DNA of 64,000 bases, taken from positions 478,539 through 542,538 of the forward strand of contig CM053250.1 of NCBI GenBank assembly GCA_028583405.1, written 5' to 3'. Under the pieces are notes generated by a model. That model ran no database searches, was not told where the DNA came from, and saw only the letters and a program-made list of their open reading frames with translations. Made by a program: the position numbers and the translations under genes. This document shows positions 1 through 64,000 of this stretch, piece after piece; the first letter of the stretch is position 1; each line of letters opens with the position of its first letter. The DNA comes from Pogonophryne albipinna. Taxonomy: Eukaryota; Chordata; Actinopteri; Perciformes; Artedidraconidae.

Positions 1-559
1 ATTTCTCAAAATTGCAAAATATCTGAAAGGTCTGATTCAGACAGAGGGTGATCAGAGGTGCTGCAGCAAGTATGAGAACAACCTTGTTGAACATTAAAGC
101 ATGGAGACATGTCCCAGTAGGAACAACACATATCAATATGAACCTGAAATTGAGCTTAATACACTGGAAAAAATGCTGCTCCAAAAACAAGTTAAACAAT
201 AATGAAAATAAGCTGTTTTCACTAAATAAGTACAACAATCTGTCAATAGAACAAGTGAACATTTACTTGGTAAGATTTATTGAAATAAGAAGGGATATTT
301 AGATGAGTCAGATGTAATTGTAATTAGATGGAGAACTCATTCTGAACTATATTTGACCAGAATCAGGAAATGTTACAAAATATGCCGCAAATGCTCAGAA
401 GTTTTCTGTTTTCTGATGTTAGTTGTTGATTTTCTAATAAATATGTAAAAAAATATGTTTCATCTGAGAAACAACTCAAAATACTTCTAGTGGAGCCTCG
501 CCGCGGCGAAACCGCGCCGCGCCACATAAGCGCATAGCTGCGCCGCATTTTCGGCTCAG
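1..559. other. Non-coding flank, no gene seen
   Basis: AT-rich sequence with only short open frames lacking recognisable domains. The mirror copy is at about 32757-33327. A GC-rich segment (about 485-560) leads into the minisatellite. Confidence 0.6.
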
Positions 560-1304
560 TTGAGGCCCCCTCCGCAAGATGAGGCCCCCTCCGCAAGATG
601 AGGCCCCCTCCGTAAGATGAGGCCCCCTCCGCAAGATGAGGCCCCCTCCGCAAGATGAGGCTCCCTCCGCAAGATGAGGCCCCCTCCGCAAGATGAGGCC
701 CCCTCCGCAAGATGAGGCCCCCTCCGCAAGATGAGGCCCCCTCCGTAAGATGAGGCCCCCTCCGCAAGATGAGGCTCCCTCCGCAAGATGAGGCCCCCTC
801 CGCAAGATGAGGCCCCCTCCGCAAGATGAGGCCCCCTCCGCAAGATGAGGCCCCCACCACAAGATGAGGCCCCCTCCGCAAGGTGAGGCCCCCTCCGTAA
901 GATGAGGCCCCCTCCGCGAGGTGAGGTCCCCTCCGCAAGATGAGGCTCCCTCCGCAAGATGAGGCCCCCTCCGTAAGATGAGGCCCCCTCCGCAAGATGA
1001 GGCCCCCTCCGCAAGATGAGGCCCCCTCCGCGAGGTGAGGCCCCCTCCGTGAGATGAGGCCCCCTCCGCGAGATGAGGCCCCCTCCGCGAGATGAGGCCC
1101 CCTCCGCGAGGTGAGGCCCCCTCCGTAAGATGAGGCCCCCTCCGTAAGATGAGGCCCCCTCCGCGAGGTGAGGCCCCCTCCGCAAGATGAGGCCCCCTCC
1201 GTAAGATGAGGCCCCCTCCGCAAGATGAGGCCCCCTCCGCGAGGTGAGGCCCCCTCCGTAATATGAGGCCCCCTACGTAAGATGAGGCCCCCTCGGCGAG
1301 GTGA
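560..1304. repeat. 19-bp minisatellite, left copy
   Basis: About 38 head-to-tail copies of GATGAGGCCCCCTCCGCAA with point variants (CAA/TAA/CGA at the end, T for C in the C run). Because 19 is not a multiple of 3 and the unit has few stops, three minus-strand frames stay open for 200-336 codons; these are not genes. The mirror copy at 31066-32757 has about 88 units. Confidence 0.95.
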
Positions 1305-3213
1305 GTCCCCACGCAGTCTGCATGATCGGCCTGTAGGGAGGGACGGCCCTGTGTCCCTCCTCTCATCCGTCAAGAGCTGAAAAAGAAGAAGTTTCTCGCT
1401 TCATTAGGAACTCTCACCGCTCACCTTTTAACTGTGGTGAGAGCGAGCTGCTGATTGACAACACGCTAATTAACCAATCAGGCACCTGTGTGGTCACTCC
1501 GAGTGCAATTACCTTCTGCCCGCTCCCCTGCTTCCTGTTCAGCCAATCTGTCGGCCTGCGAGAGCCTAATGACCCGCTAATAAGACGAGCGCTCCAGAGT
1601 CCATCTTAATGAAAATCAGCCCCCCCCCTTCCTCTCGACGCCGCCGTGGATCCTGAAGCGGCTCCTTGACCTTTCGTCACCTCAGCGTGCCGAGAAGCCA
1701 CATGGCATTAGAGATTATTAAAAAGCAGAGATGATTTCCTGAAGAAGCCTACGAATTAAATCTCTGCTCTGAAAGAGAAATGAATCAACGGCCTCTCAGC
1801 ACGAAATGAAAAACCTGCTCTTTGGTTTTTGTCCACTATACTCTCACCTCTCGATCCCCAGGTCATTATCGGACGTGATTGGATGAAGCTGCCTGGACAC
1901 GGCTTCACTCCAGGGGGAAGACCCTCGCTCCAAAACATCCACATCTCCAGCGTTTTGTTGGAATAAAAAGCAAATGAGTTAGTGGACTGTTTCCACTTTC
2001 CATGAAACGTCAGCTGTGAATTCTGAATGAGTAAACATGATGAATGTGTTTCCACTAGTGCTGTCAAACGCTTTAATCACAACTATAACCTGTGATTAAA
2101 TATACTAGTGTTGACTTACCTTGGGGGGTGATACAACTAAATATACATGTGGTGTTTTGAGAAATGCATGACAAACTGGTTCGAGATATTAGAGGGTTAT
2201 TTACTTTATCATGACATGATTTCTGAATGATTGAATTGAAGTCCATCCATTTCTCTGACGCTTCACTATCCGAGCCCAGAAAATAAAGATTTCAGCGACT
2301 TACTGAAACATTTCAAGCAATCAATCGAAGTTTAAAAGTGTATTTATATAGCTCAATATCATAACTTTGACATGTGTCTCAGGGGGCTTTACAGTTCGTA
2401 CAGGATACGACCCCCTCTGTCCTTAGACCCTCACATCGGATAAGGAAACACTCCCGAAGAAACCCAGAAAATAATGTAAGAAACCTTGGGGACAGAGAGA
2501 TGTGCAATAGATGTTGTGTGTAAATTAAAAAGAGAATACATGTGTCTATATTAAGGAAGAAGATGAAGATGGATCAAGGAGGATGTCAACTGTCCAAAAC
2601 AACAACAACAACAACTCCGGGGAAGCTGAGTTAGTAACATTTTTACTTTTTGGGACATGTGAGAATACAGGTACAGTGAAAGAGAAGTTTAAGGTGAAAG
2701 GTGAAAGTACTTAACTATGGGCTCCCATTGTACTTTGAACACAAGAAAATAAGACCTAACCACAACAACAACAACAACAACAACAAGAGCATCATCTGTG
2801 ACTATTCCCATTAATGCAGAAAGTCACACAATGAGAGGCGCTGCAGTGTTTTTGGATGACAATGATCAACAGGCAGCCCTACAAGATGCTATTACATGTA
2901 ATTGGATGTTGTGTAGCTTGAGCGTGTTGCCGGGAAAATGACAGAATATTTTGCAAAGGTATGAATATTTTATGGGGTGTACTCATTAGACGCTCGGCCT
3001 CTTGGGAGCTCAGAGGAGAGTTTGTTTTGTTCCAGATTATTTGCGTGATGAATTATACATATCTGGGATTCAACAATACGAAAACAACACAGCTACAATT
3101 AGGTGGAGGGTGGAGGGCTATATTTACACTCCACATATCAAAAAGATGCCTGGCCCACTTTACGGTCCACCATCTCACTTCCTGTCTGTGAAGTACAGTT
3201 TACTACGCTATTA
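1305..3213. other. Non-coding block, possible conserved elements
   Basis: No convincing coding sequence. The part at about 1470-1760 is unusually rich in ATTA/TAAT homeodomain-type cores and is nearly unchanged in the mirror arm (about 30650-30900). It could be a conserved non-coding element, but that needs cross-species alignment. Short (CAA)n tracts occur near 2600 and 2760. The stretch around 2060-2100 resembles a short DNA-transposon end, low confidence. Confidence 0.4.
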
Positions 3214-3549
3214 CACTGAACAAAAATATAAACGCAACACTTTTGTTTTTGCTCCCATTTTTCATGAGATGAACTCAAAGATCTAAAACATTTTCTATAC
3301 ACACAAAATAACCATTTCTCTCAAATATTGTTCACAAATCTGAAAAAATCTGTGATAGTGAGCACTTCTCCTTTGCCGAGATAATCCATCCCACCTCACA
3401 GGTGTGGCATATCAAGATGCTGATTAGACAGCATGATTATTGCACAGGTGTGCCTTAGGCTGGCCACAATAAAAGGCCACTCTGAAACGTGCAGTTTTGC
3501 TTTATTGGGGGGGTCTGGGGGGGTCCGAAAACCAGTCAGTATCTGGTGT

Positions 3550-3581
3550 GAGGGGTAGGGGTAGGGTTAGGGTTAGGGTAA
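3550..3581 (+). repeat. Telomere-like TTAGGG block
   Basis: Three TAGGGT/TTAGGG units preceded by degenerate TAGGGG units, inside the Tc1 element on the 5' side of the transposase relic. Confidence 0.85.
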
Positions 3582-3599
3582 TGTTGTGAATCGAGTGGC

Positions 3600-3662
3600 C
3601 TGTGTTCGTCGTCCATTACATACGCCTGCCCATACCATAACCCCACCACCACCATGGGCCAC
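3600..3662 (-). pseudogene. Tc1 transposase relic
   Basis: Twenty-one codons on the minus strand read with the core GGGGVMVWAGVC, the conserved segment next to a catalytic aspartate of Tc1-family DDE transposases. Nothing else of the enzyme is present, so the piece cannot act alone. It is the only protein remnant inside the surrounding element. Confidence 0.75.
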
Positions 3663-3674
3663 TCAATTCACAAC

Positions 3675-3725
3675 ATTACCCTAACCCTAACCCTAACCCT
3701 ACCCCTACCCCTACCCCTACCCCTC
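3675..3725 (-). repeat. Telomere-like CCCTAA block, inverted partner
   Basis: CCCTAA units followed by CCCCTA units, the inverse of the block at 3550-3581, on the other side of the transposase relic. Confidence 0.85.
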
Positions 3726-4010
3726 ACACCAGATACTGACTGGCAAAAATGCACGTTTCAGAGTGGCCTTTTATTGTGGCCAGCCTAAGGCACACCTGTG
3801 CAATAATCATGCTGTCTAATCAGCATCTTGATATGCCACACCTGTGAGGTGGGATGGATTATCTCGGCAAAGGAGAAGTGCTCACTATCACAGATTCTTT
3901 CAGATTTGTGAATAATATTTGAGAGAAATGGTTATTTTGTGTGTATAGAACATGTTTTAGATCTTTGAGTTCATCTCATGAAAAATGGGAGCAAACATTT
4001 TTGTTCAGTG

Positions 4011-5620
4011 TAAGTGATATTGGTCTTTAGCATATTCAATTATATTTGGAGCAAAACTCGTTCAGGAACATATTTTACAAAGTGCTTCATATTTGGTTAA
4101 GTGTTGGATACATGATGTTTTTATTGGTTATTCGCATCTGTTCAATCCACATCAACTTCTACCTCTTTTAAATAAAGAATTCAACATTCTGGTTTTACTC
4201 GTCTTTCTGAGAGTGAGATAAAATAGGGATCATTTTCACGTCTGATATTTAAAAACAGATTTTCTGCTACAGCATAGGCCTACATATCTGAGCAGTAAAT
4301 CACATATGATTTAAACAATAGTGCCCCGGTTTTTTCAACAGGTCAGATTGATGTTGACTCTCCACCTACTTTGTTTTTCCATACAGTCAATCAAATAATT
4401 TAACACCATATATGAATGAAGCTACTCAAGTTGAACACACACCTTGTTCTACAGCGTAGCTTATTGAACGAGCCACCAAACAGAAATTAAGCGGGAAAAG
4501 TGCACTGCTAACAACGTCCGTTAGCAAGTTAGCTTCTCAGCTGCAGCATATTTAACAGTTTGTGACCGTAGCTGCATGTCTCCTCAGTCTATTCAGTTGC
4601 TGCTGGGGTCCTTACTCTTTAATACCACCAACAAACAGACGTCTGTCCATAGCTTGTTGAAAGAGCCTAACCAAACAAACATTCAGCGGGTAAAGCACTG
4701 CTAACATCGTCTGTTAGCTAATGCAAATCTAACATCACATGCCTTTTCAGTCAGCTCAGAGGCTGCAAAAACACGAATAGATACTCCAACGCAGCAGCTG
4801 GGAAAGTAAAGTTATATTTCTCCTAATTAACAATAAATCCAAACATGAATTGGAAAAAAATACTGAGTCTGTTTCTGATTGTTCCTTGAAGGAGAACACA
4901 GGAAGTGATTGACGAATCAGGCGTCTATGCTGTTGCAGACTAAAGTTTAGCCCTTTAACACTGTATGGAACACTCTGAAGAAACTTAGTGTTCACTTTTC
5001 CACCAGTTTCTGTCTTTATGGTTGACTGTACCTTTAACAGTGTGATGGGGGTTCGTCTCCAATCTCCGCGGCTCCATTAGAGAGGTGACAGGGCTGCGAA
5101 TGGGCTGGAGGCCTCGTGGCCTCGGAGCAATCACTACGGCTATTTCACACCCTGCTGATCCCCTCATCTCCTGCAGAGAGAGAGGGGCTCCGAGGGCCCC
5201 CGAGGCCCCTGATGAAGTCCTGACCTCGCTCTCCAGAACCCAGAGGATTAAAAAAATACCCAAAAGTGAAGACGCTTGCTCAAGTTAGTTGACGGACAAA
5301 TTGGAAAGTTTTATTGCCAGATGAGAAAAGTGACCAAAGTCACTCGAGCCGACTAGAAACCTATAATATCTACATACTACCTGTTTTATGTCATAGCAAT
5401 ACTTAAAGAAGAGAAAAGGTATTGACCAGAAACCTGGCTAGTTTACAGATGAAGTTCCTAAATTCCATTTCTAAAGTTTAGCAACAAACTGAACGCTTTA
5501 TGTGAAGAGACTTTAAATGTCCTCTGGAAAGGCCTGAGAAGCGGACCGTCTATTCTTCTGCAGCCACATTTAAGATATAGTTTAAGAGTTGTTTTTGACA
5601 TTTCTTTGCACTTAAATATA
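4011..5620. other. Non-coding block
   Basis: No gene seen. Two imperfect copies of a segment with the words GTTAGC and AAAGCACTGC/AAAAGTGCACTGC occur near 4440-4560 and 4620-4720, an old tandem duplication. A GC-rich patch at about 5040-5250 is nearly identical in the mirror arm and gives short open frames in both directions without family features. Confidence 0.45.
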
Positions 5621-5806
5621 GGAGGCTGTGGCTCAGTGGTTAGTATGATGGACTTCGAATCGGGATAGCAAGTTCAAGTCCCACTGCAGTCTGCAGTCGT
5701 TGTGTCCCTAAGACACTTCACCTCAAATCGCTCCTGTGGGGACTTTCCACAGTACTGATGTATGCAAGTCACTTTGGATGAAAGCATCTAACAAACGACA
5801 TGTAAT
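5621..5806 (+). mobile_element. tRNA-derived SINE, left copy
   Basis: The tRNA-like head has an A box (TGGCTCAGTGG) and a B box (GTTCAAGTCCC). A tRNA-unrelated body follows, then the tail TTGGATGAAAGCATCTAACA ending ACATGTAAT, a tail type widespread in fish SINEs. The sub-family cannot be fixed by eye. The mirror copy is at 26644-26830. Confidence 0.75.
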
Positions 5807-8800
5807 ATACTGCAAAAAGTAAATTAATGAATTATCTGGACTTCAACTTATTTTCTCTGTTGTCGGATCAATGCTTAGCCTCTTTGCTTATCTTGAGGAC
5901 CTTTATATTTGCCTGAAATAGAAAAACTGACTGGAAATAAATAAATAAAAACTTTTTTTAGAAAGTGACGAGTTTTCATGATCATTCAACCTTTACAAAT
6001 GTACGTTTTTCTTATATTACGTTATGTGTGGGAGTCAAGGTTTATTTATGTTGTGCAGGTTCAGATGTCGACGTACACTGAACAAATCTCCATCTGTGAT
6101 GTGGGACCATGATAACTAGCAGGCCTCTTCGCTGTGAGCAGAAACAGGGACACAGCGGTGGAAAACACACAATCAGAGGAGTAAATGACAATCTGCTGCA
6201 CGACGAAACCAGAAATGAGCTGGCTGAAGAAAGAGAGAAAACGCTACCACATTCGGGGGCGACGCAGTCCCTCTCATGTAATGATCTCCAGTCAGAGACC
6301 ACTAAGGGGATCAGTTTCCTCCCTGGGCTTTAATGTGTGATACTCATCAGCCTCTCTGCCTCAAATAGAAACTGATGTGCTGGGTCTCTGCCTGTTTCTG
6401 GGGAAAGTGAGATTTTCAATTACCTCACATCAGCGGCGGCCAATCTTAATAGCTTCTTTCTTAATTCATGTTCACGTCGGCACCGAGGCGTTGCATCCAG
6501 GCGTTTCCCCCTCACCACGGGCTGCCGAATACAAGACTGGCACCACTTAGCTCCATCAGGACCCCCCTCCCATCCCTGCTAACCGCCCAGCTCCTGTGGA
6601 ATAAAGGTCAAGTAATCAGGCATCTGGAAGGACAGCTCATTTGTCATCTCTTGATAAATGCATCAGCGGCTAATCCGAAGAGCAGGACCCCGCCGCGACG
6701 CCCCCGAACAGAAAGGTTAACCGATTCAAAACAGGAAGCGATGGAGGACGACCGCGTAGGGAAGAATAAAACTTCATTTTGATTCAATTGTTTGGTGGCT
6801 ATTTCTGGACGGGTGGATTGTGGGAGGGCTCCGACAATAACCTCCACCCCCGCCGCTAAATGACAGCAGACTGCAGCGAACATTAACTGTGACAAGACAT
6901 TACCAGCGATGAGGCGTTAGTTTCACTGCGGGAAGGAAAAGCTGCTGCTGCCTCCATCTTCCCCCCCACTTCACTTCTTCTCCTGCCTCCTAACAGTTTC
7001 CCCCCCAATCTGCTGAAAGTCAACTTGACAAAACCAGAATAAAAAGTCATTTCTCTGACAAGGAAATGGAATCAAGCATAGATTTAATTGAAAAACAAAT
7101 AAATACATAATTATAGTATCAACATGGAAAGAACGTAATTTGAAAGACTCACAAGGTTCGTTAAAGTTCAGATTCAGATTAATTGCATAGGGCTGATCGT
7201 GAAAACATGTCCACTTATGTAGCTTGGAGGTTGTTGAAACTTTTGATGAAGGACACAGTCTTGAGAGCACTTTCAGATGCAACATCGGCAATGGTGACTG
7301 TAACTAAGTACCTTTACTCAAGGACAAAATGAAGGAAGGCTTACTTATACGCGTTATTCTCATTATATGCTACTTTATACTTTTACTACACTACATCTCA
7401 GAGGTACATATTAACTTTTTCACTTGAAGTACTTTCCAGGATACAGTTTTTCTATCCCCATCCCCTCCATGCGTCTCCAAATGTGTTGATCCTGAATGTT
7501 TGTGATAAACTAAACCGTAATACGATCATTTAGTCTATGTCTTGAGCAGGGACGTGCACAGGTACGGGCTAATGTTGCCCGGGCAACGGCCCTTTTGCCA
7601 TTTTTGCATGACCTGCCCCTCTGGAGAGAGACAGAGTTTTTTTGTTTTCTATTGTGGCCGAATCAACATGATAAGCCCACCATTAGTATTGTAGCGTCTC
7701 GCTGCGGGAAACACACCTTGTCCGCGCTGTCATCTGCCCCCAGTCACGTGACTTTGTTTACAATCTGACAGCTGGAAGCAAAGGAAAGCCCTCCGAGTCC
7801 AACCTCATATGGCTATGGTGATCACACCAAATGCCTGCCCTGGCTCCTGCCCGTTAGAGTATAGGGGACAAACCAGGGGACTTTACTTCCTCTTGACACC
7901 GTCGGTTAATTACAAAAAAACACCTAAATATACTTGTTATTGTGCTTCTGTCTTTCTGTGTCTTTCACTCTGCTCCGTAAACTCCCTCACCCTCACTCTC
8001 TTTTCTTGATCGCCCTCTCATGGAGAACACTTCACTGTCCCACTTTATTGTAGGATTTCTGCCATGCACTTTAGCTTGAACATCTCTGTTATTAAGTTAT
8101 GGAATTCTAAATAAATAAGTAATTAGATACCTTACCGTTACTACGCTCATAAAGAATGATAAGAATAATGCGTATTGAACTGGTTTAATTAATTAGTGAG
8201 TTTATTTAAGGTAATTATAGAAGCCCTATGTTATCAGTAGCCTATGTCTGCCCAGCAGTAACAACGGTAAAACTACATTAAAACAGAATTGCCCGCATTT
8301 TTTCTTTAATAGTTACTAACATTAGATATTTTAATGAGATATGGACCGCAAATAACGAATTTAGCAGTTGGACATAAAAGTCAACTGAGTGTCACTTGCA
8401 ATGACAGTGTTGTGTTTTTAATTTATGAGTCCCTGGTCTTGAGAGAATTGTTACATTTTTAAGCTATATAAACTCAGAATCAAAACACGTCTCGGATCAT
8501 CTTGAAAATGCATCGTCACAAAGATGAAAAACATCTGTGAAAAGTTGACTAAGGACAGACCGTCAAACATATGTCAGGAGGAGGAATTCGGGCAGGCATC
8601 CTGGGGGCGAGGCCGAGGCCGGAGACACGGGAGAAATCTGCGGTGATGGGACGGCTCCGGTGGACGGGAAGTAACACGATGGGTCAGCTGGACCACCGGA
8701 GCAGGAGCACCGGGAGCAGGAGTTGGCGGGACCAATGACTGAACAGAAGATGGTGTTGGCAAGACCCCCAACGGGAATTGAGTCTGCGGCACTCCAACAT

Positions 8801-8860
8801 CTAGGAAAATATATATCAATATATTGATAGTTATATTATATATAAACTAGCACAAAACAA
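5807..8860. other. Non-coding block with possible hAT end
   Basis: No supported gene. About 6040-6960 is moderately GC-rich and almost unchanged in the mirror arm (about 25500-26400). About 7550-7800 starts with GGGACGTGCACAGG and resembles the end of a hAT-like element, but no partner end was found. Short open frames at 7809-8009 and 8574-8819 (proline-rich, minus strand) carry no recognised domain. Confidence 0.4.
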
Positions 8861-8931
8861 GTGCCGCTAGTGTTGTGGTATCATGCAAGATTCCCATTCT
8901 TGTGACCCGGGTTCGATTCCCGGGCGGTGCA
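8861..8931 (+). tRNA. tRNA-Gly(CCC), outermost copy
   Basis: It has U2:G71, G3:U70 and A73. G26 with U44 looks older than the A26-U44 state of the other units. A14 is T, which damages the A box. An L2-type LINE tail sits 19 nt downstream. Confidence 0.7.
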
Positions 8932-8950
8932 TGCAAGACGGTCTGAATAT

Positions 8951-9235
8951 CAGACCATAGAGTCCGAGTCCCTCACTCTGTTCCAGTCCCGCCTCAAAAC
9001 CTATCTTTTCATCTCTCTCTATCTGTAAAACGACCTCCTCCTGACTGTTTTGTTTTGCTCTTGTTCTTGTTGACTTTCTTTCTTTGTTTTGTTTTGTTGT
9101 TTTTGTTGTTTTTCTTAGTCTGTTGTCTACCTGCCCCAGTCTATCTAACCCCCCCCCCCCTTCCCCCTCATATTGTAAAGCGTCTTTGGGTTCCATAAAA
9201 GCGCTATAAAAATCCAATTTATTATTATTATTATT
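8951..9235 (+). mobile_element. L2-type LINE 3' end inserted in a tRNA unit
   Basis: Contains the L2-like tail words AAAGCGTCTTTGGG and AAAAGCGCTATAAAAAT, followed by (ATT)n. It is flanked by a 6-bp target duplication GAATAT taken from the tRNA spacer. Only the 3' tail is present (5' truncated). Its presence in both arms shows that insertion preceded the split of the two copies. Confidence 0.75.
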
Positions 9236-9299
9236 GAATATGGGTTGAGTAGGGGACGGAAGAATAGAGAAAGATACAGAACTCTGAAATAGACGTTTG

Positions 9300-9371
9300 A
9301 AATCTCTTCCATCGGCAGAGTTTTGAGAGATTCCCATTCTTGTGACCAGGGTTCAATTCCCATGCAGTGTT
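9300..9371 (+). pseudogene. 3'-half tRNA-Gly relic (type example)
   Basis: Full-length array units carry a second tRNA-like piece: anticodon arm (GATTCCCATTCTTG), variable region and a T arm with GGTTCAATTCC, ending CATGCAGTG. The 5' acceptor strand and D arm are absent and the T stem has two mismatches, so it cannot fold as a tRNA. It starts directly after the T4 of the spacer. In later units it lies about 105-150 nt after each tRNA. Confidence 0.75.
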
Positions 9372-9478
9372 TGTATTAATCCAACTTCAAACAAAGAATT
9401 GTTTATTTAGTGTAGGTTTATGATTCTCACTTAGGTTGCGAGAGGTCCAGGGTCCAAATCAATACAAAAACAATACAA

Positions 9479-9549
9479 GTGCTGTTAGTGTAGTGGTATC
9501 ATACAAGATTCCCATTCTTGTGAACCGGGTTTGATTCCCATGCAGTGTT
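9479..9549 (+). pseudogene. Chimeric tRNA: tRNA 5' part fused to 3'-half relic
   Basis: 5' part from the tRNA and 3' end from the relic (TGCAGTG). The next tRNA starts 177 bp on instead of 326. The acceptor arm can still pair mainly through G-U pairs, but the T stem has two mismatches. Confidence 0.8.
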
Positions 9550-9655
9550 TGTATTAACCCAACTTCAAACAAAGAAGTGTTTATTTAGTGTAGGTTTATG
9601 ATTCTCACTTAGGTTGCGAGAGGTCCAGGGTCCAAATCAATACAAAACAATACAA

Positions 9656-9726
9656 GCGCTGCTAGTGTAGTGGTATCATACAAGATTCCCATTCTTGTGA
9701 CCCGTGTTCGATTCCCGGGCGGTGCA
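9656..9726 (+). tRNA. tRNA-Gly(CCC)
   Basis: C5T gives U5:G68. G52T breaks one T-stem pair and changes the B box. The mirror-arm partner (22781-22851) differs at several positions. Confidence 0.6.
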
Positions 9727-9981
9727 TGCAAGACTGTCTGAATATGGGTTGAGTAGGGGACGGAAGAATAGAGAAAGATACAGAACTCTGAAATAAATGT
9801 TTGAAAACTCTTCCATCGGCAGAGTTTTGAGAGATTCCCATTCTTGTGACCAGGGTTAAATTCCCATGCAGTGTTTGTATTAATCCAACTTCAAACAAAG
9901 AAGTGTTTATTTGGTGTACGTTTATGATTCTCACTTAGGTTGCGAGAGGTCCAGGGTCCAAATCAATACAAATCAATACAA

Positions 9982-10052
9982 GCGCCGCTAGTGTAGTGGT
10001 ATCATACAAGATTCCCATTCTTGTGACCCGGGTTCGATTCCCGGGCGGTGCA
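9982..10052 (+). tRNA. tRNA-Gly(CCC), array consensus
   Basis: Reference copy. 71 nt; acceptor GCGCCGC pairs with GCGGTGC, including G3:U70; discriminator A73. A box TAGTGTAGTGG and B box GGTTCGATTCC are intact. Anticodon stem CAAGA/TCTTG encloses loop TTCCCAT (anticodon CCC, reading GGG). T stem CCGGG/CCCGG. Nearest downstream T4 is at 10151-10154. Expected role: glycine insertion at GGG codons. Confidence 0.88.
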
Positions 10053-10307
10053 TGCAAGACGGTCTGAATATGGGTTGAGTAGGGGACGGAAGAATAGAGA
10101 AAGGTACAGAACTCTGAAATAGACATTTGAAATCTCTTCCATCAGCAGAGTTTTGAGAGATTCCCATTCTTGTGACCAGGGTTCAATTCCCATGCAGTGT
10201 TTGTATTAATCCAACTTCAAACAAAGAAGTGTTTATTTGGTGTAGGTTTATGATTCTCACTTAGGTTGCGAGAGGTCCAGGGTCCAAATCAATACAAATC
10301 AATACAA

Positions 10308-10378
10308 GTGCCGCTAGTGTAGTGGTATCATACAAGATTCCCATTCTTGTGACCTGGGTTCGATTCCCGGGCGGTGCA
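10308..10378 (+). tRNA. tRNA-Gly(CCC)
   Basis: C2T and C50T, both leaving U:G wobble pairs. Promoter boxes intact. Confidence 0.75.
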
Positions 10379-10623
10379 TGCATGACGGTCTGAATATGGG
10401 TTGAGTAGGGGATGGAAGAATAGAGAAAGATACAGAACTCTGAAATAGACGTTTGAAATCTCTTCCATCGGCAGAGTTTTGAGAGATTCCCATTCTTGTG
10501 ACCAGGGTTCAATTCCCATGCAGTGTTTGTATTAGTCCAACTTCAAACAAAGAAGTGTTTATTTGGTGTAGGTTTATGATTCTCACTTAGGTTGCGAGAG
10601 GTCCAGGGTCCAAATCAATACAA

Positions 10624-10694
10624 GCGCCGCTAGTGTAGTGGTGTCATACAAGATTCCCATTCTTGTGACCCAGGTTCGATTCCCGGGCGGTGCA
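10624..10694 (+). tRNA. tRNA-Gly(CCC)
   Basis: A-to-G change in the D loop (GGTGTC) and G51A, which gives one A-C mismatch in the T stem. Confidence 0.65.
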
Positions 10695-10949
10695 TGCAAG
10701 ACGGTCTGAAAATGGGTTGAGTAGGGGACGGAAGAATAGAGAAAGATACAGAACTCTGAAATAGACATTTGAAATCTCTTCCATCAGCAGAGTTTTGAGA
10801 GATTCCCATTCTTGTGACCAGGGTTCAATTCCCATGCAGTGTTTGTATTAATCCAACTTCAAACAAAGAAGTGTTTATTTGGTGTAGGTTTATGATTCTC
10901 ACTTAGGTTGCGAGAGGTCCAGGGTCCAAATCAATACAAATCAATACAA

Positions 10950-11020
10950 GCGCCGCTAGTGTAGTGGTATCATACAAGATTCCCATTCTTGTGACCCGGG
11001 TTCGATTCCCGGGCAGTGCA
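10950..11020 (+). tRNA. tRNA-Gly(CCC)
   Basis: G68A leaves a C5-A68 mismatch; otherwise consensus. Compare 12229-12299, where C5T restores the pair. Confidence 0.65.
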
Positions 11021-11275
11021 TGCATGACGGTCTGAATATGGGTTGAGTAGGGGACGGAAGAATAAAGAAAGATACAGAACTCTGAAATAGACATTTGAAA
11101 ACTCTTCCATCGGCAGAGTTTTTAGAGATTCCCATTCTTGTGACCAGGGTTCAATTCCAATGCAGTGTTTGTATTAATCCAACTTCAAACAAAGAAGTGT
11201 TTATTTAGTGTAGGTTTATGATTCTCACTTAGGTTGCGAGAGGTCCAGGGTCCAAATCAATACAAATCAATACAA

Positions 11276-11346
11276 GCGCCGCTAGTGTAGTGGTATCATA
11301 CAAGATTCCCATTCTTGTGACCCGGGTTCGATTCCCGGGTGGTGCA
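11276..11346 (+). tRNA. tRNA-Gly(CCC)
   Basis: C67T gives G6:U67, the only change from consensus. Confidence 0.78.
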
Positions 11347-11576
11347 TGCAAGACGGTCTGAATATGGGTAGAGTAGAGAAAGGTACAGAACTCTGAAATA
11401 GACGTTTGAAATCTCTTCCATCGGCAGAGTTTTGAGAGATTCCCATTCTTGTGACCAGGGTTCAATTCCCATGCAGTGTTTGTATTAGTCCAACTTCAAA
11501 CAAAGAAGTGTTTATTTGGTGTAGGTTTATGATTCTCACTTAGGTTGCGAGAGGTCCAGGGTCCAAATCAATACAA

Positions 11577-11647
11577 GTGCCGCTAGTGTAGTGGTGTCAT
11601 ACAAGATTCCCATTCTGGTGACCCAGGTTCGATTCCCGGGCGGTGCA
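11577..11647 (+). tRNA. tRNA-Gly(CCC), weakened
   Basis: C2T, D-loop A-to-G, T42G (A-G mismatch in the anticodon stem) and G51A. Probably decaying. Confidence 0.5.
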
Positions 11648-11902
11648 TGCAAGACGGTCTGAAAATGGGTTGAGTAGGGGATGGAAGAATAGAGAAAGAT
11701 ACAGAACTCTGAAATAGACGTTTGAAATCTCTTCCATCAGCAGAGTTTTGAGAGATTCCCATTCTTGTGACCAGGGTTCAATTCCCATGCAGTGTTTGTA
11801 TTAATCCAACTTCAAACAAAGAAGTGTTTATTTGGTGTAGGTTTATGATTCTCACTTAGGTTGCGAGAGGTCCAGGGTCCAAATCAATACAAATCAATAC
11901 AA

Positions 11903-11973
11903 GAGCCGCTAGTGTAGTGGTATCATACAAGATTCCCATTCTTGTGAGCCGGGTTCGATTCCCGGGCGGTGCA
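11903..11973 (+). tRNA. tRNA-Gly(CCC)
   Basis: C2A breaks pair 2-71; C48G in the variable loop. Confidence 0.55.
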
Positions 11974-12228
11974 TGCAAGACGGTCTGAATATGGGTTGAG
12001 TAGGGGACGGCAGAATAGAGAAAGGTACAGAACTCTGAAATAGACGTTTGAAATCTCTTCCATCGGCAGAGTTTTGAGAGATTCCCATTCTTGTGACCAG
12101 GGTTCAATTCCCATGCAGTGTTTGTATTAATCCAACTTCAAACAAAGAAGTGTTTATTTGGTGTAGGTTTATGATTCTCACTTAGGTTGCGAGAGGTCCA
12201 GGGTCCAAATCAATACAAAACAATACAA

Positions 12229-12299
12229 GCGCTGCTAGTGTAGTGGTATCATACAAGATTCCCATTCTTGTGACCCGGGTTCGATTCCCGGGCAGTGCA
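12229..12299 (+). tRNA. tRNA-Gly(CCC), compensated acceptor
   Basis: C5T together with G68A makes a U5-A68 pair, a two-sided compensatory change. Confidence 0.8.
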
Positions 12300-12553
12300 T
12301 GCATGACGGTCTGAATATGGGTTGAGTAGGGGACGGAAGAATAAGAAAGATACAGAACTCTGAAATAGACATTTGAAAACTCTTCCATCGGCAGAGTTTT
12401 TAGAGATTCCCATTCTTGTGACCAGGGTTCAATTCCAATGCAGTGTTTGTATTAATCCAACTTCAAACAAAGAAGTGTTTATTTAGTGTAGGTTTATGAT
12501 TCTCACTTAGGTTGCGAGAGGTCCAGGGTCCAAATCAATACAAATCAATACAA

Positions 12554-12624
12554 GCGCCGCTAGTGTAGTGGTATCATACAAGATTCCCATTCTTGTGACC
12601 CGGGTTCGATTCCCGGGTGGTGCA
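12554..12624 (+). tRNA. tRNA-Gly(CCC)
   Basis: C67T only (G6:U67); duplicate of the copy at 11276. Confidence 0.78.
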
Positions 12625-12854
12625 TGCAAGACGGTCTGAATATGGGTAGAGTAGAGAAAGGTACAGAACTCTGAAATAGACGTTTGAAATCTCTTCCATC
12701 GGCAGAGTTTTGAGAGATTCCCATTCTTGTGACCAGGGTTCAATTCCCATGCAGTGTTTGTATTAGTCCAACTTCAAACAAAGAAGTGTTTATTTGGTGT
12801 AGGTTTATGATTCTCACTTAGGTTGCGAGAGGTCCAGGGTCCAAATCAATACAA

Positions 12855-12925
12855 GTGCCGCTAGTGTAGTGGTGTCATACAAGATTCCCATTCTGGTGAC
12901 CCAGGTTCGATTCCCGGGCGGTGCA
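12855..12925 (+). tRNA. tRNA-Gly(CCC), weakened
   Basis: Same changes as 11577-11647, of which it is a block duplicate. Confidence 0.5.
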
Positions 12926-13180
12926 TGCAAGACGGTCTGAATATGGGTTGAGTAGGGGACGGAAGAATAGAGAAAGATACAGAACTCTGAAATAGACGTT
13001 TGAAATCTCTTCCATCAGCAGAGTTTTGAGAGATTCCCATTCTTGTGACCAGGGTTCAATTCCCATGCAGTGTTTGTATTAATCCAACTTCAAACAAAGA
13101 AGTGTTTATTTGGTGTAGGTTTATGATTCTCACTTAGGTTGCGAGAGGTCCAGGGTCCAAATCAATACAAATCAATACAA

Positions 13181-13251
13181 GCGCCGCTAGTGTAGTGGTA
13201 TCATACAAGATTCCCATTCTTGTGAGCCGGGTTCGATTCCCGGGCGGTGCA
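13181..13251 (+). tRNA. tRNA-Gly(CCC)
   Basis: C48G in the variable loop only. Confidence 0.78.
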
Positions 13252-13506
13252 TGCAAGACGGTCTGAATATGGGTTGAGTAGGGGACGGAAGAATAGAGAA
13301 AGGTACAGAACTCTGAAATAGACGTTTGAAATCTCTTCCATCGGCAGAGTTTTGAGAGATTCCCATTCTTGTGACCAGGGTTCAATTCCCATGCAGTGTT
13401 TGTATTAATCCAACTTCAAACAAAGAAGTGTTTATTTGGTGTAGGTTTATGATTCTCACTTAGGTTGCGAGAGGTCCAGGGTCCAAATCAATACAAAACA
13501 ATACAA

Positions 13507-13577
13507 GCGCTGCTAGTGTAGTGGTATCATCCAAGATTCCCATTCTTGTTACCCAGGTTCGATTCCCAGACGGTGCA
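13507..13577 (+). tRNA. tRNA-Gly(CCC), decayed
   Basis: C5T, A26C, G45T, G51A, G64A, G66A. Two T-stem mismatches and an open C7-A66 pair. Confidence 0.45.
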
Positions 13578-13832
13578 TGCAAGACAGTCTGAATATGGGT
13601 TGAGTAGGGGACGGAAGAATAGAGAAAGGTACAGAACTCTGAAATAGACATTTGAAATCTCTTCCATCAGCAGAGTTTTGAGAGATTCCCATTCTTGTGA
13701 CCAGGGTTCAATTCCCATGCAGTGTTTGTATTAATCCAACTTCAAACAAAGAAGTGTTTATTTGGTGTAGGTTTATGATTCTCACTTAGGTTGCGAGAGG
13801 TCCAGGGTCCAAATCAATACAAATCAATACAA

Positions 13833-13903
13833 GCGCCGCTAGTGTAGTGGTATCATACAAGATTCCCATTCTTGTGACCCGGGTTCGATTCCCGGGCGGT
13901 GCA
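13833..13903 (+). tRNA. tRNA-Gly(CCC), array consensus
   Basis: Exact match to 9982-10052. Confidence 0.88.
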
Positions 13904-14158
13904 TGCAAGACGGTCTGAAAATGGGTTGAGTAGTTGACGGAAGAATAGAGAAAGATACAGAACTCTGAAATAGACATTTGAAATCTCTTCCATCGGCAGA
14001 GTTTTGAGAGATTCCCATTCTTGTGACCAGGGTTCAATTCCCATGCAGTGTTTGTATTAATCCAACTTCAAACAAAGAAGTGTTTATTTGGTGTAGGTTT
14101 ATGATTCTCACTTAGGTTGCGAGAGGTCCAGGGTCCAAATCAATACAAATCAATACAA

Positions 14159-14229
14159 GCGCCGCTAATGTAGTGGTATCATACAAGATTCCCATTCTTG
14201 TGACCCGGGTTCGATTCCCGGGCGGTGCA
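14159..14229 (+). tRNA. tRNA-Gly(CCC)
   Basis: G10A, in the A box and D stem. The same change is seen in the other arm at 19107-19177. Confidence 0.65.
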
Positions 14230-14484
14230 TGCAAGACGGTCTGAATATGGGTTGAGTAGGGGACGGAAGAATAGAGAAAGATACAGAACTCTGAAATAGA
14301 TGTTTGAAATCTCTTCCATCGGCAGAGTTTTGAGAGATTCCCATTCTTGTGACCAGGGTTCAATTCCCATGCAGTGTTTGTATTAATGCAACTTCAAACA
14401 AAGAAATGTTTATTTGGTGTAGGTTTATGATTCTCACTTAGGTTGCGAGAGGTCCAGGGTCCAAATCATTACAAATCAATACAA

Positions 14485-14555
14485 GCGCCGCTAGTGTAGT
14501 GGTATCATACAAGATTCCCATTCTTGTGAGCCGGGTTCGATTCCCGGGCGGTGCA
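14485..14555 (+). tRNA. tRNA-Gly(CCC)
   Basis: C48G only. Confidence 0.78.
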
Positions 14556-14810
14556 TGCAAGACGGTCTGAATATGGGTTGAGTAGGGGACGGAAGAATAG
14601 AGAAAGGTACAGAACTCTGAAATAGATGTTTGAAATCTCTTCCATCGGCAGAGTTTTGAGAGATTCCCATTCTTGTGACCAGGGTTCAATTCCCATGCAG
14701 TGTTTGTATTAATCCAACTTCAAACAAAGAAGTGTTTATTTGGTGTAGGTTTATGATTCTCACTTAGGTTGCGAGAGGTCCAGGGTCCAAATCAATACAA
14801 AACAATACAA

Positions 14811-14881
14811 GCGCTGCTAGTGTAGTGGTATCATCCAAGATTCCCATTCTTGTTACCCAGGTTCGATTCCCAGGCGGTGCA
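14811..14881 (+). tRNA. tRNA-Gly(CCC), decayed T stem
   Basis: C5T, A26C, G45T, G51A and G64A; two adjacent T-stem mismatches. Confidence 0.45.
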
Positions 14882-15136
14882 TGCAAGACGGTCTGAATAT
14901 GGGTTGAGTAGGGGACGGAAGAATAGAGAAAGGTACAGAACTCTGAAATAGACATTTGAAATCTCTTCCATCAGCAGAGTTTTGAGAGATTCCCATTCTT
15001 GTGACCAGGGTTCAATTCCCATGCAGTGTTTGTATTAATCCAACTTCAAACAAAGAAGTGTTTATTTATTGTAGGTTTATGATTCTCACTTAGGTTGCGA
15101 GAGGTCCAGGGTCCAAATCAATACAAAACAATACAA

Positions 15137-15207
15137 GCGCTGCTAGTGTAGTGGTATCATACAAGATTCCCATTCTTGTGACCCGGGTTCGATTCCCGGA
15201 CGGTGCA
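15137..15207 (+). tRNA. tRNA-Gly(CCC)
   Basis: C5T (wobble) and G66A (C7-A66 mismatch). Confidence 0.6.
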
Positions 15208-15462
15208 TGCAAGACGGTCTGAATATGGGTTGAGTAGTGGACGGAAGAATAGAGAAAGGTACAGAACTCTGAAATATACATTTGAAATCTCTTCCATCAG
15301 CAGAGTTTTGAGAGATTCCCATTCTTGGGACCAGGGTTCAATTCCCATGCAGTGTTTGTATTAATCCAACTTCAAACAAAGAAGTGTTTATTTGGTGTAG
15401 GTTTATGATTCTCACCTAGGTTGCGAGAGGTCCAGGGTCCAAATCAATACAAATCAATACAA

Positions 15463-15533
15463 GCGCCGCTAGTGTAGTGGTATCATACAAGATTCCCATT
15501 CTTGTGACCCGGGTTCGATTCCCGGGCGGTGCA
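15463..15533 (+). tRNA. tRNA-Gly(CCC), array consensus
   Basis: Exact match to 9982-10052. Confidence 0.88.
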
Positions 15534-15788
15534 TGCAAGACGGTCTGAATATGGGTTGAGTAGGGGACGGAAGAATAGAGAAAGATACAGAACTCTGAAA
15601 TATACATTTGAAATCTCTTCCATCAGCAGAGTTTTGAGAGATTCCCATTCTTGTGACCAGGGTTCAATTCCCATGCAGTGTTTGTATTAATCCAACTTCA
15701 AACAAAGAAGTGTTTATTTGGTGTAGGTTTATGATTCTCACTTAGGTTGCGAGAGGTCCAGGGTCCAAATCAATACAAATCAATACAA

Positions 15789-15859
15789 GCGCCGCTAGTG
15801 TAGTGGTATCATACAAGATTCCCATTCTTGTGACCCGGGTTCGATTCCCGGGCGGTGCA
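15789..15859 (+). tRNA. tRNA-Gly(CCC), array consensus
   Basis: Exact match to 9982-10052. Confidence 0.88.
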
Positions 15860-16112
15860 TGCAAGACGGTCTGAATATGGGTTGAGTAGGGGACGGAAGA
15901 ATAGAGAAAGATACAGAACTCTGAAATAGACGTTGAAATCTCTTCCATCGCAGAGTTTTGAGAGATTCCCATTCTTGTGACCAGGGTTCAATTCCCATGC
16001 AGTGTTTGTATTAATCCAACTTCAAACAAAGAAGTGTTTATTTGGTGTAGGTTTATGATTCTCACTTAGGTTGCGAGAGGTCCAGGGTCCAAATCAATAC
16101 AAATCAATACAA

Positions 16113-16184
16113 GCGCCGCTAGTGTAGTGGTATCATACAAGATTCCCCATTCTTGTGACCCGGGTTCGATTCCCGGGCGGTGCA
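16113..16184 (+). tRNA. tRNA-Gly with 8-nt anticodon loop
   Basis: One extra C in the anticodon loop (TTCCCCAT). It lies within 320 bp of the gap where other single-base indels occur, so a sequencing error is more likely than a frameshift-suppressor tRNA. Confidence 0.45.
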
Positions 16185-16425
16185 TGCAATGACGGTCTGA
16201 ATATGGCTTGAGTAGGGGACGGAAGAATAGAGAAAGGTACAGAACTCTGAAATAGACGTTTGAAATCTCTTCCATCGTCAGAGTTTTGAGAGATTCCCAT
16301 TCTTGTGACCAGGGTTCAATTCCCATGCAGTGTTTTTATTAATCCAACTTCAACAAAGAAGTGTTTATTTGGTGTAGGTTTATGATTCTCACTTAGGTTG
16401 CGAGAGGGTCCAGGGTCCAAATCAA

Positions 16426-17425
16426 NNNNNNNNNNNNNNNNNNNNNNNNNNNNNNNNNNNNNNNNNNNNNNNNNNNNNNNNNNNNNNNNNNNNNNNNNNN
16501 NNNNNNNNNNNNNNNNNNNNNNNNNNNNNNNNNNNNNNNNNNNNNNNNNNNNNNNNNNNNNNNNNNNNNNNNNNNNNNNNNNNNNNNNNNNNNNNNNNNN
16601 NNNNNNNNNNNNNNNNNNNNNNNNNNNNNNNNNNNNNNNNNNNNNNNNNNNNNNNNNNNNNNNNNNNNNNNNNNNNNNNNNNNNNNNNNNNNNNNNNNNN
16701 NNNNNNNNNNNNNNNNNNNNNNNNNNNNNNNNNNNNNNNNNNNNNNNNNNNNNNNNNNNNNNNNNNNNNNNNNNNNNNNNNNNNNNNNNNNNNNNNNNNN
16801 NNNNNNNNNNNNNNNNNNNNNNNNNNNNNNNNNNNNNNNNNNNNNNNNNNNNNNNNNNNNNNNNNNNNNNNNNNNNNNNNNNNNNNNNNNNNNNNNNNNN
16901 NNNNNNNNNNNNNNNNNNNNNNNNNNNNNNNNNNNNNNNNNNNNNNNNNNNNNNNNNNNNNNNNNNNNNNNNNNNNNNNNNNNNNNNNNNNNNNNNNNNN
17001 NNNNNNNNNNNNNNNNNNNNNNNNNNNNNNNNNNNNNNNNNNNNNNNNNNNNNNNNNNNNNNNNNNNNNNNNNNNNNNNNNNNNNNNNNNNNNNNNNNNN
17101 NNNNNNNNNNNNNNNNNNNNNNNNNNNNNNNNNNNNNNNNNNNNNNNNNNNNNNNNNNNNNNNNNNNNNNNNNNNNNNNNNNNNNNNNNNNNNNNNNNNN
17201 NNNNNNNNNNNNNNNNNNNNNNNNNNNNNNNNNNNNNNNNNNNNNNNNNNNNNNNNNNNNNNNNNNNNNNNNNNNNNNNNNNNNNNNNNNNNNNNNNNNN
17301 NNNNNNNNNNNNNNNNNNNNNNNNNNNNNNNNNNNNNNNNNNNNNNNNNNNNNNNNNNNNNNNNNNNNNNNNNNNNNNNNNNNNNNNNNNNNNNNNNNNN
17401 NNNNNNNNNNNNNNNNNNNNNNNNN
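16426..17425. other. Assembly gap (1000 N)
   Basis: Exactly 1000 N at the centre of the inverted repeat, a conventional fixed-length scaffold gap, so the true distance and even the adjacency of the arms are unknown. Confidence 0.99.
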
Positions 17426-17498
17426 ACGTCTATTTCAGAGTTCTGTACCTTTCTCTATTCTTCCGTCCCCTACTCAACCCATATTCAGACGTCTTGCA

Positions 17499-17567
17499 TG
17501 CACCGCCGGAATCGAACCCGGCTCACAAGAATGGGAATCTTGTATGATACCACTACACTAGCGGCGC
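17499..17567 (-). tRNA. tRNA-Gly(CCC), 2-nt deletion
   Basis: C48G; two bases missing in the 3' T stem. Next to the gap, so a consensus error is likely. Confidence 0.45.
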
Positions 17568-17821
17568 TTGTATTGATTTGTAATGATTTGGACCCTGGAC
17601 CTCTCGCAACCTAAGTGAGAATCATAAACCTACACCAAATAAACATTTCTTTGTTTGAAGTTGCATTAATACAAACACTGCATGGGAATTGAACCCTGGT
17701 CACAAGAATGGGAATCTCTCAAAACTCTGCAGATGGAAGAGATTTCAAATGTCTATTTCAGAGTTCTGTATCTTTCTCTATTCTTCCGTCAACTACTCAA
17801 CCCATTTTCAGACGTCTTGCA

Positions 17822-17892
17822 TGCACCGCCCGGGAATCGAACCCGGGTCACAAGAATGGGAATCTTGTATGATACCACTACACTAGCGGCGC
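17822..17892 (-). tRNA. tRNA-Gly(CCC), array consensus
   Basis: Exact match to 9982-10052, on the opposite strand. Confidence 0.85.
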
Positions 17893-18146
17893 TTGTATTG
17901 ATTTGTATTGATTTGGACCTGGACCTCTCGCAACCTAAGTGAGAATCATAAACCTACACCAAATAAACACTTCTTTGTTTGAAGTTGGATTAATACAAAC
18001 ACTGCATGGGAATTGAACCCTGGTCACAAGAATGGGAATCTCTCAAAACTCTGCTGATGGAAGAGATTTGAAATGTCTATTTCAGAGTTCTGTACCTTTC
18101 TCTATTCTTCCATCCACTACTCAACCCATATTCAGACCGTCTTGCA

Positions 18147-18217
18147 TGCACCGTCCGGGAATCGAACCCGGGTCACAAGAATGGGAATCTTGTATGATAC
18201 CACTACACTAGCAGCGC
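18147..18217 (-). tRNA. tRNA-Gly(CCC)
   Basis: C5T and G66A, the same allele as 15137-15207. Confidence 0.6.
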
Positions 18218-18467
18218 TTGTATTGTTTTGTATTGATTTGGACCCTGGACCTCTCGCAACCTAAGTGAGAATCATAAACCTACAATAAAACACTTCTTTG
18301 TTTGAAGTTGGATTAATACAAACACTGCATGGGAATTGAACCCTGGTCACAAGAATGGAATCTCTCAAAACTCTGCTGATGGAAGAGATTTCAAATGTCT
18401 ATTTCAGAGTTCTGTACCTTTCTCTATTTCTCCGCCCCTACTCAACCCATATTCAGACCGTCTTGCA

Positions 18468-18535
18468 TGCACCGGGGAATCGAACCTGGGTAACAAGAAT
18501 GGGAATCTTGGATGATACCACTACACTAGCAGCGC
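18468..18535 (-). pseudogene. tRNA-Gly(CCC), 3-nt deletion
   Basis: Related to 14811-14881 but three bases shorter at the acceptor/T-stem junction. Confidence 0.5.
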
Positions 18536-18787
18536 TTGTATTGTTTTGTATTGATTTGGACCCTGGACTCTCGCAACCTAAGTGAGAATCATAAACCTAC
18601 CAAATAAACACTTCTTTGTTTGAAGTTGGATTAATACAAACACTGCATGGGAATTGAACCCTGGTCACAAGAATGGGAATCTTTCAAAACTCTGCCGATG
18701 GAAGAGATTTCAAACATCTATTTCAGAGTTCTGTACCTTTCTCTATTCTTCCGTCCCCTACTCAACCCATATTCAGACCGTCTTGCA

Positions 18788-18858
18788 TGCACCGCCCAGG
18801 AATCGAACCCGGCTCACAAGAATGGGAATCTTGTATGATACCACTACACTAGCGGCGC
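18788..18858 (-). tRNA. tRNA-Gly(CCC)
   Basis: C48G and C63T (G51:U63). Confidence 0.7.
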
Positions 18859-19106
18859 TTGTATTGATTTGTAATGATTTGGACCCTGGACCTCTCGCAA
18901 CCTAAGTGAGAATCATAAAACCACACAAATAAACATTTCTTGTTTGAAGTTGCATTAATACAAACACTGCATGGAATTGAACCCTGGTCACAAGAATGGG
19001 AATCTCTCAAAACTCTGCTGATGGAAGAGATTTCAAACATCTATTTCAGAGTTCTGTATCTTTCTCTATTCTTCCCATACTCAACCCATATTCAGACCAT
19101 CTTGCA

Positions 19107-19177
19107 TGCACCGCCCGGGAATCGAACCCGGGTCACAAGAATGGGAATCTTGTATGATACCACTACATTAGCGGCGC
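19107..19177 (-). tRNA. tRNA-Gly(CCC)
   Basis: G10A, the same allele as 14159-14229. Confidence 0.65.
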
Positions 19178-19429
19178 TGTATGATTTGTATTGATTTGGA
19201 CCCTGGACCTCTCGCAACCTAAGTGAGAATCATAAACCTACACCAAATAAACACTTCTTTGTTTGAAGTTGGATTAATACAAACACTGCATGGGAATTGA
19301 ACCCTGGTCACAAGAATGGGAATCTCTCAAAACTCTGCCGATGGAAGAGATTTCAAATGTCTATTCAGAGTTCTGTATGTTTCTCTATTCTTCCGTCAAC
19401 TACTCAACCCATTTTCAGACCGTCTTGCA

Positions 19430-19497
19430 TGCACGCCGGGAATCGAACCGGGTCACAAGAATGGGAATCTTGTATGATACCACTACACTAGCGGCGC
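19430..19497 (-). tRNA. tRNA-Gly(CCC), 3 nt short
   Basis: Single-base losses in the acceptor and both T-stem strands; probably consensus errors. Confidence 0.4.
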
Positions 19498-19603
19498 TTG
19501 TATTGATTTGTATTGATTTGGACCCTGGACCTCTCGCAACCTAAGTGAGAATCATAAACCTACACCAAATAAACACTTCTTTGTTTGAAGTTGGATTAAT
19601 ACA

Positions 19604-19674
19604 AACACTGCATGGGAATTGAACCCTGGTCACAAGAATGGGAATCTTGTATGATACCACTACACTAGCAGCGC
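19604..19674 (-). pseudogene. Chimeric tRNA / 3'-half fusion
   Basis: tRNA 5' part joined to the relic 3' end. No counterpart at the matching place in array 1. Confidence 0.75.
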
Positions 19675-19916
19675 TTGTTGTTTTTGTATTGATTTGGACC
19701 CTGGACCTCTCGCAACCTAAGTGAGAATCATAAACCTACATAAATAAACACTTCTTTGTTTGAAGTTGGACTAATACAAACACTGCATGGGAATTGAACC
19801 CTGGTCACAAGAATGGGAATCTCTCAAAACTCTGCCGATGGAAGAGATTTCAAACGTCTATTTCAGAGTTCTGTATTTCTCTTTCTCTACTCTACCCATA
19901 TTCAGACCGTCTTGCA

Positions 19917-19983
19917 TGCACCCCTGGGAATCGAACCCTGGTCACAAGAATGGGAATCTTGTATGATACCACTACCTAGGCGC
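19917..19983 (-). pseudogene. tRNA-Gly(CCC), disrupted
   Basis: Several small deletions in the acceptor and D arm, in the low-quality zone. Confidence 0.45.
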
Positions 19984-20234
19984 TTGTATGATTTGTATTG
20001 ATTTGGACCCTGGACCTCTCGCAACCTAAGTGAGAATCATAAACCTACACCAAATAAACACTTCTTTGTTTGAAGTTGGATTAATACAAACACTGCATTG
20101 GAATTGAACCCTGGTCACAAGAATGGGAATCTCAAAACTCTGCCGATGGAAGAGTTTTCAAACGTCTATTTCAGAGTTCTGTATCTTTCTTATTCTTCCG
20201 TCCCCTACTCAACCCATATTCAGACCGTCATGCA

Positions 20235-20304
20235 TGCACGCCCGGGAATCGAACCCGGCTCACAAGAATGGGAATCTTGTATGATACCACTACACTAGCA
20301 GCGC
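20235..20304 (-). tRNA. tRNA-Gly(CCC), 1 nt short
   Basis: C5T, C48G, and one base missing in the 3' acceptor strand. Confidence 0.45.
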
Positions 20305-20554
20305 TTGTATTGTTTTGTATTGATTTGGACCCTGGACCTCTCGCAACCTAAGTGAGAATCATAAACCTACACCAAATAAACACTTCTTTGTTTGAAGTTG
20401 GATTAATACAAACACTGCATGGGAATTGAACCCTGGTCACAAGAATGGGAATCTCTCAAAACTCTGCTGATGAGATTTCAAACGTCTATTTCAGAGTTCT
20501 GTACCTTTCTCTATTCTGCCGTCCCCTACTCAACCCATTTCAGACCGTCTTGCA

Positions 20555-20621
20555 TGCACCGCCCGGGAATCGAACCGGTCACAGAATGGGAATCTTGTAT
20601 GATACCACTACACTAGCGGCA
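20555..20621 (-). pseudogene. tRNA-Gly(CCC), disrupted
   Basis: Bases missing at the 5' end, in the T stem and in the anticodon stem; low-quality zone. Confidence 0.4.
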
Positions 20622-20848
20622 TTGTATTGATTTGGACCCTGGACCTCTCGCAACCTAAGTGAGAATCATAAACCTACACCAAATAAACACTTCTTTGTTT
20701 GAAGTTGGAATACAAACACTGCATGGGAATTGAACCCTGGTCACAAGAATGGGAATCTCTCAAAACTCTGCTGATGGAAGAGATTTCAAACGTCTATTTC
20801 AGAGTTCTGTATTTGTCTATTCTACCCACATTTTCAGACCGTCTTGCA

Positions 20849-20920
20849 TGCACCACCCGGGAATCGAACCTGGGTCACCAAGAATGGGAATCTTGTATGA
20901 TACCACTACACTAGCGGCGC
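20849..20920 (-). tRNA. tRNA-Gly(CCC), 1-nt insertion
   Basis: C67T and G51A with an extra base at the anticodon-stem/variable junction. Confidence 0.45.
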
Positions 20921-21166
20921 TGTATGATTTATTGATTTGGACCCTGGACCTCTCGCAACCTAATTGAGAATCATAAACCTACAAATAAACACTTCTTTGT
21001 TTGAAGTTGGACTAATACAAACACTGCATTGGAATTGAACCCTGGTCACAAGAATGGGAATCTCTCAAAACTCTGCCGATGGAAGAGTTTTCAAACGTCT
21101 ATTTCAGAGTTCTGTATCTTTCTCTATTCTTCTCCCCTACTCAACCCATATTCAGACCGTCATGCA

Positions 21167-21237
21167 TGCACTGCCCGGGAATCGAACCCGGGTCACAAGA
21201 ATGGGAATCTTGTATGATACCACTACACTAGCGGCGC
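21167..21237 (-). tRNA. tRNA-Gly(CCC)
   Basis: G68A (C5-A68 mismatch), as at 10950-11020. Confidence 0.6.
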
Positions 21238-21488
21238 TTGTATTGATTTGTATTGATTTGGACCCTGGACCTCTCGCAACCTAAGTGAGAATCATAAACC
21301 TACACAAATAAACACTTCTTTGTTTGAAGTTGGATTAATACAAACACTGCATGGAATTGAACCCTGGTCACAAGAATGGGAATCTCTCAAAACTCTGCGA
21401 TGGAAGAGTTTTCAAACTTCTATTTCAGAGTTCTGTATTTTCTCTATTCTTCCGTCATCTACTCAACCCATATTCAGACCGTCTTGCA

Positions 21489-21559
21489 TTCACCACCCGG
21501 GAATTGAACCCGGGTCACAAGAATGGGAATCTTGTATGATACCACTACACTAGCGGCGC
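21489..21559 (-). tRNA. tRNA-Gly(CCC)
   Basis: C67T, G57A, and position 72 C to A, which opens the first acceptor pair. Confidence 0.5.
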
Positions 21560-21814
21560 TTGTATTGTTTTGTATTGATTTGGACCCTGGACCTCTCGCA
21601 ACCTAAGTGAGAATCATAAACCTACACCAAATAAACACTTCTTTGTTTGAAGTTGGATTAATACAAACACTGCATGGGAATTGAACCCTGGTCACAAGAA
21701 TGGGAATCTCTCAAAACTCTGCTGATGGAAGAGATTTCAAATGTCTATTTCAGAGTTCTGTATCTTTCTCTATTCTTCCGTCCCCTACTCAACCCATTTT
21801 CAGACCGTCTTGCA

Positions 21815-21885
21815 TGCACCGCCCGGGAATCGAACCTGGGTCACAAGAATGGGAATCTTGTATGACACCACTACACTAGCGGCGC
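21815..21885 (-). tRNA. tRNA-Gly(CCC)
   Basis: D-loop change and G51A; mirror of 10624-10694. Confidence 0.65.
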
Positions 21886-22129
21886 TTGTATTGATTTGGA
21901 CCCTGGACCTCTCGCAACCTAAGTGAGAATCATAAACCTACACCAAATAAACACTTCTTTGTTGAAGTTGGACTAATACAAACACTGCATGGGAATTGAA
22001 CCCTGGTCACAAGAATGGGAATCTCTCAAAACTCTGCCGATGGAAGAGATTTCAAACGTCTATTTCAGAGTTCTGTATCTTTCTCTATTCTTCCATCCCC
22101 TACTCAACCCATATTCAGACCGTCATGCA

Positions 22130-22200
22130 TGCACCGCCCGGGAATCGAACCCAGGTCACAAGAATGGGAATCTTGTATGATACCACTACACTAGCGGCAC
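22130..22200 (-). tRNA. tRNA-Gly(CCC)
   Basis: C2T and C50T; mirror of 10308-10378. Confidence 0.72.
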
Positions 22201-22455
22201 TTGTATTGATTTGTATTGATTTGGACCCTGGACCTCTCGCAACCTAAGTGAGAATCATAAACCTACACCAAATAAACACTTCTTTGTTTGAAGTTGGATT
22301 AATACAAACACTGCATGGGAATTGAACCCTGGTCACAAGAATGGGAATCTCTCAAAACTCTGCTGATGGAAGAGATTTCAAATGTCTATTTCAGAGTTCT
22401 GTACCTTTCTCTATTCTTCCGTCCCCTACTCAACCCATATTCAGACCGTCTTGCA

Positions 22456-22526
22456 TGCACCGCCCGGGAATCGAACCCGGGTCACAAGAATGGGAATCTT
22501 GTATGATACCACTACACTAGCGGCGC
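22456..22526 (-). tRNA. tRNA-Gly(CCC), array consensus
   Basis: Exact consensus; mirror of 9982-10052. Confidence 0.87.
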
Positions 22527-22780
22527 TTGTATTGATTTGTATTGATTTGGACCCTGGACCTCTCGCAACCTAAGTGAGAATCATAAACCTACACCAAATA
22601 AACACTTCTTTGTTTGAAGTTGGATTAATACAAACACTGCATGGGAATTTAACCCTGGTCACAAGAATGGGAATCTCTCAAAACTCTGCCGATGGAAGAG
22701 TTTTCAAACATTTATTTCAGAGTTCTGTATCTTTCTCTATTCTTCCGTCCCTACTCAACCCATATTCAGACAGTCTTGCA

Positions 22781-22851
22781 TGCACCGCCCGGGAATTGAA
22801 CCCGGGTCACAAGAATGGGAATCTTGTATGATACCACTACACTAGCGGTGC
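22781..22851 (-). tRNA. tRNA-Gly(CCC) with A3-U70
   Basis: G3A turns G3:U70 into a normal A3-U70 pair. G57A is also present; B box GGTTCAATTCC. It is the one copy seen that loses the alanine-type wobble. Confidence 0.75.
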
Positions 22852-22957
22852 TTGTATTGATTTGGATTGATTTGGACCCTGGACCTCTCGCAACCTAAGT
22901 GAGAATCATAAACCTACACTAAATAAACACTTCTTTGTTTGAAGTTGGGTTAATACA

Positions 22958-23028
22958 AACACTGCATGGGAATCAAACCCGGTTCACAAGAATGGGAATC
23001 TTGTATGATACCACTACACTAACAGCAC
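22958..23028 (-). pseudogene. Chimeric tRNA, mirror of 9479-9549
   Basis: The same fusion of tRNA 5' part and relic 3' end as in array 1, so it predates the separation of the two arms. Confidence 0.8.
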
Positions 23029-23271
23029 TTGTATTGTTTTTGTATTGATTTGGACCCTGGACCTCTCGCAACCTAAGTGAGAATCATAAACCTACACTAA
23101 ATAAACAATTCTTTGTTTGAAGTTGGATTAATACAAACACTGCATGGGAATTGAACCCTGGTCACAAGAATGGGAATCTCTCAAAACTCTGCCGATGGAA
23201 GAGATTTCAAACGTCTATTTCAGAGTTCTGTATCTTTCTCTATTCTTCCGTCCCCTACTCAACCCATATTC

Positions 23272-23556
23272 AATAATAATAATAATAAATTGGATTTTTA
23301 TAGCGCTTTTATGGAACCCAAAGACGCTTTACAATATGAGGGGGAAGGGGGGGGGGGTTAGATAGACTGGGGCAGGTAGACAACAGACTAAGAAAAACAA
23401 CAAAACAACAAAACAAAACAAAGAAAGAAAGTCAACAAGAACAAGAGCAAAACAAAACAGTCAGGAGGAGGTCGTTTTACAGATAGAGAGAGATGAAAAG
23501 ATAGGTTTTGAGGCGGGACTGGAACAGAGTGAGGGACTCGGACTCTATGCTGTCTG
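23272..23556 (-). mobile_element. L2-type LINE 3' end, right copy
   Basis: Mirror of 8951-9235, starting at the (AAT)n tail and flanked by ATATTC on both sides (inverse of GAATAT). Confidence 0.75.
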
Positions 23557-23574
23557 ATATTCAACCGTCTTGCA

Positions 23575-23645
23575 TGCACCGCCCGGGAATCGAACCCGGG
23601 TCACAAGAATGGGAATCTTGCATGATACCACAACACTAGCGGCAC
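23575..23645 (-). tRNA. tRNA-Gly(CCC), outermost copy
   Basis: Mirror of 8861-8931, with the same C2T, A14T and G26. Confidence 0.68.
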
Positions 23646-26643
23646 TTGTTTTGTGCTAGTTTATATATAATATAACTATCAATATATTGATATATATTTT
23701 CCTAGATGTTGGAGTGCCGCAGACTCAATTCCCGTTGGGGGTCTTGCCAACACCATCTTCTGTTCAGTCATTGGTCCCGCCAACTCCTGCTCCCGGTGCT
23801 CCTGCTCCGGTGGTCCAGCTGACCCATCGTGTTACTTCCCGTCCACCGGAGCCGTCCCATCACCGCAGATTTCTCCCGTGTCTCCGGCCTCGGCCTCGCC
23901 CCCAGGATGCCTGCCCGAATTCCTCCTCCTGACATATGTTTGACGGTCTGTCCTTAGTCAACTTTTCACAGATGTTTTTCATCTTTGTGACGATGCATTT
24001 TCAAGATGATCCGAGACGTGTTTTGATTCTGAGTTTATATAGCTTAAAAATGTAACAATTCTCTCAAGACCAGGGACTCATAAATTAAAAACACAACACT
24101 GTCATTGCAAGTGACACTCAGTTGACTTTTATGTCCAACTGCTAAATTCGTTATTTGCGGTCCATATCTCATTAAAATATCTAATGTTAGTAACTATTAA
24201 AGAAAAAATGCGGGCAATTCTGTTTTAATGTAGTTTTACCGTTGTTACTGCTGGGCAGACATAGGCTACTGATAACATAGGGCTTCTATAATTACCTTAA
24301 ATAAACTCACTAATTAATTAAACCAGTTCAATACGCATTATTCTTATCATTCTTTATGAGCGTAGTAACGGTAAGGTATCTAATTACTTATTTATTTAGA
24401 ATTCCATAACTTAATAACAGAGATGTTCAAGCTAAAGTGCATGGCAGAAATCCTACAATAAAGTGGGACAGTGAAGTGTTCTCCATGAGAGGGCGATCAA
24501 GAAAGAGAGTGAGGGTGAGGGAGTTTACGGAGCAGAGTGAAAGACACAGAAAGACAGAAGCACAATAACAAGTATATTTAGGTGTTTTTTTGTAATTAAC
24601 CGACGGTGTCAAGAGGAAGTAAAGTCCCCTGGTTTGTCCCCTATACTCTAACGGGCAGGAGCCAGGGCAGGCATTTGGTGTGATCACCATAGCCATATGA
24701 GGTTGGACTCGGAGGGCTTTCCTTTGCTTCCAGCTGTCAGATTGTAAACAAAGTCACGTGACTGGGGGCAGATGACAGCGCGGACAAGGTGTGTTTCCCG
24801 CAGCGAGACGCTACAATACTAATGGTGGGCTTATCATGTTGATTCGGCCACAATAGAAAACAAAAAAACTCTGTCTCTCTCCAGAGGGGCAGGTCAGGCA
24901 AAAATGGCAAAAGGGCCGTTGCCCGGGCAACATTAGCCCGTACCTGTGCACGTCCCTGCTCAAGACATAGACTAAATGATCGTATTACGGTTTAGTTTAT
25001 CACAAACATTCAGGATCAACACATTTGGAGACGCATGGAGGGGACGGGGATAGAAAAACTGTATCCTGGAAAGTACTTCAAGTTAAAAAGCATATAATGA
25101 GAATAACGCGTATAAGTAAGCCTTCCTTCATTTTGTCCTTGAGTAAAGGTACTTAGTTACAGTCACCATTGCCGATGTTGCATCTGAAAGTGCTCTCAAG
25201 ACTGTGTCCTTCATCAAAAGTTTCAACAACCTCCAAGCTACATAAGTGGACATGTTTTCACGATCAGCCCTATGCAATTAATCTGAATCTGAACTTTAAC
25301 GAACCTTGTGAGTCTTTCAAATTACGTTCTTTCCATGTTGCTACTATAATTATGTATTTATTTGTTTTTCAATTAAATCTATGCTTGATTCCATTTCCTT
25401 GTCAGAGAAATTACTTTTTATTCTGGTTTTGTCAAGTTGACTTTCAGCAGATTGGGGGGGAAACTGTTAGGAGGCAGGAGAAGAAGTGAAGTGGGGGGGA
25501 AGATGGAGGCAGCAGCAGCTTTTCCTTCCGCAGTGAAACTAACGCCTCATCGCTGGTAATGTCTTGTCACAGTTAATGTTCGCTGCAGTCTGCTGTCATT
25601 TAGCGGCGGGGGTGGAGGTTATTGTCGGAGCCCTCCCACAATCCACCCGTCCAGAAATAGCCACCAAACAATTGAATCAAAATGAAGTTTTATTCTTCCC
25701 TACGCGGTCGTCCTCCATCGCTTCTGTTTTGAATCGGTTAACCTTTCTGTTCGGGGGCGTCGCGGCGGGGTCCTGCTCTTCGGATTAGCCGCTGATGCAT
25801 TTATCAAGAGATGACAAATGAGCTGTCCTTCCAGATGCCTGATTACTTGACCTTTATTCCACAGGAGCTGGGCGGTTAGCAGGGATGGGAGGGGGGTCCT
25901 GATGGAGCTAAGTGGTGCCAGTCTTGTATTCGGCAGCCCGTGGTGAGGGGAAACGCCTGGATGCAACGCCTCGTGCCGACGTGAACATGAATTAAGAAAG
26001 AAGGTATTAAGATTGGCCGCCGCTGATGCGAGGTAATTGAAAATCTCACTTTCCCAGAAACAGGCAGAGACCCAGCACATCAGTTTCTATTTGAGGCAGA
26101 GAGGCTGATGAGTATCACACATTAAAGCCCAGGGAGGAAACTGATCCCCTTAGTGGTCTCTGACTGGAGATCATTACATGAGAGGGACTGCGTCGCCCCC
26201 GAATGTGGTAGCGTTTTCTCTCTTTCTTCAGCCAGCTCATTTCTGGTTTCGTCGTGCAGCAGATTGTCATTTACTCCTCTGATTGTGTGTTTTCCACCGC
26301 TGTGTCCCTGTTTCTGCTCACAGCGAAGAGGCCTGCTAGTTATCATGGTCCCACATCACAGATGGAGATTTGTTCAGTGCGTCGACATCTGAACCTGCAC
26401 AACATAAATAAACCTTGACTCCCACACATAACGTAATATAAGAAAAACGTACATTTGTAAAGGTTGAATCATGAAAACTCGTCACTTTCTAAAAAAAGTT
26501 TTTATTTATTTATTTCCAGTCAGTTTTTCTATTTCAGGCAAATATAAAGGTCCTCAAGATAAGCAAAGAGGCTAAGCATTGATCCGACAACAGAGAAAAT
26601 AAGTTGAAGTTCAGATAATTCATTAATTTACTTTTTGCAGTCT
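23646..26643. other. Non-coding block, mirror of 5807-8860
   Basis: No gene. Close to the left arm, with scattered SNPs (for example near 24900, 25040 and 25340) and a roughly 45-bp segment absent near 25090. Confidence 0.5.
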
Positions 26644-26830
26644 ATTACATGTCATTTGTTAGATGCTTTCATCCAAAGCGACTTGCATACATCAGTACTG
26701 TGGAAAGTCCCCACAGGAGCGATTTGAGGTGAAGTGTCTTAGGGACACAACGACTGCTGACTGCAGTGGGACTCGAACTTGCTATCCCGATTCGAAGTCC
26801 ATCATACTATCCACTGAGCCACAGCCTCCT
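26644..26830 (-). mobile_element. tRNA-derived SINE, right copy
   Basis: Mirror of 5621-5806 with the same head and tail. Confidence 0.75.
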
Positions 26831-28376
26831 ATATTTAAGTGCAAAGAAATGTCAAAAACAACTCTTAAACTATATCTTAAATGTGGCTGCAGAAGAATAG
26901 ACGGTCCGCTTCTCAGGCCTTTCCAGAGGACATTTAAAGTCTCTTCACATAAAGCGTTCAGTTTGTTGCTAAACTTTAGAAATGGAATTTAGGAACTTCA
27001 TCTGTAAACTAGCCAGGTTTCTGGTCAATACCTTTTCTCTTCTTTAAGTATTGCTATGACATAAAACAGGTAGTATGTAGATATTATAGGTTTCTAGTCG
27101 GCTCGAGTGACTTTGGTCACTTTCTCATCTGGCAATAAAACTTTCCAATTTGTCCGTCAACTAACTTGAGCAAGTGTCTTCACTTTTGGTATTTTTTAAT
27201 CCTCGGGTTCTGGAGAGCGAGGTCAGGACTTCATCAGGGGCCTCGGGGCCCTCGGAGCCCCTCTCTCTCTGCAGGAGATGAGGGATCAGCAGGGTGTGAA
27301 ATAGCCGTAGTGATTGCTCCGAGGCCACGAGGCCTCCAGCCCATTCGCAGCCCTGTCACCTCTCTAATGGAGCCGCGGAGATTGGAGACGAACCCCCATC
27401 ACACTGTTAAAGGTACAGTCAACCATAAATACAGAAACTGGTGGAAAAGTGAACACTAAGTTTCTTCAGAGTGTTGCATACAGTGTTAAAGGGCTAAACT
27501 TTAGTCTGCCTGTGTTCTCCTTCAAGGAACAATCAGAAACAGACTCAGTATTTTTTTCCAATTCATTTGGATTTATTGTTAATTAGGAGAAATATAACTT
27601 TACTTTCCAGCTGCTGCGTTGGAGTATCTATCGTGTTTTTGCAGCCTCTGAACTGACTGAAAAGGCATGTGATGTTAGATTTGCATTAGCTAACAGACAA
27701 TGTTAGCAGTGCTTTACCCGCTGAATGTTTGTTTGGTTAGGCTCTTTCAACAAGCTATGGACAGACGTCTGTTTGTTGGTGGTATTAAAGAGTAAGGACC
27801 CCAGCAGCAACTGAATAGACTGAGGAGACATGCAGCTACGGTCACAAACTGTTAAATATGCTGCAGCTGAGAAGCTAACTGCTAACGGACGTTGTTAGCA
27901 GTGCACTTTTCCCGCTTAATTTCTGTTTGGTGGCTCGTTCAATAAGCTACGCTGTAGAACAAGGTGTGTGTTCAACTTGAGTAGCTTTCATTCATATATG
28001 GTGTTAAATTATTTGATTGACTGTATGGAAAAACAAAGTAGGTGAGAGTCAACATCAATCTGACCTGTTGAAAAAACGGGGCACTATTGTTTAAATCATA
28101 TGTGATTTACTGCTCAGATATGTAGGCCTATGCTGTAGCAGAAATCTGTTTTTAAATATCAGACGTGAAAATGATCCCTATTTTATCTCACTCTCAGAAG
28201 TGTGTGAATTCTTTATTTAAAGAGGTAGAAGTTGATGTGGATTGAACAGATGCGAATAACCAATAAAAACATCATGTATCCAACACTTAACCAAATATGA
28301 AGCACTTTGTAAAATATGTTCCTGAACGAGTTTTGCTCCAAATATAATTGAATATGCTAAAGACCAATATCACTTA
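26831..28376. other. Non-coding block, mirror of 4011-5620
   Basis: No gene seen. Small indels relative to the left arm. Confidence 0.5.
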
Positions 28377-29162
28377 CACTGAACAAAAATGTTGCTCCCA
28401 TTTTTCATGAGATGACTCAAAGATCTAAAACATGTTCTATACACACAAATAACCATTTCTCTCAAATATTATTCACAATCTGAAAGAATCTGTGATAGTG
28501 AGCACTCTCCTTTGCCGAGATATAATCATCCCACCTCACAGGTGTGGCATATCAAGATGCTGATTAGACAGCATGATTATTGCACAGGTGTGCCTTAGGC
28601 TGGCCACAATAAAAAGGCCACTCTGAAACGTGCTTTTTGCCAGTCAGTATCTGGTGTGGGGGTAGGGGTAGGGGTAGGGTTAGGGTAGGGTTAGGTTAGG
28701 GTAATGTTGTGAATTGAGTGGCCATGGTGGTGGTGGGGTTATGGTATGGGCAGGCGTAGTATGGACGACGAACACAGGCCACTCGATTCACAACATTACC
28801 CTAACCCTAACCCTACCCCTACCCCTCACACCAGATACTGACTGGTTTTCGGACCCCCCCCAGACCCCCCCATAAAGCAAAAATGCACGTTTCAGAGTGG
28901 CCTTTTATTGTGGCCAGCCTAAGGCACACCTGTGCAATAATCATGCTGTCTAATCAGCATCTTGATATGCCACACCTGTGAGGTGGGATGGATTATCTCG
29001 GCAAAGGAGAAGTGCTCACTATCACAGATTTTTTCAGATTTGTGAACAATATTTGAGAGAAATGGTTATTTTGTGTATATAGAAAATGTTTAGATCTTTG
29101 AGTTCATCTCATGAAAAATGGGAGCAAAAACAAAAGTGTTGCGTTTATATTTTTGTTCAGTG
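28377..29162. mobile_element. Tc1/mariner-like element, right copy
   Basis: Mirror of 3214-4010, flanked by TA at 28375-28376 and 29163-29164. The transposase relic (about 28718-28783, plus strand) has lost single bases relative to the left copy. Telomere-like blocks lie at about 28657-28711 and 28796-28826. Confidence 0.85.
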
Positions 29163-31065
29163 TAATAGCGTAGTAAACTGTACTTCACAGACAGGAAGTG
29201 AGATGGTGGACCGTAAAGTGGGCCAGGCATCTTTTTGATATGTGGAGTGTAAATATAGCCCTCCACCCTCCACCTAATTGTAGCTGTGTTGTTTCGTATT
29301 GTTGAATCCCAGATATGTATAATTCATCACGCAAATAATCTGGAACAAAACAAACTCTCCTCTGAGCTCCCAAGAGGCCGAGCGTCTAATGAGTACACCC
29401 CATAAAATATCATACCTTTGCAAAATATTCTGTCATTTTCCCGGCAACACGCTCAAGCTACACAACATCCAATTACATGTAATAGCATCTTGTAGGGCTG
29501 CCTGTTGATCATTGTCATCCAAAAACACTGCAGCGCCTCTATTGTGTGACTTTCTGCATTAATGGGAATAGTCACAGATGATGCTCTTGTTGTTGTTGTT
29601 GTTGTTGTGGTTAGGTCCTATTTTCTTGTGTTCAAAGTACAATGGGAGCCCATAGTTAAGTACTTTCACCTTTCACCTTAAACTTCTCTTTCACTGTACC
29701 TGTATTCTCACATGTCCCAAAAAGTTAAAATGTTACTAACTCAGCTTCCCCGGAGTTGTTGTTGTTGTTGTTTTGGACAGTTGACATCCTCCTTGATCCA
29801 TCTTCATCTTCTTCCTTAATATAGACACATGTATTCTCTTTTTAATTTACACACAACATCTATTGCACGTCTCTCTGTCCCCAAGGTTTCTTACATTATT
29901 TTCTGGGTTTCTTCGGGAGTGTTTCCTTATCCGATGTGAGGGTCTAAGGACAGAGGGGGTCGTATCCTGTACGAACTGTAAAGCCCCCTGAGACACATGT
30001 CAAAGTTATGATATTGAGCTATATAAATACACTTTTAAACTTCGATTGATTGCTTGAAATGTTTCAGTAAGTCGCTGAAATCTTTATTTTCTGGGCTCGG
30101 ATAGTGAAGCGTCAGAGAAATGGATGGACTTCAATTCAATCATTCAGAAATCATGTCATGATAAAGTAAATAACCCTCTAATATCTCGAACCAGTTTGTC
30201 ATGCATTTCTCAAAACACCACACGTATATTTAGTTGTATCCCCCCCCAAGGTAAGTCAACACTAGTATATTTAATCACAGGTTATAGTTGTGATTAAAGC
30301 GTTTGACAGCACGAGTGGAAACACATTCATCATGTTTACTCATTCAGAATTCACAGCTGACGTTTCATGGAAAGTGGAAACAGTCCACTAACTCATTTGC
30401 TTTTTATTCCAACAAAACGCTGGAGATGTGGATGTTTTGGAGCGAGGGTCTTCCCCTGGAGTGAAGCCGTGTCCAGGCAGCTTCATCCAATCACGTCCGA
30501 TAATGACCTGGGGATCGAGAGGTGAGAGTATAGTGGACAAAAACCAAAGAGCAGGTTTTTCATTTCGTGCTGAGAGGCCGTTGATTCATTTCTCTTTCAG
30601 AGCAGAGATTTAATTCGTAGGCTTCTTCAGGAAATCATCTCTGCTTTTTAATAATCTCTAATGCCATGTGGCTTCTCGGCACGCTGAGGTGACGAAAGGT
30701 CAAGGAGCCGCTTCAGGATCCACGGCAGCGTCGAGAGGAAGGGGGGGGGGCTGATTTTCATTAAGATGGACTCTGGAGCGCTCGTCTTATTAGCGGGTCA
30801 TTAGGCTCTCGCAGGCCGACAGATTGGCTGAACAGGAAGCAGGGGAGCGGGCAGAAGGTAATTGCACTCGGAGTGACCACACAGGTGCCTGATTGGTTAA
30901 TTAGCGTGTTGTCAATCAGCAGCTCGCTCTCACCACAGTTAAAAGGTGAGCGGTGAGAGTTCCTAATGAAGGCGAGAACTTTCTTCTTTTTCAGCTCTTG
31001 ACGGATGAGAGGAGGGACACAGGGCCGTCCCTCCCTACAGGCCGATCATGCAGACTGCGTGGGGA
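29163..31065. other. Non-coding block, mirror of 1305-3213
   Basis: No gene seen. TAAT-rich stretch at about 30650-30900. Confidence 0.5.
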
Positions 31066-32757
31066 CTCACCTCGCCGAGGGGGCCTCATCTTACGTAGGG
31101 GGCCTCACCTCGCGGAGGGGGCCTCATCTTGCGGAGGGGGCCTCACCTTACGGAGGGGGCCTCATCTTGCGGAGGGGGCCTCACCTCGCGGAGGGGGCCT
31201 CATCTTACGGAGGGGGCCTCATCTTACGGAGGGGGCCTCATCTTACGGAGGGGGCCTCACCTCGCGGAGGGGGCCTCATCTTACGGAGGGGGCCTCATCT
31301 CGCGGAGGGGGGCCTCATCTTACGGAGGGGGGCCTCATCTTGCGGAGGGGGCATCACCTCGCGGAGGGGGCCTCATCTTACGGAGGGGGCCTCATCTTGC
31401 GGAGGGGGCCTCATCTTGTGGAGGGAGCCTCATCTTGCGGAGGGGGCCTCATCTTGTGGAGGGAGCCTCATCTTACGGAGGGGACCTTATCTTGAGGAGG
31501 GGGCCTCATCTTGCGGAGGGGGCCTTATCTTGAGGAGGGGGCCTCATCTTGCGGAGGGGGCCTCATCTTGCGGAGGGGGAGGGGGCCTCATCTTGCGGAG
31601 GGGGCCTTATCTTGAGGAGGGGGCCTCATCTTGCGGAGGGGGCCTCATCTTGCGGAGGGGGCCTCATCTTGCGGAGGGGGCCTCATCTTGCGGAGGGAGC
31701 CTCATCTTGTGGAGGGGGCCTCATCTTGCGGAGGGGGCCTCATCTTGTGGAGGGGGCCTCATCTTGTGGAGGGGGCCTCATCTTGCGGAGGGGGCCTCAT
31801 CTTGTGGAGGGGGCCTCATCTTGTGGAGGGAGCCTCATCTTGCGGAGGGGGCCTCATCTTGCGGAGGGAGCCTCATCTTGCGGAGGGGGCCTCATCTTGT
31901 GGAGGGGGCCTCATCTTGCGGAGGGGACCTTATCTTGAGGAGGGAGCCTCATCTTACGGAGGGGGCCTTATCTTGTGGAGGGAGCCTCATCTTGTGGAGT
32001 GGGCCTCATCTTACGGAGGGGACCTTATCTTGAGGAGGGGGCCTCATCTTGCGGAGGGGGCCTTATCTTGAGGAGGGGGCCTCATCTTGCGGAGGGGGCG
32101 GGGGCCTCATCTTGCGGAGGGGGGCCTCATCTTGCGGAGGGAGCCTCATCTTGTGGAGGGGGCCTCATCTTGTGGAGGGGGCCTCATCTTACGGAGGGGG
32201 CCTCATCTTGCGGAGGGGGCCTCATCTTGCGGAGGGAGCCTCATCTTGCGGAGGGAGCCTCATCTTGTGGAGGGGGCCTCATCTTACGGAGGGGGCCTCA
32301 TCTTGCGGAGGGGGCCTCATCTTGCGGAGGGGGCCTCATCTTGCGGAGGGGGCCTCATCTTGCGGAGTGGGCCTCATCTTGCGGAGGGGGCCTCATCTTA
32401 CGGAGGGGGCCTCATCTTACGGAGGGGGCCTCATCTTGCGGAGGGGGCCTCATCTTGCGGAGGGGGCCTCATCTTGCGGAGGGAGCCTCATCTTGTGGAG
32501 TGGGCCTCATCTTGTGGAGGGGGCCTCATCTTACGGAGGGGGCCTCATCTTACGGAGGGGGCCTCATCTTGCGGAGGGGGCCTCATCTTGCGGAGGGGGC
32601 CTCATCTTGCGGAGGGAGCCTCATCTTGTGGAGTGGGCCTCATCTTGCGGAGGGGGCCTCATCTTGCGGAGGGAGCCTCATCTTGCGGAGGGGGCCTCAT
32701 CTTGCGGAGGGGGCCTCATCTTGCGGAGGGGGCCTCATCTTGCGGAGGGTGCCTCAA
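31066..32757. repeat. 19-bp minisatellite, right copy
   Basis: About 88 units of the same 19-bp repeat as 560-1304, inverted and roughly twice as long, with some units altered by G insertions (for example near 31310 and 31575). The long open frames here (129-342 codons, repeating GPHLAEGASS) exist only because the unit lacks stops. Confidence 0.95.
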
Positions 32758-33327
32758 CTGAGCCGAAAATGCGGCGCACCTATGCGCTTATGTGGCGCGG
32801 CGCGGTTTCGCTGCTGCGAGGCTCCACTAGAAGTATTTTGAGTTGTTTCTCAGATGAAACATATTTTTTTACATATTTATTAGAAAATCAACAACTAACA
32901 TCAGAAAACAGAAAACTTTTGAGCATTTGCGGCATATTTTGTAACACAACATTTCCTGATTCTGGTCAAATATAGTTCAGAATGAGTTCTCCATCTAATT
33001 ACAATTACATCTGATTCATCTAAATATCCCTTCTTATTTCAAGAAATCTTACCAAGTAAATGTTCACTTGTTCTATTGACAGATTGTTGTACTTATTTAG
33101 TTAAAACAGCTTATTTTCATTATTGTTTAACTTGTTTTTGGAGCAGCATTTTTTCCAGTGTATTAAGCTCAATTTCAGGATAATATTGATATGTGTTGCT
33201 CCTACTGGGACATGTCTCCATGCTTTAATGTTCAACAAGGTTGTTCTCATACTGCCTGTGCTGCAGCACCTCTGATCACCCTCCGTCTGAATCAGACCTT
33301 TCAGATATTTTTGCAATTTTGAGAAAT

Positions 33328-34012
33328 AAGTCAGAATGTTGAGATTTTCATTCTCAGAATAAAGTCAAACATTTTAGAAATTCTGGAAAAAGTCAGAATT
33401 ATGAGATATCCAGGCAAAAGTCAGAATGTTGACATTTTCTGAAAAAAAGTGAAAAAATAATGATTTTCAGAAAAAAGTCTGAATTTTTAGATTTTCAGAA
33501 AAAAGTCAGCATTTTTAGATTTTAATAAAAAAGTCAGAATTGTAGCCTTTGCAGACCATTTACATGCAGAAAAACCCATATAACCCCATAAAGGAATGGG
33601 AACACCGTTGGGTCCAGTTCTTCTCGGTCATGCATCTTGTGAATAATTTGCTAATGACTCGACATTTTCTTCCAATTAGCAGATATTGCCGGGCGTGCTG
33701 AGCTCGTCGTCTCATACGGGCTCTCTGGGTCTCTGGGGGTTAACATGTCTTTGAAGTTGGAGATAATTAGCTGAGCAAGCAGGGGTAATTAACAGTGTCC
33801 AGCTCATAAATAAACACTTTTTCTATACACACACTATAAATGCAGCAAATACCACCGGAACAGTCTGTCCTCTTGAAAAAATACAAACACTTGAGAATTC
33901 AGCAGTCAGATCGTGATAACTCTGTTTAAACATTTTTTGGAATAAAGGTGTTTCATTTCATTTGTGCACCATATTCTCAACAGATAACAGAAATTCCTCT
34001 CTGTATAAAGCA
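33328..34012. repeat. Degenerate AGTCAGAAT simple repeat and spacer
   Basis: About 33330-33545 is a decayed tandem of AGTCAGAAT/GATTTTCAGAAAAA words. The remainder is AT-rich with no gene. This is the first sequence outside the palindrome on this side. Confidence 0.6.
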
Positions 34013-34568
34013 CATGTGTCAAACTCAAGGCCCGGGGGCCAAATCAGGCCCTTGGTGAATTTAATTTCGACCCGCAGGATAATTTCTAATTCCTATTAGA
34101 TCTGGCCCGCCGGTATATTGCACGCACACCTTCACTCCATCCTGAGGGTCTCCTCAGCTCAGAGCCTGAGCCCAAACATTGATGACCTTGCACCCAAGAT
34201 GAGATGCCAAGTATCTGAACTAGCATCACAGAGCAGCACACTGAGTTTAATGGATGCTTCCTTCTGCACTTTCTCTCTCACGCCAACAGGGCATGTTTGG
34301 TTTTCTCTTTGAGGGAAATAGTTTTGTTGAAGCTGTTGTTGGCCTGTGGAAAAATGTACTCATAAGAAATGACTCTGGAAAATCTGCAGATAGAGCCATA
34401 AGAAATGAATGCAACTGATTATTTAATGTTGTTTTTATAGGCAATAATTGAAGCTTTGTTAGTTCCAGGTTTAATATGTGCAATGAGTTCATTTCAATAA
34501 GTTTTGCAATAAACACTGAGCCAGTCCGGCCCTCGACTAGTACCCATTTTTTTATTTTGACACCCCTG
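34013..34568. mobile_element. hAT-type remnant
   Basis: Left end CATGTGTCAAACTCAAGGCC and right end TTTGACACCCCTG form short inverted termini of the type common to fish hAT (Charlie-like) elements. Flanks GTATAAAGCA and GTATGAAGCA look like an imperfect target duplication. The interior has no intact transposase, so it is a non-autonomous or decayed copy. Confidence 0.65.
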
Positions 34569-35188
34569 GTATGAAGCAATACATTCAGCAACTAAACATT
34601 GCCTCCAAAATGTTACATAATTAACACCTTTAAAACCGTTTTAATACGTAATAACCAAGATGTATTTCTTATGTGGTTTAAACGCTTCCATTGGACTCCT
34701 TGAACACATCACTAAGTAACACTCACACTTCTATTGGAGACTGACCTTTTTGAACATTAACGCATGGAGACATGTCACAGTAGAGACACTAAACGTTTAA
34801 ACGTTCTTTTGTAGCAGAAATCATGGAATAGCTTGTGTAACAATAGTGTACGTGCATCAAACAATAAACATCATTTCTCTTAGGCTACTTTTTTTTGTAG
34901 CAGAAGATCAGCAAATAAAATACGAGTAAATGTGCACTTCTATCCACTACTTTTATGTGAGCATAAAAAGTAGGTTCATCTTGAGGACAAGTGTTATCCT
35001 TAAAGAACCTCCAGTGGTGGAAAACATAATCTCCAAAGGTACAATGTTCACAGGCATTTGATGATATAATGCAAAGTTGAAAGGTTAAACTAAGTTAAAT
35101 ACAATAAGTATATTGCATTTTATTATATATGTGCCATTCATTTCTGCTACAGTCTAGTTGCTCCAGAGAAAAATACATAATTGTGTCT
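34569..35188. other. AT-rich spacer, nothing recognised
   Basis: No coding signal and no repeat that could be named. Confidence 0.5.
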
Positions 35189-35589
35189 CTGAAAGGAGGG
35201 GTCGGTAAGTTTGAGAAACCGGCTCGAGATACACTTTTTGTTATATTCCATGGAATGCTCTTAACATCCCGATAGCAATGAATATCTGAAGTGCTTTGAC
35301 AAAAAATACATAAAAAATATCATCAGTGGAAGCCGTAGTGCTGTAAAAAGCACAACCAATCATCTGAGCCGGCCCGGCTAAAGTAACTGGATGGCCTACC
35401 TGCCTGTCAGCCTCCAATCGGGGCACAAACTTATCTCATGCCCTCATTGGTCATGTGCGCGTTCGTGTGTGTTGGAGGCGGGGCTCTGTAAGGAAGTCTG
35501 AAGGAAAGGGCAGATTTTTTCCGGTTGTGTATTTTCAAATTCTAGCGCACTCGAGCCGGTTTCTTCAAAATGACCTACCCCACCTTTAA
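35189..35589. mobile_element. TTAA-flanked MITE, copy 1
   Basis: Shares most of its length with 45708-46027, including the word CATGGAATGCTCTTAACATC. Ends in CACCTTTAA, the inverse of the AAAGGTGGGG start of the second copy. Contains an extra internal segment absent from copy 2. TTAA at the right end suggests a piggyBac-type target, but no transposase is present. Confidence 0.65.
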
Positions 35590-36589
35590 GTGGACGTGTT
35601 ACGACAATCGTGGTATTTAAAAAAGTATTACTATGCAAATAAGACACATGATAATATCGTGCAATGTCAGATGTGGATACCTGATTTGGATCATGTTGTT
35701 CTGTTTTCATCTTCAAATCACAATGAACACGGCTCTTCTCCGTTTTATTTTGGAACTGCAGTGTTTTCTCTTCATTTCTGCATCATCAGCTGTTTCACAG
35801 ACAGAACAACAGCGCCACCTGGTGTTCAGCTGGATGTATGAGGGTCAGCTGTTTCAGTAAAATTGTCACTGTAATCTATATTTGTCGTTCATTATGTATA
35901 CTTATTTGGAGCCCAGACCTTCCTAAATCCTCCAGATGTCTTTTTAGTATTTCATTTTAGAGGTTTTTTTCATTGTTGTTGTTGGGCAGGATTTGTTTCA
36001 AGTACTTAAGTGTGTTATAAAGTTAAAATCTAACTATTTTCATATATTTTAACCAGATTAAAATTACCAACGTGTTTCAATAATTACAATTAAATCTAAT
36101 GAATGATTATTGATCATTAACAAGATTATTTAAGGAGAAAATAAGGAAACAAAATAATTAATGGAAATAAAATATTAAAGAAAATTCCCCTAAAATCTTT
36201 AGTTATAAAAAACAAATAATGATTAAACTGGTACACATTTTTACTGTTTATTTTTCATGTTTTTAATTTGTATTAAGTCTAGCCCTTAAATTGTTCTACA
36301 AAATGTGCCACAAAGCATGTTATAGGTATACCTGTGCATTTAATGTAATGTCTTAAAGCAAGTTAAAATATCAAGCTGAAAAATAAGTGTTATTAAAATT
36401 ACGAAACATTTAAATAGTACAAATTAATTAAAAATAAATCCAGAATACAAATTAAAAAAATCCATTGAAAAAATATATTAAGTAAAATTCACCTTATAAT
36501 GTATAATAATGAATGAAAAGATTATTTAAAAAAAATCTAAGACAATGTCACAACATTATAACTATTAAAATATGCAGAAATAAAAACTG
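35590..36589. other. AT-rich spacer
   Basis: Very AT-rich; no gene recognised. Short open frames near 35590-35860 lack family features. Confidence 0.5.
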
Positions 36590-36958
36590 AATACAAGCGG
36601 CCGAGATGGGTTTTCTCCGCAGGGTGGCTGGCGTCTCCCTTAGGGATAAGGTGAGAAGTTCAGTCATCAGGGAGGGACTCGGAGTTGAGCCGCTCCTCCT
36701 TCGCGTCGAAAGGAGCCAGTTGAGGTGGTTCGGGCACCTAGTTAGGATGCCACCTGGGCGCCTCCCTAGGGAGGTGTTCCAGGCACGTCCAGCTGGGAAG
36801 AGACCAAGGGGTAGACCTAGGACCAGGTGGAGGGATTATATCTCTTCGCTGGCCTGGGAGCGCCTTGGGATCCCCCAGTCAGAGCTGGTTGATGAGGGGA
36901 AAGGAACGTTTGGGGCTCTCTGCTGGAACTGATACCCCCGCGACCCGACCACGGATAA
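36590..36958 (+). mobile_element. Non-LTR retrotransposon 3' end (RT C-terminus)
   Basis: Open frame 36606-36932 (108 codons) with the words LRWFGHLVRMPPGRLPREVF and [14 protein letters not shown], typical of the C-terminus after the reverse transcriptase domain of fish LINEs (RTE/Rex-like; exact clade not certain). The element is 5' truncated, lacking the endonuclease and RT core. A short 3' untranslated piece ends GGATAAGGGGAGAAGATAGA and runs straight into a GATG tract, the usual tail of such elements. It is inactive. Confidence 0.8.
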
Positions 36959-36964
36959 GGGGAG

Positions 36965-39313
36965 AAGATAGATGGATGGAAGATGGATGGATGGAGGGAA
37001 GATGGATGGATGGATGGAAGATGGATGGATGGAGGGAAGATGGATGGATGGAAGATGGATGGATGGATGGAAGATGGATGGAGGGAAGATGGATGGATGG
37101 AAGATGGATGGATGGATGGAAGATGGATGGATGGAGGGAAGATGGATGGATGGAAGATGGATGGATGGATGGAAGATGGATGGAGGGAAGATGGATGGAT
37201 GGAGGGAAGATGGATGGATGGAAGATGGATGGATGGAGGGAAGATGGATGGATGGAGGGAAGATGGATGGAGGGAAGATGGATGGATGGAGGGAAGATGG
37301 ATGGATGGAAGATGGATGGATGGAGGGAAGATGGATGGATGGAGGGAAGATGGATGGATGGAAGATGGATGGATGGAGGGAAGATGGATGGATGGAGGGA
37401 AGATGGATGGATGGAGGGAAGATGGATGGATGGAAGATGGATGGATGGAGGGAAGATGGATGGATGGAAGATGGATGGAGGGAAGATGGATGGAGGGAAG
37501 ATGGATGGATGGAAGATGGATGGATGGATGGAAGATGGATGGAGGGAAGATGGATGGATGGAGGGAAGATGGATGGATGGAAGATGGATGGATGGATGGA
37601 AGATGGATGGAGGGAAGATGGATGGATGGAGGGAAGATGGATGGAGGGAAGATGGATGGATGGATGGAAGATGGATGGAGGGAAGATGGATGGATGGAGG
37701 GAAGATGGATGGATGGAGGGAAGATGGATGGATGGATGGAGGGAAGATGGATGGAGGGAAGATGGATGGATGGATGGAAGATGGATGGATGGAAGATGGA
37801 TGGAGGGAAGATGGATGGATGGAGGGAAGATGGATGGAGGGAAGATGGATGGATGGAAGATGGATGGATGGATGGAAGATGGATGGAGGGAAGATGGATG
37901 GATGGAAGATGGATGGATGGATGGAAGATGGATGGAGGGAAGATGGATGGATGGAGGTAAGATGGATGGAGGGAAGATGGATGGATGGAGGGAAGATGGA
38001 TGGATGGAAGATGGATGGATGGATGGAAGATGGATGGAGGGAAGATGGATGGATGGAAGATGGATGGATGGATGGAAGATGGATGGAGGGAAGATGGATG
38101 GATGGAAGATGGATGGATGGAGGGAAGATGGATGGAGGGAAGATGGATGGATGGAAGATGGATGGAGGGAAGATGGATGGATGGAGGGAAGATGGATGGA
38201 TGGAAGATGGATGGAGGGAAGATGGATGGATGGAAGATGGATGGATGGATGGAAGATGGATGGAGGGAAGATGGATGGATGAAGATGGATGGATGGAAGA
38301 TGGATGGAGGGAAGATGGATGGATGGAGGTAAGATGGATGGAGGGAAGATGGATGGATGGAAGATGGATGGATGGAAGATGGATGGATGGAGGGAAGATG
38401 GATGGATGGAAGATGGATGGATGGAAGATGGATGGATGGAAGATGGATGGATGGAGGGAAGATGGATAGATGGAGGGAAGATGGATGGATGGAGGGAAGT
38501 TGGATGGATGGAGGGAAGATGGATGGATGGAGGGAAGATGGATGGATGGAAGATGGATGGAGGGAAGATGGATGGATGGAAGATGGATGGATGGAGGGAA
38601 GATGGATGGATGGAAGATGGATGGATGGAAGATGGATGGATGGAAGATGGATGGATGGAAGATGGATGGATGGAGGGAAGATGGATAGATGGAGGGAAGA
38701 TGGATGGATGGAGGGAAGTTGGATGGATGGAGGGAAGATGGATGGATGGAGGGAAGATGGATGGATGGAAGATGGATGGAGGGAAGATGGATGGATGGAA
38801 GATGGATGGATGGAAGATGGATGGATGGAAGATGGATGGATGGAGGGAAGATGGATGGATGGAAGATGGATGGATGGAAGATGGATGGATGGAAGATGGA
38901 TGGATGGAGGGAAGATGGATAGATGGAGGGAAGATGGATGGATGGAGGGAAGTTGGATGGATGGAGGGAAGATGGATGGATGGAGGGAAGATGGATGGAT
39001 GGAAGATGGATGGAGGGAAGATGGATGGATGGAAGATGGATGGATGGAAGATGGATGGATGGAAGATGGATGGATGGAGGGAAGATGGATGGATGGAAGA
39101 TGGATGGATGGAAGATGGATGGATGGAAGATGGATGGATGGAGGGAAGATGGATAGATGGAGGGAAGATGGATGGATGGAGGGAAGTTGGATGGATGGAG
39201 GGAAGATGGATGGATGGAGGGAAGATGGATGGATGGAAGATGGATGGAGGGAAGATGGATGGATGGAAGATGGATGGATGGAAGATGGATGGATGGAAGA
39301 TGGATGGATGGAG
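36965..39313. repeat. GATG/GGAAGATGGATG satellite grown from LINE tail
   Basis: About 2.35 kb of GGATG-type words alternating with GGAGGGAAGAT. From about 38470 a higher-order unit of 219-234 bp (marked by single changes such as GGATAGAT and GGAAGTTGG) repeats at 38470, 38689, 38923 and 39157. Long open frames on both strands (835 and 534 codons) are repeat artefacts. It starts exactly where the LINE tail begins. Confidence 0.92.
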
Positions 39314-40818
39314 AAACTGAAAACGTTTCAGTAATTTTAACAAAAATAAAACATGTTTTTTTTCAGAATATTATATGAGAGTGTAATTCAATGGAATAAA
39401 ACCAGGACACGAGCAATCAGTGATTCATAACATATTTTAATTTTTCAGTGTTTTAGTATAAAAATCCCACCGGCCTGCTGTCGGCTGGTCTCCGTCCCGT
39501 TGGCTATAATAACTGTGGTTTTTCCCAGAGAATCAGCTAAAGTACCAAATCTATTTACACACACAACATCCACATCCAGAGGGCAACACAAACAAAAAAC
39601 AGGAAGTCTACCCATCGCTAACCTGCCAAAATAAAACATCAAACACTATCACCTCACCATTCAGCTTTAATGCTATTAATCCCCAAAAATAAACAGAAGA
39701 AGACGAGGGGCCTCGACGTGTGGCTCCTCGTGTGCCCGTAGTATTCTCTTACAATACTCTCTCTATAAAGTAATGCATATACATTTTCTGCTTTACAATA
39801 AATTAGTACAGGCACATTCTCTCCTCTCCTCCAGCCGCTCAGTCCGGGTGGCAAAATGATTCTGTGAGCTTTAAATCTTCACGGCACACAAACAAGAGAT
39901 AATCAGCGGTAAAAAAAAACACATTAGTGGGAAACTTAGTGGGCAGCAGAGGATCTTTTTTTGGTTTCGGTGTGAATGATGCACTTTAGGCATTTTAGAC
40001 TTTGAGAGCATCTATATAGATTTTATATAAATATGTACAAACGAGGGAAAAAAAGTAGTCCAGTAAAAACATTCATGTAAAAAAAAAAAACAAGATGCAA
40101 ACACACGAGAACAGTTAATGCCAAAGAAGCTTGAGAACTCAATAAGTTACAAAAACCGTAAAAAAGGAGCTGAAATAAAAATGTTCCGTACAGTATGCAT
40201 GTTTGTTTTCTCTGCGTTAGAGATAGCACCAGCAGAAACACCGTCAGGGCGTCGTCTCCTCCGACCGGATAAATATCTGAACCACTAATGTACCAAAACT
40301 GAGGGAGTGAATAAATTAGTGTCAGGCCTTGTACAGGATATTTACAGGAGCTGCTGCACTCACACACTCACACTCACACACACTCTCACACACACACACA
40401 CACACTCACACACACACTGATGTCATGGCAGTGAGATTGTTGCAGCAGTCTTGCAGCACATTTTAAGGAGGTCAGAGGTCAAGTCTGACACATTCAACAG
40501 GTTACGTCCTGTGATTCTTCGGTCCTCACAGCCCAGGTTTGAGTCTTTTTATTGGTTGTTATTTGCACCAGCTAACCGAGTCCTTGCATAGCTCTTTGAC
40601 AAAACAACATGGACGTCACAAGCTACAGGTCAGACGGAGGGGGAGGGGGGAGGGGGGAGGGGGGGTCGAGGGGGGGGGGACATGAACGACATGAAAATGA
40701 TCCAGTTTAGCAGGAAATGGTAAACATGTGTCTGTGCGTATGAGGCGGAAGCTTGAGTGTCCGCTGTGAAGGTGTTCAGAATGAAAGCTGAGAGAGGAGA
40801 GATTGCTGATGGGAGGTT
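39314..40818 (-). other. Probable brd1 3' untranslated region and 3' flank
   Basis: Directly follows the brd1 stop codon on the minus strand. A minus-strand AATAAA is at 40548-40553, giving a short 3' UTR of about 270 nt if used. A weaker ATTAAA near 39436 would give a long one. It contains a CA/CT repeat (about 40358-40418) and a G-rich tract. No gene is seen in the open frames here. Confidence 0.5.
40636..40680 (+). other. G-run tract, G-quadruplex-prone
   Basis: Several runs of 5-10 G separated by single A or short spacers on the plus strand; the brd1 transcript would carry the C-rich complement. Confidence 0.6.
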
Positions 40819-49873
<9,055 letters not shown>

Positions 49874-50801
49874 CTGAGGGAGACATCAGGTAGTAGCATC
49901 AGTATTAGCTCCATAACATCAGCTATAATATATATACTGTTATTTTCTAAATGAATGTTTTGGTGTATAAAATGAAAATCGTCTAAAAAGGTCCATCTCA
50001 GTCTTTAAAAGTCAAAGTTGATTACTTTATATAACTTGTTTTGTCAGTCCAAAAACGCAAGTAGTTCATGTAGGATAATTTGTTGTTGTGGTTGAAGGTT
50101 TGTTGGTAAGGTTTAAAACAAGACTACAAATATGTTGACCATGCATCGTCTCTAAAAGTCAAAGTTGATAACTTGTTTTGTCAGTTAGAAATGCAAGTAA
50201 ATTAAGTTTGATATAGTACAATTCAGAGTGAAGCTAGCAAACATTTTTGAGAGAATTCAAATCTAAAAACAGTCTTTTCTGGCCACTTTTGTATGAAAAT
50301 ATAAACGGCAAATGTTTGCTGTTGCTGGAGGTTTGATGGTTAGGTTTAAAACAAAACTACAAACATGTTGACCATGCATAAGTCCACCCATTAATCAGCG
50401 GTGGAATGTAACAAAGCACACAAATGATCACCAATGCCCGATAAGTAGACAAAACTCCAGCAGAGATTCAGTTCCCAACGTGGGAAAAATAAATAAACTA
50501 GGATCAAATCATGTTACCGGAGAAATGACTTTAACAGTTCATTGATTGTCATTTCTTTCCTTGATAGATTTTCTGTTTCCTGCTGATCTTACTTTCCTCC
50601 CAGGAGAAGGTGGTTGGTGCTGCTAGTTTTATGACGACCATGCATTAGTTAACCCATTAATCAGTGGTGGAATGTAACAAAGCACACAGATGATCACCAA
50701 TGCCCGAACAAGCAGACTAAATACACGGACATTCAGTTCCCGATGTGCGAAATTAAATAAATAAACTAGGATCAAAACATGCTACCGGAGAAATGGACTT
50801 A
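49874..50801. repeat. brd1 intron with imperfect ~266-bp tandem repeats
   Basis: Segments starting GACCATGCAT at 50371 and 50637 share about 165 bp (GGTGGAATGTAACAAAGCAC, GATCACCAATGCCCG). A related word TTGACCATGCATC occurs near 50137. No upstream brd1 exon is visible before the gap. Confidence 0.7.
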
Positions 50802-51801
50802 NNNNNNNNNNNNNNNNNNNNNNNNNNNNNNNNNNNNNNNNNNNNNNNNNNNNNNNNNNNNNNNNNNNNNNNNNNNNNNNNNNNNNNNNNNNNNNNNNNN
50901 NNNNNNNNNNNNNNNNNNNNNNNNNNNNNNNNNNNNNNNNNNNNNNNNNNNNNNNNNNNNNNNNNNNNNNNNNNNNNNNNNNNNNNNNNNNNNNNNNNNN
51001 NNNNNNNNNNNNNNNNNNNNNNNNNNNNNNNNNNNNNNNNNNNNNNNNNNNNNNNNNNNNNNNNNNNNNNNNNNNNNNNNNNNNNNNNNNNNNNNNNNNN
51101 NNNNNNNNNNNNNNNNNNNNNNNNNNNNNNNNNNNNNNNNNNNNNNNNNNNNNNNNNNNNNNNNNNNNNNNNNNNNNNNNNNNNNNNNNNNNNNNNNNNN
51201 NNNNNNNNNNNNNNNNNNNNNNNNNNNNNNNNNNNNNNNNNNNNNNNNNNNNNNNNNNNNNNNNNNNNNNNNNNNNNNNNNNNNNNNNNNNNNNNNNNNN
51301 NNNNNNNNNNNNNNNNNNNNNNNNNNNNNNNNNNNNNNNNNNNNNNNNNNNNNNNNNNNNNNNNNNNNNNNNNNNNNNNNNNNNNNNNNNNNNNNNNNNN
51401 NNNNNNNNNNNNNNNNNNNNNNNNNNNNNNNNNNNNNNNNNNNNNNNNNNNNNNNNNNNNNNNNNNNNNNNNNNNNNNNNNNNNNNNNNNNNNNNNNNNN
51501 NNNNNNNNNNNNNNNNNNNNNNNNNNNNNNNNNNNNNNNNNNNNNNNNNNNNNNNNNNNNNNNNNNNNNNNNNNNNNNNNNNNNNNNNNNNNNNNNNNNN
51601 NNNNNNNNNNNNNNNNNNNNNNNNNNNNNNNNNNNNNNNNNNNNNNNNNNNNNNNNNNNNNNNNNNNNNNNNNNNNNNNNNNNNNNNNNNNNNNNNNNNN
51701 NNNNNNNNNNNNNNNNNNNNNNNNNNNNNNNNNNNNNNNNNNNNNNNNNNNNNNNNNNNNNNNNNNNNNNNNNNNNNNNNNNNNNNNNNNNNNNNNNNNN
51801 N
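50802..51801. other. Assembly gap (1000 N)
   Basis: Exactly 1000 N between an intron of brd1 and the third tRNA array. The fixed size means the join is a scaffolding inference, not read sequence. Confidence 0.99.
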
Positions 51802-51850
51802 ATACAAGATTCCCATTCTTGTGACCTGGGTTCGATTCCCAGGCGGTGCA
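51802..51850 (+). tRNA. tRNA-Gly(CCC), 5' end lost in gap
   Basis: Anticodon arm onward only. C50T with G64A makes a compensated U50-A64 pair. Confidence 0.6.
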
Positions 51851-52106
51851 TGCAAGACCGTCTGAATATGTATTGAGTAGGGTGATGGAAGAATAGAGAA
51901 AGATACAGAACTCTGAAATAGAAGTTTGAAATCTCTTCCATCGGCAGAGTTTTGAGAGATTCCCATTCTTGTGACCAGGGTTCAATTCCCATGCAGTATT
52001 TGTATTAATCCAACTTCAAACAAAGAAGTGTTTATTTGGTGTAGGTTTATGATTCTCACTTAGGTTGCGAGAGGTCCAGGGTCTAAATCAATACAAAACA
52101 ATAGAA

Positions 52107-52177
52107 GCGCAGCTGGTGTAGTGGTATCATACAAGATTCCCATTCTTGTGACCCGGGTTCAATTCCCGGGCGGTGCA
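52107..52177 (+). tRNA. tRNA-Gly(CCC), C5A variant
   Basis: C5A (A5-G68 mismatch), A9G, G57A. Confidence 0.6.
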
Positions 52178-52432
52178 TGCAAGATGGTCTGAATATGGGT
52201 TGAGTAGGGGACGGAAGAATAGAGAAAGGTACAGAACTCTGAAATAGACATTTGAAATCTCTTCCATCGGCAGAGTTTTGAGAGATTCCCATTCTTGTGA
52301 CCAGGGTTCAATTCCCATGCAGTGTTTGTATTAATCCAACTTCAAACAAAGAAGTGTTTATTTGGTGTAGGGTTATGATTCTCACTTAGGTTGCGAGAGG
52401 TCCAGGGTCTAAATCAATACAAAACAATACAA

Positions 52433-52503
52433 GCGCCGCTGGTATAGTGGTATCATACAAGATTCCCATTCTTGTGACCCAGGTTCAATTCCCAGGCGGT
52501 GCA
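52433..52503 (+). tRNA. tRNA-Gly(CCC), decayed T stem
   Basis: A9G, G12A, G51A, G57A, G64A; two T-stem mismatches. Confidence 0.45.
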
Positions 52504-52758
52504 TGCAAGACGGTCTGAATATGGGTTGAGTAGGGGACGAAAGAATAGAGAAAGATACAGAACTCTGAAATAGATGTTTGAAATCTCTTCCATCGGCAGA
52601 GTTTTGAGAGATTCCCATTCTTGTGACCAGGGTTCAATTCCCATGCAGTGTTTGTATTAATCCAACTTCAAACAAAGAAGTGTTTATTTAGTGTAGGTTT
52701 ATGATTCTCACTTAGGTTTCGAGAGGTCCAGGGTCTAAATCAATACAAATCAATACAA

Positions 52759-52829
52759 GTGCCGCTAGTGTAGTGGTATCATACAAGATTCCCATTCTTG
52801 TGACCCGGGTTCGATTCCCGGGCGGTGCA
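52759..52829 (+). tRNA. tRNA-Gly(CCC)
   Basis: C2T only (U2:G71 next to G3:U70). Confidence 0.78.
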
Positions 52830-52983
52830 TGCAAGACGGTCTGAATATGGATTGAGTAGGGGACGGAAGAATAGAGAAAAATACAGAACTCTGAAATAGA
52901 CGTTTGAAATCTGTCGCATCGGAAGAGTTTTGAGAGATTCCCATTCTTGTGACCAGGGTTCAAATCAATACAAAACAATACAA

Positions 52984-53054
52984 GCGCTGCTAGTGTAGTG
53001 GTATCATACAAGATTCCCATTCTTGTGACCCGGGTTCAATTCCCATGCAGTATT
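52984..53054 (+). pseudogene. Chimeric tRNA / 3'-half fusion
   Basis: Preceded by a 225-bp recombined unit and followed by a 177-bp one. Confidence 0.8.
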
Positions 53055-53160
53055 TGTATTAATCCAACTTCAAACAAAGAAGTGTTTATTTGGTGTAGGT
53101 TTATGATTCTCACTTAGGTTGCGAGAGATCCAGGGTCCAAATCAATACAAAACAATACAA

Positions 53161-53231
53161 GCGCTGCTAGTGTAGTGGTATCATACAAGATTCCCATTCT
53201 TGTGACCAGGGTTCAATTCCCATGCAGTATT
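53161..53231 (+). pseudogene. Chimeric tRNA / 3'-half fusion
   Basis: Second successive 177-bp unit. Confidence 0.8.
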
Positions 53232-53337
53232 TGTATTAATCCAACTTCAAACAAAGAAGTGTTTATTTGGTGTAGGTTTATGATTCTCACTTAGGTTGCG
53301 AGAGGTCCAGGGTCCAAATCAATACAAATCAATACAA

Positions 53338-53407
53338 GCGCCGCTAGTGTAGTGGTATCATACAAGATTCCAATTCTTTGACCCAGGTTCGATTCCCGGG
53401 CGGTGCA
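53338..53407 (+). tRNA. tRNA-Gly body with anticodon CCA, 70 nt
   Basis: Loop TTCCAAT gives anticodon CCA (reads UGG). One base short near position 43; G51A in the T stem. Possibly non-functional. Confidence 0.5.
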
Positions 53408-53663
53408 TGCAAGACGATCTGAATATGGGTTGAGTAGGGGACGGAAGAATAGAGAAAGATACAGAACTCTGAAATAGACGTTTGAAATCTCTTCCATCGG
53501 CAGAGTTTTGAGAGATTCCCATTCTTGTGACCAGGGTTCAATTCCCATGCAGTGTTTGTATTAATCCAACTTCAAACAAAGAAGTGTTTATTTAGTGTAG
53601 GTTTATGATTCTCACTTAGGTTGCGAGAGATCCAGGGTCCAAATCAATACAAAAACAATACAA

Positions 53664-53734
53664 GCGCCGCTAGTGTAGTGGTATCATACAAGATTCCCAT
53701 TCTTGTGACCCGGGTTCGATTCCCGGGCGGTGCA
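53664..53734 (+). tRNA. tRNA-Gly(CCC), array consensus
   Basis: Exact match to 9982-10052. Confidence 0.88.
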
Positions 53735-53989
53735 TGCAAGACGGTCTGAATATGTGTTGAGTAGGGGACGGATGAATAGAGAAAGGTACAGAACTCTGAA
53801 ATAGATGTTTGAAATCTCTTCAATCGGCAGAGTTTTGAGAGATTCCCATTCTTGTGACCAGGGTTCAATTCCCATGCAGTGTTTGTATTAATCCAACTTC
53901 AAACAAAGAAGTGTTTATTTGGTGTAGGTTTATGATTCTCACTTAGGTTGCGAGAGGTCCAGGGTCCAAATCAATACAAATCAATACAA

Positions 53990-54060
53990 GTGCCGCTAGT
54001 GTAGTGGTATCATACAAGATTCCCATTCTTGTGACCCGGGTTCGATTCCCGGGCGGTGCA
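53990..54060 (+). tRNA. tRNA-Gly(CCC)
   Basis: C2T only. Confidence 0.78.
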
Positions 54061-54317
54061 TGTAAGACCGTCTGAATATGTATTCAGTAGGGGACGAAAG
54101 AATAGAGAAAGATACAGAACTCTGAAATAGACATTTGAAATCTCTTCCATCAGCAGAGTTTTGAGAGATTCCCATTCTTGTGACCAGGGTTCAATTCCCA
54201 TGCAGTGTTTGTATTAGTCCAACTTCAAACAAAGAAGTGTTTATTTGGTGTAGGTTTATGATTCTCACTTAGGTTGCGAGAGGTCCAGGGTCTAAATCAA
54301 TACAAAAAACAATACAA

Positions 54318-54388
54318 GCGCCGCTAGTGTAGTGGTATCATACAAGATTCCCATTCTTGTGACCCGGGTTCAATTCCCGGGCGGTGCA
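54318..54388 (+). tRNA. tRNA-Gly(CCC)
   Basis: G57A only (B box GGTTCAATTCC, still within consensus). Confidence 0.78.
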
Positions 54389-54643
54389 TGCAAGAAGGTC
54401 TGAATATGGGTTGAGTAGGGGACGGAAGAATAGAGAAAGATACAGAACTCTGAAATAGATGTTTGAAATCTCTTCCATCGGCAGAGTTTTGAGAGATTCC
54501 CATTCTTGTGACCAGGGTTCAATTCCCATGCAGTGTTTGTATTAATCCAACTTCAAACAAAGAAGTGTTTATTTAGTGTAGGTTTATGATTCTCACTTAG
54601 GTTGCGAGAGGTCCAGGGTCCAAATCAATACAAATCTTTACAA

Positions 54644-54714
54644 AAGCCGCTAGTGTAGTGGTATCATACAAGATTCCCATTCTTGTGACCCGGGTTCGAT
54701 TCCTGGGCGGTGCA
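54644..54714 (+). tRNA. tRNA-Gly(CCC), 5' end altered
   Basis: G1A and C2A open the end of the acceptor stem; C63T. Confidence 0.45.
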
Positions 54715-54969
54715 TGCAAGACCGTCTGAATATGTATTCAGTAGGGGATGGAAGAATAGAGAAAGATACAGAACTCTGAAATAGAAGTTTGAAATCTCTT
54801 CCATCAGCAGAGTTTTGAGAGATTCCCATTCTTGTGACCAGGGTTCAATTCCCATGCAGTATTTGTATTAATCCAACTTCAAACAAAGAAGTGTTTATTG
54901 GGTGTAGGTTTATGATTCTCACTTAGGTTGGGAGAGGTCCAGGGTCTAAATCAATACAAAACAATACAA

Positions 54970-55040
54970 GCGCTGCTGGTGTAGTGGTATCATACAAGAT
55001 TCCCATTCTTGTGACCCGGGTTCGATTCCCGGGCGGTGCA
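54970..55040 (+). tRNA. tRNA-Gly(CCC)
   Basis: C5T (wobble) and A9G. Confidence 0.75.
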
Positions 55041-55296
55041 TGCAAGACCATCTGAATATGTATTGAGTAGGGGGTGGAAGAATAGAGAAAGATACAGAAC
55101 TCTGAAATAGAAGTTTGAAATCTCTTCCATCGGCAGAGTTTTGAGAGATTCCCATTCTTGTGACCAGGGTTCAATTCCCATGCAGTATTTGTATTAATCC
55201 AACTTCAAACAAAGAAGTGTTTATTTGGTGTAGGTTTATGATTCTCACTTAGGTTGCGAGAGGTCCAGGGTCTAAATCAATACAAAAACAATACAA

Positions 55297-55367
55297 GCGC
55301 GGCTAGTGTAGTGGTATCATACAAGATTCCCATTCTTGTGTCCCAGGTTCGATTCCCGGGCGGTGCA
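55297..55367 (+). tRNA. tRNA-Gly(CCC), C5G variant
   Basis: C5G (G-G mismatch), a variable-loop A-to-T, G51A. Confidence 0.5.
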
Positions 55368-55622
55368 TGCAAGACAGTCTGAATATGGGTTGAGTAGGGG
55401 ACGAAAGAATAGAGAAAAATACAGAACTCTGAAATAGACGTTTGAAATCTGTCGCATCGGCAGAGTTTTGAGAGATTCCCATTCTTGTGACCAGGGTTCA
55501 ATTCCCATGCAGTATTTGTATTAATCCAACTTCAAACAAAGAAGTGTTTATTTGGTGTAGGTTTATGATTCTCACTTAGGTTGCGAGAGATCCAGGGTCC
55601 AAATCAATACAAAACAATACAA

Positions 55623-55693
55623 GCGCTGCTAGTGTAGTGGTATCATACAAGATTCCCATTCTTGTGACCTGGGTTCAATTCCCATGCAGTATT
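55623..55693 (+). pseudogene. Chimeric tRNA / 3'-half fusion
   Basis: Followed 177 bp later by an anticodon-CCA copy. Confidence 0.8.
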
Positions 55694-55799
55694 TGTATTA
55701 ATCCAACTTCAAACAAAGAAGTGTTTATTTGGTGTAGGTTTATGATTCTCACTTAGGTTGCGAGAGATCCAGGGTCCAAATCAATACAAAACAATACAA

Positions 55800-55870
55800 G
55801 CGCTGCTAGTGTAGTGGTATCATACAAGATTCCAATTCTTTTGACCCGGGTTCGATTCCCGGGTGGTGCA
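55800..55870 (+). tRNA. tRNA-Gly body with anticodon CCA
   Basis: C36A gives CCA; G43T opens one anticodon-stem pair; C5T and C67T are wobble changes. T stem and B box are consensus, the best-preserved of the four CCA copies. Confidence 0.6.
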
Positions 55871-56125
55871 TGCAAGACGGTCTGAACATGGGTTGAGTCG
55901 GGGACGGAAGAATAGAGAAAGGTACAGAACTCTGAAATGGACGTTTGAAATCTCTTCCATCGGCAGAGTTTTGAGAGATTCCCATTCTTGTGACCAGGGT
56001 TCAATTACCATGCAGTGTTTGTATTAATCCAACTTCAAACAAAGAAGTGTTTATTTGGTGTAGGTTTATGATTCTCACTTAGGTTGCGAGAGGTCCAGGG
56101 TCTAAATCAATACAAAACAATAGAA

Positions 56126-56196
56126 GCGCAGCTGGTGTAGTGGTATCATACAAGATTCCCATTCTTGTGACCCGGGTTCAATTCCCGGGCGGTGCA
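56126..56196 (+). tRNA. tRNA-Gly(CCC), C5A variant
   Basis: Same changes as 52107-52177. Confidence 0.6.
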
Positions 56197-56451
56197 TGCA
56201 AGACGGTCTGAATATGGGTTGAGTAGGGGACGAAAGAATAGAGAAAGATACAGAACTCTGAAATAGATGTTTGAAATCTCTTCCATCAGCAGAGTTTTGA
56301 GAGATTCCCATTCTTGTGACCAGGGTTCAATTCCCATGCAGTGTTTGTATTAATCCAACTTCAAACAAAGAAGTGTTTATTTAGTGTAGGTTTATGATTC
56401 TCACTTAGGTTGCGAGAGGTCCAGGGTCCAAATCAATACAAAACAATACAA

Positions 56452-56522
56452 GCGCTGCTAGTGTAGTGGTATCATACAAGATTCCCATTCTTGTGACCCG
56501 GGTTCGATTCCCGGGCGGTGCA
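56452..56522 (+). tRNA. tRNA-Gly(CCC)
   Basis: C5T only. Confidence 0.78.
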
Positions 56523-56676
56523 TGCAAGACGGTCTGAATATGGATTGAGTAGGGGACGGAAGAATAGAGAAAAATACAGAACTCTGAAATAGACGTTTGA
56601 AATCTGTCGCATCGGCAGAGTTTTGAGAGATTCCCATTCTTGTGACCAGGGTTCAAATCAATACAAAACAATACAA

Positions 56677-56747
56677 GCGCTGCTAGTGTAGTGGTATCAT
56701 ACAAGATTCCCATTCTTGTGACCAGGGTTCAATTCCCATGCAGTATT
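56677..56747 (+). pseudogene. Chimeric tRNA / 3'-half fusion
   Basis: Lies between a 225-bp and a 177-bp unit. Confidence 0.8.
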
Positions 56748-56853
56748 TGTATTAATCCAACTTCAAACAAAGAAGTGTTTATTTGGTGTAGGTTTATGAT
56801 TCTCACTTAGGTTGCGAGAGGTCCAGGGTCCAAATCAATACAAATCAATACAA

Positions 56854-56924
56854 GCGCCGCTAGTGTAGTGGTATCATACAAGATTCCAATTCTTTTGACC
56901 CAGGTTCGATTCCCGGGCGGTGCA
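56854..56924 (+). tRNA. tRNA-Gly body with anticodon CCA
   Basis: C36A, G43T, G51A. Confidence 0.55.
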
Positions 56925-57179
56925 TGCAAGACGATCTGAATATGGGTTGAGTAGGGGACGGAAGAATAGAGAAAGATACAGAACTCTGAAATAGACGTTT
57001 GAAATCTCTTCCATCGGCAGAGTTTTGAGAGATTCCCATTCTTGTGACCAGGGTTCAATTCCCATGCAGTGTTTGTATTAATCCAACTTCAAACAAAGAA
57101 GTGTTTATTTATTGTAGGTTTATGATTCTCACTTAGGTTGCGAGAGGTCCAGGGTCCAAATCAATACAAAACAATACAA

Positions 57180-57250
57180 GCGCTGCTAGTGTAGTGGTAT
57201 CATCCAAGATTCCCATTCTTGTGACCCGGGTTCGATTCCCGGGCGGTGCA
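57180..57250 (+). tRNA. tRNA-Gly(CCC)
   Basis: C5T and A26C. Confidence 0.68.
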
Positions 57251-57515
57251 TGCAAGACGGTCTGAATATGGGTTGAGTAGTGGACGGAAGAATAAAGAAA
57301 GGTACAGAACTCTGAAATAGACGTTTCAAATCTCTTCCATCAGCAGAGTTTTGAGAGATTCCCATTCTTGTGACCAGGGTTCAATTCCCATGCAGTGTTT
57401 GTATTAATCCAACTTCAAACAAAGAAGTGTTTATTTGGTGTAGGTTTATGATTCTCACTTAGGTTGCGAGAGGTCCAGGGTCCAAATCAATACAAATCAA
57501 TACAAATCAATACAA

Positions 57516-57586
57516 GCGCCGCTAGTGTAGTGGTATCATACAAGATTCCCATTCTTGTGACCCGGGTTCAATTACCGGGTGGTGCA
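57516..57586 (+). tRNA. tRNA-Gly(CCC)
   Basis: G57A, C61A (opens the G53-C61 pair), C67T. Confidence 0.5.
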
Positions 57587-57841
57587 TGCAAGACCGTCTG
57601 AATATGTATTGAGTAGGGGATGGAAGAATAGAGAAAGATACAGAACTCTGAAATAGAAGTTTGAAATCTCTTCCATCGGCAGAGTTTTGAGAGATTCCCA
57701 TTCTTGTGACCAGGGTTCAATTCCCATGCAGTATTTGTATTAATCCAACTTCAAACAAAGAAGTGTTTATTGGGTGTAGGTTTATGATTCTCACTTAGGT
57801 TGGGAGAGGTCCAGGGTCTAAATCAATACAAAACAATACAA

Positions 57842-57912
57842 GTGCTGCTGGTGTAGTGTTATCATACAAGATTCCCATTCTTGTGACCTGGGTTCGATTC
57901 CCAGGCGGTGCA
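57842..57912 (+). tRNA. tRNA-Gly(CCC)
   Basis: C2T, C5T, A9G, G19T (D-loop G lost), with a compensated U50-A64 pair. Confidence 0.5.
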
Positions 57913-58167
57913 TGCAAGACCGTCTGAATATGTATTGAGTAGGGGATGGAAGAATAGAGAAAGATACAGAACTCTGAAATAGAAGTTTGAAATCTCTTCC
58001 ATCGGCAGAGTTTTGAGAGATTCCCATTCTTGTGACCAGGGTTCAATTCCCATGCAGTATTTGTATTAATCCAACTTCAAACAAAGAAGTGTTTATTTGG
58101 TGTAGGTTTATGATTCTCACTTAGGTTGCGAGAGGTCCAGGGTCTAAATCAATACAAAACAATAGAA

Positions 58168-58238
58168 GCGCAGCTGGTGTAGTGGTATCATACAAGATTC
58201 CCATTCTTGTGACCCGGGTTCAATTCCCGGGCGGTGCA
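58168..58238 (+). tRNA. tRNA-Gly(CCC), C5A variant
   Basis: Same changes as 52107-52177. Confidence 0.6.
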
Positions 58239-58493
58239 TGCAAGATGGTCTGAATATGGGTTGAGTAGGGGACGGAAGAATAGAGAAAGGTACAGAACTC
58301 TGAAATAGACATTTGAAATCTCTTCCATCGGCAGAGTTTTGAGAGATTCCCATTCTTGTGACCAGGGTTCAATTCCCATGCAGTGTTTGTATTAATCCAA
58401 CTTCAAACAAAGAAGTGTTTATTTGGTGTAGGGTTATGATTCTCACTTAGGTTGCGAGAGGTCCAGGGTCTAAATCAATACAAAACAATACAA

Positions 58494-58564
58494 GCGCCGC
58501 TGGTGTAGTGGTATCATACAAGATTCCCATTCTTGTGACCTGGGTTCGATTCCCAGGCGGTGCA
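58494..58564 (+). tRNA. tRNA-Gly(CCC), compensated T stem
   Basis: A9G; C50T with G64A restores pairing. Full cloverleaf retained. Confidence 0.82.
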
Positions 58565-58819
58565 TGCAAGACTGTCTGAATATGTATTGAGTAGGGGATG
58601 GAAGAATAGAGAAAGATACAGAACTCTGAAATAGAAGTTTGAAATCTCTTCCATCGGCAGAGTTTTGAGAGATTCCCATTCTTGTGACCAGGGTTCAATT
58701 CCCATGCAGTATTTGTATTAATCCAACTTCAAACAAAGAAGTGTTTATTTGGTGTAGGTTTATGATTCTCACTTAGGTTGCGAGAGGTCCAGGGTCTAAA
58801 TCAATACAAAACAATAGAA

Positions 58820-58890
58820 GCGCAGCTGGTGTAGTGGTATCATACAAGATTCCCATTCTTGTGACCCGGGTTCAATTCCCGGGCGGTGCA
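58820..58890 (+). tRNA. tRNA-Gly(CCC), C5A variant
   Basis: Same changes as 52107-52177. Confidence 0.6.
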
Positions 58891-59145
58891 TGCAAGACGG
58901 TCTGAATATGGGTTGAGTAGGGGACGAAAGAATAGAGAAAGATACAGAACTCTGAAATAGATGTTTGAAATCTCTTCCATCGGCAGAGTTTTGAGAGATT
59001 CCCATTCTTGTGACCAGGGTTCAATTCCCATGCAGTGTTTGTATTAATCCAACTTCAAACAAAGAAGTGTTTATTTAGTGTAGGTTTATGATTCTCACTT
59101 AGGTTGCGAGAGGTCCAGGGTCCAAATCAATACAAAACAATACAA

Positions 59146-59216
59146 GCGCTGCTAGTGTAGTGGTATCATACAAGATTCCCATTCTTGTGACCCGGGTTCG
59201 ATTCCCGGGCGGTGCA
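59146..59216 (+). tRNA. tRNA-Gly(CCC)
   Basis: C5T only. Confidence 0.78.
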
Positions 59217-59370
59217 TGCAAGACGGTCTGAATATGGATTGAGTAGGGGACGGAAGAATAGAGAAAAATACAGAACTCTGAAATAGACGTTTGAAATCTG
59301 TCGCATCGGAAGAGTTTTGAGAGATTCCCATTCTTGTGACCAGGGTTCAAATCAATACAAAACAATACAA

Positions 59371-59441
59371 GCGCTGCTAGTGTAGTGGTATCATACAAGA
59401 TTCCCATTCTTGTGACCCGGGTTCAATTCCCATGCAGTATT
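59371..59441 (+). pseudogene. Chimeric tRNA / 3'-half fusion
   Basis: Block duplicate of 52984-53054. Confidence 0.8.
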
Positions 59442-59547
59442 TGTATTAATCCAACTTCAAACAAAGAAGTGTTTATTTGGTGTAGGTTTATGATTCTCAC
59501 TTAGGTTGCGAGAGATCCAGGGTCCAAATCAATACAAAACAATACAA

Positions 59548-59618
59548 GCGCTGCTAGTGTAGTGGTATCATACAAGATTCCCATTCTTGTGACCAGGGTT
59601 CAATTCCCATGCAGTATT
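59548..59618 (+). pseudogene. Chimeric tRNA / 3'-half fusion
   Basis: Block duplicate of 53161-53231. Confidence 0.8.
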
Positions 59619-59724
59619 TGTATTAATCCAACTTCAAACAAAGAAGTGTTTATTTGGTGTAGGTTTATGATTCTCACTTAGGTTGCGAGAGGTCCAGGGT
59701 CCAAATCAATACAAATCAATACAA

Positions 59725-59795
59725 GCGCCGCTAGTGTAGTGGTATCATACAAGATTCCAATTCTTTTGACCCAGGTTCGATTCCCGGGCGGTGCA
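59725..59795 (+). tRNA. tRNA-Gly body with anticodon CCA
   Basis: C36A, G43T, G51A; full-length counterpart of 53338-53407. Confidence 0.55.
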
Positions 59796-60051
59796 TGCAA
59801 GACGATCTGAATATGGGTTGAGTAGGGGACGGAAGAATAGAGAAAGATACAGAACTCTGAAATAGACGTTTGAAATCTCTTCCATCGGCAGAGTTTTGAG
59901 AGATTCCCATTCTTGTGACCAGGGTTCAATTCCCATGCAGTGTTTGTATTAATCCAACTTCAAACAAAGAAGTGTTTATTTAGTGTAGGTTTATGATTCT
60001 CACTTAGGTTGCGAGAGATCCAGGGTCCAAATCAATACAAAAACAATACAA

Positions 60052-60122
60052 GCGCCGCTAGTGTAGTGGTATCATACAAGATTCCCATTCTTGTGACCCG
60101 GGTTCGATTCCCGGGCGGTGCA
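60052..60122 (+). tRNA. tRNA-Gly(CCC), array consensus
   Basis: Exact match to 9982-10052. Confidence 0.88.
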
Positions 60123-60377
60123 TGCAAGACGGTCTGAATATGTGTTGAGTAGGGGACGGATGAATAGAGAAAGGTACAGAACTCTGAAATAGATGTTTGA
60201 AATCTCTTCAATCGGCAGAGTTTTGAGAGATTCCCATTCTTGTGACCAGGGTTCAATTCCCATGCAGTGTTTGTATTAATCCAACTTCAAACAAAGAAGT
60301 GTTTATTTGGTGTAGGTTTATGATTCTCACTTAGGTTGCGAGAGGTCCAGGGTCCAAATCAATACAAATCAATACAA

Positions 60378-60448
60378 GTGCCGCTAGTGTAGTGGTATCA
60401 TACAAGATTCCCATTCTTGTGACCCGGGTTCGATTCCCGGGCGGTGCA
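60378..60448 (+). tRNA. tRNA-Gly(CCC)
   Basis: C2T only. Confidence 0.78.
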
Positions 60449-60705
60449 TGTAAGACCGTCTGAATATGTATTCAGTAGGGGACGAAAGAATAGAGAAAGA
60501 TACAGAACTCTGAAATAGACATTTGAAATCTCTTCCATCAGCAGAGTTTTGAGAGATTCCCATTCTTGTGACCAGGGTTCAATTCCCATGCAGTGTTTGT
60601 ATTAGTCCAACTTCAAACAAAGAAGTGTTTATTTGGTGTAGGTTTATGATTCTCACTTAGGTTGCGAGAGGTCCAGGGTCTAAATCAATACAAAAAACAA
60701 TACAA

Positions 60706-60776
60706 GCGCCGCTAGTGTAGTGGTATCATACAAGATTCCCATTCTTGTGACCCGGGTTCAATTCCCGGGCGGTGCA
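60706..60776 (+). tRNA. tRNA-Gly(CCC)
   Basis: G57A only. Confidence 0.78.
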
Positions 60777-61031
60777 TGCAAGAAGGTCTGAATATGGGTT
60801 GAGTAGGGGACGGAAGAATAGAGAAAGATACAGAACTCTGAAATAGATGTTTGAAATCTCTTCCATCGGCAGAGTTTTGAGAGATTCCCATTCTTGTGAC
60901 CAGGGTTCAATTCCCATGCAGTGTTTGTATTAATCCAACTTCAAACAAAGAAGTGTTTATTTAGTGTAGGTTTATGATTCTCACTTAGGTTGCGAGAGGT
61001 CCAGGGTCCAAATCAATACAAATCTTTACAA

Positions 61032-61102
61032 AAGCCGCTAGTGTAGTGGTATCATACAAGATTCCCATTCTTGTGACCCGGGTTCGATTCCTGGGCGGTG
61101 CA
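61032..61102 (+). tRNA. tRNA-Gly(CCC), 5' end altered
   Basis: G1A, C2A, C63T, as at 54644-54714. Confidence 0.45.
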
Positions 61103-61357
61103 TGCAAGACCGTCTGAATATGTATTCAGTAGGGGATGGAAGAATAGAGAAAGATACAGAACTCTGAAATAGACGTTTGAAATCTCTTCCATCAGCAGAG
61201 TTTTGAGAGATTCCCATTCTTGTGACCAGGGTTCAATTCCCATGCAGTATTTGTATTAATCCAACTTCAAACAAAGAAGTGTTTATTGGGTGTAGGTTTA
61301 TGATTCTCACTTAGGTTGGGAGAGGTCCAGGGTCTAAATCAATACAAAACAATACAA

Positions 61358-61428
61358 GCGCTGCTGGTGTAGTGGTATCATACAAGATTCCCATTCTTGT
61401 GACCCGGGTTCGATTCCCAGGCAGTGCA
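61358..61428 (+). tRNA. tRNA-Gly(CCC), compensated acceptor
   Basis: C5T with G68A (U5-A68), A9G; G64A leaves one T-stem mismatch. Confidence 0.65.
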
Positions 61429-61684
61429 TGCAAGACCATCTGAATATGTATTGAGTAGGGGATGGAAGAATAGAGAAAGATACAGAACTCTGAAATAGAA
61501 GTTTGAAATCTCTTCCATCGGCAGAGTTTTGAGAGATTCCCATTCTTGTGACCAGGGTTCAATTCCCATGCAGTGTTTGTATTAATCCAACTTCAAACAA
61601 AGAAGTGTTTATTTGGTGTAGGTTTATGATTCTCACTTAGGTTGCGAGAGGTCCAGGGTCTAAATCAATACAAAAACAATACAA

Positions 61685-61756
61685 GCGCCGCTGGTGTAGT
61701 GGTATCATACAAGATTCCCATTCTTGTGACCCGGGTTCAGATTCCCGGGCGGTGCA
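61685..61756 (+). tRNA. tRNA-Gly(CCC), extra T-loop base
   Basis: A9G; one inserted base in the T loop (TTCAGATT) disrupts the B box. Confidence 0.45.
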
Positions 61757-62012
61757 TGCAAGACGGTCTGAATATGGGTTGAGTAGGGGACGGAAGAATA
61801 GAGAAAGATACAGAACTCTGAAATAGACGTTTGAAATCTCTTCCATCAGCAGAGTTTTGAGAGATTCCCATTCTTGTGACCAGGGTTCAATTCCCATGCA
61901 GTGTTTGTATTAATCCAACTTCAAACAAAGAAGTGTTTATTTGGTGTAGGTTTATGATTCTCACTTAGGTTGCGAGAGGTCCAGGGTCTAAATCAATACA
62001 AAAACAATACAA

Positions 62013-62083
62013 GCGCGGCTAGTGTAGTGGTATCATACAAGATTCCCATTCTTGTGACCCGGGTTCGATTCCCGGGCGGTGCA
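62013..62083 (+). tRNA. tRNA-Gly(CCC), C5G variant
   Basis: C5G only. Confidence 0.6.
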
Positions 62084-62338
62084 TGCAAGACGGTCTGAAT
62101 ATGGGTTGAGTAGGGGACGAAAGAATAGAGAAAGATTCAGAACTCTGAAATAGATGTTTGAAATCTCTTCCATCGGCAGAGTTTTGAGAGATTCCCATTC
62201 TTGTGACCAGGGTTCAATTCCCATGCAGTGTTTGTATTAATCCAACTTCAAACAAAGAAGTGTTTATTTAGTGTAGGTTTATGATTCTCACTTAGGTTGC
62301 GAGAGGTCCAGGGTCCAAATCAATACAAAACAATACAA

Positions 62339-62409
62339 GCGCTGCTAGTGTAGTGGTATCATACAAGATTCCCATTCTTGTGACCAGGGTTCAATTCCCA
62401 TGCAGTATT
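62339..62409 (+). pseudogene. Chimeric tRNA / 3'-half fusion
   Basis: Short unit; the next tRNA starts 177 bp on. Confidence 0.8.
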
Positions 62410-62515
62410 TGTATTAATCCAACTTCAAACAAAGAAGTGTTTATTTGGTGTAGGTTTATGATTCTCACTTAGGTTGCGAGAGGTCCAGGGTCTAAATCAA
62501 TACAAAACAATACAA

Positions 62516-62586
62516 GCGCCGCTAGTGTAGTGGTATCATACAAGATTCCCATTCTTGTGACCCGGGTTCGATTCCCGGGCGGTGCA
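62516..62586 (+). tRNA. tRNA-Gly(CCC), array consensus
   Basis: Exact match to 9982-10052. Confidence 0.88.
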
Positions 62587-62842
62587 TGCAAGACGGTCTG
62601 AATATGGGTTGAGTAGGGGACGGAAGAATAGAGAAAGGATACAGAACTCTGAAATAGACGTTTGAAATCTCTTCCATCGGCAGAGTTTTGAGAGATTCCC
62701 ATTCTTGTGACCAGGGTTCAATTCCCATGCAGTGTTTGTATTAATCCAACTTCAAACAAAGAAGTGTTTATTTGGTGTAGGTTTATGATTCTCACTTAGG
62801 TTGCGAGAGGTCCAGGGTCCAAATCAATACAAATCAATACAA

Positions 62843-62914
62843 GCGCCGCTAGTGTAGTGGTATCATACAAGATTCCCATTCTTGTGACCCGGGTTCGATT
62901 CCCAGGGCGGTGCA
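62843..62914 (+). tRNA. tRNA-Gly(CCC), 1-nt insertion
   Basis: Extra A in the 3' T-stem strand. Confidence 0.5.
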
Positions 62915-63169
62915 TGCAAGACGTCTGAATATGGGTTGAGTAGGGGACGGAAGAATAGAGAAAGATACAGAACTCTGAAATAGACGTTTGAAATCTCTTC
63001 CATCGGCAGAGTTTTGAGAGATTCCCATTCTTGTGACCAGGGTTCAATTCCCATGCAGTGTTTGTATTAATCCAACTTCAAACAAAGAAGTGTTTATTTG
63101 GTGTAGGTTTATGATTCTCACTTAGGTTGCGAGAGGTCCAGGGTCCAAATCAATACAAAAACAATACAA

Positions 63170-63241
63170 GCGCCGCTAGTGTAGTGGTATCATACAAGAT
63201 TCCCATTCTTGTGACCCGGGTTCGATTCCCAGTGCAGTGCA
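63170..63241 (+). pseudogene. tRNA-Gly(CCC), disrupted 3' end
   Basis: Insertion and substitutions at the T-stem/acceptor junction (CCCAGTGCAGTGCA). Confidence 0.5.
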
Positions 63242-63497
63242 TGCAAGACGGTCTGAATATGGGTTGAGTAGGGGATGGAAGAATAGAGAAAGGTACAGAA
63301 CTCTGAAATAGACATTTTAAATCTCTTCCATCAGGCAGAGTTTTGAGAGATTCCCATTCTTGTGACCAGGGTTCAATTCCCATGCAGTGTTTGTATTAAT
63401 CCAACTTCAAACAAAGAAGTGTTTATTTGGTGTAGGTTTATGATTCTCACTTAGGTTGCGAGAGGTCCAGGGTCCAAATCAATACAAATCAATACAA

Positions 63498-63568
63498 GCG
63501 CCGCTAGTGTAGTGGTATCATACAAGATTCCCATTCTTGTGACCCGGGTTCGATTCCCGGGCGGTGCA
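63498..63568 (+). tRNA. tRNA-Gly(CCC), array consensus
   Basis: Exact match to 9982-10052. Confidence 0.88.
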
Positions 63569-63823
63569 TGCAAGACCGTCTGAATATGTATTGAGTAGGG
63601 GATGGAAGAATAGAGAAAGATACAGAACTCTGAAATAGAAGTTTGAAATCTCTTCCATCGGCAGAGTTTTGAGAGATTCCCATTCTTGTGACCAGGGTTC
63701 AATTCCCATGCAGTATTTGTATTAATCCAACTTCAAACAAAGAAGTGTTTATTGGGTGTAGGTTTATGATTCTCACTTAGGTTGGGAGAGGTCCAGGGTC
63801 TAAATCAATACAAAACAATACAA

Positions 63824-63894
63824 GCGCTGCTGGTGTAGTGGTATCATACAAGATTCCCATTCTTGTGACCCGGGTTCGATTCCCAGGCGGTGCA
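63824..63894 (+). tRNA. tRNA-Gly(CCC)
   Basis: C5T, A9G and G64A; one T-stem mismatch. Confidence 0.6.
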
Positions 63895-64000
63895 TGCAAG
63901 ACCGTCTGAATATGTATTGAGTAGGGGATGGAAGAATAGAGAAAGATACAGAACTCTGAAATAGAAGTTTGAAATCTCTTCCATCGGCAGAGTTTTGAGA

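Follow-up and report, generated by a model that had tools for sequence, protein, structure and literature searches.

Arrays of tRNA-Gly(CCC) genes with the alanine identity pair G3:U70 in Pogonophryne albipinna

Can glycine tRNA genes that carry the identity element of alanine tRNAs be in use in a vertebrate, or does their acceptor pair record the history of a repeat? The question is raised by a 64,000-nt stretch of contig CM053250.1 of Pogonophryne albipinna (the window), where tRNA-Gly(CCC) genes are present in large numbers. The G3:U70 pair is the alanine determinant of eukaryotes and confers alanylation when transplanted to other tRNAs, so that a preliminary description of the locus, which took G3:U70 as an Ala identity element in these genes, was sound in its logic (PMC9976931, PMC7337962).

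Of the 81 tRNAs that ARAGORN identifies in the window, 40 lie between positions 8861 and 23645. The 71-nt form accounts for 62 of the 81, with 32 in that same interval. The genes and the features surrounding them are arranged as follows.

8861-16184, forward strand: array A1, 23 ARAGORN copies, most of them within 326-bp units; G3:U70 and A73 are present in all 21 copies of 71 nt
17496-23645, reverse strand: array A2, 17 copies, in the opposite orientation to A1
52107-63894, forward strand: array A3, 41 ARAGORN copies; 30 are 71 nt long, all with G3:U70 and A73
9982-10052, forward strand: one of the 10 identical copies that have the majority sequence, with a complete cloverleaf and intact boxes A and B
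10053-10154, forward strand: example of the 3' trailer; the first T4 is TTTT at 10151-10154, 98 nt past the tRNA
10158-10204, forward strand: example of the half-tRNA relic, from the anticodon arm to the 3' end without the 5' half; part of the 326-bp unit
22781-22851, reverse strand: the sole A3-U70 copy among those of 71 nt, in which a change of G3 to A regains a Watson-Crick pair
561-12915, forward strand: left arm of an inverted repeat with its mate at 19614-31818; pieces are 97.1-99.7% identical
16426-17425, no strand: 1000-N gap that separates A1 from A2 and forms the midpoint of the inverted repeat
50802-51801, no strand: 1000-N gap immediately upstream of A3

The units lie head to tail with a period of 326 bp (up to 21.4 copies, 92-96% matches, with one overlapping row at 79%), and the arrays are a satellite-like tandem repeat of near-identical units that carries tRNA genes. 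Array A3, beyond 8861-23645, shows the same acceptor pattern as the other two and holds an internal duplication with a shift of ~6.39 kb. One arm of the inverted repeat has 17 distinct tRNA sequences, eight of which are found again in the other arm, and some copies within 8861-23645 may therefore be counted double. In one A1 copy the anticodon loop is longer by a C, at 16113. An exon-like ORF in the window gave nothing in a Pfam scan.

The G3:U70 pair in these arrays is real. Among the 71-nt copies of the window, G3 is present in 61 of 62, U70 in all 62 and A73 in all 62, as expected of AlaRS substrates; the corresponding counts within 8861-23645 are 31, 32 and 32 of 32. In A2, 10 of the 11 copies of this length have G3:U70 and one has A3-U70. 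These counts cover the 71-nt copies; the 19 copies of other lengths, excluded from them and aligned to the human tRNA, have T in the position-70 column in every case, in some beside indels. When full copies and half-tRNA relics are taken together in a regular-expression count, T occupies position 70 at 146 of 156 places, with 10 unparsable. The preliminary description had nearly every copy pairing GCGCCGC with GCGGTGC, and this stands for G3 opposite U70 with A73 but not for the stem as a whole, whose exact sequence occurs in 13 of the 32 copies in 8861-23645 and in 23 of 62 window-wide. It had also confined A3-U70 to 22781-22851, which agrees with the single A3 among the 62; this copy has the best Rfam tRNA score in the window (63.8 bits). 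At least one further acceptor G-U pair beyond 3:70 occurs in 25 of 62 copies, and G1, C2, G3, U70, G71, C72 and A73 are found all together in 47.

Two points of comparison determine how unusual this pair is: (i) the glycine identity set and (ii) the human genes. The eukaryotic set includes G1-C72, C2-G71, G3-C70, A73, C35 and C36 (PMC9976931 Table 1), and its G3-C70 pair is present in none of the 62 copies. Human tRNA-Gly-CCC-2-1, as printed, has G3-C70, with C70 within a CpG (PMC12217144). Human Gly-CCC-1-1 and Gly-GCC-1-5, on the other hand, must natively have U70, since a substitution confined to position 3 is enough to give them G3:U70 (PMC6779403 Table 1). The C70 that the preliminary description gave for human tRNA-Gly(CCC) thus agrees with Gly-CCC-2-1 but not with what can be deduced for Gly-CCC-1-1. 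It follows from such native U70 that U70 would be normal in vertebrate tRNA-Gly, that the unusual feature is its combination with G3, and that the Gly identity set is not strict. A study of human variants states that G3:U70 occurs exclusively in tRNA-Ala (PMC6779403).

All copies belong to one family, so the pair reflects one ancestral substitution rather than 61 independent ones. We rejected the use of the 61 copies as independent evidence, given the internal duplication and the inverted arms of this single family. Since U70 is present in 62 of 62 copies and at the 146 parsed 3' ends, relics included, it would be older than the split between full tRNA and relic. The array consensus differs from the printed human Gly-CCC-2-1 at four of 71 positions. 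At two of these, positions 44 and 70, the human gene has a CpG and all 62 copies have T. Six more CpG dinucleotides occur in the human gene, and these survive in 42-53 of the 62. Because C70 of the human gene lies in a CpG, CpG decay ahead of amplification is the simplest origin of U70. A C70T change by CpG decay, fixed before amplification, had been offered in the preliminary description as a second possibility, and it is the better-supported origin. We infer the C70 ancestor from a single human sequence; its methylation is a further supposition.

Of 125 differences from the consensus, 68 are CpG decay, at 12 CpG sites of the 71. Parsimony steps, counted on 69 long units so as to allow for shared descent, amount to 4.33 per site over the 12 CpG sites of the tRNA and 4.62 over the 8 of the trailer; the 5' flank has just two CpG sites with one step, so that the CpG comparison depends on the trailer. 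In A1 alone the values are 0.92 for the tRNA and 1.50 for the trailer (11 and 12 steps). The tRNA has 0.49 steps per non-CpG site, sites outside the tRNA 0.67 (permutation p 0.15) and the half-tRNA relic 0.24. By step counts for A1 and A3 together, A3 alone and A1 alone, the non-CpG rate of the tRNA is again close to those of the 5' flank and trailer. Raw non-CpG cell differences, which take no account of the tree, are 0.013 in the tRNA against 0.033-0.039 in the rest of the unit, about one-third. This lower raw rate could reflect constraint but finds no confirmation in the parsimony count, and we rejected it as proof of selection given the p value of 0.15 and the still slower relic. Position 36 is a tRNA column with four A's.

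No stem pair is broken, of 20 pairs checked, in 34 of 62 copies, and at least one is broken in the other 28. The CCC anticodon is kept in 59. By consensus patterns of the two promoter boxes, a strict box A is found in 57, a strict box B in 51 and both in 46. RNAfold gives -28.0 kcal/mol for the consensus against -33.3 for human Gly-CCC-2-1, with the D arm altered. All the competence tests applied are passed by 21 of 62 copies (9 distinct sequences). Four T residues are enough for termination by human Pol III (PMC5356446). In none of the 62 copies does a T4 terminator follow the tRNA within 70 nt; the distance to the first T4 run downstream is 74-99 nt in every one. Pol III read-through and non-canonical termination exist, so that the distant T4 weakens the claim of functional genes but does not exclude it. 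Repetitiveness is likewise no proof of silence, since zebrafish egg and early-embryo tRNAs come from highly repetitive regions (PMC11417395). Taken with a CpG decay in the tRNA similar to that in the trailer, the missing nearby terminator leans against a maintained function.

The best explanation, and in our judgment a probable one, combines a founder mutation, satellite-like amplification and drift, with little or no use in translation. A founder tRNA-Gly(CCC) gene would already have changed from C70 to U70, most simply through decay of a methylated C70-G71 CpG, with G3 kept. Tandem, satellite-like amplification of this gene into arrays would then have fixed G3:U70 through descent. Most copies would now be drifting, with CpG loss at roughly the trailer rate, and a subset would still fold into a complete cloverleaf with a CCC anticodon, have boxes A and B and carry G3:U70. 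Mature tRNA from such copies, if made, could by known biochemistry be charged by AlaRS besides GlyRS, but most likely little or none from the arrays would reach translation.

It is unlikely, by comparison, that some copies are transcribed as ordinary Gly tRNAs, with a GlyRS that recognises C35 and C36 and tolerates U70, and with charging by AlaRS negligible or cleared. Ala-tRNA-Gly is not known to have an editor, which counts against such a use. The native U70 deduced for other human tRNA-Gly genes (PMC6779403 Table 1) and the retained CCC anticodons are consistent with it; the loss of G3-C70 from the Gly set (PMC9976931 Table 1) is not, and the behaviour of transplanted G3:U70 suggests that AlaRS would charge these tRNAs (PMC9976931, PMC7337962).

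We also regard as improbable an active role of the arrays, such as the supply of tRNA to the oocyte or early embryo, in which G3:U70 tRNA-Gly would be charged with both Gly and Ala and GGG would be ambiguous at that stage. AlaRS does charge tRNA-Thr with G3:U70, and an amber version yielded 21 readthrough peptides, of which 19 contained Ala (PMC7337962); the 21 copies that look competent by sequence point the same way. The tRNA-Thr with its natural anticodon, however, gave no mistranslation, which its authors credit to ThrRS editing (PMC7337962). The want of a close Pol III terminator and the CpG decay argue against activity, and AlaRS could lose to GlyRS in competition. It would be very unlikely that at least the competent copies yield transcripts, perhaps in oocytes, and that GGG is then partly read as Ala at that stage by a germline-fixed tRNA-Gly(CCC) rather than a rare variant.

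There is a slight chance that the arrays are kept for a role outside translation (tRNA fragments, TFIIIC binding), for which the acceptor pair would be irrelevant. The strict promoter boxes would fit, as would the half-tRNA relic, the slowest of the compared regions, but gene conversion between tRNA and relic may explain slow change in both. An artefact of assembly or of a collapsed repeat consensus is extremely improbable, because U70 is uniform over three arrays and relics where neighbouring sites vary, a pattern not accounted for by base-calling error or collapse, although two 1000-N gaps and the inverted repeat around one of them make for a hard assembly with a possibly inflated copy number.

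The published cases nearest to the arrays differ from them in several respects. Six polymorphic human tRNA-Gly alleles with G3:U70, at frequencies of 0.012 to 0.215, arise from position-3 changes (PMC6779403). Like the array they include tRNA-Gly(CCC), and their authors predict Ala at Gly codons, but they are single alleles altered at position 3, whereas the array would have changed at position 70. The mischarging idea is therefore already published for human variants, and what is new is only the fixation in an array (PMC6779403). Vertebrate tRNA-Thr with G4:U69 is likewise a natural non-Ala tRNA with an acceptor G-U pair and is charged by AlaRS; it differs from what is seen of the array in that vertebrates conserve and express it and that ThrRS and ATD clear it (PMC7337962, PMC7302879). 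Teleost tRNA clusters can be large, with 50 or more members, and they account for 87% of tRNA genes and pseudogenes in stickleback and 65% in zebrafish. They resemble the array in size, but the accessible parts of their descriptions include neither a tRNA-Gly(CCC) array nor G3:U70 (PMC2888827, PMC11417395), and that of an anticodon-shift paper holds nothing on G3:U70 or fish (PMC3923123). The array 5' and 3' end sequences, GCGCCGCTAGTGTAGTGG and TTCCCGGGCGGTGCA, have no occurrence in the open-access full texts searched. Exact scans with the conserved tRNA-Gly(CCC) middle gave no match in viral contigs and none in genome contigs, neither being an animal-genome collection. A paper on Gly-to-Ala mistranslation in mammalian cells, going by its title and mentions, reportedly describes the same effect as the preliminary description had proposed, and is one of three references given in a review for misacylation of G3:U70 tRNAs, including tRNA-Gly(CCC) and tRNA-Gly(GCC). 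No array is mentioned in the available portions of the texts that cite it.

A tRNA-Gly array fixed for G3:U70 would be a natural test: either such genes are tolerated only when silent, or coded Gly/Ala ambiguity is something that vertebrates can bear. The array also calls for caution with counts of 'identity-switched' tRNAs from genome scans, which may reflect one mutation multiplied by satellite-like amplification.

ARAGORN identifies 81 tRNAs across the whole window, in three arrays:

8861-16184, + strand, tRNA-Gly(CCC) array A1
17496-23645, - strand, tRNA-Gly(CCC) array A2
52107-63894, + strand, tRNA-Gly(CCC) array A3

The Rfam tRNA model gives 82 matches in the window at gathering score (top, 63.8 bits). 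BLAST with the consensus tRNA gives 158, of which 84 cover nearly the whole tRNA and 74 a part of it; 62 of these partial matches cover exactly residues 28–61 of the consensus, a half-tRNA relic that runs from the anticodon arm to the 3′ end. The repeat unit is mostly 326 bp and comprises a full tRNA, a trailer of ~100 nt, the relic and a leader; a degenerate full-length form occurs in shorter units of 175–178 bp. Array A1 lies on one arm and A2 on the other of an inverted repeat (561–12915 versus 31818–19614) that encloses a 1000-N gap at 16426–17425. Its main pieces are 97.1% (561–4905), 98.7% (4935–7382) and 99.7% (7415–8800) identical and its outermost part (1–1309) 93.3%; it may represent either a genuine palindrome or a head-to-head join of two haplotypes. 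Array A3 has an internal duplication (shift ~6.39 kb, 98.4% over 3.9 kb).

Both arms also carry a 19-bp minisatellite (39.5 copies at 561–1310, 88.5 copies at 31061–32756), whose long open frames seem to be a side effect of the repetition, and short telomere-like runs of the ACCCTA/GGGTTA type lie at mirrored positions (3678–3724 and 28659–28702). Other features are:

36964-39312, long tandem repeat, 34-bp GATGGATG-type
41117-43933, long tandem repeat, 33-bp
45190-45454, perfect CA repeat, 132.5 copies
49104-49898, - strand, 264-aa open frame

The 264-aa frame might be a real exon; it presumably resembles the BRPF1 type of protein, and a Pfam scan of it returned no match.

Copies of exactly 71 nt were numbered by cloverleaf. 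The 3′ strand of their acceptor stem (66–72) reads GCGGTGC, so that G3 lies opposite U70, followed by A73. The preliminary description had proposed that these glycine tRNAs carry the alanine identity pair G3:U70 with A73, and the counts bear this out, array A3 beyond its range included: G3 is present in 61 of 62 copies and U70 and A73 in all 62, leaving out 19 ARAGORN copies of other lengths. In these 19, aligned to the human tRNA, the column of position 70 is always T, although some adjoin indels. The copy at 22781–22851 is indeed the sole 71-nt copy with A3–U70. The acceptor stem quoted for nearly every copy held as to the G3:U70 pair but not as an exact sequence, which occurs in only 13 of the 32 copies in that range (23/62 overall). 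G3:U70 is the sole acceptor wobble in 36/62 copies; 25/62 have a further one, most commonly U5–G68 or U2–G71, and only the A3 copy has none.

The relics carry U70 as well (of 156 3′ ends from full tRNAs and relics together, 146 were parsed and every one has T), so U70 predates the split between full tRNAs and relics; G3:U70 across the copies is one event, amplified. Compared with the nearest verifiable printed sequence, human tRNA-Gly-CCC-2-1 (PMC12217144), the array consensus has 4 substitutions in 71 positions (human to array: 9 G→A, 26 G→A, 44 C→T and 70 C→T). Positions 44 and 70 belong to CpGs in the human gene and are T in 62/62 copies, while its six remaining CpG dinucleotides each survive in 42–53 of the 62. 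With human as single outgroup, this would fit a founder that underwent two CpG decays, after which the copies kept decaying. Exact scans for the conserved tRNA-Gly(CCC) middle gave no match in two collections, neither of animal genomes. Most likely, a single founder tRNA-Gly(CCC) would have gained U70 by CpG decay and been amplified as a satellite-like repeat, its copies now mostly decaying.

Are the copies maintained? All stem pairs are unbroken in 34/62, promoter boxes A and B are both strict in 46/62, every competence criterion holds together in 21/62 (9 distinct sequences), and raw non-CpG cell differences are 0.013 in the tRNA versus 0.033–0.039 elsewhere in the unit; these features would speak for maintenance. 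Against it would speak CpG decay, rates on a tree and the lack of a near T4 run. The copies differ from consensus 125 times in all, and CpG decay, at 12 of the 71 sites, accounts for 68 of these differences. A tree was built from 69 long units, after 3 of 80 anchor hits had been discarded because of N or their length and 8 of the 77 units, mostly short-type, had failed the filter. On it, each CpG site changed on average 4.33 times in the tRNA versus 4.62 times in the trailer, and each non-CpG site 0.49 times in the tRNA versus 0.67 times outside it (p 0.15). The tree count is given more weight than raw differences because the copies share descent. In subsets A1+A3, A3 and A1 the non-CpG rate of the tRNA stays close to the flanks; CpG rates for tRNA and trailer are 3.33 and 3.88 in A1+A3, 2.50 and 2.38 in A3, and 0.92 and 1.50 in A1 alone, where the tRNA is lower on few steps. 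The relic, incapable of making a tRNA, shows just 0.24 changes per non-CpG site on the tree of all 69 long units. It (e.g. 10158–10204) is the slowest-changing part of the 326-bp unit, below the full tRNA, possibly through gene conversion with the latter. RNAfold gives −28.0 kcal/mol for the array consensus versus −33.3 for the human tRNA.

No T4 run lies within 70 nt downstream of any of the 62 copies, the first being 74–99 nt off. In humans a run of four T is sufficient for termination, yet human cells often show read-through (PMC5356446); transcripts extended by a 100-nt trailer are therefore conceivable. That the array is expressed has a low probability; zebrafish egg and early-embryo isodecoders sit in highly repetitive regions (PMC11417395), which keeps this reading open.

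Four copies have the anticodon CCA (Trp):

53338-53407, + strand, C36→A
55800-55870, + strand, C36→A
56854-56924, + strand, C36→A
59725-59795, + strand, C36→A

The three 71-nt copies also have G43→T, breaking pair 27–43, and the copy at 53338–53407 is one base shorter at the position 43 site. The copy at 55800–55870 has U5–G68, G1–C72 and A73, keeps G3:U70 and agrees with the eukaryotic entry for anticodon C34, C35, A36, taken as Trp, in Table 1 of PMC9976931; RNAfold yields no cloverleaf for it.

Six human tRNA-Gly alleles with G3:U70 are known, with alanine predicted at glycine codons (PMC6779403). A 2024 review states that G3:U70 mutants of tRNA-Gly(CCC) and (GCC) can be misacylated (PMC11415595), and one of the three references it gives there deals with the mistranslation of glycine codons as alanine. 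Teleosts are known to have large tRNA clusters (PMC2888827). Among the matches listed in the open-access literature, none reports a tRNA-Gly array fixed for G3:U70.

The eukaryotic Ala determinant is G3–U70, whose transplants let other tRNAs accept Ala, and eukaryotic Gly elements include G3–C70 (review PMC9976931, Table 1 and text). A tRNA-Thr with G3:U70 is charged by AlaRS; with its amber version, 19 of 21 readthrough peptides contained Ala, and with the natural anticodon substitution was not found, which the authors credit to ThrRS editing (PMC7337962). From these transplants and tRNA-Thr charging, any mature array tRNA would likely be alanylated. U70 must be native to human Gly-CCC-1-1 and Gly-GCC-1-5, because a position-3 change alone creates G3:U70 in these two (PMC6779403, Table 1), and GlyRS therefore probably still accepts the array tRNA. 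The Ala:Gly charging ratio cannot be predicted from sequence. Dual Gly/Ala charging of any putative mature product is a fair prediction, the consequence to be expected if such a product were made.
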